Part shown: positions 1-64,000 of the stretch, piece by piece | Layout: every line of letters begins with the position of its first letter | How positions within the stretch are numbered: the stretch's first letter is position 1 | Source: Tenacibaculum gallaicum | GTDB taxonomy: Bacteria > Bacteroidota > Bacteroidia > Flavobacteriales > Flavobacteriaceae | NCBI RefSeq assembly: GCF_003387615.1 | Contig: NZ_QUNS01000002.1 | Location: 463,698 to 527,697, forward strand | DNA length: 64,000 bases | Reading direction: 5' to 3' | The notes under the pieces: model-generated | Databases searched by the model: none | Told to the model about the DNA's origin: nothing | What the model saw: only the letters and a program-made list of their open reading frames with translations | Made by a program: the position numbers and the translations under genes

Positions 1-1412
1 TAGCAGAGCAACCCCAAGCGACAGATTTAGCTTATGTTATTTATACTTCAGGATCAACAGGAAAACCTAAAGGAGTAATGATTGAACATAGGAATATTGT
101 TAATACTATTTTATCTCAAATAGAAATATTTAATCTAAACAACTGTAAAAGTAGTTTACAATTTGCCTCTTTTTCATTTGATGCTTCAGTTTCAGAGATA
201 TTTATAAGTTTATTATCGGGAACGAGTCTTCATATAGCAACTGATGAAGAGAGAGAAAACCCCAAAAATTTAGAAGAGTTTATTGTTGATAGAGATATTG
301 ATATAGCAACAATACCTCCTGCTTACTTAAGATATATGGATGTTAATTCATTAGAAGGTATGGTTTCTTTAATAACAGCTGGAGAATCTCCTGATTATGG
401 TAAGGTTAAAGAATATCTTGAAATGAAAACAGGAGATTATTTTAATGCTTATGGTCCAACAGAAACAAGTATTTGCGGTACAGTTTTAAAAATTGGAAAA
501 GAAATAGGTTTAAATTATTCGAATCTTCCAATTGGTAGGCCTATACATAATGTAAACTTATATGTCGTAGATAATGAAGGGTGTATTGTACCTAAGGAGG
601 TTGTAGGAGAGATTTGTATTAGTGGTTATGGAATTGCAAGAGGCTATCTAAATAAGCCAGAGTTGACCAAAGAAAAATTTATTGAAACCTCATATGAAAA
701 GGAGGGAGTTCTTTATAAAACTGGTGATTTAGGTTATTGGACAATAGAAGGAAATATTGTTTTCGCTGGAAGAAAAGATGATCAGGTTAAAATTAATGGC
801 TACAGGATAGAGTTAGAAGAAATAGTGGGTAAACTCAGAGAAAAAAGTGATATTAAACAATCCTATGTTACAGTATTTAATAAAGAAAATGAAGCAAAAG
901 AGTTAGTAGCTTACGTAACTTCTAATGAAAAATTACAGTTTTCAGAATTAAGAAAGTATTTAGCAGAGAGACTACCAAGGTATATGATACCCACTTACTT
1001 TATTCAAATAGACAAGTTGCCTATAACAACAAATGGAAAGATTGATAAAAAATCTTTGCCACTACCTGATGGTACGTGTATGGATACAGGAATTGCATAT
1101 GTAGCTCCTCAAAATGGCAATGAAGAAGATTTGATAAAAATATTATCAAATCAATTAGGAATAGATAGCAATAAAATTGGGGTATTAGATAACTTTTTTG
1201 ATTTAGGAATGAACTCCATTAAACTAATGAAATTCATCAATGTTTTAAATCAAAAATTTGATTTAAAAATTAAACCTGTGGTATTATTTCAGTATCCAAA
1301 TATTAAAGAGCTTACACTTTACCTTTTTCATAAAGATGAAGAAAATGAAGATTTACAAGATGAAAATACAACACAGGAGTTTGAAGATATGTTGGACTTA
1401 ATGGAAGAATAA
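1..1412 (+). CDS. NRPS protein, C-terminal part (A-PCP), partial at 5' end
   Basis: The reading frame is open from the window edge (first full codon at position 3), so the apparent Met at 78 is internal: it lies just after the A3 motif YTSGSTGKPKG at about 45-77. The adenylation domain continues with A4 (FSFDAS), A5 (NAYGPTETS), A7 (YKTGDLG), A8 (KINGYRIELEE) and A10 (TTNGKIDKK), followed by a carrier domain with LGMNS, whose phosphopantetheine Ser codon is at 1215-1217. Aligning by eye to GrsA, the specificity residues read D-A-S-T-I-A-A-I-C-K. This is the GrsA Phe code with W239 changed to S and is close to a known Tyr code (DASTVAAVCK), so Phe/Tyr or a substituted aryl amino acid is expected. 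The acidic tail may dock to the PKS that starts 8 bases later. Domains upstream (C domain, other modules) are outside the window. Confidence 0.95.
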   Translation, partial: AEQPQATDLAYVIYTSGSTGKPKGVMIEHRNIVNTILSQIEIFNLNNCKSSLQFASFSFDASVSEIFISLLSGTSLHIATDEERENPKNLEEFIVDRDIDIATIPPAYLRYMDVNSLEGMVSLITAGESPDYGKVKEYLEMKTGDYFNAYGPTETSICGTVLKIGKEIGLNYSNLPIGRPIHNVNLYVVDNEGCIVPKEVVGEICISGYGIARGYLNKPELTKEKFIETSYEKEGVLYKTGDLGYWTIEGNIVFAGRKDDQVKINGYRIELEEIVGKLREKSDIKQSYVTVFNKENEAKELVAYVTSNEKLQFSELRKYLAERLPRYMIPTYFIQIDKLPITTNGKIDKKSLPLPDGTCMDTGIAYVAPQNGNEEDLIKILSNQLGIDSNKIGVLDNFFDLGMNSIKLMKFINVLNQKFDLKIKPVVLFQYPNIKELTLYLFHKDEENEDLQDENTTQEFEDMLDLMEE

Positions 1413-1420
1413 AAGAAATC

Positions 1421-4400
1421 ATGGAAAAACAGAGACAAATTAATAAAAAAGATATTGCTGTAATAGGTATTTCTTGCGAACTCCCACAGTCTAAGAATAC
1501 ATCGGAGTTTTGGAAAAACTTGATTGAAGGAAATGAGCTACTTCATTTCTATTCTAATAAAGAGTTAAAAGAATTTGGTATCTCAGACGCTACTATCAAA
1601 AATAAAGAGTTTGTAAAAGTAAAAGCTGAAATAGAAGAGTTGGGTGGTTTTGACTATGCTTTTTTTGGATACACAAAAGAAGAGGCAAGCTGTATGGACC
1701 CGCAAACGAGAATGCTACATCAATTAACATGGACGGCATTAGAAGATGCTGGATGTAATATTGATACTTATAAAGGTAAAATAGGAATGTATACATCAAT
1801 CTCTGATAATTTAAATTGGCAGGTATATTCTATGTTACATCCTAATTCTAAAGTAAATTCTTTTTACCAATCTCAACTATCAAATAAAAATTTTGCTCAT
1901 ACTTTAGTGTCTTATAATTTTGATTTTAAAGGACCGAGCTTACTGATTGATACGGCGTGTTCAAGTTCTTTAACTTCATTACATGTTGCCTGTAGAAGCC
2001 TGCTATTAAAAGAGTGTAATATAGCAATGGCAGCAGGTATTAGTCTAGATAGCACAAAAAATAAAGGTTACTTTTATCAAGAAGGAATGATTTCTTCAAA
2101 AGATGGACACTGTAGACCTTTTGATGAAAACTCTTCTGGAACTGTTGGAGGAAATGGAGGTGCAGTTGTAGTTTTAAAAAGATTAGAAGAAGCCATAAAC
2201 GATAGAGATAATATTTATGCTGTAATAAAATCTTCCGCTGTAAATAATGATGGTAGAGAGAAGATTGGTTATACGGCTCCAAGTGTAAAGGGGCAATCAG
2301 CATGTATAAAGTTAGCTCATCGAATAGCAAATGTACCTTTAGAATCAATTTCATATATAGAGACACACGGTACAGCAACAAAGCTAGGGGATCCAATAGA
2401 AGTAGAAGCTCTAAATAAAGCCTTTAATTACAATACAGAACATGAATGTGCTATAGGTTCAGTAAAGTCTAACATGGGGCATTTAGATGCTGCAGCAGGA
2501 ATAGCGGGTTTGTTAAAGACGACATTGGCTCTAAAAAATAAAAAAATTCCTAAATCTTTACATTTTAATACACCAAACCAAGAAATTAATTTTAATGATG
2601 GTCCATTTTATGTAAATAATAAATTGAAAAACTGGGAACCAAATGATAAGTATCCATTGAGAGCAGGGGTAAGCAGTTTTGGAATTGGAGGTACTAATGT
2701 ACATGTTGTTATGGAGGAACCTCCAGTTTTATCTAAAATAGATAAAGAAAGAGATTTTTATATAGTTCCGTTTTCAGCAAAGACAAAGAAATCTCTTTTA
2801 TTATATCAAAGAAAAATATTAGAGTTTTTAAAGGGAGGAAATAAAAGTTTAAATGATTTAGCTTATACCTTAAGTGTAGGAAGAAAACCTTTTACTTACA
2901 GAAATGCTCTAATAGCAAAGGATTCGGCATCTGCTATTAAAATGTTAGAGCAAACAGAATTTATTGAAAGAGCTATCACAAAAGCAAAGCAGAGACCAAT
3001 AATTTTTCTATTCTCAGGGCAAGGAAGTCAGTATTTCGGGATGGCAGAAAGGCTTTATAAAGAAAGTTCTTATTTCAAAAGCATAATTAATAGTGGGCTA
3101 AGTTATTTAAAAGACTTAACAGGAGAGAATTATAAAGAAATATTAGGGTATGAATCAAAAGAATCATTCAATGAAAATTTAATAAACGACACAAAATACA
3201 CGCAGCCGCTTTTGTTTTTGGTGGAGTATGCATTAGCTAAGCAAATGATATTGCTTGGAATTGAGCCAACAGCAATGATTGGACATAGCTTAGGAGAATA
3301 TGTTGCAGCTTGTATCAGTGAGGTTTTTACATTAGAAGATGCGTTAAGAATTATTGTAAAAAGAGCTGAGTTGATGAATGCATTGCCGAAAGGAGTAATG
3401 TTAGCTGTAGGAGAATCTTCAAATAAAATAGAAGAATCTTTACCAAAAGAATTGAGTATAGCAGCAAAAAATACGATAACCTCCTGTGTTGTTTCTGGAG
3501 AAAAAGAAACTATTGAAGATTATGTAAAACATTTAGAAAGTATAAACATTCCTTATAGAAGGTTAAAAACATCTCATGCTTTTCATTCAAAAATGATGAA
3601 CCCTATTTTAGATATTTTTGAAGAATTTTTAAAAGAGATAAAGTTTTCTAGTCCAAAATACAAAATTGTATCTAATTTAACAGGTAAAATGATCTCTTCA
3701 AATGAGATGATGTCACCTGAATATTGGAGCCGTCACTTGAGAGAAACTGTATGCTTTTATGATGGAGTTACAGCTATCTTAAATAATTATAAAGAATCAA
3801 TATTTATTGAATTGGGTCCAGGTAATACATTAGGAACATTTAGTAAGCAACATTCAAATTTTGACTTACGATCGGAATGTACAATATCAATGATTTCTCA
3901 TCCTAAAGAAATTGAAAGAGAAGTGAATTTATTTGAGTTTTCTATAGCAAAATTATGGGCTTTAGGATGCCCTGTTAGTTGGGATGAGTATTATAGAGGT
4001 GATAAAGGAAATAAAATTTCAGCACCTACATATTGTTTTGATAAAAAGAATTTTGAAAGTAGTGTAAACCCTTTAGAAGAAATAAAAGGTAAGGCAGAGT
4101 TGTTTCCAGGAATAAAAAGAAATGTATCTGAGTGGTTTTATGTTCCAAATTGGAAAAGAAGTACTTTTTTAAATTCAGATTTTCTCCAAGAAACCCCTAA
4201 AAAATATTTGATTTTCATAAATGAAGAACCATTAGTTGAAGACGTAGTTAAAACTTTAGAAAATGAAGGGAATCAAGTTGTCAAAGTCATAGAAGGGGAA
4301 GAGTTTTTAAAATATGATGACTATAATTATTGTATAGACTCTTTAAACAAGGAGCATTATTTAGCTCTTTATGAAGAGTTAAATAATAGGTTTAATAGAA

Positions 4401-5866
4401 TAGATCACGTTATTTATAGTTGGAAAACAAAAGAAGAAATAACCATAACGGATTATTTTCTTCACCTTATTGAAGTTGGTAAATTGACAATAAATTTAGC
4501 GGGAGAAACAGGCAATAAAGTTACTTTTTTATTAGAGTATGGTAATAATATTCATGGAGATGAAACATTAGATTCTAAAGCAACTATATCTAATAGTTTA
4601 TTGCAGGTGCTAGAGCAAGAAAATCCTAAAATTAAAGCTTCTAGTATAGACATTTTTAAGAACGAGTTTAATGTGAGTGCAGTTAGTATTATTAGAGAAA
4701 TAAAAAGTGATAGAAGTTCAATTAATATAGCATATAGAAAAGATCAAAGATGGGAATTGTTTTATGAAAATGTAAAGCTACCCAAGCACTCAAACAATCA
4801 AGGTTTAAAAAATAATGGACTTTTTATAATTACTGGTGGACTTGGAAAGCTAGGAGGAATATTAACAAGGTACTTATGTGAAAAATATAATGGAACAATT
4901 ATCTTGTTAGGTAGAACAAATATTTATGATAGTGAAGCAGGAAAAAATTCAAGGTTAGATAGTAAAATTAGCTTGTTAAAAAATTTACAGAAAGAATTCG
5001 AAAATATTCATTATTACCAAGTTGACGTATCAGATAACAATTCATTGCACAGGGTGTTTGAAAACATAACTCATAAGCATGGAGATATAACAGGTGTTAT
5101 TCATGCTGCAGGTATACTAGAGAATAATAGCTTTAAGACTTTTGAAAATGTTTCGCAAAGTGACGTTGAAGAGCAATTCACTCCAAAAGTTCTAGGAATA
5201 AATAACATATACTCATTAAGTAAACGACTTCCAATAGGTTTTGTTTGGATTGCATCTAGTTTATCTTCAATTTTAGGAGGGCTTACTTTTACATCTTATG
5301 CAAGTGCAAACAAATATTTAGACGCATTTATTCAACAAAGAAGAAATAAACTTACTAATTGGTTTTCTATTAATCTTGATGGTTTAATCGAGGAAAGGAT
5401 AAATGATGCTGAAATCATAGAGGTTTTTGAAAAATCTTTTATGATAGGGGAAGAACCTCAGTTAATTACATCTGTTAGAGAAATTAAAATAATAAATGAA
5501 AAGGAGAAGGAAGAAGAGTTTCATAATGAAAATTTAGAGGATGATTTTATTACTGAAAGACCAGATGTAAGTACAATATATCAAGAACCAGAAAATGAAA
5601 TTCAAAGAAAAATATGCTCAATTTGGGCAACTTTTTTCGGATATGAAAAAATAGGTGTTTTAGATGACTTTTTTGATTTAGGAGGAGACTCTTTAAAGGC
5701 AATGACTTTATTAAAAAAAATACAAAAAGCTTTTTTAGTTGAAATAAAATTACAGGAATTTTATACAAAATCAACTGTTAAAGATATTGCAGAACAAGTT
5801 GAAATTCTTAAAAAAGTTGAGTCAATGCAAAACCAAAGTAAGAAAAAAAATACAATAAAAATTTAG
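1421..5866 (+). CDS. Type I polyketide synthase module, KS-AT-KR-ACP
   Basis: This 1481-residue protein should extend the upstream aminoacyl thioester by one malonate and reduce the keto group. The ketosynthase (about 10-435) has Cys180 in DTACSSS, His316 in THGTA and His354 in NMGHLD. The acyltransferase (about 530-860) has Ser623 in GHSLGE and the HAFH motif at 719-722, typical of malonyl-CoA rather than methylmalonyl-CoA enzymes. A ketoreductase structural subdomain follows, then the catalytic ketoreductase with TGGLGKLGG at 1138-1146, Ser1280, Tyr1293 and Asn1297. It lacks the LDD motif of B-type ketoreductases (ILEN instead), so stereochemistry cannot be called. The ACP Ser is 1424 in LGGDS. 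No dehydratase or enoylreductase is visible. The upstream Phe/Tyr code predicts a statine-like 4-amino-3-hydroxy acid. It starts 8 bases after the previous stop. Confidence 0.96.
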   Translation: MEKQRQINKKDIAVIGISCELPQSKNTSEFWKNLIEGNELLHFYSNKELKEFGISDATIKNKEFVKVKAEIEELGGFDYAFFGYTKEEASCMDPQTRMLHQLTWTALEDAGCNIDTYKGKIGMYTSISDNLNWQVYSMLHPNSKVNSFYQSQLSNKNFAHTLVSYNFDFKGPSLLIDTACSSSLTSLHVACRSLLLKECNIAMAAGISLDSTKNKGYFYQEGMISSKDGHCRPFDENSSGTVGGNGGAVVVLKRLEEAINDRDNIYAVIKSSAVNNDGREKIGYTAPSVKGQSACIKLAHRIANVPLESISYIETHGTATKLGDPIEVEALNKAFNYNTEHECAIGSVKSNMGHLDAAAGIAGLLKTTLALKNKKIPKSLHFNTPNQEINFNDGPFYVNNKLKNWEPNDKYPLRAGVSSFGIGGTNVHVVMEEPPVLSKIDKERDFYIVPFSAKTKKSLLLYQRKILEFLKGGNKSLNDLAYTLSVGRKPFTYRNALIAKDSASAIKMLEQTEFIERAITKAKQRPIIFLFSGQGSQYFGMAERLYKESSYFKSIINSGLSYLKDLTGENYKEILGYESKESFNENLINDTKYTQPLLFLVEYALAKQMILLGIEPTAMIGHSLGEYVAACISEVFTLEDALRIIVKRAELMNALPKGVMLAVGESSNKIEESLPKELSIAAKNTITSCVVSGEKETIEDYVKHLESINIPYRRLKTSHAFHSKMMNPILDIFEEFLKEIKFSSPKYKIVSNLTGKMISSNEMMSPEYWSRHLRETVCFYDGVTAILNNYKESIFIELGPGNTLGTFSKQHSNFDLRSECTISMISHPKEIEREVNLFEFSIAKLWALGCPVSWDEYYRGDKGNKISAPTYCFDKKNFESSVNPLEEIKGKAELFPGIKRNVSEWFYVPNWKRSTFLNSDFLQETPKKYLIFINEEPLVEDVVKTLENEGNQVVKVIEGEEFLKYDDYNYCIDSLNKEHYLALYEELNNRFNRIDHVIYSWKTKEEITITDYFLHLIEVGKLTINLAGETGNKVTFLLEYGNNIHGDETLDSKATISNSLLQVLEQENPKIKASSIDIFKNEFNVSAVSIIREIKSDRSSINIAYRKDQRWELFYENVKLPKHSNNQGLKNNGLFIITGGLGKLGGILTRYLCEKYNGTIILLGRTNIYDSEAGKNSRLDSKISLLKNLQKEFENIHYYQVDVSDNNSLHRVFENITHKHGDITGVIHAAGILENNSFKTFENVSQSDVEEQFTPKVLGINNIYSLSKRLPIGFVWIASSLSSILGGLTFTSYASANKYLDAFIQQRRNKLTNWFSINLDGLIEERINDAEIIEVFEKSFMIGEEPQLITSVREIKIINEKEKEEEFHNENLEDDFITERPDVSTIYQEPENEIQRKICSIWATFFGYEKIGVLDDFFDLGGDSLKAMTLLKKIQKAFLVEIKLQEFYTKSTVKDIAEQVEILKKVESMQNQSKKKNTIKI

Positions 5867-5868
5867 TT

Positions 5869-8800
5869 ATGATTGATTTGATAAATGAGCTAGAAGAAAA
5901 TAAAATCCAGATATCTTTAGATGGAGAGGATTTAGAGCTAAGTTTTGATAGTCAATATGTTAGTTTGGATTTGGTCAAAAAGGTAAAGACAAATAAAAAA
6001 GAATTATTGTCTTTCCTTAGAAGAAAAAATAAAATTAAATCATATGATGATATTCCAATAATAGAGAGTAAAGAATATTATCCAATTTCTCATAACCAGA
6101 AAAGGATATGGGTTTTAAATCAGTTTGAGGGAGGTTCTATTGTTTGGAATATGCCCGTAACAATTGAGTTAAAAGGGGAGTATTCAGTAGATGTTTTTCA
6201 AAAGACACTGGAAAATATTATCGAGAGACATGAAACCCTTAGAACTGTATTTGTAAGAAAAGAAGACGGAGAGGTGTATCAAAAAGTTTTAACTTCTAAA
6301 GAATTTAACTTTCATCTAAACTATTTTGATTTTAAAGTGGAAGATAATGCGTCAATTAAAGCGGAGGAATACATAAATAAAGACTCCTCTTCGGTTTTCA
6401 ATTTAGAGAAGGATCCCTTGTTAAGATGTTCTTTATTAAGAGTTGATAATAATGAGTACTTATTTTACTTGAACATACACCATATAATTAGTGATGGTTG
6501 GTCATTAGAGATCTTACAGAGAGATATCATGGCTATGTATAAAGCAATTGAAAAAAAAGAAGCAGTCAATTTACCAAACTTACCTATTCAATATAAAGAT
6601 TTTGCTTCATGGCAATTAAATAATGTTGCATTAAGTAAAGATGCAGAGTATTGGAAAAATGAATTGATAACTCCATTACCAAACCTTAATTTACCTACTT
6701 TTAAAGAGCGTCCCCAAATACTAACTTATAATGGAGGGCATTACAGAACCTATCTTGGAAAAGAAACAACTAAAAAATTAAAACAGTTTTGTAAAGAAAA
6801 TGGAGGAAGTTTGTTTATGCTACTCTTGGCAAATTGGAATGTTTTATTTCATAGGTATTTAGGACAAAAAGATATTATAATAGGGACTTTAGTTGCAGGA
6901 AGAGTACACCCAAATTTGGAGGACCAGGTTGGGTATTATGTAAATACACTAGCGCTTAGAAATAAAATAGAACCAGAGAATAGTTTTTCTTCTTTTTATC
7001 AAAAAGTGAAAGATAAAACCTTAGAAGCATTTGAACATCAAATGTACCCTTTCGATAACTTGTTAGAAGAGTTAGATGTTGAAAGAGATGTAAGTAGAAC
7101 TCCTATTTTTGATATTCTTTTGGTATTACATAATATAAAAGAGAGAGAAAAAGAATATATCCATCTCAATAAAGAACAAATAGATAATATCAGTTATTTG
7201 GGAAAAACTTTTTCCAAATTTCCTCTAGAGATTGAATTTAAGGAGTTAGGAGATTATGTATCGTTTGATATTAAATTCAATACTGATATATATGAGGAGA
7301 GTTTTATTAAAGGCTGTATGAGACATTATAAAAAACTTATAAATGAACTTTTATTAGCACCTCAAAAAAAAATAAACAAGGTAGAGTTTTTAACAGAAGA
7401 AGAACACTATAAGTTATTACATGTCTTCAATAATAGCAAAGGAGACTACCCCAAAAATAAGAGAGTAATTGATTTTTTTAAAGAGCAGGTTTTTAAAACG
7501 CCAAATAAAGCTTCTGTAATTTATAAAAAGACAAAATTAACCTTTCAAGAATTAGATAAATTATCTGATGAATATGCTACTACTCTTTTAAGAGAGTATG
7601 GTTTAAAATCTGGACAAAATATAGTGGTAAGTTTACCTCATAGTTGTGATTTAATGGCAATATTATTAGCCGTCATGAAAATTGGGGCTATTTATATTCC
7701 TGTAGACCCTAAAACACCAAAAGAAAGAGTAGACCATATTTTTGATTTAAGCTCTAGTGTAAACATAATTGATAAGACTTTACTTAGTGATATTAAAAGA
7801 AAGCAAGCTGTTTTAGAGGAAGTGAAGACTAATTGGAATAATGATGTTGATAGTGAAATTGAGTTTATAATTTATACTTCGGGCTCAACTGGTATTCCTA
7901 AAGGGGTTTTAATAAAAACATCTAGTGTAAATAATAGATTGAATTGGATGTGGAAAAAATATCCTTTTGAGAAAGGTGAAGTTTGTTGTGCCAAAACATC
8001 AATAAGTTTTGTAGATCATATTTGGGAATTTTTTGGTCCGTTATTAAAAGGAATTCCTTTAGTATTTTATGCAAAGGAAGATATAATTGATATCCCAACA
8101 TTTATCAATAGTTTAGGAGAAGAAAAGATAACAAGAATAGTTTTAGTTCCTTCACTTTTAAGAGCAATATTGGAGTTTCCTGAATTATGTAGAGTTAAAT
8201 TAGAAAATTTAAGAGTCTGTATTAGTAGTGGAGAAGCTCTAAAAAAAAGAGACGTATCAAAGTTTTATAAAGTATTAAAGAGGAATAATGTTAGATTAAT
8301 AAATATTTATGGATCTACTGAGGTGACTGCTGACGCAACTTATTATGATACCTATAATGATTATTTTACAGAGTCTTCTTTTAAACTTTTTAATACTACG
8401 ATAAGAGATTCTGTTAATGGATTAATTGAACAACAGGATAATAGGTTGAAAATAGTATCGAGCTCGTTAAAAGAATTATTAGAGAATGATAATTTTCAGA
8501 AAGTTGATTTTAGTAAGGGGATAAACGAAGAAAAATATATTGAGTTCCTAAAAAAAGATATTTTACCTAATGTGGTAAATGTAGCTTCACCTAACTATAT
8601 AGGGCATATGACAGGACCTGTTCCTGAGTTTATTAGAGAAATTAACGCATTAATAGTTGCTCTAAATCAAAACCAGGTAAAAATAGAAACATCTTTAGTG
8701 GCTACGCTTATTGAAAATCAAGTAATAGGTACATTTCATAAGTTAGTTTTCGAAAAAGAACCTTCTTTTTATGAAGAATATGTTCAAAGTTCAGAAGAGG

Positions 8801-11800
8801 CTTTAGGAGTTATTACTAATGGCGGAACAATGTCCAATATAATGGCTATGAGCTATGCTCTAAATAATTCATTAAAACCTAAGGAAGGTTTTAGGGGAGT
8901 ATCAGAAGAAGGACTAATGGAAGCAATGAAAGCATATGAATATGAGAAAGTTGTAATAATTGGTTCTGAATGGTGTCATTATTCATTTGGTAAAGCGTTA
9001 AAAATATTAGGTTTAGGTAAAAACTCTTTTGCACCCATTAGTTTTGAAGATAAGGCTTATGAAGAACTTAAAGATGAACTTAGAAGCAAGATAGAGAGAT
9101 TACGTGAAGAGAAAACGTTAATATTAAGTATTATTGGAGTTGCTGGAACGACTGAGTCTGGAAATATAGATCCTTTAAAAATTTTAGGAGAAATAGCTGC
9201 CGAATTTAATATTCATTATCATGTTGATGCTGCATTTGGAGGAAGCTTTTTAATGGAAGACTCATTAAAATCAAAATTTAAAGGAATTCAAATGGCTGAT
9301 ACCGTTTCAATCTGCGCGCATAAACAACTTTACATTCCTATTGGGCTAAGTCTATGCTTGTTCAAAGATATTGATTTTATTTCATTCTCAGAAAATAACA
9401 CACATTACCAAGCAAGAAAAGGGAGTTATGATTTAGGAAAGTATACGGTTGAAGGGTCAAGAAATTTTATGAGTTTAACACTTCATGCAGTCTTCCATGT
9501 ATTAGGAAAAGAAGGTTTTTCTGAAGTAGTAAGACACAATTATAATACAGCTCAATACTTTGCTAAATTAGTCAAAAAAAGTGCTGATTTTGAATTAATA
9601 CTACAACCAGATTTAAATATTGTACTATATAGATATGTACCAGAAAGGTATAGAGGGAAATTAAAGTTTACAGAAAAAGAAATAGAAAAGTTAAATGAAT
9701 TAAATGAAAGAATTCAAATTAAACAGTTTGAAGAAGGAAATACTTTTGTTTCATATACTAAAATTAAGAATAAAGAAAATTTAAACAGACATCTTGTTTT
9801 CCGAACGGTGTTTATGAATCCGTTTACAAATGAAGTTAACCTAAAAGCAGTTCTAGAAGAACAAAGGCAAATAGCTTTTTCAATAGAAAATAAATCTGAG
9901 TTCGAAGAAATAAATGAAAGGGGAACAGTTCCAATTGGTATTCCCATAGAGAATGTAAAGGTATTTATATTAGATGAGTATTTAAATATACTACCTATTG
10001 GCGTAGTGGGAGAAATATGTATCAGTGGAGATTGTGTTTCAGAAGGGTATATTAATTTATCAAAAGAAGAATCATTTAGGTTTATAGATAGTCCTTTTGA
10101 AAAGGAAGAAAAATTATTTAAAACAGGTGATTTAGGGAGAATATTAGAAGATGGAAATATTGAGTTTATTTCTAGAAAGGATGATCAAGTAAAAATAAGA
10201 GGAAATAGAGTAGAATTAGGAGAGGTTGAGAATAACTTACAAAAATATAAAAAAGTAAAAAATGCTGTAGTGATTCCTAAAGAAACAGACAATGGAGAAT
10301 TGTTTTTAGTAGGTTACTTTGAATCGCTGGAAGAAATTTCATCGGTTGAATTAAGAAACTTTATGAAAGAATTTCTTCCAGACTATATGATACCACAGTA
10401 TTTCGTAAGGCTTGAAAAAATTCCTTTAACTACAAGCGGGAAGATAAATAAGCAAGAGTTACCAAATGTAGATTATAATACTTTTCAGGAGGTAAATAAT
10501 TATGTGGTACCAAGAAATGATATAGAGCTAAAATTGGTGGACGTATGGAAAAGAGTACTTAAGAAGGAAAAAGTTGGTATTTATGATGACTTTTTCGCTC
10601 TAGGCGGTCATAGTTTGAAAGCAACGAATTTAATAAATGAGTACCAGAAAATTTTTAATGTCAAATTAGGAATTAACGAGATATTCTTAAATACTACACT
10701 TTATTCTCATATAAGTTTATTAAATAAAGCGCCAAAGAGTAATTATTTAAAAATTGAAAAAGCAGCAGAAAAAGAAAGTTATGTATTATCTGGACCTCAA
10801 AAGAGGTTATGGATTGCAAGTCAGTTTTCAAATAGTTCGGCTTCTTATAACATGCCTTTTTCTATTGAACTAGATAAGGTTTCTAATATTGAAATATTTA
10901 AGAAAGCAATATTAGCCTTAGTGGAAAGGCATGAAATATTGAGAACGGTTTTTAAAGAGAATGAGCAAGGAGAATTGTCTCAATGGATTTTACCTAAAGA
11001 AACTTTATCGCTTGAAATCCCCTGTTTTGACTATTCTGATCAAGATTATGCAATTGATAAGGTGAAAGAATTTATAAAAGAAGATTCTTACCAAGATTTT
11101 GATTTAGAAAAAGGATCATTATTTAGAGTATTATTATTCAAAATAAATGAGAGTAAATACATTTTTTACTACAATATGCATCACATTATTGGTGACGGTG
11201 TTTCTTTAAGAATAATAAAGCGAGACACGCTGGCTTATTATAATGCTTTTATAAAGAATGAAGCTTCTCAGTTACCAGACTTGACTCTTCAATATAAGGA
11301 TTATGCTGAATGGCAAAACTCTAGATATGAAAGTGAAGAGTTTAAAGAATATAGTAATTTTTGGAAGCAAAAATTGAACGGTGAGCTTACAAGATTAAAG
11401 TTCTCTGGAGAAAAATCGAGACCTAAGGTAATAACACATGATGGTAGGAACATGTATTCATACATTGACTCAAAGCTCGTACTTGACTTGAAAAAGATGT
11501 GTAAACTAAATGAGGCTACTTTGTATGTAGGTGTTTTAACAGTATGGAAAATACTTTTCTCAAGATATACAAAGCAAACTGATATCATCGTAGGAACCCC
11601 AGTAGCAGGAAGATATCATGATGACTTGAAAGATCAGATAGGATGCTATATTAATACAGTTGTTTTAAGAGATAAGTTAAATTTAGAAGAAACATTTTTA
11701 GAAACTTTTGAGAAAATTAAGAACAATGTTTTTGAAAGTTTTGAAAATCAAGAATACCCATTTGAGAAGCTTGTTGAAGACTTAGAAATTAGTAGAAGTA

Positions 11801-12156
11801 CAGATAGAAATACAATTTTTGATGTGATGTTTTCATTTCATAACACAGAAGAAAATTTTAAAAGGGAAAAAAGTTACAATACAGAAGAGATTATAGATAG
11901 AGGAAATGTTAAGGTTAAGTTAGATCTTTTAATAAATTTTGCTGAAGAAGATAACTTTATCTATATGGATATAGATTATAATACCTCAATTTTTGAATCA
12001 TCCTTTGTAAGGAAAATGATAAGAGATTATAAGTACTTATTGAAAGAGTTAATAAACAAACCGAATAAAAAGTTGAGTGATATTGATTTTGAACAAGAAC
12101 AACGAAATCAATTGAAACAAAAGAGACAACAAAAATTGAAAAACTTGTTAAAATAA
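5869..12156 (+). CDS. NRPS with docking domain, C-A(interrupted by aspartate decarboxylase)-PCP-C
   Basis: This 2095-residue protein starts 2 bases after the PKS stop. Residues 1-55 resemble a TubC-type N-terminal docking domain. C1 (about 65-500) has HHIISDG with His204/His205/Asp209. The adenylation domain runs from about 520 to A5 (YGSTE at 814-818), is interrupted at about 829-1352 by a PLP-dependent decarboxylase (separate entry), and resumes with VPIGIPI at 1354, A6, A7 (KTGDLGR), A8 and A10 Lys1525. The specificity residues read V-D-W-V-I-S-I-A-D-K, nearly the beta-alanine code I recall from bleomycin synthetase (VDWVISLADK). The carrier Ser is 1582 in LGGHS. C2 (about 1645-2075) has HHIIGDG with His1771/His1772/Asp1776 and ends the protein with no adenylation domain, so it should act on the next protein's Asn carrier. 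The frame is unbroken and all post-insert adenylation motifs are kept. Confidence 0.95.
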   Translation: MIDLINELEENKIQISLDGEDLELSFDSQYVSLDLVKKVKTNKKELLSFLRRKNKIKSYDDIPIIESKEYYPISHNQKRIWVLNQFEGGSIVWNMPVTIELKGEYSVDVFQKTLENIIERHETLRTVFVRKEDGEVYQKVLTSKEFNFHLNYFDFKVEDNASIKAEEYINKDSSSVFNLEKDPLLRCSLLRVDNNEYLFYLNIHHIISDGWSLEILQRDIMAMYKAIEKKEAVNLPNLPIQYKDFASWQLNNVALSKDAEYWKNELITPLPNLNLPTFKERPQILTYNGGHYRTYLGKETTKKLKQFCKENGGSLFMLLLANWNVLFHRYLGQKDIIIGTLVAGRVHPNLEDQVGYYVNTLALRNKIEPENSFSSFYQKVKDKTLEAFEHQMYPFDNLLEELDVERDVSRTPIFDILLVLHNIKEREKEYIHLNKEQIDNISYLGKTFSKFPLEIEFKELGDYVSFDIKFNTDIYEESFIKGCMRHYKKLINELLLAPQKKINKVEFLTEEEHYKLLHVFNNSKGDYPKNKRVIDFFKEQVFKTPNKASVIYKKTKLTFQELDKLSDEYATTLLREYGLKSGQNIVVSLPHSCDLMAILLAVMKIGAIYIPVDPKTPKERVDHIFDLSSSVNIIDKTLLSDIKRKQAVLEEVKTNWNNDVDSEIEFIIYTSGSTGIPKGVLIKTSSVNNRLNWMWKKYPFEKGEVCCAKTSISFVDHIWEFFGPLLKGIPLVFYAKEDIIDIPTFINSLGEEKITRIVLVPSLLRAILEFPELCRVKLENLRVCISSGEALKKRDVSKFYKVLKRNNVRLINIYGSTEVTADATYYDTYNDYFTESSFKLFNTTIRDSVNGLIEQQDNRLKIVSSSLKELLENDNFQKVDFSKGINEEKYIEFLKKDILPNVVNVASPNYIGHMTGPVPEFIREINALIVALNQNQVKIETSLVATLIENQVIGTFHKLVFEKEPSFYEEYVQSSEEALGVITNGGTMSNIMAMSYALNNSLKPKEGFRGVSEEGLMEAMKAYEYEKVVIIGSEWCHYSFGKALKILGLGKNSFAPISFEDKAYEELKDELRSKIERLREEKTLILSIIGVAGTTESGNIDPLKILGEIAAEFNIHYHVDAAFGGSFLMEDSLKSKFKGIQMADTVSICAHKQLYIPIGLSLCLFKDIDFISFSENNTHYQARKGSYDLGKYTVEGSRNFMSLTLHAVFHVLGKEGFSEVVRHNYNTAQYFAKLVKKSADFELILQPDLNIVLYRYVPERYRGKLKFTEKEIEKLNELNERIQIKQFEEGNTFVSYTKIKNKENLNRHLVFRTVFMNPFTNEVNLKAVLEEQRQIAFSIENKSEFEEINERGTVPIGIPIENVKVFILDEYLNILPIGVVGEICISGDCVSEGYINLSKEESFRFIDSPFEKEEKLFKTGDLGRILEDGNIEFISRKDDQVKIRGNRVELGEVENNLQKYKKVKNAVVIPKETDNGELFLVGYFESLEEISSVELRNFMKEFLPDYMIPQYFVRLEKIPLTTSGKINKQELPNVDYNTFQEVNNYVVPRNDIELKLVDVWKRVLKKEKVGIYDDFFALGGHSLKATNLINEYQKIFNVKLGINEIFLNTTLYSHISLLNKAPKSNYLKIEKAAEKESYVLSGPQKRLWIASQFSNSSASYNMPFSIELDKVSNIEIFKKAILALVERHEILRTVFKENEQGELSQWILPKETLSLEIPCFDYSDQDYAIDKVKEFIKEDSYQDFDLEKGSLFRVLLFKINESKYIFYYNMHHIIGDGVSLRIIKRDTLAYYNAFIKNEASQLPDLTLQYKDYAEWQNSRYESEEFKEYSNFWKQKLNGELTRLKFSGEKSRPKVITHDGRNMYSYIDSKLVLDLKKMCKLNEATLYVGVLTVWKILFSRYTKQTDIIVGTPVAGRYHDDLKDQIGCYINTVVLRDKLNLEETFLETFEKIKNNVFESFENQEYPFEKLVEDLEISRSTDRNTIFDVMFSFHNTEENFKREKSYNTEEIIDRGNVKVKLDLLINFAEEDNFIYMDIDYNTSIFESSFVRKMIRDYKYLLKELINKPNKKLSDIDFEQEQRNQLKQKRQQKLKNLLK
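8353..9924 (+). other. Embedded PLP-dependent aspartate 1-decarboxylase-like domain inside the adenylation domain
   Basis: About 520 residues (829-1352 of the NRPS at 5869) lie between adenylation motifs A5 and A6. They form a complete group II PLP decarboxylase. ASPNYIGHM leads the N-terminal part, ALNQNQVKIETS follows, and TNGGTMSN is the phosphate-binding glycine-rich region. His1037 (WCHYS) should stack on PLP, Asp1120 in HVDAAFGG should pair with the pyridine nitrogen, and Lys1152 in CAHKQLY should form the Schiff base. EGSRNFMSL comes next. The order and wording match what I remember of the PanP / TIGR03799 family (putative pyridoxal-dependent aspartate 1-decarboxylase, about 540 residues). 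Decarboxylating L-aspartate at the alpha carboxylate yields beta-alanine, the substrate predicted from the surrounding pocket. Fold confidence is very high. Aspartate specificity is inferred from family resemblance and the pocket code. Glutamate or another amino acid is not excluded. Confidence 0.93.
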
Positions 12157-12159
12157 GCC

Positions 12160-13155
12160 ATGATAGATCGATTGAATAAGTTAAAGAATACTAATGTTAA
12201 AAGTATAAATGTTAACGAAGAAAATATTATAGAAAGTGTAAAAGATGCTACTCAAGGTTTTCCTTTGGTAATTGAAACACAAAGCACAAGCCTTAATTTG
12301 AAGTCTTGGATTAGTCATAACAAAGAAAAGTTTGAGCAAGATATGATAAATTATGGGGGAGTTTTGTTTAGAGGTTTTGAAATTAATTCGGTAAATAAGT
12401 TTCAAGACTTAATGAATATTTTTCCAAATGAATTACTAGAGTATAAGTTAAGATCATCTCCAAGACACTCTATATCTGGTAATGTATATGTATCTACTAC
12501 TTATCCTAATGATCAAATAATAAATATGCATTCAGAGAGTTCATATGCACCAGTTCATCCATCAAGAATAATTTTTTGTTGTGTAACTCCCGCGTTGAAA
12601 AAAGGAGAAACGCCTATCGCTGATACAAGGAAGGTATTAAAAAAAATATCTAGAGAGACAGTTGAGATGTTTAGAGAAAAAGGAATAAAGTATAGAAGAG
12701 TTCTTAATGGAATTCTTGGCTTGGCTTGGCAGGAAGTTTTTCAAACCGATGATAAAGAAATTGTGGAAAAAGAGTGTTTAAATAATGGAATGGAATTTTG
12801 TTGGAAAGGAGATAAAGAACTTGTAATAAGTTGGACAAAAAAAGCGATATGGGAACATCCTATTACAAATGAAGAGATATGGTTTAATCATGGTTTATTT
12901 TTTAATAAATACATGTTAAATAAAAGAGTATTGAGTTCGATTTCTGATGATGAAAAATTACCAAACAATACTTTCTTTGGAGATGGTACAGAAATATCTA
13001 AAGAAATTATAGAAGAAATCAACAATGCGTTTATAAAGTCAACTGTTTCTTTTCCATGGGAAAAGGGGGATGTACTTTTTTTAGATAATTTATTAATGGC
13101 GCATGGAAGAAACACTTACGAAGGAGAAAGGAAAGTTATAGTGTCAATGTATTAA
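12160..13155 (+). CDS. AsnO/SyrP-like Fe(II)/2-oxoglutarate-dependent amino acid beta-hydroxylase (TauD family)
   Basis: A 331-residue TauD/TfdA-fold oxygenase. The iron site is visible as His124-x-Glu126 (MHSES) and distal His315 (MAHGRNTY), with Arg324 placed to bind 2-oxoglutarate. HxE in place of HxD is the arrangement reported for AsnO, the free L-asparagine 3-hydroxylase of CDA biosynthesis. It starts 3 bases after the NRPS stop and precedes a module whose adenylation code reads Asn. Beta-hydroxylation of Asn, free or carrier-bound, is therefore the most economical role, though another residue of the assembly line cannot be excluded. Length is normal for the family (about 330). Confidence 0.87.
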   Translation: MIDRLNKLKNTNVKSINVNEENIIESVKDATQGFPLVIETQSTSLNLKSWISHNKEKFEQDMINYGGVLFRGFEINSVNKFQDLMNIFPNELLEYKLRSSPRHSISGNVYVSTTYPNDQIINMHSESSYAPVHPSRIIFCCVTPALKKGETPIADTRKVLKKISRETVEMFREKGIKYRRVLNGILGLAWQEVFQTDDKEIVEKECLNNGMEFCWKGDKELVISWTKKAIWEHPITNEEIWFNHGLFFNKYMLNKRVLSSISDDEKLPNNTFFGDGTEISKEIIEEINNAFIKSTVSFPWEKGDVLFLDNLLMAHGRNTYEGERKVIVSMY

Positions 13156-13338
13156 ATAACTTTTTGTCGCTTAAAAAGAGAGAATAAAATCTTAACTAAT
13201 AAAAATTACGGTTAATTATTAAAAATAGTTAACTATCTATTAACAACCTAATCTTATAAAGAATATAGCTATCAACACATAGGCTTATATGTGATGGTAT
13301 AGTACTGCATAAATTTAACTAAAAAAGAAACTTTTATT
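13156..13338 (+). promoter_or_regulatory. Largest gap in the first part of the cluster, possible secondary promoter region
   Basis: 183 bases without a gene separate the oxygenase from the Asn module, while most neighbours are 2-30 bases apart. It is very AT-rich and holds a 6-bp inverted repeat, CACATA at 13276-13281 and TATGTG at 13288-13293. No convincing Bacteroidota -33/-7 pair or terminator was seen, so an internal promoter or operator is possible but unproven. Confidence 0.3.
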
Positions 13339-16300
13339 ATGAATTTAGAATTAAGCGGAAAAGGATATGAATTTTCCGAAAATCAAAAAAACCTTTGGTT
13401 AATCGGAAATAGAAATTTAAATACTTTTTTTAATGAAGTAGCTCTTCAATTCTCTGATAAAGTAAAATCAGATGTTTTAATGAACTCGTTGAGAAAACTT
13501 CTTAAGGAAAATGAAGTGTTGAGAGCTAGAGTTTTAAATCATGAAAATTATAAATATCCACTTCAAAAAATAGAGGATGTTAAACTAGAAATTTATGAAT
13601 CAGCTGATCCAGATTATAATAGAACATATAATCCAGAAAATGATTCTCCTATTCGTTTTAAAATAGTAAAGAAAGATAATTTTATTGATGAATTACATGT
13701 AAAGATATATTCGTTGTGGGCTGATAGTTTTTCAATTGTAAATTTCACAAATCAATTATCAAGTTTATTAGAGAACAAAAAGGAAGAAGAAAAAGAAAAG
13801 ATTGAGTATACAAAATTTTGTGCTTGGCAAAATGAACTACTTAAAGAAGAGGATGAAGAGGCAAAACTTTTTTGGAAGAGTAAAAATTATAACTTCAATC
13901 AGAAGGTTTACCCATTTATAAATAAGAAGAATGATGATTTTACTGTAGAGAAAATTAAGTTGACAGAAATCTCTGGAAGTAAATACGATGACTTAAAAAG
14001 TCTAGTAAAGAAAAATAATTCAAGTATTGAAGAGCTTCTTTTTTATAAATGGTCACAATATTTAAGATTATTTAAAAAACAAGAGCTAACAATAGGTTAC
14101 ATACCGTTTTATAGAAATTATGATGAATTAAAAAATACTTTAGGCTATGTTAATAAAACAGTTCCAGTAACTTGTTTTAAAAATGAAGAAGATACTCAGG
14201 ATGAGAGTGTTGAAAATTTAATTAAAGAAGTTAAAGAATGGTCTGATTTTTTTACCTTAAATAGAGAAATCAAATCAAACGATAGCGAAGCAAAAATATT
14301 TAAATATTGTTTTGAGTATATAGAATTAGATAAGGCTGAAAAAGTAGTAGTAAAAGACTTTTCTTCCATACAAGATCCTTTTGAGTTAAAGTTTAGCTGT
14401 GTTAATTATGGAGATAGAATTGAACTTGAATTATATTTTAATGTCGGAAAAATCAATGAAAAGGATAGTGAAGTTATTATAAGTCAGATTAAAGGATACT
14501 TTCAAAATTTAGAGAAAGAATTAGTTATTACTGATGTAGAAAATGAAATAATAAATAAAGTTAACAAAACAAATAAAGAATTTGTTGTAGGAAAAAATGT
14601 AATAAATTTAATAGAAGAAAGAACTCAAGAATATCCAAATGAAGTTGCCTTAAGAGTAGAGGAGAACAACATTTCCTACAAAGAACTTGAAGAAAAAGTA
14701 AATAGGTTAGCTAATTACTTAATAAATAAAAAAGACGTTGTACCAGGAAATGGAGTTGCTATACTAATGAAACCATCAGAATGGTCTATTATAAGTGCAT
14801 TAGCAGTATTAAAAGCAGGAGCCTACTATGTACCAATAGATGAGAGTTATCCAAAAGATAGAATTAATTATATTTTGAACGATGTACAATGTGAGTTACT
14901 TATTTCTTGTGATGAAGTAGTAGATAAGTTTGAATTTGAAAATATAAATATCCTTATTCCTAATAAAGTACAAGATTATGATAATGATTCTGCTTACCCT
15001 ATTAATGTTATAAAAGAAGATAGCATTGCATATTGTATTTATACATCAGGATCAACAGGAAAACCAAAGGGATGCCTTGTTTCTCATAAGAATTTATATA
15101 ATTATATAAACTGGGCTAATGAGTTTTATTTTTCTAATGACAATTTGGGGAATTTTGGGTTTGTAACGTCAATGTCTTTTGATTTAACAGTTACAAGTGT
15201 TTTCTCTCCATTAACAAGAGGTAAACGAATAACTATTTTTAATGAAGAATCAATAGTTAATACTATTAAAAAGGCATTTATAGATTCTAACATAGACACT
15301 TTAAAATTAACTCCTGCTCATCTAATCTTACTCAATGAGCTTAATTTAGAGTCAACACCTATTAAGAAAATAATTTGTGGAGGAGAACAATTAAAGCCAA
15401 ATCATAGAGATGTAGTTAAAAAAATATCCAATTCTATTCACTTGTATAATGAATACGGTCCTACAGAAACAACAGTTGGTTGTGTGGCAAAAAAAATTGA
15501 TTTAGAATCAAAAGAGGAAATACTTGTAGGAAAACCAATAGCCAATACTCAAGTTACAATTTTAAATAAAAAAGGAGAGAAATGTCCTATTGGTGTATCA
15601 GGAGAAATTTTAATATCGGGTAATGGAGTAGCTCAAGGGTACTTAAACAACGATAAATTAACATCAGAGAAGTTTATTAAATTTAATTTTTTAGAAGAAG
15701 AAAAAAGTTATAAATCTGGTGATATAGGGAGGTGGTTGTCAAATGGAGAAATTGAATATATAGGTAGAGTTGATAATCAAGTTAAAGTAAATGGTTACAG
15801 AATAGAACTTCAAGAGATAGGAAATTTACTAAATAAAAGAGAGAATATAAACGAAGCAGTGGTTTTAGTAAAGCAGAATAACAATTTAGAAAAGGAAATC
15901 ATAGCTTTTATTAAAACAGAAGAAGAATTATCAGAAAATGAATTAAGAGGTTTTTTAGGGAATTCGCTTCCTGAGTACATGATTCCAAATCTATTTATAA
16001 AAGTCGAAAACTTTCCTTTAACAATAAATGGAAAAATAGACACTATAAAACTATTGTCAACTACATCGGAAAATGTAATAACAAGTTCAATGTACGTTGC
16101 TCCATCTGATGAGATTGAAGAAAAGTTGGTTGAGATATGGGAAAATATTTTGAAGAGAGAAAAAATAGGTGTAGAAGATGATTTTTTCAGTATAGGAGGA
16201 GATAGTATTAAGGCAGTAAGAATAGTTTCCGAAATACAACAACAGTTTAATGCAAAAGTAGATCTTATTGTGCTATTTCAGGAGCCAACAATAAAAGGAT

Positions 16301-16380
16301 TGGCAGAGATGGTAAAAAATGTACTTTGGCATGAAACAGAAGAAAATCAAAACGAAATAGTAGATAAAACAGTTATTTAA
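13339..16380 (+). CDS. NRPS module, degenerate C-A(Asn)-PCP
   Basis: A 1013-residue module. Residues 1-395 align with a condensation domain, but the HHxxxDG motif reads YSLWADS (Tyr124, Ser125, Asp129, Ser130). Both histidines and the glycine are gone, so catalysis is not expected. The adenylation domain (about 425-930) has YTSGSTGKPKG, NEYGPTETT, a serine in A7 (YKSGDIG), KVNGYRIELQE and the A10 lysine in INGKID. Its specificity residues read D-L-T-K-I-G-E-V-G-K, one conservative change from the Asn code DLTKLGEVGK of tyrocidine synthetase. The carrier Ser is 956 in IGGDS. The missing condensation activity is probably supplied by the C-terminal C domain of the protein at 5869. It may pair with the oxygenase just upstream to give beta-hydroxy-Asn. 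Confidence 0.94.
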   Translation: MNLELSGKGYEFSENQKNLWLIGNRNLNTFFNEVALQFSDKVKSDVLMNSLRKLLKENEVLRARVLNHENYKYPLQKIEDVKLEIYESADPDYNRTYNPENDSPIRFKIVKKDNFIDELHVKIYSLWADSFSIVNFTNQLSSLLENKKEEEKEKIEYTKFCAWQNELLKEEDEEAKLFWKSKNYNFNQKVYPFINKKNDDFTVEKIKLTEISGSKYDDLKSLVKKNNSSIEELLFYKWSQYLRLFKKQELTIGYIPFYRNYDELKNTLGYVNKTVPVTCFKNEEDTQDESVENLIKEVKEWSDFFTLNREIKSNDSEAKIFKYCFEYIELDKAEKVVVKDFSSIQDPFELKFSCVNYGDRIELELYFNVGKINEKDSEVIISQIKGYFQNLEKELVITDVENEIINKVNKTNKEFVVGKNVINLIEERTQEYPNEVALRVEENNISYKELEEKVNRLANYLINKKDVVPGNGVAILMKPSEWSIISALAVLKAGAYYVPIDESYPKDRINYILNDVQCELLISCDEVVDKFEFENINILIPNKVQDYDNDSAYPINVIKEDSIAYCIYTSGSTGKPKGCLVSHKNLYNYINWANEFYFSNDNLGNFGFVTSMSFDLTVTSVFSPLTRGKRITIFNEESIVNTIKKAFIDSNIDTLKLTPAHLILLNELNLESTPIKKIICGGEQLKPNHRDVVKKISNSIHLYNEYGPTETTVGCVAKKIDLESKEEILVGKPIANTQVTILNKKGEKCPIGVSGEILISGNGVAQGYLNNDKLTSEKFIKFNFLEEEKSYKSGDIGRWLSNGEIEYIGRVDNQVKVNGYRIELQEIGNLLNKRENINEAVVLVKQNNNLEKEIIAFIKTEEELSENELRGFLGNSLPEYMIPNLFIKVENFPLTINGKIDTIKLLSTTSENVITSSMYVAPSDEIEEKLVEIWENILKREKIGVEDDFFSIGGDSIKAVRIVSEIQQQFNAKVDLIVLFQEPTIKGLAEMVKNVLWHETEENQNEIVDKTVI

Positions 16381-16398
16381 CTACCCAAAAACTAAGAA

Positions 16399-17994
16399 AT
16401 GAATACTAAATATTATTTAAGGTCAAATGTAGCAATTGAAGCTCTTATAGACAGATGGTATGCTTGGTCACATTTAATGTATCCTCCTACAGCAGGGTTA
16501 AATATTAAAGAAAGGCATTTAAAAATAATGGAATCCTATATAAAAAATCCTAGAATTCATGCGGCAGCAGTAAAAAAGCCTGAAATGTTAGGGGGACCAT
16601 TTATAGATTATGATGGAGGAAGAGTAAAAGAAATAGAAGAGTTGTATGAAGAAACATTAAGTAAAAGAGCTAGTCTTTTAGAACTTAATGCTGCATTTGA
16701 AGAGTTGAATGAAATGCTAAAAAAAGAAGCAATAGGCTACTCTTTAGATCCATTGTATGAAAAGGTTCCAGATTTATTAAAAGGATATGTTGAATTGTAT
16801 TATGATTTAAATAATAGAGCAAATTTTAGAATCTACGAATCTCTTTTTTATAGTAGTGAGTACTATGATGAAAGTACACAGTCTATTTCTCTTCAGTTAG
16901 TAGAATCTGATAATGCAAGATCTTTTGTTTTAAGTACACCAAGACTAGACGATGAAAATCTAATTCATCTTCAAATTGCATTTAAAGATAAGGTTATAGA
17001 CGAGCTTTTTAAGATGAAAAAGACACCTGGAGATTATAATTATATAAAAAATGCTTTAGGAATAAAGCCAGATCAAGAAGAGCTTTTTAAAAGCTTTTTT
17101 TCAATAGAGCCACCTAAAAGTTTCGAAAAATATACAGGTTCAGGAATTCGAACTAGATATTTTGGACATGCCAGTGTTTTAGTAGAAACTAATGAGATCT
17201 CGATTTTAGTAGACCCAGTTATTAGTTATGATGGTTACGAAACAGATATAAGTAGGTATACCGTTAATGATTTACCAGAAATGATAGACTATGTACTTAT
17301 CACTCACAATCATCAAGACCATATTTTATTTGAAACTTTACTACAGTTAAGACATAGAATAAAAAACATAGTTGTTCCTAGTGGAAGTAAAGGAAATATT
17401 CAAGACCCTAGTTTAAGATTAATGTTAAATAAGATAGGGTTCTTTAATGTTATTGAGTTAGATGAAATGGAGTCTATAGAGTTAGATAGGTGTAGTATTA
17501 CAGGTTTACCTTTTTTAGGAGAACATTGTGATCTAGATATTAGAAGTAAGCTTTGTTTTCACGTTGGTCTTCATAATAATTTTAATGTTCTTTTTGTAGC
17601 AGATTCATGTAATATTGAGCCAAAAATATATGAAAGAGTTCAAAAAGTTATCGGTAATGTAGATGTATTGTTTTTAGGAATGGAATGTGATGGAGCGCCT
17701 TTATCATGGGTGTATGGACCATTGTTATATGACAAGTTAGAAAGAGATAAAGACCTTTCAAGACGTTTAGCAGGAAGTGATTATGAACAAGGTATGTCAT
17801 TAATAAACATATTTAATCCTAAGAATGTTTTTGTTTATGCTATGGGATTAGAACCATGGCTTGAATTTATAAGCTCTATTAGATATACAGATGAATCTAG
17901 ACCAATAAAAGAATCAAATAAACTTGTGACTAAGTGTATTGAGATGGGAAAAGATGCAGAAAGATTGTTTGGTGAAAAAACAATAGAATACTAA
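16399..17994 (+). CDS. CmlA-like diiron amino acid beta-hydroxylase (metallo-beta-lactamase fold)
   Basis: A 531-residue protein, essentially the length of CmlA (about 532), which beta-hydroxylates a carrier-bound aryl amino acid in chloramphenicol biosynthesis. The N-terminal half carries the family-type WYAWSHL...RHLKIMESYI region. The C-terminal half is a metallo-beta-lactamase fold with H303-x-H305-x-D307-H308 (THNHQDH), Glu375 (GEHCD) and Asp402 (VADSCN), at nearly the same numbers as the reported CmlA metal ligands. I find no His after Asp402, where metallo-beta-lactamase enzymes usually have a last metal ligand. It lies 18 bases after the Asn module and 28 before the module with the unassigned code, whose carrier-bound residue is the likeliest substrate. 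The Phe/Tyr unit is an alternative. Confidence 0.86.
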   Translation: MNTKYYLRSNVAIEALIDRWYAWSHLMYPPTAGLNIKERHLKIMESYIKNPRIHAAAVKKPEMLGGPFIDYDGGRVKEIEELYEETLSKRASLLELNAAFEELNEMLKKEAIGYSLDPLYEKVPDLLKGYVELYYDLNNRANFRIYESLFYSSEYYDESTQSISLQLVESDNARSFVLSTPRLDDENLIHLQIAFKDKVIDELFKMKKTPGDYNYIKNALGIKPDQEELFKSFFSIEPPKSFEKYTGSGIRTRYFGHASVLVETNEISILVDPVISYDGYETDISRYTVNDLPEMIDYVLITHNHQDHILFETLLQLRHRIKNIVVPSGSKGNIQDPSLRLMLNKIGFFNVIELDEMESIELDRCSITGLPFLGEHCDLDIRSKLCFHVGLHNNFNVLFVADSCNIEPKIYERVQKVIGNVDVLFLGMECDGAPLSWVYGPLLYDKLERDKDLSRRLAGSDYEQGMSLINIFNPKNVFVYAMGLEPWLEFISSIRYTDESRPIKESNKLVTKCIEMGKDAERLFGEKTIEY

Positions 17995-18022
17995 TAACCA
18001 TTTCAATTAATACATAGATATT

Positions 18023-21000
18023 ATGGAAACAGCAGAAAAAATAATCTCTAAATTAAGAGAAGAAAAAATACACTTAAAGTTAAACGCTGATGATACAATA
18101 GAAATTGCTTCATATGATAAAGGTTTAACTCCAGAGTTAATAGAAAAAATAAAAACAAATAAACAAGTTTTAGTTGAGTTTTTGAAAAGTAAAAATTCTG
18201 GTTTTAGTAAAATTAAAAAAATATCAGAATCGGAGAAGTATGAGCTGTCGTCAGCTCAAATGAGGCTCTGGGTAATTGATCGTTTTGAAGGTAAAACATC
18301 TGCATTCAATATGCCTTTTCACATGCCTTTAAATGAAAAAATAGATATAACGAATTTTAATAAAGCTATTCTTTCAGTAATAGAAAGACATGAAATTTTA
18401 AGAACAGTTTTTCAAGAAGATGAAGAAGGTAAGGTGTGGCAAAAAATAATTCCAGTTCAAGATTTGATTTTTTCTGTGGATTATAAAGACTTTAGAGGAA
18501 GTAGTTCTCCCCAAGAAGAAGTTGAAGATTATATAAAGAATGATTCAATTTTACCTTTTGATTTAGAGAGAGGTCCTTTACTAAGAATATCGTTACTTCA
18601 AACGTCTGACGAATGTTTTGAACTGTATTACAATATGCATCATATAATAAGTGATGGATGGTCTTTGCTAGTTTTATCTAAAGATGTTTTAGCGTTTTAT
18701 AACAGTTATAAAAATAACGTTAAAGTAGAGTTAGAGCCTCTCGAAATTCAATATAAAGATTACGCTGCATGGCAATTAGATAAATTGAGTAAAGATGAAA
18801 CTGAAAAAGCAAAGGCATATTGGTTGAATAAACTTTCTGGTGATATTCCTACACTAGATTTACCTACGGATAAAAATCGTCCTACGGCTAAGACATATAA
18901 AGGGAATAGTTTAGAGGCATATATAAGCCCTAAAGTAACCAGAGAAATAAAAGAAATAACCCAAAAACAAGGAGGAAGTTTGTTTATGGGGATTGTTGCA
19001 GCTTTGAAGGTATTACTATATAAATATACATCTGAAAAAGATATTACTATTGGAACACCTGTACATGGTAGGGATAGAACTGAATTAGAAAACCAAATTG
19101 GTTTCTATTTAAATATTCTACCATTAAGAAATCAAGTGATTCCAGATGAAACTTTTGAAGAATTTTTTAACAGAATAAAGCAAACAACTCTAGAGGCGTA
19201 TAAATATCAAGCATATCCATTTGATCGTTTAGTCCAGGATTTAAATGTGAGTTATGACATGAGTCGTAGTCCAATTTTTGATATATCAGTAACTTATAAC
19301 AATATTACTTCAAACTTAGACACGGTGAGCGAAAGTGAGTTAGATGAAATTAAAGTATTGGGAGATAGTCAATGTAAAAATGACTTAGAGTTGCATTTTC
19401 AAGAAGTTGATGGTTGTATTTCTTTTGGAGTAAATTATAACTCAGATGTTTATGAACAGGATGTTATTATGAACTTTATGAGTCATTTTAAAAATATCCT
19501 AAGTAATATCTCAGATAATCCTTCTGTAAAAACAGAAGAAGTAGAGTACTTGTCGAAAAATGAGATTGAAAACCTTTTAAATACTTTTAATAGTAATGAA
19601 TTAGTCGCAGATACATCTAAGACAGTTTTAACGTTGTTTAGTGAGTTTTCATCTGCAAATCCAGACAAAAAAGCAATTCAATTCAAGGACAAAAGTTTAT
19701 CATATAAAGAACTTGATTTAGCATCAAATAAAGTAGCAAACTTTTTAAAAGAAGATTTTAATATTAAACCAAACGATATTGTTGGAATTCAGCTTGACCG
19801 TAATGAGTGGATGATAATTGCAATTTTAGGTGTGATGAAATCAGGTGCCGCATATGTTCCAATAAGTCCAATGATGCCTACATTTCGAAAAAAACATATA
19901 AGGAAAGAAACAAATTCAAAAGTATTAATTACTGAAGCAAACTATATTTTTGATTTAGATTTTTTTGATGGAGATGTTTTTGCAATTGATGTTGAGTTTG
20001 ATTCATTAGAAAAAGATGAGCCTGTTGTAGAGGTAAGTTCTAATAGTGATTTAGCTTACGTTATTTATACATCTGGCTCAACAGGCACTCCTAAAGGAGT
20101 AATGGTATCTCATGGAAGTTTATTGAACTCTATATTATCTCGAAATGAATTTTATTCAAACATAGATTCAATGCTTGCTATAACTCCGTTTTCATTTGAT
20201 GCTTCGATTGGATTGTATTGGAATGCTTTAACTACAGGATCAGTATATCACATCTTAGATGAAGGAAGCTTGAAGAATCCAAGTTTTATTATAAAGTATT
20301 TAAAAGAAAACAAAATAAAATGCTTATGTAACCCACCTTCACTTTATCAACTTATTTTAAAAGAAGAATCTTACACAGATATAAATTTAGAAAGAGTAAT
20401 TCTAGGAGGTGAGGCAATTCATACTTATTTGGTCGATAAACATTTTGAAAAGACTCCAAAATGTAGAATGTTTAATGAATATGGACCAAGTGAAAATACT
20501 ATTTGGACAACAGTAAAAGAAATTATAGAGGGGGAAAGTGTAAGTATAGGTAAGCCAATACATAATAACTATATCTATATTTTAGATAGAGAAAGAAAAT
20601 TATTACCAATAAAAGGAAAAGGAGAAATTTATGTTGGTGGACAAAATCTGGCTAAAGGATACATTAATAATACAAAATTATCAGAAGGGAAGTTTATAGA
20701 AAACCCATTCCGTAAAGGAGAATTAATGTATAGAACTGGAGATTTTGGGAAATGGACAAAAACTGGAGAAATTGAATTTATTGGAAGAGAGGATAACCAG
20801 GTAAAAGTAAGAGGTTTTAGAGTTGAGTTAGGTGAAATAGAGAAAGAATTCCAAAAGAAAGAGGGAATTAGTGAGTCTAAAGTTTTAGTTCATGAAAATA
20901 ATATAAATCAGAATGAGTTAATAGCATATTTTGTTGGAGAGAAAGACCAAAACTTAAAAGAATTAAAAGAGTTTTTGCTAGAAAGTTTACCAGAATATAT

Positions 21001-21364
21001 GATACCAGATAAATATGTTAAACTGGAGGAGTTTCCTTTAACAAGAAATGGAAAAATAGACAGTAAAAAGCTATTAGAACTAAAAGGAAATTTAATTTCA
21101 AGTGGAGTTGAGTATATCGCTCCAGAAACAGAAACAGAAAAACTGTTAGATGAGGTAATTAAAAATATTTTGGGAATTGAAAAAGTTAGTATGGAAGATG
21201 ACTTTTTCTTTTTAGGAGGAAACTCTTTGAAATTAATCGAACTTATATCAAAATTAAAACAATTAGGATTCAATTTAAATATAGCAGAAGTAGTTAAAAA
21301 ACCAAAAATAAAACAAATTGCTAGTCTTTTAGAAGAAGTTGTCTTCGAAGAAAATATAATTTAA
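18023..21364 (+). CDS. NRPS module with docking domain, C-A-PCP, substrate unassigned
   Basis: A 1113-residue module. Residues 1-55 form a second TubC-like docking domain (KIISKLREEKIHLKL...). The C domain has HHIISDG with His206/His207/Asp211. The adenylation domain shows YTSGSTGTPKG, FSFDAS, an unusual A5 (NEYGPSENT), YRTGDFG, KVRGFRVELGE and the A10 lysine. The specificity residues read D-A-G-C-I-G-E-I-W-K, which I cannot match to a code I remember. The carrier Ser is 1068 in LGGNS. The protein ends after the carrier with no thioesterase. It follows the CmlA-like hydroxylase by 28 bases, so a hydroxylated residue may be loaded here. Confidence 0.93.
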   Translation: METAEKIISKLREEKIHLKLNADDTIEIASYDKGLTPELIEKIKTNKQVLVEFLKSKNSGFSKIKKISESEKYELSSAQMRLWVIDRFEGKTSAFNMPFHMPLNEKIDITNFNKAILSVIERHEILRTVFQEDEEGKVWQKIIPVQDLIFSVDYKDFRGSSSPQEEVEDYIKNDSILPFDLERGPLLRISLLQTSDECFELYYNMHHIISDGWSLLVLSKDVLAFYNSYKNNVKVELEPLEIQYKDYAAWQLDKLSKDETEKAKAYWLNKLSGDIPTLDLPTDKNRPTAKTYKGNSLEAYISPKVTREIKEITQKQGGSLFMGIVAALKVLLYKYTSEKDITIGTPVHGRDRTELENQIGFYLNILPLRNQVIPDETFEEFFNRIKQTTLEAYKYQAYPFDRLVQDLNVSYDMSRSPIFDISVTYNNITSNLDTVSESELDEIKVLGDSQCKNDLELHFQEVDGCISFGVNYNSDVYEQDVIMNFMSHFKNILSNISDNPSVKTEEVEYLSKNEIENLLNTFNSNELVADTSKTVLTLFSEFSSANPDKKAIQFKDKSLSYKELDLASNKVANFLKEDFNIKPNDIVGIQLDRNEWMIIAILGVMKSGAAYVPISPMMPTFRKKHIRKETNSKVLITEANYIFDLDFFDGDVFAIDVEFDSLEKDEPVVEVSSNSDLAYVIYTSGSTGTPKGVMVSHGSLLNSILSRNEFYSNIDSMLAITPFSFDASIGLYWNALTTGSVYHILDEGSLKNPSFIIKYLKENKIKCLCNPPSLYQLILKEESYTDINLERVILGGEAIHTYLVDKHFEKTPKCRMFNEYGPSENTIWTTVKEIIEGESVSIGKPIHNNYIYILDRERKLLPIKGKGEIYVGGQNLAKGYINNTKLSEGKFIENPFRKGELMYRTGDFGKWTKTGEIEFIGREDNQVKVRGFRVELGEIEKEFQKKEGISESKVLVHENNINQNELIAYFVGEKDQNLKELKEFLLESLPEYMIPDKYVKLEEFPLTRNGKIDSKKLLELKGNLISSGVEYIAPETETEKLLDEVIKNILGIEKVSMEDDFFFLGGNSLKLIELISKLKQLGFNLNIAEVVKKPKIKQIASLLEEVVFEENII

Positions 21365-21442
21365 AAAAAAGACATTTAATTCATAGAGCCAAATCTTTTT
21401 TGTTTTGGAAATGAGTTACTTAATTTAGAAAATAGTTGAAGA

Positions 21443-22765
21443 ATGATTGAAAATAAAAAAGAAGAGAAATCTACTTTTCAAAACGATTTGAATATTGGAG
21501 ATATATTTTCTATTTCTGAAAATCAAAAGTCCTTATTAAAAGATTCAAGGGCAGTTTCTATTTTATCACCTACAAGAATACCTTACTTTAATAAAGAGGA
21601 ATTAGAAATTAGGATACGTGAATTTTTAGCTATTTATCCTGAATTGTGTGTTAGCTATATTAGTAAACAGGGAGAAATAAAGCAACAATTTGTTGGAGCT
21701 GAAAAGGTTTTATTGGATATAACTTATAAGAAAATTGATACAGAGATTGATGAGCAAAAATTAATTTCTGAGGGTACTTCCTTTTTAAAAAGAAATTGTA
21801 ATTTTTTTAAAGGAGAACTGATACGGGTAATTGTTTTTGATGATATACAGCAAAAGAATGAGTTGGTTATTGTTTTAGGAATTCATTATTCTCTAATAGA
21901 TATGAAAACGAATATGATGTTAAGTAATAACCTTTTTTCTTTTTTCAAGAATCAAGAGTTTGATTCAAGCTATATATCAAGCTTCTTTTTTGCTGAATGG
22001 CAAAAAAAATACTTAGAGTCTGTAAAAGCAAAAGTAAAAAAGCAGTTTTGGGTTGATTTAATCAAGAAAGTTAATTTAACTGAAGAAAAGAATTATGATT
22101 TTGAAAGTCAAAAAATATTTGTTTCTCAAAAATTAATTATAAAGGGAAGTGATTTTGAAAATATGAAATTTTTAGTAAGAAAAGTTAACCTACCCTTAAC
22201 AGGAGTTTTAATGACACTGCATCAAAGGATGTTAAATATTGCTTTTCCTGACAATAGAGGAATACAATTGATAAGAGTAGATGGCCGAGAGAAAGTTTTT
22301 GATGATTTTGATATCAAAAAGGTACTTGGAATGGTAGCCAATTCATTACCTCTACCAATAGCGAAACAAAATAAGATGTCACGAAGCTTAATTTTTGACG
22401 TATTTATAGCATACTGTAATGCAAGGTTAAATCAAGATATTCCTTATGAAGTAATTAAGAATGAAGTTTTGTTTAAAGACAAAGTAAATATAGATAATCA
22501 CATTTTAGGACTTTATAATTATGTATCACTTGAGCATATAAAAAGAGAGTTTGAGAAAGGAACGTTTTTAAGTAATCAGTTGTTTTACAAAAAAAAGAAA
22601 AAATTGAATCAAGAAAAACCAATAAACCTTTACAATGTCTTATATGAAAACTCTCTTGAGATAGAAATGACTTGTAGGTTAGATGTTTACGAGGAAAATA
22701 AGAGTTTACTTAATTTGAATTATTTGATATCAAACGAATTAATTAATGCCATACAAAAGGACTAA
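21443..22765 (+). CDS. Free-standing degenerate condensation-domain-like protein
   Basis: A 440-residue protein of single condensation-domain size. Recognisable features are SISENQKSL near the N-terminus, FFKGELIRV in the middle, AEWQKKYL, and the catalytic-motif position reading IHYSLIDMK. There the first His and the Asp survive, but the second, catalytic His is Tyr and the Gly is Met. No adenylation or carrier domain is attached. It follows a module ending in a carrier domain by 78 bases, so release, cyclisation or a purely structural role are all possible. The alternative is a decayed relative of the acyltransferase superfamily with no function in peptide assembly. Assignment to the superfamily is by eye and less certain than for the other modules. 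Confidence 0.65.
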   Translation: MIENKKEEKSTFQNDLNIGDIFSISENQKSLLKDSRAVSILSPTRIPYFNKEELEIRIREFLAIYPELCVSYISKQGEIKQQFVGAEKVLLDITYKKIDTEIDEQKLISEGTSFLKRNCNFFKGELIRVIVFDDIQQKNELVIVLGIHYSLIDMKTNMMLSNNLFSFFKNQEFDSSYISSFFFAEWQKKYLESVKAKVKKQFWVDLIKKVNLTEEKNYDFESQKIFVSQKLIIKGSDFENMKFLVRKVNLPLTGVLMTLHQRMLNIAFPDNRGIQLIRVDGREKVFDDFDIKKVLGMVANSLPLPIAKQNKMSRSLIFDVFIAYCNARLNQDIPYEVIKNEVLFKDKVNIDNHILGLYNYVSLEHIKREFEKGTFLSNQLFYKKKKKLNQEKPINLYNVLYENSLEIEMTCRLDVYEENKSLLNLNYLISNELINAIQKD

Positions 22766-22807
22766 CAAATATTTAAACTATTAATTAAAAATTAACTTAA
22801 AAATTTT

Positions 22808-25288
22808 ATGATTAACCTGAAAAACAAATTACATAAAGTAGTTGCTTTATGTATGTATATAATACCAATTGTAGTTTTTTCACAAAATAAAATAAAAGAA
22901 AAAGATGAAGTAAAAACCATATCAGATTCCAATGTTCTTTTTGTACAAAAGAAAATAAAAGGGAAAGTAAAAGATGAAATGGGAGCTGTACCATATGCCA
23001 ATGTTGTTTTAACGAATGATAAAGACGAAATTATAGCAGGAAGCGTTACCTCTGAAGATGGAAGTTTTGAAATAGAAGCAAATAAAGGATTATACGTTTT
23101 ATCAATAACTTATGTTGGATTTAAAGTTTATAAGCAACAAGTAGAGCTATTAGAAAACATAGAATTACAACCAATTTTTTTAGAAGAAGAAAAAACAGAG
23201 CTAGGAGAAGTAACAGTAGTAGCCAAAAGAAAACTCATAAGAAGAAAAACAGATAGACTAGTATATAACATTGAAAGTAATATAGCTGCCTCAGGAGGTG
23301 ATGTTTTAGATGCTTTAAAGATAGCACCAGGAGTGATAGTTAATGGTAGTAACATTTCAATTATTGGGAAAAGTAATATGAGAGTGATGATTGATGGAAG
23401 AATCATTCAACTCTCTGGAGAAGCTTTAATGAGTTTTATATCATCTATACCCACAGATGATATAAAAGAAATCGAAATAATTACCAACCCACCAGCTAAG
23501 TATGAAGCTGAAGGAAATAGTGGCTTGATTAACATTATTTATAAGAAAGGAAGAAAAAATTCTTGGAATAACAGAACATCATTAACTTATTTCCAGTCTT
23601 TTTTACCACGATTTACTTTGAGAAATAATTTTACTTACCAAAAAGACAAATTAAGTTTGATTTTAAGCTTGAGTGGCACTAAAGGAAATACAATTATTGA
23701 TAGAGATGGAAAAATTTTTTATTCTTCAGGACCTTGGGTAATTTCAAGAAGAGATAAATGGAACAATGAAAACTTATCAGGTAGATTGATGCTTGACTAC
23801 GACGTAAGTAAAAATTCTACAATTGGTTTTCAGTATTTAGGTAATCTAAGTAATCCAGATCCAAGTCAAACAACCTTTTCGAAAACCAAGATTTTTAATA
23901 ATGCAATGGTAGTTGACTCTTTATTAAATAATAAAGGTAGAAGTAAACAACAAAAGTATAATCATTCATTAAATGTACATTTTAAGACGAAAATTGATGA
24001 AAAAGGAAAAAACTTATCTACAGATTTAGATTATTTCACATACAATTCTGATAATGATAGAAATGTAAATACAAAGAGTTATACCAGTGATGGAGATTTC
24101 TTAAATAATATTTTTTCAAATAAGAATGTTTCTAATCAAAAAATTGAAAACTTTAGTGTAAAGCTAGATATGGAGTATCCTTTAAAAGCATTCAATTTAT
24201 CTTATGGAGTTAAGGCCAGTTTTACTAAAAGTGAGTATAAAACAGATAATTTTAATACTTTATCAGGAACACCAGAATTAATTGTAAATGATTCTGATGA
24301 TTTTGAATATACAGAGAATAATCAAGCAGTATATATCAATGGTTCTAAAAAGTTTAATGAAAAATGGAGTGGACAGTTAGGGTTAAGGATGGAAAACACT
24401 CAAACTAAAGGAGTCTCAAACGTACTAAATCAGACAAACACTAATGATTATCTCAGGGTTTTTCCTACCTTATATATTAGTTATAAAATGAATGAGAATA
24501 ACAATTTTTCTTTTAATTATGGAAGGAGAATAAGTAGACCTTTATACTATCAATTAAACCCAGCGAGAACATATATTAGTAATGTTAACTTTATAGAAGG
24601 TAATCCCCAATTAAAACCTTCGTTTACTGATAATTTGGAATTCATTCATACATATAAAAGTAATTGGATTACAACTTTATTTTTTAGTATAGAGAATGAT
24701 GGATTTGGAGAAATCGCTGATATTGATGATACGACTAATGAGCAATTTTTTAAGCATCAGAATTTTTATACTCATTATAATTATGGGATATCTGAATATT
24801 ACACTTTTGATAAAATTTCATGGTGGGAAAGCCAAAATAGTATATACTTAATTGGAAATAAAACAAGTTTATCCTTTTCAGATGGAATTATAGCTAAGCC
24901 ACAAAATGGATTTAGATTTTATGGATCAACAAATAATACTTTTACCTTAAACTCTAAAAGAACAATAAAAGCTCAAATAAATTATTGGTATAGCTCAGCA
25001 TTCAAAAATAACTTATTTGAGTACGGTGAGAGTCATGAGTTAGATTTGGCAATGAAGTTTAATATATCTAAAAATAGTTGGCAATTATCAATGGGGGTAT
25101 ATGATATTTTTAATACAAGCCCTAGAAAATCAACTTCCTTTACCAATAATATTAAACAAACTCAGAAGATGTTTCCTAGTAACAGGAATTTTAGAATGAC
25201 ACTAACGTATAATTTTGGAAATAAAAAGGTAAGAGTAAATCAAAGGAATTTTGGTAATGAAGAGGAAAAAGGAAGAGCAGGAAATTAA
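22808..25288 (+). CDS. Outer-membrane beta-barrel, TonB-dependent receptor-like
   Basis: An 826-residue outer-membrane protein. A hydrophobic signal segment (about 8-25, ending VVFSQ) is followed by a carboxypeptidase-regulatory-like fold (KGKVKDEMGAVPYANVVL, roughly 50-130), a plug-like region (ALKIAPGV, MIDGRIIQLSG, IEIITNPPAKYEAEG) and a long barrel with a typical NRRI-type segment (YGRRISRP). It resembles the outer-membrane beta-barrel family widespread in Bacteroidota rather than SusC, and no SusD-like partner is present. Sitting inside the NRPS cluster, 42 bases after the C-like protein and 6 bases before a thioesterase, it is probably co-transcribed and may import the cluster product or its metal complex. 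Signalling or immunity are alternatives. Confidence 0.88.
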   Translation: MINLKNKLHKVVALCMYIIPIVVFSQNKIKEKDEVKTISDSNVLFVQKKIKGKVKDEMGAVPYANVVLTNDKDEIIAGSVTSEDGSFEIEANKGLYVLSITYVGFKVYKQQVELLENIELQPIFLEEEKTELGEVTVVAKRKLIRRKTDRLVYNIESNIAASGGDVLDALKIAPGVIVNGSNISIIGKSNMRVMIDGRIIQLSGEALMSFISSIPTDDIKEIEIITNPPAKYEAEGNSGLINIIYKKGRKNSWNNRTSLTYFQSFLPRFTLRNNFTYQKDKLSLILSLSGTKGNTIIDRDGKIFYSSGPWVISRRDKWNNENLSGRLMLDYDVSKNSTIGFQYLGNLSNPDPSQTTFSKTKIFNNAMVVDSLLNNKGRSKQQKYNHSLNVHFKTKIDEKGKNLSTDLDYFTYNSDNDRNVNTKSYTSDGDFLNNIFSNKNVSNQKIENFSVKLDMEYPLKAFNLSYGVKASFTKSEYKTDNFNTLSGTPELIVNDSDDFEYTENNQAVYINGSKKFNEKWSGQLGLRMENTQTKGVSNVLNQTNTNDYLRVFPTLYISYKMNENNNFSFNYGRRISRPLYYQLNPARTYISNVNFIEGNPQLKPSFTDNLEFIHTYKSNWITTLFFSIENDGFGEIADIDDTTNEQFFKHQNFYTHYNYGISEYYTFDKISWWESQNSIYLIGNKTSLSFSDGIIAKPQNGFRFYGSTNNTFTLNSKRTIKAQINYWYSSAFKNNLFEYGESHELDLAMKFNISKNSWQLSMGVYDIFNTSPRKSTSFTNNIKQTQKMFPSNRNFRMTLTYNFGNKKVRVNQRNFGNEEEKGRAGN

Positions 25289-25294
25289 AGGATA

Positions 25295-26038
25295 ATGGAA
25301 AACAAGATAATAAAAGTTTTTCTTCTACATTTTGCAGGAGGAAGTTCGTACTCATTTGATTTTTTGAAACCATTTTTACCTAATTGTTTTGAATTTATCC
25401 CTTTAGAACTACCAGGAAGGGGAAAAAGAATTGAGGAAGAATTAATCAAAAATAAAGAGGTAGCTATTGAAGATTATGTGAGGCAAATTAAACTTTTACA
25501 CGAAGGTGTACCATTTATGATTTTTGGTCATAGTATGGGAGCAGATTTAGGCTTTTATGTGACAAAAAGATTAGAAAAGAGTTTACTGTTTCCTGAATAC
25601 TTATTTGTTTCAGGAAATCCAGGGCCTAAAAAGGAAACGTATGATTTGGTAAAAGAAAAATCAAAAAAGCTTCGATATAAATTAAGTGATGATGAATTAA
25701 AAGAAGAGTTAAGAGAAATAGGAGGGATGCCAGAAGAAGTTCTTCAAGACAATGATATTTTTGATTTTTTTAAACCTATTATTAGAGCCGACTTTCAAGT
25801 TCTAGAGGATGATAATACATTATCAAAAAATATCGTAATTAAAAGCCCTATATATGCTTTAATGGGGAAAAAAGAGGAACACTCGTCTAGAATAGACAAC
25901 TGGAAAAATTATACGTCTTCAAGTTTTAATTGTTCTTTGTTTAAAGGAAATCATTTTTTTATATATGATCATCCAGAAAACATTTCAGCAATTATTAAAG
26001 AAGCTTTTAGTAACGTTCTTATTAGCAACTTTGATTAG
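25295..26038 (+). CDS. Type II thioesterase
   Basis: A 247-residue alpha/beta hydrolase of the stand-alone thioesterase family found with NRPS/PKS clusters. It begins with the family-type LLHFAGGSSYSF segment, has the nucleophile elbow GHSMG with Ser80, and a late catalytic His220 in KGNHFF. These enzymes normally unload mis-primed or stalled carrier proteins. No integrated thioesterase was seen in any assembly-line protein here, so this one could also take part in product release. It begins 6 bases after the receptor stop and is followed by a 247-base gap. Confidence 0.92.
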   Translation: MENKIIKVFLLHFAGGSSYSFDFLKPFLPNCFEFIPLELPGRGKRIEEELIKNKEVAIEDYVRQIKLLHEGVPFMIFGHSMGADLGFYVTKRLEKSLLFPEYLFVSGNPGPKKETYDLVKEKSKKLRYKLSDDELKEELREIGGMPEEVLQDNDIFDFFKPIIRADFQVLEDDNTLSKNIVIKSPIYALMGKKEEHSSRIDNWKNYTSSSFNCSLFKGNHFFIYDHPENISAIIKEAFSNVLISNFD

Positions 26039-26122
26039 AAGTTAAAGCAGAATTACCGCCTATACAGTTTACTAAATAGTTATAATCATTTCTTCTAATT
26101 TATAACTTTCTTCTAAAAAAAA

Positions 26123-26196
26123 AGTAGGAAACTACTGTTTCCTTGAAACACTCTTATTTGTAAACTGTTAAAAATGAAAACACAAGTGTTTCAAGG
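26123..26196 (+). promoter_or_regulatory. Structured leader upstream of exporter: nested hairpins with competing pairings
   Basis: Three inverted repeats share this stretch. AGTAG/CTACT (26123-26127 with 26132-26136) closes a GAAA tetraloop. GTTTC/GAAAC (26137-26141 with 26145-26149) makes a small hairpin. CCTTGAAACACT at 26141-26152 is perfectly complementary to AGTGTTTCAAGG at 26185-26196. The last two pairings use the same bases and exclude each other. Such an arrangement could be a regulatory RNA, a DNA operator (the 12-bp arms), or a coincidence of AT-rich sequence; the 12-bp perfect arms argue against chance. Confidence 0.45.
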
Positions 26197-26240
26197 GAGA
26201 TTTATCATAAAAATAAATAAACGAAATTATTAATCACTTA

Positions 26241-26270
26241 AGTGATATAATACGATATGTCACTTTTTTT
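26241..26270 (+). terminator. Terminator or attenuator-like hairpin directly before the exporter gene
   Basis: AGTGATAT (26241-26248) can pair with ATATGTCACT (26255-26264) with a small bulge, and a run of seven T follows to 26270. The exporter start codon is only 15 bases further on, which leaves little room for a separate promoter. The perfect palindrome ATCACTTAAGTGAT at 26233-26246 overlaps the first arm and could compete with it. It may end the upstream transcript or attenuate read-through into the exporter. The stem is weak. Confidence 0.45.
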
Positions 26271-26285
26271 ACAAAAAAAAATAGA

Positions 26286-27920
26286 ATGTTGAAACTTAAA
26301 CCAAAAAATATCATTTTTTTGATATTATATGCTTTGCCCAATACAATATTAAGTTTTGGAATAGTTTACATAATAAACAATGTACTAGCAGGAAAAGAAG
26401 ATTTTCTACATGATTACATGGGAATTGTTTTCCTATCTCTCGTAATTTATACATACCTATTAAATGTAGTATATCAAAAATGGCTAAACAAATTTTCTTT
26501 CAATTTACTTTACGCTAATGAAAAGAAAGTTTTTGATCATATAATAAAAGCCCCTTTACTCAAACTAGAAAAGTTTGGGTCAAAGCGCTTTTTTACTGTT
26601 GTTGAAGATTTAAGAACATTTGCAATGTTACCTTACACAATAACTCATACAATCAATTCATTATTAATGCTCGTGTTATGTTTGGTATATATGTTTACAC
26701 TATCAATAGTTTCAGCATTAATAGTAATTGGGTTAATCATTATTGTGGGAGCTTGTTATTTTATAGTAATGAACTCAATGTCTAAAAAAGTAGCTGCTTT
26801 AAGAGAGTATAATGAACATTATTACCAGTATGTAGATGATGTAATGCAAGGATTTAAAGAACTTAAGTTAAGTTTTTTTAGAAGGAAAAACTTAATGAAT
26901 AGATTTTTAATTCCAAACAGAAATGAAGCAAGAGACTTAGATTTTAGAATTAATTATATTTTTCTGTCTATTAATCTAATAAGTCAGTATGGGTTATATT
27001 TTGTAATAGCTGCTATTTTGTTTGTCCTCCCAGAGTTCGAGTTATTAAATAGAGATGATGTAATTTCATATGTTGTTATAATCTTATTTATATCGGGGCC
27101 TATAAATAACTTAATTAATTTACAGCAAATGTATACACGATTTTTAGTTGCTAATTCAAGGATTAAAAAGTTTATGCAAGATTTTGCTGTAGTAAAAGAT
27201 GAAAAAAACACTCAAATAACTTTAGAACATGATTTTAAATCTGTAAAATTTAATAACATTTCATTTTCTTATAACGATGAAAAAAATGATTCTACATTTT
27301 CTTTAGGACCTATTAATATGGAAATTAAAAAAGGAGAAACTATATTTATTGTAGGGGGAAATGGTTCAGGAAAAAGTACATTTATAAATGTTTTAACAGG
27401 ATTGTATAACTCAACAGAAGGAGAAATATATTTAAATGACTCTAAAGAATTAGAAGGAAAAGAAGAATTACAAAATATGATAGCTGCTGTTTTTACAGAT
27501 AATCATATTTTTTCACATAATTATGAAGATTACGAGATAGAGAATAATGAAGAGTATATTAATTTGTTGAAAACAATGGAACTAGATAAAGTTATTGAAG
27601 ATGATAAAGATGCGTCAGCACGAAGAAAATTCTCAAAAGGGCAGAGTAAAAGAATGTCTTTAATATTTGCTATTCTAGAAAAAAAGCCAATTTTAGTTCT
27701 TGATGAATGGGCTGCCGATCAAGATCCACATTTTAGAAAATTCTTTTATGAAGAGTTAATTCCAAGATTAAAAGATTCTGGAAAAACAATTATTGCCGTT
27801 ACACATGATGATGCATATTTCCACCAAGCTGATAGGATTATTAAGTTTGATTATGGAAAAATAGTAAAAGACGTTACAGTTAATAGTGAAGCTGTGTTGG
27901 CAGATAATCTCTGGGCTTAA
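26286..27920 (+). CDS. Cyclic-peptide/siderophore ABC exporter, fused membrane and ATPase domains (PvdE/SyrD-like)
   Basis: A 544-residue half-transporter. About six transmembrane segments occupy residues 1-290. The ATPase follows, with Walker A GGNGSGKST (Lys363), an unusual signature FSKGQSKRMS, Walker B ILVLDEWAADQDP (Asp473/Glu474) and switch His in AVTHDD. The xGQxKR signature and DEWAADQDP wording are characteristic of the PvdE/SyrD/YojI exporters of cyclic peptides and siderophore precursors. In Gram-negatives these move product from cytoplasm to periplasm. Its place between the thioesterase and another NRPS gene makes it the likely exporter of this cluster's product. The 247-base leader upstream is structured (separate entries). 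Confidence 0.92.
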   Translation: MLKLKPKNIIFLILYALPNTILSFGIVYIINNVLAGKEDFLHDYMGIVFLSLVIYTYLLNVVYQKWLNKFSFNLLYANEKKVFDHIIKAPLLKLEKFGSKRFFTVVEDLRTFAMLPYTITHTINSLLMLVLCLVYMFTLSIVSALIVIGLIIIVGACYFIVMNSMSKKVAALREYNEHYYQYVDDVMQGFKELKLSFFRRKNLMNRFLIPNRNEARDLDFRINYIFLSINLISQYGLYFVIAAILFVLPEFELLNRDDVISYVVIILFISGPINNLINLQQMYTRFLVANSRIKKFMQDFAVVKDEKNTQITLEHDFKSVKFNNISFSYNDEKNDSTFSLGPINMEIKKGETIFIVGGNGSGKSTFINVLTGLYNSTEGEIYLNDSKELEGKEELQNMIAAVFTDNHIFSHNYEDYEIENNEEYINLLKTMELDKVIEDDKDASARRKFSKGQSKRMSLIFAILEKKPILVLDEWAADQDPHFRKFFYEELIPRLKDSGKTIIAVTHDDAYFHQADRIIKFDYGKIVKDVTVNSEAVLADNLWA

Positions 27921-27977
27921 GAGAGTCTTGCTAAGAAATACCACATTAATTTATCACAATTTATTTCTGAATAAAAA

Positions 27978-30900
27978 ATGAAATTGACACTTCCACAACA
28001 AGATGTCTATTTTGAGCAACTATTATATATAGATGAACCTATATATAATATTGGAGCTAAAATAGTTATTGACGGGCCAATTAAATATGAAATTTTAAAT
28101 GGAGCGTATAAAGGACTTATAAATCAACACGATGCCTTCAGAACTAAAATTTTTGTTAATAAAGATCAAGTATTTTTTGAAATACAAGAAGGTTTTGAAG
28201 AAGACTTAATATTTCTTGATTTATCTAGTAAAGTAAATGCTAATGAAGAGGCTATAAATTATATGGACAATTCATTTGTTATAAGTTTTGATTTAGCAAA
28301 AAAAGAATTATTACATGAGTTTATTTTAATTAAAGTATCAGATACATTTTATTATCTATTTTCAAAATACCACCATATAATCACTGATGGTTGGGGAACA
28401 TCTTTAATGTTTCAGAGATTGGTTAAAAATTATAATGAGTTATTTGGTAATAGTCAATTTCTTTCAAGTTATCCATATTCATATAAAAATTTTGTAAAAG
28501 ATGATAGATTATATGAAAACTCTGAAAATTTTAAAAAGGATGAAGACTACTGGGTAAATAAGTTTAAGAACTTACCTAGGCGTTTTTTAGAAAAGAACAA
28601 AACAAACAAAAGATTAAATGAAAGTAAAAGAAAGGAATTATGTATAAAAAGAGAAATATACACAAAATTAGAAAAGATAGCAGAAGCTAACAATTGTTCT
28701 ACTTTCCATATAATCTTAGGAGTATTTTATCTTTATTTTTCAAAAAAACATGAAATTAATGATTTTGCAATTGGTTTACCTGTATTGAATAGAGGAAAAC
28801 CGATCTTTAAAAAAACTGTTGGACTTTTTATGGGCGTTTCAGCCCTAAGAATGAAAATAGATTCAGAATTTACATTTGAAGAATTCATAAAAGAAATTAA
28901 ATCTCAACTTAGAAAAGATTATAGGCATCAACGTTTCCCAATGGGAAAAATAGTTCAAAAGCTAAAGGCTTTTGAAGAAAAGGATAGGATATATAATGTA
29001 ACACTATCGTATGAAAAACAAGACTACGCTGATCATTTTAGAGATACTGTTACTCGTGTTATTCCAATGACTCATAAATCTGAACGTGTAGCTTTGGCAG
29101 TATACATAAGAGAGTTTGATAAGAGTGAAGATGTTAAAATTGATTTTGATTATAATTTAAGCTATTTCGACAATTATTCAATATCTCAGGTAGTAAAACA
29201 TTTTGAAAAACTGATTTATGAAGTAATCGAAAACCCAAAGGGTAAGTTAAATACCTTTAATTTTTTAACAACTAAAGAAGAGGGGTTACTAGACTCTTTT
29301 AACCGAATGGATATAGGGTATCCTAAGGAGCAAACATTTTTATCAGTTATAAAAGAGAGAGTTAAAGAGAGGCCTAATAAAATAGCTGTTACAGATGAAT
29401 GGAATTCATACTCATTTAGAGATTTAGAGAATTTATCTGATGCAATAGCAGAATCTATTACTCAACTGAATATAGAAAAATCACCTATAGCTGTTTTAAT
29501 ACCAAGGTCAGCAAAAATGTTGGTAACATTTTTAGGTATTTTGAAGTCAGGAAATTCATACATTCCATTAGATCCAGAATTTCCAGAAAAAAGAATAAAC
29601 TATATTTTAGAGCATAGTGGTGCGTGTTATGTTTTTGGAACAGAGGAAACAAAAAAAGAAAACTTAGCACATGGTCATTATTTAGATGTAGAAGAATTCT
29701 TTATAAAAGAGAATAGTTTAAGAGTTTTTAAATCAAAGAAAGTTATTGATGCAGATGAAACAGCTTATATTATATATACTTCTGGATCAACTGGTAACCC
29801 TAAAGGAGTAGAAATAAGTCATAAGTCGCTTTTAAATTTCTTAATAAGTATTAGAGATAATCAAAATTTTACTCTAGATGATATTCTTTTTTCAGTAACG
29901 ACTCAGTCTTTTGATATTTCAATCTTAGAGTTTTATGTGCCATTAATAAGGGGAGCTTCTGTCTATGTTGCTAATAAAAAAATATTAAATGAACCAAAAT
30001 CTTTAAAAGAAAAAATAAAAGAGGTAGGTACAACAGTAATTCAGGGTACTCCTAGTTTTTATCAACTTTTGTTTAATTCAGGATGGAAAGGCGATAGAAA
30101 TATAAGGGCATTATGTGGAGGAGATTTACTAAGCAATAAATTAACGGGTAAATTATTAGAAAACTTTTCTGAGGTGTGGAATATGTACGGACCAACAGAA
30201 ACAACGGTATGGTCAAGTGCAAAAAAGATAGAAAAAGAAGATGATGCAAATAATATTGGTAAACCAATAAATAATACAAAGTTTTATATTTTAAATAACA
30301 ACTTAGAAAGAGTTTCAATTGGTGCTTTAGGATCAATATATATAGGAGGAGATGGTTTAGCAAAAGGTTATTATAAAAATAAAGAATTAAGTAAAAAGAA
30401 GTTTATCAGAAACCCTTTTAAAGAAGAGGAGAGAATCTACGAAACTGGAGATATAGGTAAATGGAATAAAGAAGGGGAAATACTTTTTCAAGGAAGAAAT
30501 GATTTTCAAGTTAAGGTAAGAGGCTACCGTATAGAAACAGGAGAAATAGAATGTAAATTAAATGAGTTAGAAAAGGTAAAGGGATCTGTTGTCTTGGCTA
30601 AAGAATTAGAAAACCAAGAATCATATCTAATTGCTTTTGTATCATTAAAAAATGGAATTACATTAGATACAAAATTTATAAAAGAGAAATTAAGAGAAAC
30701 GCTACCAGAATATATGATTCCTTCTGTGATAGTAAAAGTAGATGAGTTTCCTTTAACACCAAATAAAAAAATAGATAGGAAAAAATTACTAAGTCTAGAA
30801 ATAGATAATAAAATCACTAAAGAAGATATTGGTATTGAAACTGAGATGACCTTTAAACTAAAGGGGTGTTTTAAATTAGTACTTGGACTGAAAACAGAAA

Positions 30901-32414
30901 TTAGTTTACAAGAAAGCTTTTTCTCTTTAGGAGGACATTCTATAAATGCTGTGAGGTTAGCTAGTACTATTGAAAAAGAGCTTAATGTGAGTATTAGCTT
31001 GAAAGATATTTTCAAAAATCCTACAATTGAAAAATTGTCTTTTTTCATAGAAAATCAAAAGGAAAGAAAAATAAATAAGATTACTCTTGCTGAAAAGAAA
31101 GACAATTACCCGTTAACTTTTCCTCAATATAGCATATGGTTAGCATCTCAAAATGAAGCAATATCTAAGGCATATAATATGAATGCTGTGTATGAAATTT
31201 TTGGAGAAATAAATAAGTCTGCTTTAGAGTTTTCGCTCAGAAAGTTAATTGAAAAACATGAAATACTCCGAACTAATTTTATTGAAATAGATGGTGAACC
31301 AAGACAAAAAATAAGTTTAGAAAAGAAACATAAATTTTATCTTGAAGAAAAAAAAATAGTAGAGGAAGGAGTTGACGATTTTATATCTGGTTTTGTAAAT
31401 AAAGAATTTAAATTCGAGAAAGATGTTTTAATTCGAGGGATAATCTTAACTACTCTAGATAAAAAATACTTTGTATTTTCTGGTCATCATTTAATACTAG
31501 ATGGGTGGTCTATGGAAGTATTAATAAAGGAAGTGTTAAATGATTATAAGTTCAATTTAAAAGGAGTTAATTCTATTCAAGAAAAGCTACCTCTTCAATT
31601 TAAAGATTATAGTGTATGGTATGAAAACATAGAAAAGCAAGATACTAAAGAAAGAGAAAGTTATTGGAGGGAATATTTGAACGGTTACTCATGGGAATCA
31701 ATAATTCCTCAAAAAAATGAAATTCAATCTGATTTTAATAAAGCTAATGAATTTAGTTTTAAAATCGATTTGAATCTAAAAAAAACAATAGATAACTATT
31801 TAAAAGAACAAGAGCTAACATTACACTCTTTTTTAGTAGGAGTATTTAATATACTTCTCTGTAAATTATATAATCATAAAGAAGTATGTATTGGAGTAGT
31901 TAACTCAGGAAGAGGAAAAGCTGAATTAAATAATCAACTAGGTATGTTTGTGAAAACTTTGCCACAAAGGACAAGAATTGAGGGTAAAGAAAAATTAGAT
32001 AGTTTCTTAAAGGAAGTACAAGATGATTTACTGAGAGGAGATGCTTATCAAAACTTACCTAAAGTTGTTTATAAAAATTTAAATTTTGAGGTTTTAATAG
32101 CTTTACAAGCTCCTTCGTTTAATTATAGTAATATAGAAGTTACTCCTACACTAACTCTTAAAGAATATCAAATACCATCATTTTACACTAGGGTTCCGCT
32201 TTTGTTAAATTTTATTCAAGGTGCTGAAGAAACCACAGCAAAATTTGAATATAATGAGTCTATTTATGAAAAAAGTACAATAGAATTACTTGCACTAAGG
32301 TATAAAGCACTTATTGTCAATGTAATTAATAATACAGAGACTATAATTGACAAACTAGATACTGATTTAGAATTTGAAAAAGAACCAATAATAGATATAG
32401 AATTTAATTTTTAA
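27978..32414 (+). CDS. NRPS protein, C-A(Gly)-PCP-C
   Basis: A 1478-residue protein. C1 (about 1-430) has HHIITDG with His132/His133/Asp137 and begins directly with LTLPQQDVYFEQ, with no docking domain. The adenylation domain has YTSGSTGNPKG, NMYGPTETT, YETGDIG, KVRGYRIETGE and an A10 lysine in PNKKID. The specificity residues read D-I-L-Q-L-G-M-V-W-K, close to the glycine codes I recall (DILQLGLIWK). The carrier Ser is 988 in LGGHS. C2 (about 1045-1475) has HHLILDG with His1170/His1171/Asp1175 and ends the protein. No module downstream in the window can accept its product, so C2 either passes the chain to a module encoded upstream or releases it. The gene follows the exporter by 57 bases. 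Confidence 0.94.
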   Translation: MKLTLPQQDVYFEQLLYIDEPIYNIGAKIVIDGPIKYEILNGAYKGLINQHDAFRTKIFVNKDQVFFEIQEGFEEDLIFLDLSSKVNANEEAINYMDNSFVISFDLAKKELLHEFILIKVSDTFYYLFSKYHHIITDGWGTSLMFQRLVKNYNELFGNSQFLSSYPYSYKNFVKDDRLYENSENFKKDEDYWVNKFKNLPRRFLEKNKTNKRLNESKRKELCIKREIYTKLEKIAEANNCSTFHIILGVFYLYFSKKHEINDFAIGLPVLNRGKPIFKKTVGLFMGVSALRMKIDSEFTFEEFIKEIKSQLRKDYRHQRFPMGKIVQKLKAFEEKDRIYNVTLSYEKQDYADHFRDTVTRVIPMTHKSERVALAVYIREFDKSEDVKIDFDYNLSYFDNYSISQVVKHFEKLIYEVIENPKGKLNTFNFLTTKEEGLLDSFNRMDIGYPKEQTFLSVIKERVKERPNKIAVTDEWNSYSFRDLENLSDAIAESITQLNIEKSPIAVLIPRSAKMLVTFLGILKSGNSYIPLDPEFPEKRINYILEHSGACYVFGTEETKKENLAHGHYLDVEEFFIKENSLRVFKSKKVIDADETAYIIYTSGSTGNPKGVEISHKSLLNFLISIRDNQNFTLDDILFSVTTQSFDISILEFYVPLIRGASVYVANKKILNEPKSLKEKIKEVGTTVIQGTPSFYQLLFNSGWKGDRNIRALCGGDLLSNKLTGKLLENFSEVWNMYGPTETTVWSSAKKIEKEDDANNIGKPINNTKFYILNNNLERVSIGALGSIYIGGDGLAKGYYKNKELSKKKFIRNPFKEEERIYETGDIGKWNKEGEILFQGRNDFQVKVRGYRIETGEIECKLNELEKVKGSVVLAKELENQESYLIAFVSLKNGITLDTKFIKEKLRETLPEYMIPSVIVKVDEFPLTPNKKIDRKKLLSLEIDNKITKEDIGIETEMTFKLKGCFKLVLGLKTEISLQESFFSLGGHSINAVRLASTIEKELNVSISLKDIFKNPTIEKLSFFIENQKERKINKITLAEKKDNYPLTFPQYSIWLASQNEAISKAYNMNAVYEIFGEINKSALEFSLRKLIEKHEILRTNFIEIDGEPRQKISLEKKHKFYLEEKKIVEEGVDDFISGFVNKEFKFEKDVLIRGIILTTLDKKYFVFSGHHLILDGWSMEVLIKEVLNDYKFNLKGVNSIQEKLPLQFKDYSVWYENIEKQDTKERESYWREYLNGYSWESIIPQKNEIQSDFNKANEFSFKIDLNLKKTIDNYLKEQELTLHSFLVGVFNILLCKLYNHKEVCIGVVNSGRGKAELNNQLGMFVKTLPQRTRIEGKEKLDSFLKEVQDDLLRGDAYQNLPKVVYKNLNFEVLIALQAPSFNYSNIEVTPTLTLKEYQIPSFYTRVPLLLNFIQGAEETTAKFEYNESIYEKSTIELLALRYKALIVNVINNTETIIDKLDTDLEFEKEPIIDIEFNF

Positions 32415-32422
32415 TAAAGAAA

Positions 32423-34360
32423 ATGAACTTACAAAGAACAATAATATTAGCAATAGTTTTTAATATTCTTTCATTTACAATAGTAAATGCTCAAAGCATA
32501 AGAAAAGAAGAAAGAGAATCACCTTTTCCAAATTCAAAATTTTTAGAAGGAGAAAATATCCAATGGGGAAACCTTATAGTACCAGAGAATTGGGAAAGTT
32601 TAAAAGGAGAAGTTAAAATAGCTTACGCTGTTTTAAATAATAAAAAAAGTAAGAATAATTCTGAAGCTGTTGTCTTTATTCAAGGAGGTCCAGGAGCGAG
32701 CGGAACAGAAACCATTTGGCAATGGGTAAACCATCCTATTAGAGAGTATAAAGATATCATACTTTTTGATATAAGAGGTACAGGACTATCTGAACCAAGA
32801 CTTTGTCCTGATTTAGGAAAGAAAATACTTGAGTTTTTGAGTAAAAATCAAAAAAAGGAAGAGGATGAGAAAGAAAAGATAAACGCAGTAATTTCTTGTA
32901 AAACAGACTTAATAAGTAAAGGAGTAGACATATCATCATACAATAGTCTGGCGATAGCAAAGGATATGAATGTACTTAAAGCATCTTTAGGGTATAAAAA
33001 ATGGTCTGTTTACGGGGTTTCTTATGGTACTCATGTAGCTCAGGTTTACGCTAGTAATTATCCAAATGATATTGAATCATTAATTCTAGACTCTCCAATT
33101 TCCAGCATAAGTAGTTATTATGAGAAAAATACTGATGGTTTTATGAGTGGCTTGTTAAAAGTATTCAAAAAATGTAAAGATGATCCAGCATGTAATTCTA
33201 GTTATAAAGATTTAGATACTATGTTTTTCGATGTAATAAAAGATTTAGAAATCAATCCAATTACTGTAAAAGTAGATGATAAGTTTTTAAAATCAGGAGA
33301 GTTTACATTTAATTCAGAAGATTTTAAAATTGTTATACAACAAGCTCTTTATCATAAACAAATGATTGAGGTTATACCATTACTGATTTCTCAGTTTAGA
33401 GTAAGAAATAAAAAAGCTTTAAGTAACCTAGTTCCTTCTTTTGCAAGTTTATTGAGTATGGATTACGGAGTGTATTATTGCTTTAGTTGTGAAGAGGTAT
33501 TACCATTAAATGATATTTCTAAATTTAATAAAGAATCACGTAAATATGAAGGATTAGATGGAGGAGTAGCATTCTATGAATCCGATTTTATGGTATGTGA
33601 AAAATGGGGAAAAACAGAAAGAGATAGTCTTTTCATGATGAATAATTCCACAAAAAATCTAAAAAGGAATATACCAACGGTCATAATATCTGGAGAGTAC
33701 GATCCAATAACTCCATCTAGTAATGGAAGCGAGTTAAGTGCAAAACTAACTGAATCAAAATTTTTAGAAATTCCTACTTATGGACATTCAGCAAGTTTCA
33801 CCCAAAAAGGAAGTAAACTAGTTAGTGATTTTTTATCGGATGTAGATATCAAGAGTGATACGAAACTTTTTTCTGATATTAAACCAGTTCATTTGGTGAA
33901 TGATGTAACTATTAATTCAGGAGTATTTAAAATGGGAAGTAGTTTTAACAATCTAGACCCGGTTTTTTTGTCACCTTTGATAATTGCGTTTGTACTAATG
34001 ACCTTTTTTATAATTAATTATACTATAAAAATCTTTAAAAAAGAGTATTCAAAAATAGCAGATAGTATCATTCGTTTAATGGGGATATTTACTTCTATAG
34101 TAGGAATACTATGCTTTGCTTTATTAGTAAGAGGAATAAGTGAAACCGCGGCAAATAATTATTTTATCTTAGCTTTTGGACTGCCAAGTAGCTTTGATTA
34201 TGTATTCATAGGGGTTGCTGTTTTTGCCTTTCTTTTGATTCTTTCTTTTGCATATTATTTTCTAAAACTAAAATCTATAAGAGATAGAAGCATTGTTTTT
34301 TCCCTGCTGTTTTCAAACCTTTTATGTATTGTTTATTTTATGTATTGGGGAATTATGTAG
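32423..34360 (+). CDS. Secreted alpha/beta hydrolase (S33 peptidase-like) with C-terminal membrane bundle
   Basis: A 645-residue protein. Residues 1-24 are a signal peptide (ending IVNAQ). The catalytic region resembles the tripeptidyl-aminopeptidase/prolyl-aminopeptidase S33 group: FIQGGPGASG oxyanion region, nucleophile elbow GVSYG (Ser200), Asp427 in EYDPITP and His455 in YGHSAS. After about residue 510 come four hydrophobic segments (LIIAFVLMTFFI, IVGILCFALLV, FIGVAVFAFLLIL, LLFSNLLCIVYFMY), so the hydrolase domain is probably held at the periplasmic face of the inner membrane. It sits 8 bases after the Gly NRPS. The layout recalls prodrug-cleaving peptidases such as ClbP (periplasmic peptidase plus C-terminal transmembrane helices) but on an unrelated fold. 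A role in maturing the exported product is inference. Confidence 0.85.
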   Translation: MNLQRTIILAIVFNILSFTIVNAQSIRKEERESPFPNSKFLEGENIQWGNLIVPENWESLKGEVKIAYAVLNNKKSKNNSEAVVFIQGGPGASGTETIWQWVNHPIREYKDIILFDIRGTGLSEPRLCPDLGKKILEFLSKNQKKEEDEKEKINAVISCKTDLISKGVDISSYNSLAIAKDMNVLKASLGYKKWSVYGVSYGTHVAQVYASNYPNDIESLILDSPISSISSYYEKNTDGFMSGLLKVFKKCKDDPACNSSYKDLDTMFFDVIKDLEINPITVKVDDKFLKSGEFTFNSEDFKIVIQQALYHKQMIEVIPLLISQFRVRNKKALSNLVPSFASLLSMDYGVYYCFSCEEVLPLNDISKFNKESRKYEGLDGGVAFYESDFMVCEKWGKTERDSLFMMNNSTKNLKRNIPTVIISGEYDPITPSSNGSELSAKLTESKFLEIPTYGHSASFTQKGSKLVSDFLSDVDIKSDTKLFSDIKPVHLVNDVTINSGVFKMGSSFNNLDPVFLSPLIIAFVLMTFFIINYTIKIFKKEYSKIADSIIRLMGIFTSIVGILCFALLVRGISETAANNYFILAFGLPSSFDYVFIGVAVFAFLLILSFAYYFLKLKSIRDRSIVFSLLFSNLLCIVYFMYWGIM

Positions 34361-34382
34361 TTTAATACTAAAAAGCACTACT

Positions 34383-35741
34383 ATGAATAATACAATTTTA
34401 AGAGAAAAATATAATTCTTTTATTAAAAGTGGAGTAAGAAAAGAAAACACAATAAAAGTAAACAACGATTTAGTCCCAGAAATTTTTCATAATTATGATG
34501 TACCTATTAGTTCTTGGCCAGTTCTCTTAGATAAAAACCAAATAGAAGGTTTAAATAAGCTTTGTAAAGAGTTGCCTAAGTTGTTACAAAAAATTCCTTA
34601 TTTGTATTTTAAAAGTGATACAAAAAAGATTAGTGAATTTTATTTTGAAGGGAACGAAATGTTAGCTCAATTTGCCTTAATGTCATTAGCTAAAGACATA
34701 GAAATAAGCTCACGTTTAGACATAATACAAACTCAAGAAGGATTCAAGGTATTAGAAATAAATATGGGGTCTTCAATAGGTGGAATGGAGTTCCAAAATT
34801 TTGATGAACTTATAAGGAGTTTACATCCGATAATGCAAAAGAAAAATAATGATAAAGATTTCGTTATAAAGAAAACCCAATCGATATATATAAATTTTAT
34901 TATTAAGCAAAGCTTAAAGTTTATTAATAGTAAAAATAGTGACATAAATATTTTCCTTGTAGGATATGGTAAAAGCACTGAAGAAGATAATGAAGTCCAA
35001 CAATACTTTCAAAGATTATTAAATGAGGAGCTTAAATATAGAGAATTAAAGGGGAAGGTTTTTATAGGTAAAATAGAAGAGCTTAATCTAGTAAAAAACA
35101 ACCTTTTTTATAAGGATAAACATATAGACTCAGTTTTGATATTAAATTATGCTTCCCTTGGGAATTCTCCTAATTTATTTAGAGCCTTTTTAACTAATCG
35201 GGTTTACTTTCCAGACCATTTAGGAACAACATTACTAGGAGATAAAAGAAACCTGAGTATTTTAAGAATTTTAGCTCAAAAAAAATCTTTTTCTGAAGAA
35301 ATTAATTTATTAATTCTAAAATGTATCCCGTGGACAGAATTGTTAAAGGATGAAAATGTAATGTATAATCAAAAAGAGGTTTCATTTATCAATTTATTAA
35401 AAGAAAATAAAAACCTTTTTGTAATTAAGGTGGCAAATGAACTACAAGGAAGTAATGTATTTGTAGGGAAGTTTATGGAACAAAACGACTGGAATAATAC
35501 AATATTAGAAGCCATTGAAAGTAAAAATTATTTAGTACAAGAGTTTTGTGATTCACGAACAGTTTTTGCTCCAAATGAAGATGATAAATGGGTGCCAAAT
35601 AGATTAATACTAGGCGCCTATGGGTTTGGAGATATCTATGGTGGGGTTTGTGCAAGATTATCACAAATTAATAAAAAAGAAACAGGAGTGGTAAACGTTG
35701 CTTCAGGGGCTATAGGTGGTTTAGTATATGAGTATAATTAG
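34383..35741 (+). CDS. ATP-grasp-like protein, paralogue 1 of 3
   Basis: A 452-residue protein. The start chosen is the ATG at 34383 (MNNTILREK), 22 bases after the previous stop and aligned with its two paralogues; a longer frame from 34293 overlaps the hydrolase gene and adds unrelated hydrophobic sequence. The middle has SSRLD and VLEINMGSSIGG, like the pre-ATP-grasp substrate face of glutathionylspermidine-synthase-type ligases. The C-terminal part has FVIKVANELQGSNVFVGK, a likely nucleotide-binding lysine-glycine strand, YLVQEFCDS and GAYGFGDIYGG. Here the usual KDA is KVA and the final NSAKGA is NVASGA, so this copy is the most diverged. Reaction unknown: ATP-dependent amide or peptide ligation to the cluster product is the family-based guess. 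Confidence 0.75.
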   Translation: MNNTILREKYNSFIKSGVRKENTIKVNNDLVPEIFHNYDVPISSWPVLLDKNQIEGLNKLCKELPKLLQKIPYLYFKSDTKKISEFYFEGNEMLAQFALMSLAKDIEISSRLDIIQTQEGFKVLEINMGSSIGGMEFQNFDELIRSLHPIMQKKNNDKDFVIKKTQSIYINFIIKQSLKFINSKNSDINIFLVGYGKSTEEDNEVQQYFQRLLNEELKYRELKGKVFIGKIEELNLVKNNLFYKDKHIDSVLILNYASLGNSPNLFRAFLTNRVYFPDHLGTTLLGDKRNLSILRILAQKKSFSEEINLLILKCIPWTELLKDENVMYNQKEVSFINLLKENKNLFVIKVANELQGSNVFVGKFMEQNDWNNTILEAIESKNYLVQEFCDSRTVFAPNEDDKWVPNRLILGAYGFGDIYGGVCARLSQINKKETGVVNVASGAIGGLVYEYN

Positions 35742-35771
35742 AAAGTTAAAACAAGCTTAAAAAAATAGTAA

Positions 35772-37151
35772 ATGAAAGAAGTATATAATAAATCGAGCTA
35801 TAAAAACTCTATTCTAGGAGAGTTTCATGAAGAGTTTATAGAAAACAAAAAAGTGTCTTCTTCAAGACTTAACATAAATAAGATAAATAAAGAAGAAATT
35901 CCAGATTTGTTTAAAAATTATGATTATGAGGTGTGTTCATGGCCAATTATAATAGATAGTTGTAAATCAAATCAATTAGAGGAATTAACTTTTAAAATTC
36001 CAAAATTAATATCTAGAATTCCTGAATTATATTTTAAAAACGATATTAAAAGTATAGCAGATTATTATTACGAAGGAAACCAAATTATGACCCAATTAGG
36101 GTTAATTTCTCTTCAAATGAATCAAAACTCAAGTATAAGGCTTGATTTGAGTTTACCTGAAACTGATTTTAAAGTGTTAGAAGTAAATGCAGGCTCTTTA
36201 TTGGGAGGTTTTGAATTGAGTAGTTTTGAGGATACATTAAGAAATTTACATCCTTCATTTTTAAAGTTTTCAAGAGAAAAATTTAAGTCTTATAATGTGC
36301 AGCAAAAATATTTTCAGTTCTTAATTAATGAAGTCCTTAATTATACTGGTGAAAAGAATGAAGTAAATATTTTTATAGGGCTAACAGATAAAGAAGAATC
36401 GGTAAGACAAAATGCAATGAAATTTATTAATGGTTTGGTGAAAAAAGAGTTTACTAAACTTAAAATAAATGGAAAAACATATACAGGAGATATTTCAGAA
36501 TTAAAAAATGAAAATGGAGTTGTAACTTATAGAGGAATTACAATTCACGGAATAACATTATTAGGAAAGAATATTCCATTAGATAAAACCATATATAGAA
36601 GTTTTATACAAAAAAAAGTGTACCTAACAACACATTTTGGATATGCTATTTTAGGAGATAAAAGAAGTTTAGTATTACTTAGGAAACTAGCGTTACAAAA
36701 TAAATTTAGTAAAGAAGAAAACGAATTAATTTTAAGAAGTATTCCATTTACTGAGAATTTAGGTGAAAAAAGAACTGTTTTTAAAAATGATGAGTACAAC
36801 ATATTAGAGTTGGTTAAAAAATACAAAAACAGTTTTGTAATAAAAGACGCTGTTGGCGCTCAGGGTGATAATGTTTTCATTGGTAAGTTTGAGACAGATA
36901 AAAGTTGGAATGAGATAATTAATCTAGGACTCAAGAAAAATTATATTATTCAAGAGTATTGTGCTTCAAAAAATTATTTAGCTCCAAATAAAAATAACTT
37001 ATGGGTAGATCATAAATTAATTTGGGGGGCGTTTGGTTTTGGTGAAGAATATGGTGGTGTTTGGGGGAGACTTTCTGAAACAATAAATGATGTTGGTGTA
37101 ATTAATTCTGCTAAAGGAGCAGTAGAGGCGATTATTTTTGAATATAACTAG
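35772..37151 (+). CDS. ATP-grasp-like protein, paralogue 2 of 3
   Basis: A 459-residue paralogue of its neighbours, 30 bases after the first. Shared landmarks are CSWPIIID, ELYFKNDIKSIADYYYEGN, IRLDLS, VLEVNAGSLLGGFE, LGDKR, FVIKDAVGAQGDNVFIGK, YIIQEYCAS, GAFGFGEEYGGVWGR and the C-terminal NSAKGAVEAI. The Lys/Gly-rich strand followed by a QE(Y/F)C strand and terminal R...N residues fit an ATP-grasp nucleotide site, probably of the glutathionylspermidine-synthase/circularly permuted group. I do not recognise a specific characterised enzyme. Tandem retention of three divergent copies suggests three related ligation or modification steps rather than redundancy. Confidence 0.75.
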   Translation: MKEVYNKSSYKNSILGEFHEEFIENKKVSSSRLNINKINKEEIPDLFKNYDYEVCSWPIIIDSCKSNQLEELTFKIPKLISRIPELYFKNDIKSIADYYYEGNQIMTQLGLISLQMNQNSSIRLDLSLPETDFKVLEVNAGSLLGGFELSSFEDTLRNLHPSFLKFSREKFKSYNVQQKYFQFLINEVLNYTGEKNEVNIFIGLTDKEESVRQNAMKFINGLVKKEFTKLKINGKTYTGDISELKNENGVVTYRGITIHGITLLGKNIPLDKTIYRSFIQKKVYLTTHFGYAILGDKRSLVLLRKLALQNKFSKEENELILRSIPFTENLGEKRTVFKNDEYNILELVKKYKNSFVIKDAVGAQGDNVFIGKFETDKSWNEIINLGLKKNYIIQEYCASKNYLAPNKNNLWVDHKLIWGAFGFGEEYGGVWGRLSETINDVGVINSAKGAVEAIIFEYN

Positions 37152-37184
37152 AGGTAAAATTTCTAAAAAATAAACGAAATAGAA

Positions 37185-38558
37185 ATGACTATAAATAAAT
37201 CAATCTCAATCTTATCAAATAAACACAAATCTTTTATAGAAAGCAAAAGAAAGCTAACTGCTTCTAGGATAAATACAGACTTAAAAGAAATAGATCCTGT
37301 TTTTCGAGAATATGAATATCCTGTTTGTTCTTGGCCTGTTTTAATAGAGCTAGATGTCGTTCAGAGTTTAGAAGAAATGTGTTTAAAAATACCTAGACTG
37401 TTATCACAAGTACCTGAATTATATTTTAAAAATGATATATCAAAAATAGCACAGTTTTATTATGATGATAATTATATGCTGGCTGAATTTGGTATGATGT
37501 GTTATCAAAAAAAGCTTGCAACAAGCTCAAGACTTGATTTGACGAGAACAAGTGAGGGGTTTAAGATATTAGAAGTAAACATGGGACCTTCATTAGGGGG
37601 GTTTCAAGTTCAGAGTTTTGAGAAAGTGATAAGAAGTCTTCATAATAATTTACTTCAAGATAGTTCTAATAAATATAATTGTAGAAATATTCAAACATCT
37701 TATTTTAAGTTTTTAGTAGGAGAAATAATAAAGCAAGTATCTGGAATTGATAAAAGGAAAGAGGTGAATATTTTCGTAGGAATGGATTCGGTAGGTGAAG
37801 GTTTGATTATTGATACAATGAATTTTTTTAATAATTTATGGGAAGGTGAACTAAACTCTATTGGTTTAAAAGGTAAAGCAATAACAGGAGATTTAACTGA
37901 TCTTGAGTATATAAAAGGAAATATTTTTTATGAAAATAATAGAATTCATGCTATAACTTTATTAAACAGTGATTTACACTTAAAACCAGAAGTGTTTAGA
38001 GCTTATGTTCTAAATAACCTATACATAACTTCTCCAATTGATATTCAAATGATAGAAGATAAAAGAAACTTAGCTATTTTAAGAAACTTGGCAGAAGAAG
38101 AAAAGTTTACAGATGATGAAAATAAACTTATTTTAGATTCAATACCTTATACGGAAATAGTAGAAGATAAAAATGTTTTTTATAAAGGTAAAGAGGAAAA
38201 TCTTCTCCAGTTATTAAAGAACAAAAAAAATAATTTTGTAGTAAAAGATGCTACGGGTTCACAAGGAAAAAATGTTTTTGTAGGAAAGTTTATGACAGTA
38301 AAAAAATGGGATGAAGCCATAAATTATGCAGTTAAAAATACTAAGTATATTGTTCAAGAGTTTTGTGATTCAATGGATTTTCTAGCTCCAAACTTCCAGA
38401 ATGAATGGAGTAGACATAAGCTTATTTGGGGAGCTTTCGGTTTTGGAGATATTTATGGAGGAGTGTGGGTTAGAATGTCTGAAGTAAAAACTGATGTAGG
38501 GGTAATTAATTCAGCTAAAGGAGCTGTTGAAGCTATAGTTTTAGAAACAAGTTCTTAA
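37185..38558 (+). CDS. ATP-grasp-like protein, paralogue 3 of 3, last gene of the cluster
   Basis: A 457-residue paralogue, 33 bases after the second. It has CSWPVLIE, PELYFKNDISKIAQFYYDDN, SSRLDLTRT, ILEVNMGPSLGGFQ, EDKRNLAILRNLAEEEKF, FVVKDATGSQGKNVFVGK, YIVQEFCDS, GAFGFGDIYGGVWVR and NSAKGAVEAIV. It seems closest to paralogue 2 at the C-terminus. The shared pattern points to an ATP-dependent ligase fold, substrate unknown. A hairpin about 115 bases downstream (38674-38701) probably ends the long + strand transcript. Confidence 0.75.
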   Translation: MTINKSISILSNKHKSFIESKRKLTASRINTDLKEIDPVFREYEYPVCSWPVLIELDVVQSLEEMCLKIPRLLSQVPELYFKNDISKIAQFYYDDNYMLAEFGMMCYQKKLATSSRLDLTRTSEGFKILEVNMGPSLGGFQVQSFEKVIRSLHNNLLQDSSNKYNCRNIQTSYFKFLVGEIIKQVSGIDKRKEVNIFVGMDSVGEGLIIDTMNFFNNLWEGELNSIGLKGKAITGDLTDLEYIKGNIFYENNRIHAITLLNSDLHLKPEVFRAYVLNNLYITSPIDIQMIEDKRNLAILRNLAEEEKFTDDENKLILDSIPYTEIVEDKNVFYKGKEENLLQLLKNKKNNFVVKDATGSQGKNVFVGKFMTVKKWDEAINYAVKNTKYIVQEFCDSMDFLAPNFQNEWSRHKLIWGAFGFGDIYGGVWVRMSEVKTDVGVINSAKGAVEAIVLETSS

Positions 38559-38673
38559 TTTTATTCAATTAATTATACTTAAGAAGTATTTGAAAAGAGA
38601 TATCATGAAGAAATTAGAAAATAAAACTCTTTATATGTTTAAGAAAAAATAATGTAATTAGTTATGATGACAA

Positions 38674-38701
38674 AAAGCTTCACTTTAATTAGTGAGGCTT
38701 T
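38674..38701 (+). terminator. Probable terminator of the biosynthetic operon
   Basis: An 11-bp stem with one G-T pair: AAAGCTTCACT (38674-38684) with AGTGAGGCTTT (38691-38701), loop TTAATT. The + strand U-tract is short; on the opposite strand the stem is also followed by T residues, so it may work in both directions. Its sequence resembles the sucC terminator near 51.65 kb. Confidence 0.6.
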
Positions 38702-38783
38702 CAAACAGATGAAATGAAATGGTTAACGAATATTTAGAGCATCATAGGAAGCCAAATTCAGACAATTCTAATTTTTTTTAGAA

Positions 38784-38808
38784 TAAAAAAAGGGGACTTT
38801 TAGTCCCC
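38784..38808 (-). terminator. Rho-independent terminator of the beta-propeller gene
   Basis: A perfect 7-bp stem, GGGGACT (38792-38798) and AGTCCCC (38802-38808), with a 3-base loop. The run of A before it on the + strand is a T-run after the stem on the - strand. This is the expected place for the end of the transcript of the gene at 38861-39964. Confidence 0.8.
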
Positions 38809-38820
38809 AGTATAATAAAC

Positions 38821-38841
38821 CTCTGTACTTTTAGTGCAGAG
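38821..38841 (-). terminator. Second hairpin downstream of the beta-propeller gene
   Basis: CTCTGTAC (38821-38828) pairs with GTGCAGAG (38834-38841) with one wobble and a 5-base loop. It lacks its own U-tract and lies just before the stronger terminator at 38792-38808 on the - strand, so it may assist termination or protect the 3' end. Confidence 0.4.
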
Positions 38842-38860
38842 TGATTTAGTCTGAAGAATT

Positions 38861-39964
38861 TTAATTCTCCAATTTATATTTTCCAATATGACCAGATACA
38901 TCTCCACCGAGATAAAGATATCCATCATGTTCTTCAACAGAACTAGCTTCCGAAACGAATTTACCAGTGGTGTCATAATACGTTTTTAATATTTCTCCAT
39001 TAGCACTCAAATGCATAATCATTCCATAACGAGCTACTTTGGGTTGTAAAAAAAGCGGAAGACCATAAACTAATTTTTTTACAAGTGGTTTAGAGTGTAT
39101 TCCATCTAAAGAAGGATCTCTTTTAGTAGAAAAACCAAGCCAAAAGCTTCCATCTGCTCTTCTAGAGACTCCATTTGGGAAACCAGGTAGATTATCTAGA
39201 AAAATATCCGTTGTTCCTTTATTACTGCCTTTTAACCAGTATCTAAGAATTCTATATTTAGCTAAATCTACCATTAAAACAAAGTCTTCATTTTGAGAAA
39301 CCGCAACACCGTTTCCAAAATAGGTGCCTTCTATAAGTGTTTTTACTTGTTTGGTTTTCGGGTTGTAGCTATAAAGACCTCCATCTGGTTTCGCTTCCAT
39401 TAATAGTTTCCAAATATGTGTTCTGCTAAAAGTGATTTTAGAAGAAGTATTGGTAAAATAAATAGTTCCATTAGAAGCAATGTCAACATCATTCGGGATT
39501 AAAAACTTGTTTCCCTTTTCATCTTCACTAGCTAAGGTTGTGATTTTTCCGCTTTTATCAACACTGATTAAACCTCTTTCTAAATCGCAAGCAATTAGAT
39601 TTTGATTGCTATCAAAATGTAATCCCGCTACCCAAGATTCTGTATTACAAAACACAGAGACTTTTCCAGAAGTATCAATTTTTAAAATTCTACCATCTGA
39701 AAAATCTGTTTCAGAAATGTGCACCCCACAATATAAATTTCCTTGATTATCCACGGCAATATCTTCTGGACCGTACCAACCATCTAAATTGATGTGCTGG
39801 GTTGAACTTAGCAGGTCATTTTCAAGAAGTACGCCTTCCAGTTTTGGTGGTGTAGGAGGAGACCAAGCTTCTGGATTTATTGAACATGATTTAAACGAAA
39901 CACTAGCTATAAAAATGAGCAAGATTAAGAGTATAGTATATTTTACTATCGATACTGTTTTCAT
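38861..39964 (-). CDS. Strictosidine synthase-like / SMP-30-type six-bladed beta-propeller protein
   Basis: A 367-residue protein with an N-terminal membrane anchor or signal segment (about 8-24, YTILLILLIFIASVSF), which also holds a lipobox-like SFKSC. The rest is a propeller of the strictosidine synthase/SMP-30/LRE family: GPEDIAVDNQGNLYCG, LIACDLERGL, IPNDVDIASNGTIYFTN, GNGVAVSQNEDFVL and LPGFPNGVSRRADGSFWLG are the repeated blade signatures. Bacterial members are mostly uncharacterised and some are lactonases or esterases; strictosidine synthase activity is not implied. It is convergent with the cluster and single-gene. Confidence 0.85.
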   Translation of the reverse strand: MKTVSIVKYTILLILLIFIASVSFKSCSINPEAWSPPTPPKLEGVLLENDLLSSTQHINLDGWYGPEDIAVDNQGNLYCGVHISETDFSDGRILKIDTSGKVSVFCNTESWVAGLHFDSNQNLIACDLERGLISVDKSGKITTLASEDEKGNKFLIPNDVDIASNGTIYFTNTSSKITFSRTHIWKLLMEAKPDGGLYSYNPKTKQVKTLIEGTYFGNGVAVSQNEDFVLMVDLAKYRILRYWLKGSNKGTTDIFLDNLPGFPNGVSRRADGSFWLGFSTKRDPSLDGIHSKPLVKKLVYGLPLFLQPKVARYGMIMHLSANGEILKTYYDTTGKFVSEASSVEEHDGYLYLGGDVSGHIGKYKLEN

Positions 39965-40030
39965 TGTATTTATTTTATGATTTATAAAGACAAAGAAAAT
40001 GATGATAAACTATTTTTATCTTGACAAATG

Positions 40031-40606
40031 TTAGGAAATGACAACCTCTTTTCGAATTCTACTAAGCGACTCAGGAGCTATACCAAGAAAACTAGCTATT
40101 TGGTATTGAGGAGCTTTTAAAACAATTTTTTTATCGTAATCTTTTATAAAATCTAAGTACTTTTTCTTGGCCGACTTTGTTTGCATTGTTAATGTTCTTT
40201 GTTGAGCGCAAAGGTGATTTCGCTCAGCTAAAACCCTACCAAATTTCTCAAAATTAGGAGATTCTTTATATAATTGAGTTAAACTTTCAAAAGAAATTTT
40301 ATAAACTACACTATCTTCAATGACTTCTAAAAATTCAGAAGAAGGAGTTTGGTATATAAAGCTATCAAAAACTGTTATAAAATGCTTGTCACAAGCAAAA
40401 TAGGTAGTGAATTCTTTATCTTCTATGTTTTTAAATGTTCTAAAGAGCCCAGATTCGACAAAGAATAAATCTTTTACTGTTTTTCCTTCTTCTATTAATA
40501 ATATTTTAGCTTTATATTCTTTTCTTACTAATTGACTGTAAAACGTTTGAAACTCGTCATCTGTAAGTCCGATTAAATCATGTAACAATCTTTTTAGTTC
40601 GTTCAT
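40031..40606 (-). CDS. Crp/Fnr-family transcriptional regulator
   Basis: A 191-residue regulator. I chose the start at 40606 (MNELKRLLHDL), which gives the usual length for Bacteroidota Crp/Fnr proteins; an upstream in-frame ATG at 40711 would add 35 atypical residues. The N-terminal cyclic-nucleotide-binding-type barrel (IEEGKTVKDLFFVESGLFR) is followed by a linker helix and a C-terminal winged-helix DNA-binding region (YQIASFLGIAPESLSRIRKE). Ligand and targets are not deducible. It lies 66 bases from the propeller gene on the same strand. Confidence 0.85.
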   Translation of the reverse strand: MNELKRLLHDLIGLTDDEFQTFYSQLVRKEYKAKILLIEEGKTVKDLFFVESGLFRTFKNIEDKEFTTYFACDKHFITVFDSFIYQTPSSEFLEVIEDSVVYKISFESLTQLYKESPNFEKFGRVLAERNHLCAQQRTLTMQTKSAKKKYLDFIKDYDKKIVLKAPQYQIASFLGIAPESLSRIRKEVVIS

Positions 40607-40724
40607 TATGTAAATAGTGATTAGTGTAGTTTTCTTGTAGTTAAAAGTTTTGTTATCGATTTTAGCTATCAAGTAAGTTGAGTAGGCTAGAATAAACAAA
40701 TTTATAACCATTATTATCTAGTGG

Positions 40725-41639
40725 TTATTTTAATTCACTTTTTTCAATTTCTTTAATAGATTTTCCTTCACTATTTTTCCAAACATTCCGACCATTGACT
40801 GAATAACCTAGAATAACAGCAGCAGCAGCAGAAACACTATTGAATAAATAGTTTCTTGTAAAGATTAATTCTCCGTCAGAATTTAACTTTATTATTCCTT
40901 CAGAGAGTAAATTATCTCTTAAAGTCCCATATCCATAATTTTTTGTCGGATTCTTTGACGTTTGTGAACCTTCCAGAACAACTAAACCTTCATTCGTTTG
41001 GACAGCAGAAGCTTGGATTCCACTTACATTTAGATTAAGTTCTAACTCTCCCATTGTATCTATGATTACATTGCTTTCTGTTCCCGCAGTAATAGAGGTA
41101 TCAATTTCAGGGATATTTTTTATAGCTATGGGGTTCTCTAAAAATTTATGCCCTAATGTTCCAGTCAAAATTTTTATGTTTGATAAAAACTCTTCCATTG
41201 CATCTCTATCTGGCAAAGGTAAAGAGCTTAAGGTTGGATTATTTCCATTTTTTAGTCCATATCTTTTTGTCCCATTAGCGATTTCGACTATTCTACTTTC
41301 TAAATATTTAATATGTGATTTAGTTAAATTATCATCTTTACTGGTATAAACAATAACTTCATTCCAAAAATCTTTCTTTGAGTCGTGATTTTTCAACCTG
41401 TCCCAAACATTTTCCGCTTCTCCTATATAAACAATTTGTTTTCCAGTTTTTTCTTCAAACCCTATCAAGAAATATACACCTTGAGTATTTATTTCATCAA
41501 AAAAATATTTATTAAGCTCTGATATTTTTGTTCGGGGACAAGAAAGAGCTTGAATTGTTTGATTAACAACTTCAGCAAACTTGATCCCTGTAACACTTCC
41601 TTCTTTTAAATATATTCTTATACTTTTTCCTAATGTCAT
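40725..41639 (-). CDS. GIY-YIG nuclease-domain protein with DUF4357 C-terminus
   Basis: A 304-residue protein. The GIY-YIG core is at about 50-110: GVYFLIGF, IVYIGEAENVWDRLKNHD and the later Glu in KYLESRIVEIAN. The C-terminal 70 residues (LIFTRNYLFNSVSAAAAVILGYSVNGRNVW) match the DUF4357 module that often follows such domains. These proteins are linked to restriction or DNA repair by domain content only. No restriction-modification partner is adjacent. Confidence 0.82.
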   Translation of the reverse strand: MTLGKSIRIYLKEGSVTGIKFAEVVNQTIQALSCPRTKISELNKYFFDEINTQGVYFLIGFEEKTGKQIVYIGEAENVWDRLKNHDSKKDFWNEVIVYTSKDDNLTKSHIKYLESRIVEIANGTKRYGLKNGNNPTLSSLPLPDRDAMEEFLSNIKILTGTLGHKFLENPIAIKNIPEIDTSITAGTESNVIIDTMGELELNLNVSGIQASAVQTNEGLVVLEGSQTSKNPTKNYGYGTLRDNLLSEGIIKLNSDGELIFTRNYLFNSVSAAAAVILGYSVNGRNVWKNSEGKSIKEIEKSELK

Positions 41640-41786
41640 TTGTCGGTTTTAATTTCTGGCAATGCAATTTAAGGATATAAGTTCGTTTTAATGACTTATA
41701 TCAACCGAAAGCGAAGTTATCGAAAACAAGGATAAGAATCAAACTAATTTTTAAGGGTTTAAAGTAAAAAAAGATCAATTAAAACG

Positions 41787-41794
41787 TATCTTTG
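41787..41794 (+). promoter_or_regulatory. Bacteroidota-type -7 box upstream of rimO
   Basis: TATCTTTG fits the TAnnTTTG consensus of the primary sigma factor in this phylum and lies 17 bases before the rimO start. A clear TTTG -33 element at the right spacing was not found, so this is moderate evidence. Confidence 0.5.
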
Positions 41795-41811
41795 TACCCC
41801 AAAATTTTGAT

Positions 41812-43164
41812 ATGCGTACCAAAACAATAAAACAAAACAAAATCAATGTAGTTACCTTAGGTTGTTCTAAAAACGTTTACGATAGTGAAGTGTTAATGGG
41901 ACAATTAAAAGCCAATGGTAAAGACGTGGTTCATGAAGATGAAAATGACGATGGTAATATTGTAGTAATTAATACGTGTGGCTTTATAGGTAAAGCTAAA
42001 GAAGAAAGTGTGGATACTATTTTACATTATGCGCAACGTAAAGAAGCAGGTGAAGTAGATAAAGTATTTGTTACTGGTTGTTTAAGTGAGCGTTATAAAC
42101 CAGATTTAGAAGCTGAAATTACCAATGTAGATCAGTATTTTGGTACTCACGATTTACCTAACTTGCTTAAAGTTTTAGAAGCAGATTATAAGCATGAGTT
42201 AATAGGTGAGCGTTTAACAACGACACCACAACACTATGCTTATTTAAAGATTGCCGAAGGTTGTGATCGTCCGTGTTCGTTTTGCGCTATTCCGTTAATG
42301 CGTGGTAAGCATGTTTCTACTCCAATTGAAGATTTGGTTACAGAAGCTACGAAGTTGGCTGAAAAAGGGATTAAAGAAATCATGCTAATCGCACAAGATT
42401 TAACCTATTACGGATTAGATATCTATAAAAAAAGAGCTTTAGCCGATTTGCTACAAGCATTGACAAAGGTTGATGGAATTGAATGGATTAGAATGCACTA
42501 TGCATTTCCAACTGGGTTTCCTTTAGATGTGTTAGAGGTAATGAAAAAAGAACCGAAAGTTTGTAATTATTTAGACATCCCGTTACAGCATATCAACACA
42601 GAGATTTTAAAATCGATGAAGCGTGGTACAACGCATGAAAAAACTACTGCGTTGATTCATAAATTCCGTGAGGCAGTACCAAATATGGCAATTCGTACAA
42701 CACTAATTGTTGGGTACCCTGGAGAAACTGAAGAGCAATTTCAAGAGTTAAAAGATTGGGTAGAAGAAATGCGTTTTGAACGTTTAGGAGCTTTTGAATA
42801 TTCACACGAAGAAAATACAGGAGCTTTTGTTTTAGAAGATGATGTGCCTGCTGATGTTAAGTTCAGACGTGTAAACGAAATTATGGAAGTACAATCGCAA
42901 ATTTCTTGGGAATTGAATCAAGAAAAAATAGGGAAGACCTTTAAATGTTTATTCGATAGGAAAGACGGAGAATATTACTACGGACGTACTGAGTTTGATT
43001 CACCAGATGTAGATAATGATGTAATTGTTGATGCACGTGAACATTATATTAAACTAGGAGAGTTTATTGATATTGAAATTTTTGAAGCAGGAGATTTTGA
43101 TTTACACGGAAAACCTGTGGTAAAACAAGAAAGACCAGTTCCCTTAAATCAGAAAAGAAAGTAA
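41812..43164 (+). CDS. rimO: Ribosomal protein uS12 methylthiotransferase RimO
   Basis: A 450-residue radical SAM enzyme that adds a methylthio group to the conserved Asp of ribosomal protein uS12. The N-terminal UPF0004 domain starts with VVTLGCSKNVYDSE (Cys18) and INTCGFI, binding the auxiliary cluster. The radical SAM motif is Cys151-x3-Cys155-x2-Cys158 (GCDRPCSFCAIP), followed by RGKHVSTPIEDL. A TRAM-like domain occupies the C-terminal 70 residues. The wording VTLGCSKN and length separate it from MiaB. A strong terminator follows at 43224-43247. Confidence 0.96.
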   Translation: MRTKTIKQNKINVVTLGCSKNVYDSEVLMGQLKANGKDVVHEDENDDGNIVVINTCGFIGKAKEESVDTILHYAQRKEAGEVDKVFVTGCLSERYKPDLEAEITNVDQYFGTHDLPNLLKVLEADYKHELIGERLTTTPQHYAYLKIAEGCDRPCSFCAIPLMRGKHVSTPIEDLVTEATKLAEKGIKEIMLIAQDLTYYGLDIYKKRALADLLQALTKVDGIEWIRMHYAFPTGFPLDVLEVMKKEPKVCNYLDIPLQHINTEILKSMKRGTTHEKTTALIHKFREAVPNMAIRTTLIVGYPGETEEQFQELKDWVEEMRFERLGAFEYSHEENTGAFVLEDDVPADVKFRRVNEIMEVQSQISWELNQEKIGKTFKCLFDRKDGEYYYGRTEFDSPDVDNDVIVDAREHYIKLGEFIDIEIFEAGDFDLHGKPVVKQERPVPLNQKRK

Positions 43165-43173
43165 TTTTCACAA

Positions 43174-43200
43174 ACGTCATTCCGAATGAAGAGAGGAATC
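43174..43200 (+). repeat. Possible dispersed flavobacterial repeat unit
   Basis: The stretch CGTCATTCCGAATGAAGAG followed by AGGAATC contains the inverted arms ATTCC and GGAAT. Similar CGTCATTCCG...GGAATC sequences recur between genes in related genomes as far as I remember. Only one copy was seen in this window, so its repeat status is unverified. Confidence 0.3.
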
Positions 43201-43223
43201 TTACTAAAAACGAAATAAAAATG

Positions 43224-43247
43224 AATCCTGCTATTGCAGGATTTTTT
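43224..43247 (+). terminator. Rho-independent terminator after rimO
   Basis: A perfect 8-bp stem, AATCCTGC (43224-43231) and GCAGGATT (43236-43243), with loop TATT and a run of T. Its presence rules out the upstream in-frame ATG at 43221 as the start of the following gene. Confidence 0.88.
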
Positions 43248-43262
43248 ATGCATATTTGTCAC

Positions 43263-44012
43263 ATGAAAAAAGCCTATTTTAATTGGAGTTCAGGGAAAGA
43301 CTCTTCATTAGCATTATACAAAATATTGCAACAAAAAGAGTACGATGTACAAAAGTTGATTACGAATGTAAATCAAGATTACCAACGTGTTTCAATGCAT
43401 GGGTTGCATGAAGATTTACTAGATGCACAAGCTGAAAGTATTGGTATTCCATTAGAAAAAAATTACTTTCCTGCTGAGGTTACGATGGATTTGTATAATG
43501 AGAGAATGAAAGAGAAAACTGCTGAGTTAAAAGAAGCAGGACTTGTAAATGGTATTTTTGGAGATATTTTTTTAGAAGATTTAAGAGCGTATCGTGATTC
43601 AAAATTACAAGAAGTGGGAATTACAGGAGTGTATCCACTTTGGAAGCAAGATACTAAGGAATTATTACGTGAATTTCTGAATTTAGGGTTTAAAACGATT
43701 ACCGTTTGTGTCAATGCAAAATTGTTGGGAGAAGAGTTTGTAGGGAGAGTTATTGATGAAGATTTTATCAATGAGCTTCCTGAGGGAGTAGATGTTTGCG
43801 GAGAAAATGGCGAGTTTCATACCTTTTGTTATGATGGACCTATTTTTAAGAAACCAGTAGCCTTTGAAATAGGAGAGAAGGTGTTGAAATCGTATACTTT
43901 GCATAAAAACGATGATGACAACTGTTATCAGGATTCAAAGAAATCAGAAAAAAAAGCTACTAAAAATTATGATAGAAGCTTTTGGTACTGTGATTTACAG
44001 TTAAAAAAGTAA
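43263..44012 (+). CDS. Diphthine-ammonia ligase-family (Dph6-like) ATP pyrophosphatase
   Basis: A 249-residue protein starting at ATG 43263 (MKKAYFNWSSGKDSS). The P-loop-like SSGKDSSLALYKIL binds ATP, and the C-terminal part has GVYPLWKQDTKELLREF and NGEFHTFCYDGPIF, both family signatures. In eukaryotes and archaea this family amidates diphthine on EF-2. Bacteria lack diphthamide, so the bacterial substrate is unknown. It overlaps the convergent DUF6122 gene by 12 bases at its 3' end. Confidence 0.88.
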   Translation: MKKAYFNWSSGKDSSLALYKILQQKEYDVQKLITNVNQDYQRVSMHGLHEDLLDAQAESIGIPLEKNYFPAEVTMDLYNERMKEKTAELKEAGLVNGIFGDIFLEDLRAYRDSKLQEVGITGVYPLWKQDTKELLREFLNLGFKTITVCVNAKLLGEEFVGRVIDEDFINELPEGVDVCGENGEFHTFCYDGPIFKKPVAFEIGEKVLKSYTLHKNDDDNCYQDSKKSEKKATKNYDRSFWYCDLQLKK

Positions 44013-44384
44013 ATTAGATACTGTTTCTAGCAATTTTTTTGAAGGAGTATTTTCTAAGCAAGAATTACAAGCGTTGTATATAAATAAACAATCGATAAAA
44101 TCGGTTAGCATGTGCAGCAATAATCCTAAACCAATAATGTTATAAGGTCTTTTCAAAAAAAGTAAAAGAATATATAATCCCGAAGCATAGTAGGAGTGAA
44201 ATATGTGAAACCCGAAACTACATCGGTTAGAATCAAATATTGGGTTAGCAAATAAATGATCTAGATCTACTAACATAGTAGCAAGCAAAATTAGAGCAAT
44301 TCTTTTCCAGTTATCTCTAAAAAATAAATAGGCTATTATTATAGGAAAACCAAAATGTAAAAAGTAGTGAATAAATGTTTGCAT
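44001..44384 (-). CDS. DUF6122-family small membrane protein
   Basis: A 127-residue protein with about four hydrophobic helices (FIHYFLHFGFPIIIAYLFF, IALILLATMLVDLDHLFA, IFHSYYASGLYILLLFL, NIIGLGLLLHMLTDFIDCL). Conserved polar residues within helices, DLDHLFANPIFD, FHIFHSYY and HMLTDFID, recall membrane metal-dependent hydrolases (YdjM-like), but function is unknown. It follows the PAS gene on the same strand by 11 bases. Confidence 0.72.
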   Translation of the reverse strand: MQTFIHYFLHFGFPIIIAYLFFRDNWKRIALILLATMLVDLDHLFANPIFDSNRCSFGFHIFHSYYASGLYILLLFLKRPYNIIGLGLLLHMLTDFIDCLFIYNACNSCLENTPSKKLLETVSNLLF

Positions 44385-44395
44385 TTACCTAAAGC

Positions 44396-45001
44396 TTAAA
44401 CTACTTCTTTTTCTAAAGCTAAAAAATGTGTGACCTTTGAATTGTGATTGTTATGCAGTGGAATAATGTGTAATTCACATTTATAGGTAGAATTATCTTT
44501 TCTGTAATTGACAATTATATCTTTAAAAGGCTTTCCTTTTAGTAGTTTCGTTTGAATCCTTTTTCTAGTAGTTTCCTTGGTTTCTTCACCTTGTAAAAAA
44601 CGTGGAGTTTTGTTTAAAGCAAACTCTTTTTTATACCCCGTCATTTTTGTAAAACCGTCACTCACCCAAACTATTTTTTTATTCCTATCAGTAAGAACTA
44701 AAGATTCATAATAGTTCTCTTTTATAATATGTGATATGTTGTTTTTCCAGTTAAGGTTTTTAGATAGCGTTTTTATAATTTTTAAGTCACTATATAACTC
44801 TTTTTCAAAAAACAAATCTTGAATACCCCAACTTAAAAGGTTTACACTTTTCTTAGAAGAAGGTTCAAGGTCAGTAGCAATTTTAGTATACTCTTCTTTT
44901 TCCAAATTAGACACATAAATATCTAAAGACATCATTTTATCAAAACTATTTTTCATATCAACTAAGTAACTACTTTTTTTAGAAAAATTAAAACTTTTCA
45001 A
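44396..45001 (-). CDS. PAS-domain protein, LOV-like but without the photoactive cysteine
   Basis: A 201-residue protein. The first 95 residues are unassigned helices. The PAS domain covers about 96-200: ESLVLTDRNKKIVWVSDGFTKMTGY, TPRFLQGEETKETTRKRIQ and KDIIVNYRKDNSTYKCELHIIPL. The FLQGEET wording is that of LOV photoreceptors, but the adduct-forming Cys of NCRFLQ is replaced by Thr-Pro, so flavin photochemistry by adduct is not expected. No output domain is attached. Its start lies 14 bases inside the preceding TIGR02757 gene, suggesting coupled translation; an in-frame ATG at 44956 is an alternative start. Confidence 0.75.
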   Translation of the reverse strand: MKSFNFSKKSSYLVDMKNSFDKMMSLDIYVSNLEKEEYTKIATDLEPSSKKSVNLLSWGIQDLFFEKELYSDLKIIKTLSKNLNWKNNISHIIKENYYESLVLTDRNKKIVWVSDGFTKMTGYKKEFALNKTPRFLQGEETKETTRKRIQTKLLKGKPFKDIIVNYRKDNSTYKCELHIIPLHNNHNSKVTHFLALEKEVV

Positions 45002-45752
45002 AAACGCCTAAACCAAATAAGGCAAAATCATACCTAACAGGGTCTCTTTTATCAAACTTCCTTAACGTTAGGTCAAGTTCTTGAATTGCTTTCCAGTCAT
45101 TCTGTTTTCGAGTAAGGATTCTCAGTTTTCGAGCAACATTTCCTGTGTGAACATCTAAGGGTAAATGCAAGTTAGCCTGTGAGTGTTTTTTCCACATACC
45201 TAAATCGACTCCAGTAGTATTATCGCGTACCATCCAACGTAAAAACATGTTAATTCGCTTCGATGCTGAACCTTTCAACGGATCGGAAACATGTTTTAAA
45301 GTTCTTGGTTGGTGTAGTATTTCAAAAAAAACTTGTTTAAAATGATGAATAGCATGCTGATAATTATCGGCATTACCTTTAGGTCGTAAAACAGCTTCTA
45401 ATCCGCCATGGTTTTGGTAGATGTTTTTTAATGATTGAATAAAAAATTTAAAGTCATCTGCATTAAAAGTTCTGTGAACAAATCCATCAAAACTAGCTAA
45501 ATCTTCTTCAGTATGATTGAGCACAAAATCGTAAGGTGAGTTTCCCATTAAGCTCATCATTTTATGGGAGTTGTTAATAATCATTTTACGATTTCCCCAG
45601 GCAATAGTTGCTGCTAGAAAACCAGCAATTTCAACATCTTCTTTCAACGAAAATAGATGTGGAATTTGAATTGGGTCACTATCAATAAAATCAGGATTGT
45701 TGTACTTTGTTACTTTTTCGTCTAAAAATTCTTTAAGTTCCTTTTTGTTCAT
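44988..45752 (-). CDS. TIGR02757-family protein of unknown function
   Basis: A 254-residue protein of a family conserved in Bacteroidota and some other phyla. Recognisable blocks are NPDFIDSDPIQIPHLF, EIAGFLAATIAWGNRKMI, KGSASKRINMFLRWMVR and LPLDVHTGNVARKLRIL followed by RRDP-like DKRDPVRYDFALFGLG. The late HTG and DP(V/I)RYDFALF pattern hints at a helical DNA-glycosylase-like fold, but no activity is established. It is separated from the CPBP gene by no spacer and overlaps the PAS gene. Confidence 0.82.
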   Translation of the reverse strand: MNKKELKEFLDEKVTKYNNPDFIDSDPIQIPHLFSLKEDVEIAGFLAATIAWGNRKMIINNSHKMMSLMGNSPYDFVLNHTEEDLASFDGFVHRTFNADDFKFFIQSLKNIYQNHGGLEAVLRPKGNADNYQHAIHHFKQVFFEILHQPRTLKHVSDPLKGSASKRINMFLRWMVRDNTTGVDLGMWKKHSQANLHLPLDVHTGNVARKLRILTRKQNDWKAIQELDLTLRKFDKRDPVRYDFALFGLGVFEKF

Positions 45753-46286
45753 TTAAAATAGAAAAATATTTAGTGCAAAAATAGTTAGATTATAAGTTAT
45801 GTGTAAACATATACTCCATATAAGTCCGAATTTAATACGAATAAAACTATAGTATAATCCAGCAAAAAATTGAGGTGCAACTAATAATGGAGAAAACAAA
45901 ATTGTATATAAAGTTATATTATAATTGAAATGAATATAGGCAAAAACAAAAGCAGATAGATAAAATAAAATTTTAAATGTTTGTTTGTTTTTAAATAAGG
46001 TTAAAGGTGCCCTAAAAATAATCTCTTCAATGGTAGAAATAATAAAGATATAACAAAGTAAATTAATTATATTTTTAAAAGAGATATTAAATATATAGTC
46101 TTTATATTTTACTAAATGGAAATTTTCAAAGAGATTAGATATAAAAATGAAAAAATAAGATGTGAGTAAACAAAAAGTGAGTATTTTAAAAAACTTAACT
46201 ATTCTGTATTTAAAGTCATTGTTCGTGTCTTTTTCTAAAAGAGGGTTTTTGAAGTATACAATAAGTTCGTTAAATACTTTGTTCAT
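45753..46286 (-). CDS. CPBP-family intramembrane metalloprotease-like protein, copy 1
   Basis: A 177-residue protein with about five hydrophobic helices. The CPBP (Abi/CAAX protease-like) motif 1 is EEIIFRAPL, followed by a second motif region (FAYIHFN) and a third near the end (ICLHITYN). It resembles the next gene in layout (FNELIVYFKNPLLEKDTN at the N-terminus against FQELISYLKNPVLEKDTN), so the two arose by tandem duplication. Substrates are unknown. One base separates the two genes. Confidence 0.82.
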   Translation of the reverse strand: MNKVFNELIVYFKNPLLEKDTNNDFKYRIVKFFKILTFCLLTSYFFIFISNLFENFHLVKYKDYIFNISFKNIINLLCYIFIISTIEEIIFRAPLTLFKNKQTFKILFYLSAFVFAYIHFNYNITLYTILFSPLLVAPQFFAGLYYSFIRIKFGLIWSICLHITYNLTIFALNIFLF

Positions 46287-46287
46287 T

Positions 46288-46839
46288 TTATGCTAAATCT
46301 CCTGCAAAACTAAGCAAAACAAAGAAAGCATTGTAACAAGCGTGTAATAAGATACTCCATTGTAAACCAAAACGAACTCTTATAAATCCTAAATAACCAC
46401 CTAAAATAGTTTGTGGAGCTACTAATATTGGTGCTAATAAAAGTACGTTAGTAGTAATAGTAAAGTTAGTTAAATGTACCAAACCAAAAAGTAGCGCAAA
46501 TGCATAAAAGGCTATTTTAAAAGTTTTTTTACCATGAAATAAGGTGATTGGAGCTCTAAAAAATAATTCTTCAAACAATGGTGCTAAAATAATTGCTAAA
46601 AAAGCAATAAACCATTTAGAGTGTTCTTTTAGTAGTTCCTCCATAGCATGTTCATTCATATTTACCCAACCCAATTCTTCAATAAGAACAAAAAGGGGGG
46701 ATAATGCTGCACCTGTAATAATACTTATGATCAATAGATGAAAGAATTTTTGAAATCGATACGTACTATTCTGGTTAGTATCTTTTTCTAAAACAGGATT
46801 TTTTAAATAACTGATAAGCTCTTGAAAAGTTTCTTTCAT
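46288..46839 (-). CDS. CPBP-family intramembrane metalloprotease-like protein, copy 2
   Basis: A 183-residue paralogue of the gene just downstream. The motif is EELFFRAPITLF, with later FGLVHLTN and LLHACYNAFF supplying the remaining conserved histidines and asparagine. Hydrophobic helices span most of the protein. CPBP proteins include prenyl-protein proteases and bacteriocin immunity factors, but no bacteriocin gene is adjacent. It is first of a likely run of five - strand genes down to the DUF6122 gene. Confidence 0.83.
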   Translation of the reverse strand: MKETFQELISYLKNPVLEKDTNQNSTYRFQKFFHLLIISIITGAALSPLFVLIEELGWVNMNEHAMEELLKEHSKWFIAFLAIILAPLFEELFFRAPITLFHGKKTFKIAFYAFALLFGLVHLTNFTITTNVLLLAPILVAPQTILGGYLGFIRVRFGLQWSILLHACYNAFFVLLSFAGDLA

Positions 46840-46884
46840 GGAATTGATTTATTAATTAGTAGGCAGAAACTTTAAATAGTTACA

Positions 46885-47547
46885 TTATTCAACTATAATT
46901 CCGTCTTTCATGGTAAGTGTTCTATCAGCCATTTTCGCTAACTCTTTGTTGTGTGTGACTAACACAAAAGTTTGTCCGAACTCATCACGCAGTTTAAAAA
47001 ATAACTCATGTAAGTTTTTAGCAGAAGTAGAGTCAAGGTTTCCTGAAGGTTCATCAGCAAAAATAACAGAAGGCTCATTAATTAAAGCTCTGGCAACAGC
47101 AACACGTTGTTGCTCCCCTCCAGAAAGCTCGTTAGGCTTATGATTTTCTCTATGCGATAATCCTAAAAAGGCTAGTAATTCTTTGGCTCTTTTTTCGGTT
47201 TCTGCTTTTCCTTTTCCTCCTATAAAAGCAGGAATACAAACATTTTCTAAAGCAGTAAATTCAGGTAATAACTGATGAAATTGAAAAATAAACCCAATAT
47301 GTTTATTCCTGAAAGTAGAAACTTTTATATCGTTTAAATCTTTAATAGAAACACCATCAACTAACAATTCGTAGTTTTGGTCTTTTAAAGGTTTATCTAA
47401 AGTTCCTAAAATTTGCAATAAGGTTGTTTTACCAGCTCCAGAAGGACCAACAATAGCTACAATTTCTCCTTTTTTTATATGAAGGTCAACGCCTTTTAAA
47501 ATTTCTACCTCTCCGTAATGTTTGTGGATGTTTTTAGCAACAATCAT
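46885..47547 (-). CDS. LolD-like ABC transporter ATP-binding protein
   Basis: A 220-residue ATPase. Walker A is [11 protein letters not shown] (from about residue 34), the Q-loop region is [18 protein letters not shown], the signature is [15 protein letters not shown], Walker B is [13 protein letters not shown] and the switch is LVTHNKEL. This wording fits the LolD/MacB-type group that drives lipoprotein release or transenvelope export. No permease gene is adjacent, so the partner is elsewhere. Confidence 0.9.
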
Positions 47548-47575
47548 AGTGTTATTTTCTAAGTAACGAATGTAT

Positions 47576-47615
47576 AAAAAAGAAATCAGATAAACTTTAA
47601 TGCTTATCTGATTTC
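47576..47615 (-). terminator. Rho-independent terminator of the DUF5916 gene
   Basis: A perfect 12-bp stem, GAAATCAGATAA (47582-47593) and TTATCTGATTTC (47604-47615), with a 10-base loop. The A-run on its left is a T-run on the - strand, placing it correctly for transcription leaving the DUF5916 gene. Confidence 0.85.
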
Positions 47616-47636
47616 AAATAATAAATGAACGTGTAT

Positions 47637-50171
47637 TTAAATTATGTTTTTGATGTTGTTATAGTCGATAAAATAAACCAATCTAACGGAAAACCTATGT
47701 TGCATACTTTGGTCAAAAAGCTTAGAGATATTGTTTTTGAAATCAATATTTGCAGGAGCAAAATCATGATCAGGTCTTATAGAGTTTCTGTAGAAAAAAA
47801 TCAATTGACTACCAGGAGCAAATTGCCATTGATAATTTAAGTCTAAGTTCCAACTATTAAAATTTTTATCGTGTTCTCCTTGATAATTATTTGAAGTAAG
47901 TTCTCCGTTATCTTCATTTAAGCTAAAATATTTTCCTTGATATGGAACTTTACTCCAGTTATGCCTAAACGATAACGACGCTGCTGATTTTGTACTAAAC
48001 GTATATTTTCCAGTTAAAGAATTGTCATAAGTAGCCCAATCTCGTTGCCCGAAAATAATATGATCTTTTAAAGGAGCTAATGAAGGTTTTTCTTCTACAT
48101 CATCTTCATCAATTTTTGTAACATAGCCTTGACCGTTATTTGTTTTACCATACCTGAAACCATAAATTAAAGAAAACTTGTTAGTAAAACGATATCTAGG
48201 AGAAATTCTGAACCCATAGTCTTCTTTAGGATTGTTCTTATAAAAAGTATAATACCAATCGTAGTCTATAGCGAACTTTTTTCTATAATCAGTAGACCCC
48301 CAGTGATTCACATTTAGCCTTTCAGGTCTGTTAAAATAAACTCCACTAGTAGTTCCTTGTCTTGGTTCAAAAAAATCTTTTCGTTCTGTGCTATAATTCA
48401 AATTTCCTCCAAAACTGAATCGCTTTTTTGTGTCAGCACCAAAAGATAAACTAGCATTTGTACCTACATACGTTCCTGGATTGTGTAAGAAGTTAACATC
48501 ATAAAAAATATTAACTCTATAATTATTGAATAGTCCTTTAGGTTTTAACAGCTGGTAACCGATAAAACCGTAAATAACTTGTTCGTTATTGCTAAATAGA
48601 ATTCCCATGTCGTTAGGGTTATAGTCTTTGTTTTCAAAATTATACCCAATTTCTCCACGCCAATTCCCTGATTGCTTACCTATACTAGTATCGAAAGTGT
48701 AACCTGTATTAGGATTGTCTTCATCGTCAGAAATAGTACTCATTTTAAAACTACCATCTATATTGTATCTACTTTTTTTGTCTTCAACATGCCATAATAA
48801 CCCCGTAATATTAGCATCTCTAAATCGTCCATCACGAGTTACATTGGTGTTAATTAAGGTAACAGATGAGTTTTGATTAAACTGCTGATCTAATACCATA
48901 ATATTATAATTAGAAAACGGATTTACTGTAGTTTTATAGGTGCTAACATTACTAATAGTATCTAATCCGTTAATAGTTTGCTCTGTTCTTTCAACAGTAG
49001 CTTCTGTTTTTTCGGTAATAGCATTAAAAAAGCCAACTCCTAAACCTCCTTTGGTTCTTCCTGATATTTTTATAGCGTTTAGCATTTGAACTTTATCAGG
49101 AATATCTATAACTTCATCATTTACTTTTTTACCATCAGTAAATTCATCATCATCTTTTCGTTCATCAGAAAATTGATCTATTGGTCTTCCACCAATTCTT
49201 CTCGAATAAAATAAACGCCCTTTGCTAAATAGCTCAGTTCCTTCGGTAAAAAACTGACGTTGTTCTGTAAATTGTTGTTCAAAAGGACCTAGGTTTAAGG
49301 TAACATTGTCAAAACCTACTTGACTAAAATCAGGAATTAATGTTGCGTCTAGTGTAAAGTTTTCAGTAATTCCATATTTTACATCCATACCAACACTCCA
49401 GTCAAAGTCAGTATTACCATCTTTAGTGGTTGTAGTTGCCGATGCGTATGGATAAAAGTTTAATCGAGTAGGAGGTTTTATATTGGTAAAGTTTTTATAC
49501 AAACCATCATACTGTGTCCAATTCCCTTGTTGGTTATCAATATGGTTCCAAGTAAACTGAGCATTTAAATTTAGTACTTTTCTGTGGTAGTTGATTCCCC
49601 ATGATTGAACAGGAACGTTAGCAAAACGTAAAGCTCTATAAGGAATCTTCATCTCTACAACCCAAGAGTCTTCGTTAATACTAAAATCACTTTCCCAAAC
49701 GGCACTCCAATTAAAATCTTCATTACCATTAGAAACTTTTGAGTCGGCTTGTGCGCCCGAACTAGTTACAATAAACTCAAAAGGATTTTGTCCGTCATCA
49801 TTAGGGTTAATGGTTATTAAAAAGAAATCACTGTTACCAATATTATCTCTGTTAGTAAATTCAGCTGGTATTTTTGATGGTTCAGGGTCGTACATTTTAG
49901 CACTGATGTATATAGCATTATCATCATATACTAATTTTACTATTGTTTTATGGGTATTAGGTTCTGCTTTTCCATTGTCAGGACGCATCATCACAAAATC
50001 TTTAGCAACAGGAACATTTTTCCATGCAACATCATCTAATTCTCCGTCAATTTTTGGTGGAGAAGCTACACGTACTACGTCTAGTTTTTTTCTGTTTTGG
50101 TTAATGGTTTGGGCAGTTGTAACTCCTATAAAGAAGAAACAGGTTGTAATAAATGCTAAAACTTTAAGCAT
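47637..50171 (-). CDS. DUF5916 outer-membrane protein with CBM9-like N-terminal domain
   Basis: An 844-residue protein. Residues 1-20 are a signal peptide (ending GVTTAQ). A CBM9-like sugar-binding-type fold follows (VASPPKIDGELDDVAWKNV, FVMMRPDNG, FEFIVTSSGAQ, EMKIPYRALRF). The remainder (about 230-844) is DUF5916, a predicted beta-barrel with alternating hydrophobic strands and FTEGTELFSKGRLFYSRRIGG. Such proteins are common in Bacteroidota and their function is unknown. It is transcribed divergently from sucC across a 242-base gap. Confidence 0.88.
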   Translation of the reverse strand: MLKVLAFITTCFFFIGVTTAQTINQNRKKLDVVRVASPPKIDGELDDVAWKNVPVAKDFVMMRPDNGKAEPNTHKTIVKLVYDDNAIYISAKMYDPEPSKIPAEFTNRDNIGNSDFFLITINPNDDGQNPFEFIVTSSGAQADSKVSNGNEDFNWSAVWESDFSINEDSWVVEMKIPYRALRFANVPVQSWGINYHRKVLNLNAQFTWNHIDNQQGNWTQYDGLYKNFTNIKPPTRLNFYPYASATTTTKDGNTDFDWSVGMDVKYGITENFTLDATLIPDFSQVGFDNVTLNLGPFEQQFTEQRQFFTEGTELFSKGRLFYSRRIGGRPIDQFSDERKDDDEFTDGKKVNDEVIDIPDKVQMLNAIKISGRTKGGLGVGFFNAITEKTEATVERTEQTINGLDTISNVSTYKTTVNPFSNYNIMVLDQQFNQNSSVTLINTNVTRDGRFRDANITGLLWHVEDKKSRYNIDGSFKMSTISDDEDNPNTGYTFDTSIGKQSGNWRGEIGYNFENKDYNPNDMGILFSNNEQVIYGFIGYQLLKPKGLFNNYRVNIFYDVNFLHNPGTYVGTNASLSFGADTKKRFSFGGNLNYSTERKDFFEPRQGTTSGVYFNRPERLNVNHWGSTDYRKKFAIDYDWYYTFYKNNPKEDYGFRISPRYRFTNKFSLIYGFRYGKTNNGQGYVTKIDEDDVEEKPSLAPLKDHIIFGQRDWATYDNSLTGKYTFSTKSAASLSFRHNWSKVPYQGKYFSLNEDNGELTSNNYQGEHDKNFNSWNLDLNYQWQFAPGSQLIFFYRNSIRPDHDFAPANIDFKNNISKLFDQSMQHRFSVRLVYFIDYNNIKNII

Positions 50172-50381
50172 AGTTGATTGAGATATAGTATTAGTTGTTG
50201 AGCTAAATTATTATGATTTGGGTTAATAAATCACAAAATCACGTTAATTACAGTAAAGACCTGTTAAAAAAAAGAATGTTACATGTTTAAGTGTTAAAAA
50301 AATGTAAAAACGAAAATTGAATAAAATTGATTTTAATCATAAATTAAAGTACAATTTATAAGGTATTATAAATTGAATTTG

Positions 50382-50389
50382 TATTTTTG
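50382..50389 (+). promoter_or_regulatory. Bacteroidota-type -7 box upstream of sucC
   Basis: TATTTTTG matches TAnnTTTG and lies 24 bases before the sucC start within the 242-base divergent intergenic region (50172-50413). No clear -33 TTTG was found, and nothing else was recognised in the rest of that gap. Confidence 0.5.
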
Positions 50390-50413
50390 TTCGACTTTAA
50401 AAATTCATATCTA

Positions 50414-51610
50414 ATGAACTTACACGAATATCAAGGTAAAGAAATATTAAGCAGTTTTGGCGTTCGTATTCAACGCGGAATTGTTGCAAATACTCCAGAA
50501 GAAGCTGTTGAAGCAGCAAAGAAATTAACAGAAGAAACAGGTACAGGTTGGCACGTAATTAAAGCTCAAGTACACGCAGGTGGTCGTGGAAAAGGAGGTG
50601 GAGTTAAGTTAGCTAAAAACTTAGACGAAGTGAAAAGCATTTCTGATGATATTTTAGGAATGATGTTAGTAACTCCTCAAACTTCAGCAGAAGGAAAGTT
50701 AGTTAACCAAGTGTTAATTGCTGAGGATGTATATTATCCTGGTGATAGTGAGCCAGATGAATTTTATATGTCAGTTTTATTAAACCGTGCTACTGGTAGA
50801 AACATGATTATGTACTCTACTGAAGGAGGTATGGATATTGAAACAGTGGCAGAAGAAACTCCACATTTAATTTTTACAGAAGAAATTGATCCTGCAACAG
50901 GATTATTGCCTTTCCAAGCTCGTAAAATTGCTTTTAACTTAGGTTTAAGCGGTGGAGCTTTAAAAGAAATGGTAAAATTTGTTACTGCTTTATATACTGC
51001 ATACATCAAGTCTGATTCTTCGATGTTTGAAATTAACCCAGTATTAAAAACATCTGATGATAAAATTATGGCAGTAGATGCTAAAGTATCGTTAGATGAG
51101 AATGCATTATACCGTCATAAAGATTATGCAGCAATGCGTGATTTACGTGAAGAAAACCCTATTGAGGTTGAAGCGAAAGCTGCAGGATTAAACTATGTAG
51201 ATTTAGATGGTAACGTTGGATGTATGGTAAACGGAGCTGGTTTAGCAATGGGAACTATGGATTTAATTAAGCAAGCAGGTGGTGATCCAGCTAACTTCTT
51301 AGATGTTGGTGGTACTGCAGATGCACAACGTGTTGAAACTGCTTTCGGAATTATTTTAAAAGATCCTAATGTAAAAGCTATCTTAGTAAACATTTTTGGA
51401 GGAATCGTTCGTTGTGATCGTGTTGCTCAAGGTGTTGTAGATGCTTATAAGAATATGGGAGACAAAATTAATGTGCCTATTATTTGTCGTTTACAAGGAA
51501 CAAATGCTAAAGAAGCAAAAGAATTAATTGACAACAGCGGAATGGAAATTATCTCAGCTACTGAGTTCCAAGAAGCTGCTGATAAAGTAGGAGAAGTTTT
51601 AAGTGCTTAA
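50414..51610 (+). CDS. sucC: Succinyl-CoA synthetase (ADP-forming) subunit beta
   Basis: A 398-residue TCA-cycle enzyme subunit that forms succinate and ATP/GTP from succinyl-CoA with the alpha subunit SucD. The start is ATG 50414 ([12 protein letters not shown]), the family's invariant beginning; an earlier in-frame ATG at 50387 adds 9 unrelated residues. The N-terminal ATP-grasp domain has [14 protein letters not shown], the specificity region follows, and the C-terminal CoA-ligase domain has FLDVGGTAD and [15 protein letters not shown]. sucD is not adjacent, which is usual in this group. A terminator follows at 51648-51672. Confidence 0.97.
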
Positions 51611-51647
51611 ACTACCTTTTAATTCTTAGTAATAATATATTAGAAAG

Positions 51648-51672
51648 CCTCACTATTGCAGTGAGGTTTTTT
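51648..51672 (+). terminator. Rho-independent terminator of sucC
   Basis: CCTCACT (51648-51654) pairs with AGTGAGG (51660-51666), extended by flanking A-T pairs, and is followed by six T. It shares its core with the hairpin at the end of the biosynthetic operon. Confidence 0.88.
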
Positions 51673-51707
51673 GTTTTAAATAAGGTAGTTTAAAGTTTTA
51701 AAGGACT

Positions 51708-52331
51708 TTACCTGTTTAGGACACCTATTATTTCTGGAGCATAATATTCTCCTCTAAATGTAAAATAGTTTCCATTAGGTCTAATAATAATATAACTGTA
51801 ACAAGGATATTGGAATTTAAAAAATGTTTTTTCCATGATTGATTCCTTATCTGGATACCAAGAAAAGTAATCACTAAAGTTATTAACTGTACGTGTGTCT
51901 TTAAAAATAAAAAACTGAGATATATTTTCTTTATTCTTTAATTCTTGAACGAAACGCTTAAAGTTTTTAATACTAGCTTTGCTCCAAGGGTTGTTTGCAA
52001 TACAACAGTTGTCTTGTTTTGGGAAATAATTAATAATAATAGTTTTTGTTGAGTCAATTTTTTCATCAGACAAATAAAAAAGATATTTTTTAATTTTATT
52101 ATGGGTGTTAATATCAATTCTTCCATGTTTTCTTTTAGCAACTTTTATTAAGGCTATTGTAGTTGAATCTTCTTGTATTTGGAAATGAAAAAAATGTTCA
52201 TTTTTTTCGTTTGAAAAATATGTTTCCTTAGTAAGTTTAATAAAGTCTTCATTAAGAAAAATAGTATCTTTTAATTGAGCGTAAGAGTTCAAAGAAATAA
52301 AAATAATGAGTGAAGTTAAAAATTTTAGCAT
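51708..52331 (-). CDS. Hypothetical secreted protein
   Basis: A 207-residue protein I do not recognise. A signal peptide is clear (LTSLIIFISLNSYAQ, residues 4-18). The mature part is rich in Lys, Asn and Phe, has a Cys pair in KQDNCCIANNPWSK and ends with YFTFRGEYYAPEIIGVLNR, a motif-like aromatic patch. No domain, repeat or membrane segment is visible. It lies 32 bases downstream of uvrB on the same strand and may be co-transcribed, though their functions look unrelated. Confidence 0.7.
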   Translation of the reverse strand: MLKFLTSLIIFISLNSYAQLKDTIFLNEDFIKLTKETYFSNEKNEHFFHFQIQEDSTTIALIKVAKRKHGRIDINTHNKIKKYLFYLSDEKIDSTKTIIINYFPKQDNCCIANNPWSKASIKNFKRFVQELKNKENISQFFIFKDTRTVNNFSDYFSWYPDKESIMEKTFFKFQYPCYSYIIIRPNGNYFTFRGEYYAPEIIGVLNR

Positions 52332-52363
52332 TTTTCTAGTAAAAATACATAATTTTTATAAAA

Positions 52364-54352
52364 CTACAATTTTTCTTTCAAAACCTCAATTTCATCACGG
52401 AGTTGTGCTGCTACTAAAAAGTCTAATGCTTTAGCAGCTTCTTCCATTTGCTTGCGTTTGGTACGAATACGTTTTTCTATTTCTTGTTTAGGTAAGTATT
52501 CCAACTCTTGTTCAGCAGCTTTTTGTGCCACATTATCATAATGATACGAGGTAATAGCATTTTTAGATAGCGTATTGTCTATCTTTTTATTGATTTGTGT
52601 TGGAGTAATTCCGTGAGCCGTATTGTAATTAATTTGCTTTTCACGTCTGCGATTGGTCTCGTCAATGGTGAGTTGCATACTGTTGGTAATTTTGTCAGCA
52701 TACATAATCGCTCTACCGTTTACATTACGAGCAGCGCGTCCAACGGTTTGTGTTAACGAACGGTGAGAACGTAAAAAACCTTCTTTGTCAGCATCTAAAA
52801 TAGCCACTAATGATACTTCTGGTAAATCTAAGCCTTCCCTTAAAAGGTTAACTCCAATAAGTACATCGAATAATCCTTTACGCAAATCTTGCATAATTTC
52901 TACACGTTCTAAGGTGTCTACATCAGAATGAATATAACGACAGCGTACTTGAATTCGAGTTAGGTATTTTGCCAATTCTTCAGCCATACGCTTGGTTAAG
53001 GTAGTCACCAAAGTACGTTCGTCTTTTTCAACACGAATTTGAATTTCTTCAATTAAGTCATCAATTTGATTTAAGCTAGGACGAACTTCAATTTCTGGGT
53101 CTAATAATCCCGTAGGTCGGATTACTTGTTCTATAAATAAACCTTCTGTTTTTTGTAATTCATAATCTGCTGGTGTTGCAGACACATAAATTACTTGATT
53201 TTGTAGAGCTTCAAATTCTTCAAACTTTAGTGGACGATTGTCCATAGCAGCTGGTAGGCGAAATCCGTATTCTACCAAGTTTTCTTTACGACTTCTGTCT
53301 CCACCATACATCGCGTGAACTTGTGGTACGGTAACATGACTTTCGTCAATTACCATTAGATAATCATCAGGAAAATAATCTAACAAACAAAAAGGGCGGG
53401 TACCTGCTTCTCTTCCGTCTAAGTAACGAGAATAATTTTCGATTCCAGAACAATAGCCTAACTCACGAATCATTTCTAGGTCGAATTCAGTACGTTCTTG
53501 TAAACGTTTTGCTTCTAAATGTTTTCCTATCTCTTTAAAATAATCTACTTGTTTCACCATATCATCTTGAATTTGATGAATGGCATTTTGTAGTATGTCA
53601 GGAGAGGTTACGAATAAGTTAGCTGGATAAATATTCAGCTTGTCTAATCGCGTAAGAACTTCGTTGGTTTCAATATCAAAGGTTTCAATTTCTTCTATTT
53701 CATCTCCAAAAAAATGAATTCTATATCCATTATCTCCATAAGAAGGATAAATGGTAACAACATCACCTTTTACCTTAAACGTTCCACTTTTTATTTCAAC
53801 TTCTGTACGAGCATATAAACTTGTAACTAAGCGATGTAAAAATTTGGTACGAGAAATTTGTTGGTCAACTTCAATAGTAATAACATTTTTTTTGAACTCA
53901 GTCGGATTTCCAATACCATACAAACAAGATACCGAGGCTACTACTAACACATCTCGACGTCCTGAAAGTAGGGAAGAAGAGGTACTAATTCGTAAGCGTT
54001 CTATCTCATCGTTGATGGATAAGTCTTTTTCAATGTAGGTTCCTGTTACAGGGATATAAGCTTCTGGTTGATAGTAATCATAATATGAAACGAAATATTC
54101 TACAGCATTGTTTGGAAAGAACTGTTTGAATTCAGAGTACAACTGAGCAGCCAAGGTTTTGTTATGAGCCAATACTAGCGTAGGTCTATTTACTTCGGCT
54201 ACAACATTGGCAACCGAAAACGTTTTACCAGATCCGGTAACCCCTAAAAGTGTTTGGTATCTTTCATCGGCTAAAATTCCGTTTGAAAGTTGTTTAATGG
54301 CCTGAGGTTGATCCCCTGTTGGTTTAAATTCTGAGTGTAATTCAAAGTTCAT
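52364..54352 (-). CDS. uvrB: Excinuclease ABC subunit UvrB
   Basis: A 662-residue nucleotide-excision-repair helicase-like subunit that verifies damage with UvrA and recruits UvrC. It starts FELHSEFKPTGDQPQAIKQL, with Walker A GVTGSGKT at residues 37-44. The beta-hairpin region that clamps DNA is FVSYYDYYQPEAYIP. DESHVTVPQ is the DEAD-like motif, and LLREGLDLPEVSLVAILDADKEGFLRS and QTVGRAARN are helicase motifs V-VI. The C-terminal UVR motif (EKRIRTKRKQMEEAAKALDF) binds UvrC. Length is normal. A TATTTTTG -7-like box lies 5 bases before the start codon. Confidence 0.97.
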   Translation of the reverse strand: MNFELHSEFKPTGDQPQAIKQLSNGILADERYQTLLGVTGSGKTFSVANVVAEVNRPTLVLAHNKTLAAQLYSEFKQFFPNNAVEYFVSYYDYYQPEAYIPVTGTYIEKDLSINDEIERLRISTSSSLLSGRRDVLVVASVSCLYGIGNPTEFKKNVITIEVDQQISRTKFLHRLVTSLYARTEVEIKSGTFKVKGDVVTIYPSYGDNGYRIHFFGDEIEEIETFDIETNEVLTRLDKLNIYPANLFVTSPDILQNAIHQIQDDMVKQVDYFKEIGKHLEAKRLQERTEFDLEMIRELGYCSGIENYSRYLDGREAGTRPFCLLDYFPDDYLMVIDESHVTVPQVHAMYGGDRSRKENLVEYGFRLPAAMDNRPLKFEEFEALQNQVIYVSATPADYELQKTEGLFIEQVIRPTGLLDPEIEVRPSLNQIDDLIEEIQIRVEKDERTLVTTLTKRMAEELAKYLTRIQVRCRYIHSDVDTLERVEIMQDLRKGLFDVLIGVNLLREGLDLPEVSLVAILDADKEGFLRSHRSLTQTVGRAARNVNGRAIMYADKITNSMQLTIDETNRRREKQINYNTAHGITPTQINKKIDNTLSKNAITSYHYDNVAQKAAEQELEYLPKQEIEKRIRTKRKQMEEAAKALDFLVAAQLRDEIEVLKEKL

Positions 54353-54389
54353 TCAACAAAAATACGGATAGTTATTTATGTGATGAATT

Positions 54390-57131
54390 TTAATTTCTTT
54401 TGAGTGTAAAATGCCCTTTTTTATCTATTGTATTATCATTAATATCAGTTAATTTAGCATGAAACCAGTAGTCATTAGAAGGTAGTTTTATATTATTGTA
54501 AGTTCCGTCCCAACCAAGCTCTGTGTTTTTATCATTTATAACATATAAGACTTTACCAAAGCGATTAAATATTTTGATATCTATATCTTTAAAGAAATTG
54601 GTACTAACTCCATAAACTTTCCAATAATCGTTAAATCCATCAGCATTAGGAGTTAAAAACTTAGGGTAGCCAATTATACTAGCTGAGGCTTTAGTAGGGC
54701 TTTCACATTTATTAATATCTCTTATATAAATAGTGGCAATACCAGGTTGCACATTGTTAAAAGAGTGAGAAGTCCCATTTCCAGCATAAGTAGTATTATC
54801 TAAAGAAAATTCATAGCTACTATTTCCATCAATACTAATATAAACACTGTTGTCGGTATCGCTTTGAACATTTACTTCAACATTTAAAATCTCTGGAGCT
54901 GGAGGATAGTTAATTGTAAAATTTCTAGAGTTTGAACATTCTATACCGTTTACTACTTTGTAAATGGTTAAAGAAAACTCACCTTCTCTGGTTAAAGTGA
55001 AACTATTACTGGTACTAATTGTATTGTTGTTTTCATCTTTCCATTCAAACCGATCGTTAGAAGAGTCTACATTTAATATAATAGCGGGGTGATCTGAGGG
55101 ACTAATACAAATGGTATAATTGTCCTGTAAATTAATTTGAGGATGGTTAACAATTAAATCTATAGGAGATATACCAAAGCATCCGTTTTCATTTTCTATT
55201 TTTACCCAAATAGTAGTAGAACCTGAAATGTATTCAAAAGGAAGAGGGTTGATTGATTTTTGAGCATTTTCTGCCGAATCAAAAAAAGATACTTTTTCAA
55301 GTTTACTTAAGCCTAAATCACTTATTATTTGACTTTTTTTAACCCTCAAGTCAAAAAGACCTTTATCTTCATCTATACTATTTTCGGAATCTCTACAAAC
55401 AGTTATGGGGCTAATGGTAAGTGCAGGTCTAAATAAGGCTTTAATAGAAAAGCTTTCGATATCAGAGCAACCATTTATAGAAGTGGTTTTCGTGTAAATA
55501 GTTTGTGGATTAGTTTCATTATAGAAGTTTTCTGGATCAGATATTTGATTTGTATCATTTTGAGAGTCGATTAAACTTCTATAAAATTTATAGGTATGTG
55601 TATTATCATTAGATATTTTATCGGTAATAGTATATAGATTAAATAAGTTTACACCATCATTATCATCATCACACTGAATAATTTCTTGGTTAGGTATCAG
55701 TTTAGGAAGGGGGTAAACAGTAATTTTTTTATAAAGAGGAATGTCTTGATTATTAATATTGATTGTGGCAGTAACTGTATATTCACCTGTGGTAGTATAG
55801 GAATGTTTAGGAGCGATATCATTACTAGTATTTCCATCTCCAAAATCCCAAACCACACTATTTATAGGAGCATAAGAATCAAGAGAAAAAGTGAATGTAT
55901 CAAAAATGCATTGGTTTTCTGTAGTTATTCTGTTTCTAAAGTAAGATTGAATGAAATTAGGTAAGCCAAAATAAGATAAACCATCCTCTAAGTTAATTGC
56001 ATCGTGTACATAATTACATGCAGTGCCTAGTTTATTAGGGTCGTTGATAACACCTAAGGTGTTGAAAGGGGTTAAATCAAAGCCAATAGGTTGCCCTCCA
56101 TAATCAAAAAGTCTTTCAGAGTTTATTTGAGCAATATAGATTTTCCCATCAGAGGCTAATTGAGCAGAAGCACTAACTCTATCTGGTGTAGTTGTAAAAA
56201 TAGGTTCACCAAAAAAGAAAAGACCTGTATTGTTAAGATCTAATTGCATAATATTATAACTGTCGTTATTTCCTCTTTCATAGTAAAATGAGGAATAATA
56301 AAGAATCTTAGAATTTGAAGAGAAAGTTAGTCCATTACAGGTATATCCATCAGTAAAGTTTAGTTGTAAATTGAGTGATTTAAAACGTGAAAACAACCCT
56401 GTCTCATTATCAAAGTTATAAATGTATAAATTAGATCCAGTTGAAAGAGCAACTTTACTTCCATCTGGAGAGGCTTTTATTTCTCCTTTGGATAAGGAAC
56501 TTTTAATTTCGTTTAGTTTAGTTTTTACAGGACGAAAATTAACACCTTTATCAGTTACTTTAAATGCAAAGAAAATTTCATCTGGACTATTGTAAGAATT
56601 ACTTCCATATGTTATAACCCAGATATCTTTTCCGTTTTTATGATGTACAGCAGTTATTCTTTGAGCAGTAGAGTTTTCAAGTCTTATGTTTTTTCTAATT
56701 ACTTTACCTAAGGGGTATGTGTTTGATATTTCAATTTCAGAAAAGTAAATACCTGGAAACAAAGAAGGATTTTCAGTTTTAGTCTTTCTAGTGGTAAAGA
56801 CATAATAAATGCTATTGCTATTAGGTTTAGGTATGATTATTGACGGTTGAGCTGTTTCAGCTTCGCCTATTAAATCTTCTCCATTTTCCATTACTTTGTG
56901 ATTTTTATTCCAAATAGTTGCTCCGTTAGTATAGAATAATAAATCCCCTTGATTACTTGAAATAGAAGAGGAACCAGTTTCGGTAACTATTTGCCCTTTA
57001 TTTGAAATACTAAGATCACCAGCATTAAAAACTATTCCTGCTTTATCTCCAAAGAACCAGTTATCGGTTTCTCTTTGAGAAAAACACGAAAGAGAAAAAA
57101 TAAATAAATAAATGAATATTAACTTGTTCAT
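54390..57131 (-). CDS. T9SS type B sorting-domain surface protein with PKD domain, 1
   Basis: A 913-residue secreted protein. After a signal peptide (KLIFIYLFIFSLSCFSQ) comes a beta-propeller-like N-terminal region (NWFFGDKAGIVFNAGD, GDLLFYTNGATIWNKNHKVM, IKASPDGSKVALST, ASDGKIYIAQ). A PKD domain follows (VVWDFGDGNTSND...HSYTTTGEYTV, about 425-470), then immunoglobulin-like repeats. The C-terminal 80-90 residues (FLTPNADGFNDYWKVYG, IFNRFGKVLYVI, LPSNDYWFHAKL) are the gliding-motility-associated type B signal for type IX secretion. Ligand and role are unknown; adhesion or surface attachment is typical. It follows 57219 on the same strand. Confidence 0.88.
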   Translation of the reverse strand: MNKLIFIYLFIFSLSCFSQRETDNWFFGDKAGIVFNAGDLSISNKGQIVTETGSSSISSNQGDLLFYTNGATIWNKNHKVMENGEDLIGEAETAQPSIIIPKPNSNSIYYVFTTRKTKTENPSLFPGIYFSEIEISNTYPLGKVIRKNIRLENSTAQRITAVHHKNGKDIWVITYGSNSYNSPDEIFFAFKVTDKGVNFRPVKTKLNEIKSSLSKGEIKASPDGSKVALSTGSNLYIYNFDNETGLFSRFKSLNLQLNFTDGYTCNGLTFSSNSKILYYSSFYYERGNNDSYNIMQLDLNNTGLFFFGEPIFTTTPDRVSASAQLASDGKIYIAQINSERLFDYGGQPIGFDLTPFNTLGVINDPNKLGTACNYVHDAINLEDGLSYFGLPNFIQSYFRNRITTENQCIFDTFTFSLDSYAPINSVVWDFGDGNTSNDIAPKHSYTTTGEYTVTATININNQDIPLYKKITVYPLPKLIPNQEIIQCDDDNDGVNLFNLYTITDKISNDNTHTYKFYRSLIDSQNDTNQISDPENFYNETNPQTIYTKTTSINGCSDIESFSIKALFRPALTISPITVCRDSENSIDEDKGLFDLRVKKSQIISDLGLSKLEKVSFFDSAENAQKSINPLPFEYISGSTTIWVKIENENGCFGISPIDLIVNHPQINLQDNYTICISPSDHPAIILNVDSSNDRFEWKDENNNTISTSNSFTLTREGEFSLTIYKVVNGIECSNSRNFTINYPPAPEILNVEVNVQSDTDNSVYISIDGNSSYEFSLDNTTYAGNGTSHSFNNVQPGIATIYIRDINKCESPTKASASIIGYPKFLTPNADGFNDYWKVYGVSTNFFKDIDIKIFNRFGKVLYVINDKNTELGWDGTYNNIKLPSNDYWFHAKLTDINDNTIDKKGHFTLKRN

Positions 57132-57187
57132 AGCTAGTTAATTTTAGTGAAAAGCTAATTTACAAAAAAAACAGAGAGTTTTTTGTT

Positions 57188-57211
57188 AAAAAAATCCCTA
57201 CTTCTTTGTAG
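57188..57211 (-). terminator. Weak terminator-like hairpin after the second T9SS gene
   Basis: CTAC (57198-57201) pairs with GTAG (57208-57211) across a 6-base loop and is followed on the - strand by a seven-T run after a GG step. The stem is short, so termination would be inefficient. Confidence 0.35.
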
Positions 57212-57218
57212 TAATATA

Positions 57219-59831
57219 TTATTTTCTTAATAAAGAAAAATGTCCTGTCTTTTTTCGAGTTTTTCCACTTTTATCAATTAATTCAGCATTATACCAATAA
57301 TCGTTTGAAGGTAATGTAGTTCCGTTATATACGCCATTCCATCCTGGGTGGTTTTTATCAGTAATTTCATTAATTAGTTTTCCGAAACGATTAAAAATTT
57401 GAACTTTAACAATATCATAATAGTCATTGTCAACACCTAACACTTTCCATGTATCAAAATGTCCGTCTCCATTTGGAGTAAAATGACGTTGGAAATAGAT
57501 AGTTGAAATTTGATTAGATGTAGTAATCCCGCATCCATTACTGTCTCTAATAGAAATAGAGTTTAGCCCAGTAGGGATATTACTAAAGGTGTATGTAAGA
57601 TTCTCATTTCCCTTACTAAAATCACTGATATTTGTACTATTTAAGGCATATTCGTAATCTCCAATTCCATCAACAGTGATTTCAATTTTATTACTTTCAG
57701 GATTGTCTTGATCATCTACAGATTTAATATTAACGACTAATGCTTGGTTGGACTCTTTAACAAGAAATGTGTTATATCCCATGCAATATTTAGAAATATT
57801 AGGGTATTTCCTATAGGCCTCAACTCTATATTTTCCTGCAGAATTAGCGTTGTAAATATTTGATGTTTCATTAGAAATCAAGTTTCCATTTAAATACCAT
57901 TTGTAAGTGTCGGTTGGGTTTCCTGTATCAGCATTTAAAGGGATTGTATGTGGTTGAGGGTTTGACTTTGGGTTATCGACACATAAAATAAGATCATTTA
58001 GATTCCTTTGAGGTTTAGGAAGGTTTTCAACATGTACATTAAACTTACCTATGCTTTCACAAGCATTATTGTGTCTTGATATAATTCTTACAAATATTTC
58101 TGAGTTATCGGTGAACAAATCATCGTTATAAGGTGAGATAATTTTATTTATTTGTAAAGAAGCATCGATAGCTGTTTTGTAAAATTCAATCAAATGTGTA
58201 GTGTTAGTTAAAGCACTGTTAGATTTTGTAATAATATCATCTCTTTTCATGTCGAAATCAAAAAAGGCATTTTGACTTCCTATACTTTGAGTAGCATTTA
58301 GGTTTAAAGCATTAGTGTCTAACTCACAAGAATACATATCATCAAATGTACTCAAGCCTGAGGAATTAACAGTTAGGCCTAGGCTCCCTGTATTAAAACA
58401 TTGTGTTGTGTTATCTATAATTTTTACAAGTAGTGTTTGACTAAATGGAGTTGTATTGATATAGTTTTGTGGCGATGTTATAGGTATGTTGTTATTAAAA
58501 TCGGTTTGATTTTCAAAAAACAATACTGTTACATTTGTAGCATTGTTTGATATTTCAGCCTCTTTGATTTTTAAATTAAATGTAGTGAAACCATCAGTAG
58601 GGTTGGCATCAAAATCACATTGTTGATATGGTAGTGTTGTAACAAAATTGGGAACAGGTGTTATAATTAGGTTAAAGCTGGATGCAGTATTTAAGCAACC
58701 AACATTATTCTCAACTCTTACAAAGATTGCTTGAGTGTCTTTTGTTGTATTAGTAAAAAGAGTGTTTTTATTTATAGGATTTAAATCATTTTGTGCATCA
58801 GAAAGACTTTGGTGATAACTCACCGTATGTGTACTCGGGTCTAATGTTCCTAAAATTTCACTGTCTTTAGAAGATAATAAAAATGAACTATACAAACCAT
58901 CAGTATTATTTCCACTATCAGTATCATCACATATAACATAATCTGATGGTTGAGTAATATTAATATTATTGTTTACAATAATCTCATAATCAGTTAGAGA
59001 GAAACATTCAGAGTTTATGTTTGTTAACCTCACAAATATTTTTTGAGGGTTACTTGTGTTTTTAAAAGTATTTGGAGTTACTATAGGGTTTGTGTTGGTT
59101 TGAGCATCATTATTACTCAGATGGTAACTAATTTTTACATCTGTTTGTTCATTTAGTATTGAGTTACTATTGGTAGTCAAATCAAAATTTGTACTGTTGT
59201 CAAAAGTACCATCACTATCACATTCTTCTAAGTCATATGATTGACCAACTGTTGGAGGATTAATAGAGGGAGGTTTGTTAAAAGTAGCTGTACCCGTCCA
59301 ATCAATTTTAAAGCTACTATTACCTATGGGTCTATCAATAACTAGAAAATAAGAATCATTATCACTAACATTTAATGAACTAACAAAGCTGTTTCCTTGA
59401 GGCCCTGGACCTTCAGAGGTGTCAGTTTCAGAACTCCTAATACCTGTTAGGTTATTTCCTTGGTTACTTGCAGCTGGATTTGTTGTAGAGCATCGAATGG
59501 CTTGTCCTATGTTTCCACAATTTACATTTGGACCAAATATAAAAAAGTCAAAATCGATGTTAATGTCAGTATTATGACTACCGTCAGCATTAGTTGGAGT
59601 TAGGGTAAAGCTTAATGTACCTCCTTTATCAATTTTAATTTTAATCCACAAACTATTATTCTCTTGACTAGAACAAGTATTAGATCCTGAAAGTTCTTGA
59701 ATACCTACTCCTGTCGCATTTAAGTTTTGAAAACCACTATTACCACAAACAACAATAGCATCAGAACAATCATTTTGAGAAAATAGAGATACGTAAGTAA
59801 ACAATAGACTTAAGATAATTAATTTTTTCAT
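57219..59831 (-). CDS. T9SS type B sorting-domain surface protein, 2
   Basis: An 870-residue secreted protein with signal peptide (LIILSLLFTYVSLFSQ). The N-terminal domain starts NDCSDAIVVCGN and has a Cys-rich lectin-like pattern common to surface proteins of this phylum. At least four units of about 110 residues follow, each opening with a CD-rich strand (LEECDSDGTFDNST, YVICDDTDSGNNTDG, YQQCDFDANPTDG, MYSCELDTNALN). The C-terminal third, from PQRNLNDLILCVDN on, ends with the type IX secretion signal (FTPNGDGHFDTWKVLG, IFNRFGKLINEI, LPSNDYWYNAEL) and is nearly identical to that of the next gene. The two genes are 10 bases apart and probably co-transcribed. Confidence 0.88.
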   Translation of the reverse strand: MKKLIILSLLFTYVSLFSQNDCSDAIVVCGNSGFQNLNATGVGIQELSGSNTCSSQENNSLWIKIKIDKGGTLSFTLTPTNADGSHNTDINIDFDFFIFGPNVNCGNIGQAIRCSTTNPAASNQGNNLTGIRSSETDTSEGPGPQGNSFVSSLNVSDNDSYFLVIDRPIGNSSFKIDWTGTATFNKPPSINPPTVGQSYDLEECDSDGTFDNSTNFDLTTNSNSILNEQTDVKISYHLSNNDAQTNTNPIVTPNTFKNTSNPQKIFVRLTNINSECFSLTDYEIIVNNNINITQPSDYVICDDTDSGNNTDGLYSSFLLSSKDSEILGTLDPSTHTVSYHQSLSDAQNDLNPINKNTLFTNTTKDTQAIFVRVENNVGCLNTASSFNLIITPVPNFVTTLPYQQCDFDANPTDGFTTFNLKIKEAEISNNATNVTVLFFENQTDFNNNIPITSPQNYINTTPFSQTLLVKIIDNTTQCFNTGSLGLTVNSSGLSTFDDMYSCELDTNALNLNATQSIGSQNAFFDFDMKRDDIITKSNSALTNTTHLIEFYKTAIDASLQINKIISPYNDDLFTDNSEIFVRIISRHNNACESIGKFNVHVENLPKPQRNLNDLILCVDNPKSNPQPHTIPLNADTGNPTDTYKWYLNGNLISNETSNIYNANSAGKYRVEAYRKYPNISKYCMGYNTFLVKESNQALVVNIKSVDDQDNPESNKIEITVDGIGDYEYALNSTNISDFSKGNENLTYTFSNIPTGLNSISIRDSNGCGITTSNQISTIYFQRHFTPNGDGHFDTWKVLGVDNDYYDIVKVQIFNRFGKLINEITDKNHPGWNGVYNGTTLPSNDYWYNAELIDKSGKTRKKTGHFSLLRK

Positions 59832-59841
59832 AGTGTGTGAT

Positions 59842-62691
59842 TTATTTTCTAAGTAGAGAGAAGTGCCCAGTCTTTTTTCTTACTTTTCCATTGGAATCAA
59901 TTAGCTCAGCGTTATACCAATAATCATTTGTAGGTAAGGTCGTGCCATTGTATACGCCATCCCAACCTGGGTGATTTTTATCAGTAATTTCATTAATGAG
60001 TTTTCCGTAACGATTAAATATTTGAACTTTTACAACATCGTAATAATCGTTATTAGTTCCTAAGACTTTCCATGTGTCAAAATTCCCATCACCGTTTGGT
60101 GTAAAGTGACGTTGGAAATAAATAGTTGAAATTTGGTTTGATGTAGTAATTCCACATCCATTTCGGTCTCTAATAGAGATTGAGTTTAACCCAGGAGGGA
60201 TATCAGTAAAAATATATGATAGGTTTTCATTCCCTTTGACAAAGTCGCTAAGATTTGTGCTATTTAAAGCATATTCGTAGTCACCAATTCCATCGATAGT
60301 GATTTCAATTTTGTTACTGTCTGGATTATCTTGGTCGTCTACTGATTTAATATTTATAATTAATGCTTGGTTGGATTCTTTTATAAAGAAAGTATTATAG
60401 CCAATGTAAAGAGAATTTATGTTAGGATGCTTTCTATAAGCTTCAACTTTATATTCTCCTGCAGAATTTGCATTTATAATAGCAGATGTTTCACCTGAAA
60501 TTAATTTACCATTTAAATACCACTTGTAGGTATCAGTTGAAATTCCTGTATCAGCATTTAAAGGAATTGTATTTGGTTGAGGGTTTGTTCTTGGATTATC
60601 GACACATAAAATTAAGTCATTAAGGTTTCCTTGTGGTACAGGAATTTTTTCTACAAAAATTTTAAAACTCCCAACTGCTTCACAAGATGTAGCTCCTTTG
60701 TTTGAAATTCTAACATATACATCAGAATTATCGGTAAATAAGTCGTCTTGGTATGGAGGCACAATTTGATTTGTTTGTAATGATGCGTCATTTGCTGTTC
60801 TGTAATATTGGAAATCATGAGTAGTTTCCGATAATGTTCCTCCAGAGTTATTAATTATTTCTTGAGTTTTCAGAGAAAAATCAAGAAAACCGTTGTTAGT
60901 ACCAACACTAAATTTAGCATCAGGATTAGATGCGTTTTGATCTAATTCATGAATGTATTCATTGGTGTATGAAGTTAACCCTGTAGGGTTTACTTGCAAA
61001 TTGACAACATCAGTTTGGTAACATTGTGTAGTATTGTTAGTAATTCTTACAGTTATAGAATGATTTATGGTTGCTAAATTGGTATAGTTATTTTTGTTAA
61101 GTGGTGTTAAAAAACTAGTGTCAGATGTTTCAAAAAAATCTATTGTAACCTCAGAAAGGTTTTTTACTAGTGCTTTTTCTAGTATTTCTAGGTTGAAAGT
61201 TGTAAATCCATCAATGGTATTGTTATCAAAATCACATTGAATATATGGAGGTAATGTGTTAATTGCCGGCTTTGGTTCAAATGTAATTTGAACTTTACCG
61301 GTATATGTTTTTTTACAATAAGAGTTAGATTCTATTTGTATTTCATACAAACCACTGCCATAATTAGTATTGTCAACTGTTAAAACCCTTGTATTAGCTA
61401 CTTCTGTTCCATCTTTAAACCATGTATATGTATCACTAGGGTTGTTCTTTTCTGGTTGAATTTGATAACTTTCTCCAATGCAAAAAACTTGATTGCTATT
61501 GTTTAAAACTTCATTATTAGCAAGGTTTATTAGCTTTACAGGGGCAAAAAATGATTGGATAAAAGGAGGCAAACCTTGTGAAGACCTTGCCCCGCCAAGA
61601 CTAACAGCATTTGATGTAAACTGAATGTCAGTAGCATTGTCTTCGGGGTTTTCTATGACCCCTAAATGACTTCTTTCAGGAATGGAAGCATAGATTTTTC
61701 CGTTAGGAGCAAGCTGTAAAGCACCTCTATAACCTTGTTCTTGATGAACTTGAGTTTTAGTTTGTGGAATATTAGAGTCTAACAAATCATATTGAAAAAT
61801 TCTAAAAGAATTACTGTTTTCATGATATAAAGAAGTATATAGTTTTGTTGATTGTTGTGAAAACTCAACGCCATAAGGGGATCCATCAATTGGGCCGTCT
61901 GTAAGAATTAAACCATTAGGAACTACTTTACCCGTAGCGTTATCAAAATCGTATAAAACTAACCTTCCACTTCCGTCATTAGTAAAATCAGCTAATGCTA
62001 CCTTAGTTCCATCGGGAGATACTTTTAAATATCCTCTTTTATCTCTTAAAAAGTATGAAGAAGTTGAGATTATTGGGTTTGTTGAATCTACTCCATTTTT
62101 ATCAATTTTATAGGCGTAAAAAGTATTTTGTACTATAGATAAAGCCCATATTTCTTTACAATCTTTTCCTTGTACAGCAGTAACTTTCTCCGACCATTCA
62201 AAATCTCTACTATCAGCTAAGTTTACGGGGCCAGAAATAATTTCTCCACCATTACCTTTTGAAATATCTATAGTATAAAATTTAAATCCAGGATTATCTG
62301 GGTAGGGAAGGTTTCCTATAAAGTTGGTACCCACGGTAAATATGTAATAAAGGTTTTTATCTTCAGGGTTAGGGACAATTAAACCTGATTGTGAGCTTGA
62401 TGGGTTTCCTTGAAGGTTATCTGCTAAACCACCACTAGAATAATGCATTAACTCGTGGTTTTTTGTCCAAACATTAATTCCATCTGAATAAAATAATAAG
62501 TTACCATTTTCGTCTGAAATGGTTGAACAACCTTCGTCTGTTTTTAGTAGTCCATCATTTAATGTTACTGGATTTCCTGAGTTGAAATCCAGTCCTGCAT
62601 TATTCCCAAAATACCAAATATTTGCTTCTTTTTGGCTATATGAAGAAATAGAAACTATAAAGAAAAGTGCTAGAAGTAGTTGTTTTTTCAT
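59842..62691 (-). CDS. T9SS type B sorting-domain surface protein, 3
   Basis: A 949-residue secreted protein with signal peptide (LLLALFFIVSISSYSQ). Its N-terminal 380 residues match the propeller-like region of the protein at 54390 (NIWYFGNNAGLDFNSG, GNLLFYSDGINVWTKNHELM, LKVSPDGTKVALADF, APNGKIYASI). Its C-terminal half matches the protein at 57219 (CD-type repeat YIQCDFDNNTIDGFTTFNL, then GNLNDLILCVDN to the type IX secretion signal). It is therefore a mosaic of its two neighbours. It is first in the run of three surface-protein genes after the ABC permease gene. Confidence 0.88.
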   Translation of the reverse strand: MKKQLLLALFFIVSISSYSQKEANIWYFGNNAGLDFNSGNPVTLNDGLLKTDEGCSTISDENGNLLFYSDGINVWTKNHELMHYSSGGLADNLQGNPSSSQSGLIVPNPEDKNLYYIFTVGTNFIGNLPYPDNPGFKFYTIDISKGNGGEIISGPVNLADSRDFEWSEKVTAVQGKDCKEIWALSIVQNTFYAYKIDKNGVDSTNPIISTSSYFLRDKRGYLKVSPDGTKVALADFTNDGSGRLVLYDFDNATGKVVPNGLILTDGPIDGSPYGVEFSQQSTKLYTSLYHENSNSFRIFQYDLLDSNIPQTKTQVHQEQGYRGALQLAPNGKIYASIPERSHLGVIENPEDNATDIQFTSNAVSLGGARSSQGLPPFIQSFFAPVKLINLANNEVLNNSNQVFCIGESYQIQPEKNNPSDTYTWFKDGTEVANTRVLTVDNTNYGSGLYEIQIESNSYCKKTYTGKVQITFEPKPAINTLPPYIQCDFDNNTIDGFTTFNLEILEKALVKNLSEVTIDFFETSDTSFLTPLNKNNYTNLATINHSITVRITNNTTQCYQTDVVNLQVNPTGLTSYTNEYIHELDQNASNPDAKFSVGTNNGFLDFSLKTQEIINNSGGTLSETTHDFQYYRTANDASLQTNQIVPPYQDDLFTDNSDVYVRISNKGATSCEAVGSFKIFVEKIPVPQGNLNDLILCVDNPRTNPQPNTIPLNADTGISTDTYKWYLNGKLISGETSAIINANSAGEYKVEAYRKHPNINSLYIGYNTFFIKESNQALIINIKSVDDQDNPDSNKIEITIDGIGDYEYALNSTNLSDFVKGNENLSYIFTDIPPGLNSISIRDRNGCGITTSNQISTIYFQRHFTPNGDGNFDTWKVLGTNNDYYDVVKVQIFNRYGKLINEITDKNHPGWDGVYNGTTLPTNDYWYNAELIDSNGKVRKKTGHFSLLRK

Positions 62692-62741
62692 TTAAATGGA
62701 ATTAATTATATAAATAAAACAACTAAACTACATAAAACCCT

Positions 62742-63590
62742 CTATAAATCTCGTTTTTTTAACAAAGCATATGATGAATAAATAAAAATAGTTGTCCAAA
62801 TTAATACAATTACGATGTTAAATAAACTAACAGAGTAATCTTTCGTGAAGTTTTCTCCTATTTGATTTGCAACTGATTTAACTGCACCTAACCTTGTAAA
62901 AGGTTCTTTAATTAAGTTAGCCATAGACTCTAACGGGAAAAACTGCATAATTGAATTAACAGCTTCCTCAACACCTGTTTTTGCATTTCTAAATGTCCAG
63001 TATAAATACCCTTTAATTAGGCTTTCTATAATTAACCAAACAATCATAGCCGCTACAGCAAAAGCTGATCGTTTAATTAAGACTCCTAAAAACAATCCAA
63101 AAGAGAAAAAACCTAAAAGTTTAATGAAAAAAGCAAATAAATAATCCAAGTCTGAAAATATAATAGCAACTTCATTAAAATCAGAATATATAGCACCAAG
63201 AATTAATGAAACAGCAAAAACAAAAATGGTAGAAATAAGAGAAAAAGCTATAACAGTATAAAACTTTGAAAGAATAAATTCTTTTTTACTTAAGCCATCA
63301 ATTAAATTTTGTTTTAAAGTTTTATAACTGTATTCGTTAGCCATCATAGAAACAATAACTAGCAATAAAAAGAATTTAAAAATAGCAGCCATATATGTGT
63401 TAAAGTGCCAGATATAAGGGAAATTAAAAATTCCTTGTTCAGCTAAATGAAACTTAATAGGACCTATATCAAATTTTATTGCTGCAATTAAAGCGATTGA
63501 GGTTAATAAAGCGAAATATATAATAGAAAGAACTTTACTAGCTCTGTTATATTTTAATTTATGAATTTCTATATTTAAAAGTCGTAACAT
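62742..63590 (-). CDS. ABC-2-type transporter permease
   Basis: A 282-residue inner-membrane protein with about six hydrophobic segments (IIYFALLTSIALIAAIKF, AAIFKFFLLLVIVSMMAN, TVIAFSLISTIFVFAVSLIL, LLGFFSFGLFLGVLI, AFAVAAMIVWLIIESLI, LFNIVIVLIWTTIFIYSSYALL). EYSYKTLKQNLIDGLSKKE between segments 2 and 3 is the characteristic ABC-2 coupling loop. It is 9 bases downstream of its ATPase gene on the - strand. Substrate unknown. Confidence 0.88.
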   Translation of the reverse strand: MLRLLNIEIHKLKYNRASKVLSIIYFALLTSIALIAAIKFDIGPIKFHLAEQGIFNFPYIWHFNTYMAAIFKFFLLLVIVSMMANEYSYKTLKQNLIDGLSKKEFILSKFYTVIAFSLISTIFVFAVSLILGAIYSDFNEVAIIFSDLDYLFAFFIKLLGFFSFGLFLGVLIKRSAFAVAAMIVWLIIESLIKGYLYWTFRNAKTGVEEAVNSIMQFFPLESMANLIKEPFTRLGAVKSVANQIGENFTKDYSVSLFNIVIVLIWTTIFIYSSYALLKKRDL

Positions 63591-63599
63591 GGTGTAGGT

Positions 63600-64000
63600 T
63601 TATTGGTTGTTGGTTAGATCTAAGAACTGTTGTTCTAAGCTAGGTTTGCGTTTTACTAAATGAGAAAGAGAAACACCTTTATCAAATAAAAATGTATTAA
63701 TTTCTGATGCTGACAATTCTGATGCTAGACTTGCTATTAAAACTCCATTTTCTTCTTTTATTTTTCCTATTGCTGGGTGATTTTCTAAAAGTTGAATAAG
63801 TGTGTCTTGATTATCGGTTTGAAGTTCAAAAAATCCGTTTGAAGCACTCATTTCATCAACCCTGCCACTATATAGTTTTACACCATTTCTAATTACTACT
63901 ACATGTGAACATACTTTTTCTACTTCATCAAGTAAATGAGAAGCAAGTAAAATTGTGGTTCCATTTTTAGCAATTTCTTTAATTATTTGACGAATTTCAT
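63600..64000 (-). CDS. ABC transporter ATP-binding protein, C-terminal part, cut by window end
   Basis: The frame is open to the window edge, so the Met at 63851 is internal and the gene begins beyond 64000. The visible 133 residues include the switch region (TTILLASHLLDEVEKVC) and a C-terminal domain (VVIRNGVKLYSGRVDEM and onward) typical of ABC-2 ATPases of the gliding/resistance type. Walker A, signature and Walker B lie outside the window. Partner of the permease at 62742. Confidence 0.9.
   Translation of the reverse strand, partial: EIRQIIKEIAKNGTTILLASHLLDEVEKVCSHVVVIRNGVKLYSGRVDEMSASNGFFELQTDNQDTLIQLLENHPAIGKIKEENGVLIASLASELSASEINTFLFDKGVSLSHLVKRKPSLEQQFLDLTNNQ

Follow-up and report, generated by a model that had tools for sequence, protein, structure and literature searches.

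A Tenacibaculum gallaicum NRPS with a PLP decarboxylase inserted in an adenylation domain of predicted beta-alanine specificity

The open reading frame at 5869–12156 encodes an NRPS in which an adenylation (A) domain is confirmed to be truly split by an intact group II PLP decarboxylase. Coordinates refer to the window, the whole 64,000-nucleotide stretch analysed here (Tenacibaculum gallaicum, NZ_QUNS01000002.1, positions 463,698–527,697, forward strand). Judging from sequence comparisons, the insert probably converts free L-aspartate to beta-alanine, which the surrounding A domain would then activate and load. The features are listed in Table 1.

Table 1. Position of the interrupted NRPS, its domains and predicted catalytic residues, and adjacent genes in the window.
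Feature	Position	Strand	Basis
PKS module KS-AT-KR-ACP, upstream of NRPS	1421–5866	+	
NRPS, TubC_N-like/C/A (interrupted)/PCP/C, 2095 aa	5869–12156	+	ORF; Pfam, NCBIfam
TubC_N-like docking domain, residues 3–51	5875–6021	+	23.9 bits, just below Pfam cut-off of 26
Condensation domain 1, HHIISDG at 204–210	6073–7419	+	Pfam; motif
A domain, N-terminal part, residues 537–831, motifs a3 to a5, nine of the ten pocket positions (VDWVISIAD)	7477–8361	+	Pfam AMP-binding (537–827); motifs
Inserted PLP decarboxylase, PanP-like, residues 832–1345	8362–9903	+	Pfam, NCBIfam, homologue alignments; group II fold predicted
His1037	8977–8979	+	H in 54/54 rows
Asp1120	9226–9228	+	D in 54/54 rows
Lys1152, predicted Schiff-base lysine	9322–9324	+	K in 54/54 rows
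Tyr1180, predicted group II proton donor, in poorly modelled loop	9406–9408	+	Y in 54/54 rows
A domain, C-terminal part, residues 1346–1533, motifs a6 to a10, Lys1525	9904–10467	+	AMP-binding_C (1452–1525), alignments, motifs
Peptidyl carrier domain, GGHS serine present	10531–10701	+	Pfam PP-binding (1555–1611)
Condensation domain 2, HHIIGDG at 1771–1777	10786–12108	+	Pfam; motif; limits approximate, set by hand
TauD-family dioxygenase, directly after NRPS	12160–13155	+	

According to the homologue alignments, the inserted stretch of about 514 residues lies between motifs a5 (NIYGSTE, 812–818) and a6 (GEICISG, 1381–1387). Motifs a3 to a5 precede the second catalytic domain and a6 to a10 follow it, as is required of an interrupted A domain, and in the structure model the two parts form a single A fold that matches TioS A4 (5wmm). 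The insertion occurs at the same place in 53 of 54 relatives, scored among the 7985 candidates sharing most words, and an arrangement so widely held is not due to chance. The initial annotation had located the insert correctly, with limits (8353–9924) a few residues too wide on each side.

Pyridoxal_deC (PF00282) matches residues 895–1256 with 141.3 bits, against a Pfam gathering cut-off of 27, which places the insert in group II and bears out the earlier description of a complete decarboxylase within the A domain. A full decarboxylase fold is also predicted by monomer structure models, which drew on 27 of the 54 homologues (A2) and 23 of 120 listed proteins (A3). By far the best family for the excised insert is PanP (TIGR03799), with 467.4 bits over nearly the full length of the model (47–522 of 522; protein residues 864–1335), while the next best NCBIfam family reaches 121 bits. 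As the score lies below the curated NCBIfam cut-off of 606.1, PanP membership fails, and of the affinity proposed at the outset only the likeness to PanP is retained; P0068, a Vibrio PanP, scores 975 bits. The insert also differs from PanP in being embedded in an NRPS and in not being a pantothenate gene. When aligned with stand-alone relatives, it shows 37–45% identity to 22 of 23, and 54% to P0055. His1037, which presumably occupies the cofactor-stacking position, and Asp1120 and Lys1152 are all where they had first been placed; together with Tyr1180 they are unchanged in every one of the 54 rows, at identities as low as 33%.

With Lys1525 as tenth residue, the pocket reads VDWVISIADK, in agreement with the first reading, the positions having been mapped to those of GrsA by hand. 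VDWVISLADK-like pockets are taken here to be the beta-alanine code, which VDWVISIADK fits; a full-text literature search found none of four such code strings in print. On this basis the surrounding A domain is predicted to activate beta-alanine. None of the nine pocket positions holds K, R or H in any of the 54 rows.

The decarboxylase and the pocket type are paired in cis. All 53 interrupted A domains have a pocket of the type xDxxxSxADK, compared with none of the 17 other A domains of the same 53 proteins, and the pairing is found in Bacteroidota, Cyanobacteriota and Pseudomonadota. In cyanobacteria, L035, L038 and L067 are interrupted at the same site and have the pocket VDAVFSLAD, likewise of this type. 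Each of two proteins, P0183 and P0221, contains a single insert but a pair of beta-alanine-type pockets, which suggests that the product may be shared. P0054 has its decarboxylase fused in front of an A domain whose code, DMLQISCIF, is different. Matches at E <= 1e-70 in the 294 genomes of the L032 group were confined to L032's own genome, and across 59 related genomes the matches outside the window had only 24–37% identity (best E 1.5e-37). Among 120 listed of 2047 A-domain relatives, 90 were new; the pocket type is present in 76 of these, and 89 carry no insert at that domain. In addition, panD is present in the host genome and, among six searched genomes whose A domain is interrupted, in five. 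The insert is therefore not the cell's only source of beta-alanine, nor, given the many uninterrupted domains with this pocket, is it needed for beta-alanine as such. It would most likely serve to give a private and co-regulated beta-alanine supply, independent of the CoA pathway.

The same association occurs in trans. Of 14 stand-alone relatives in cyanobacteria, nine come immediately after an uninterrupted A domain of the xDxxxSxADK pocket type, the nine including close kin (L136 with L137, L142 with L145); the remaining five have no such pocket nearby, and two of these five (L140, L141) come directly after an A domain of another type. Elsewhere, 4 of 72 stand-alone loci are near any A domain, with the pocket type in two, a different one in L084 and L095 unread. 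The pairing is thus conserved both in cis (53/53) and in trans (9/14). In the A-domain tree the insert shows at least 15 changes of state, six of them forced by starred branches, and so has often been gained or lost. Trees were built by a quick method. The tree used for these counts was made without P0001, P0003, P0006, P0019, P0020, P0042, P0044 and P0053, all rows not exceeding 230 residues, at most 11 odd or outgroup-type rows, and L137, a near-copy of L136. Another tree, of 84 rows, excluded P0054, P0056, P0183, P0221 and L028–L030, and 7 of the 84 were removed as near-copies.

In the proposed mechanism, the PanP-like insert would be active on free L-aspartate, and the beta-alanine formed would be adenylated by the surrounding A domain and loaded onto the adjacent carrier domain. 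Since its fold needs a partner (group II PLP decarboxylases are a normally dimeric family), the insert would dimerise by pairing two NRPS chains. That the protein makes its own substrate, as first suggested, finds good comparative support in the cis and trans pairing, the code being taken to denote beta-alanine. A stronger form, in which a two-step machine dimerised through the insert takes aspartate from the common pool, forms beta-alanine next to the pocket and passes it on before it can escape, is conceivable but rather doubtful.

The order of the steps could be reversed: the A domain would activate the beta-carboxyl of L-aspartate and load the carrier, and the insert would then remove the alpha-carboxyl, as in AfcQ/AfcP and as proposed for BolO/BolN. 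Carrier-loaded aspartate is the substrate of AfcP (PMC12186527), a bolagladin bolN mutant was not restored by feeding beta-alanine (PMC7756342), and in other interrupted A domains the inserted methyltransferases act once the residue is carrier-linked (PMC11355689). However, Ser299/Arg331 have been proposed to hold the alpha-carboxylate in VinN and, the residues being conserved, in BolO as well (PMC7756342). In the nine pocket positions, a basic residue is found in 0 of 54 rows, and both P0183 and P0221 pair one decarboxylase with two such pockets. These two observations favour decarboxylation before adenylation and make loading first unlikely. Alternatively, the insert might act on 3-methyl or 3-hydroxy aspartate and the A domain might take 3-aminoisobutyrate or isoserine, in favour of which are the TauD-family gene directly after the NRPS and the TauD domain fused at the end of P0183. 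This is distinctly improbable, because the insert's best family match is to PanP, an aspartate enzyme, and because the gene cluster of the NRPS offers the TauD and CmlA enzymes other possible targets, for example the DLTKIGEVG domain at 14611. It is very improbable that the insert is a remnant, whether inactive or structural: although many close A domains without it share the pocket type and it has often come and gone, the H, D, K and Y residues are invariant and the full fold is predicted.

An arrangement of this kind has a precedent, and the initial claim that there was none was too strong. In the 2013 survey by Milano et al., JamL of Lyngbya majuscula (Q6E7J8) is listed as C-HxxPF-A-PLP4-A-CP, its function being ‘not clarified’ (PMC3870968). 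By that listed domain order alone, JamL resembles the present NRPS in having Pyridoxal_deC embedded in the A domain (C-A-Pyridoxal_deC-A-CP), but it is a cyanobacterial PKS/NRPS to which the survey assigned no role. No locus recognisable as JamL occurs among the best 80 loci of the contig scan or in the cyanobacterial sample. Jamaicamide contains a beta-alanine unit. JamL is the only decarboxylase-interrupted A domain in the literature surveyed, a partial sample in which an earlier statement may be missing; the portions covered of PMC12751119, PMC10127204, PMC11253843, PMC11755721, PMC12305651 and PMC4519256 mention none.

As in TioS, TioN, KtzH and PchE, a second catalytic domain lies here within one A domain that keeps its fold. 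Inserts described in the reviews consulted are methyltransferases, oxidases, monooxygenases and reductases that modify the residue, mostly at a8–a9 and sometimes at a2–a3 (including PMC11355689), whereas the present one lies at a5–a6 and would make the substrate. CrpG of the cryptophycin pathway likewise turns an aspartate into a beta-amino acid unit, but it is a separate, PanD-like protein of the pyruvoyl type acting on 3-methylaspartate (PMC7459860). AfcQ/AfcP and BolO/BolN are closer in using a PLP decarboxylase to obtain beta-alanine from aspartate during peptide assembly; unlike the insert, they are separate proteins, and the aspartate acted on is carrier-bound, or proposed to be so (PMC12186527, PMC7756342). 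With the relatives described above, the JamL oddity of 2013 becomes a defined family in which pocket type and decarboxylase travel together. If the A domain does provide its own substrate, inserts would gain a new role, substrate supply in addition to residue editing, at a site absent from the reviews consulted, and the arrangement would be one repeatedly fused and split during evolution. The presence of the insert would then flag beta-alanine in predicted peptides, and the a5–a6 loop would be a natural acceptor of a whole enzyme from a normally dimeric family, useful in assembly-line engineering.

By Pfam, the window NRPS comprises a TubC_N-like docking domain (scoring under the cut-off), two condensation domains, a carrier, and an AMP-binding domain that is split in two by Pyridoxal_deC. 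Both condensation domains have the HHxxxDG motif and the carrier has GGHS. Core motifs a3, a4 and a5 lie upstream of the insert and a6 to a10 downstream, so the insertion falls between a5 (residues 812-818) and a6 (1381-1387). The initial annotation had recognised a decarboxylase inside the adenylation (A) domain, and this is borne out by the Pfam order, the core motifs on both sides and the same arrangement in homologues, the closest named protein among the matches listed being P0002 of Tenacibaculum singaporense (94% over the insert).

Coordinates of the interrupted NRPS and its insert
Feature	Window position	Strand	Residues	Basis
NRPS	5869-12156	+	2095 residues	ORF translation
Insert	8362-9903		832-1345	best limits

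The claim of the initial annotation to be without precedent is not right, since the accessible text of Milano et al. 2013 (PMC3870968) already lists JamL as KS-AT-ADH-KR-CP-C-HxxPF-A-PLP4-A-CP, the function of the PLP domain being 'not clarified'. Inserts named in the consulted parts of two reviews (PMC11355689, PMC8949500) are methyltransferases, oxidases, monooxygenases and reductases, mostly at a8-a9 and sometimes at a2-a3; an inserted epimerase is also listed, for PchE. The closest characterised pathway enzymes in the literature consulted are AfcQ/AfcP (PMC12186527) and CrpG (PMC7459860), in both cases separate proteins, unlike the window insert. A literature search of partial reach found no decarboxylase-interrupted A domain other than JamL.

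With the insert as query and NRPS-length proteins allowed, a database search gave at least 54 proteins, and in 53 of the 54 matches listed the insert is directly flanked by A-domain halves. In the exception, P0054, the decarboxylase lies ahead of the A domain, not inside it; the A-domain code (DMLQISCIF) differs, and a methyltransferase and an S15 peptidase-like part follow further on. Named sources among the listed proteins are Tenacibaculum, Flavobacterium, Dokdonia, Kordia, Aquimarina, Chryseobacterium, Pedobacter, Chitinophaga, Agarilytica and Candidatus Electrothrix. Of 554 loci that a scan across named genomes gave, the best 80 include eight interrupted cases (Kordia periserrulae, two Chitinophaga, Acaryochloris, Hyella patelloides, and Saprospiraceae, Richelia and Parabeggiatoa MAGs). 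The arrangement is rare: at E <= 1e-60, and counting the window's own genome, it occurs in 2 of the 397 genomes from the window's family and in 1 of the 395 from its phylum.

His1037, Asp1120, His1151, Lys1152 and Tyr1180 are invariant in all 54 aligned rows (the window and 53 others), where identity to the window insert falls as low as 33%. The S. thermophilus enzyme has a tyrosine aligned with Tyr1180; counted as Tyr333 assuming a three-residue tag, it is the residue altered in entries 4rj0 and 4riz. In group II decarboxylases a tyrosine protonates the quinonoid, according to the accessible text of PMC3870968, and we infer that Tyr1180 is its counterpart, which speaks against the enzyme being oxidative or degenerate.

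All 53 interrupted A domains have a.D...S.AD pocket with a late lysine, a code that we take to be that for beta-alanine; a literature search with four code strings found no paper that contains them. As an internal control, none of the 17 other A domains found by BLAST in the same 54 proteins has this pocket type, and in the window's cluster it occurs in one of 12, the interrupted one (the code of the A domain at -546 being only partly readable). By our count, 76 of 90 further A-domain relatives have the pocket type, and 89 of the 90 are without an insert at that domain. Five uninterrupted beta-alanine-type domains (P0185, P0207, P0223, P0236, P0241) have 13-30 extra residues at the a5-a6 site, possibly scars of a lost insert. 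In trees made by a quick method, the insert (77 rows: 52 interrupted, 25 stand-alone) shows at least five changes of state and the A domain (138 rows) at least 15, six of them forced by starred branches. P0207, from Puia (VDWVISIAD, no insert, 13-residue spacer), is nested in an interrupted clade of the A-domain tree. These changes and this placement indicate that the insert was repeatedly gained or lost while the pocket type persisted.

Stand-alone relatives show a similar pairing in trans. Among 386 sampled cyanobacterial genomes, strong relatives occur in 14, at a total of 15 places: one interrupted (Hyella) and 14 stand-alone frames of 537-569 aa. In nine of the 14 the decarboxylase match starts 1.2-1.4 kb past the point where the N-terminal part of an uninterrupted A domain ends; the pocket of that domain is VDWV(I/V)SLAD, and only the remainder of its module lies between (L136-L138, L142-L145, L148, L149); some are close kin (L136/L137, L142/L145), so independent cases number fewer than nine. 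The other five (L139, L140, L141, L146, L147) do not fit, L140 and L141 lying directly behind an A domain with another code. Among the 72 stand-alone loci in the best 80 of 554, four (L032, L077, L084, L095) are near any scoring A domain, the code being read for the first three. In Chitinophaga sp. YR573 (L032) the copy is one ORF past an NRPS whose VDWVTSIAD domain is uninterrupted, and in Burkholderia sp. SRS-46 (L077) a VDWVTSLAD domain lies ~6 kb on; the domain near L084 has another code. P0055 (601 aa) joins a TubC_N-like start (21.9 bits, under the cut-off of 26) to a decarboxylase and has no A domain; such a start would be in keeping with docking, and the protein looks like a released insert that may attach to an NRPS.

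The initial annotation proposed that the insert makes beta-alanine from L-aspartate, which the surrounding A domain then adenylates; judged from sequence, this is likely right. Were aspartate instead attached to the carrier before it is decarboxylated, the pocket would be expected to bind its alpha-carboxylate. VinN is proposed to do so via Ser299 and Arg331, both conserved in BolO (PMC7756342, as far as accessible). K, R or H occurs at the nine pocket positions in none of 54 rows, and P0183 and P0221 have one insert per two beta-alanine-type A domains, following the N-terminal part of the second. A single decarboxylase thus seems to serve two modules there, which is easier if free beta-alanine is produced. 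Both observations favour decarboxylation first, and P0183 and P0221 also argue against a strict hand-over to the surrounding pocket. A panD gene is present in the host genome and in five of the six genomes searched that have an interrupted A domain; with two further genomes that have stand-alone copies counted in, the figure is six of eight. Together with the pocket type in domains without an insert, this suggests that the insert is a dedicated supply of beta-alanine and not its sole source.

The surrounding NRPS-PKS cluster is large, covering window positions 1-34360 and ~29 kb upstream (L108, L109), with 12 A domains. It also encodes a phosphopantetheinyl transferase, TauD- and CmlA-type hydroxylases, a TonB-type receptor, a thioesterase and an ABC transporter. 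At the cluster end (34293-38558) lie three ORFs of 457-482 aa that have no Pfam match. Upstream of the window, a 438-aa ORF with NRPS genes on both sides (L108:1042-2358) matches radical SAM weakly, its 21.8 bits falling below the Pfam cut-off.
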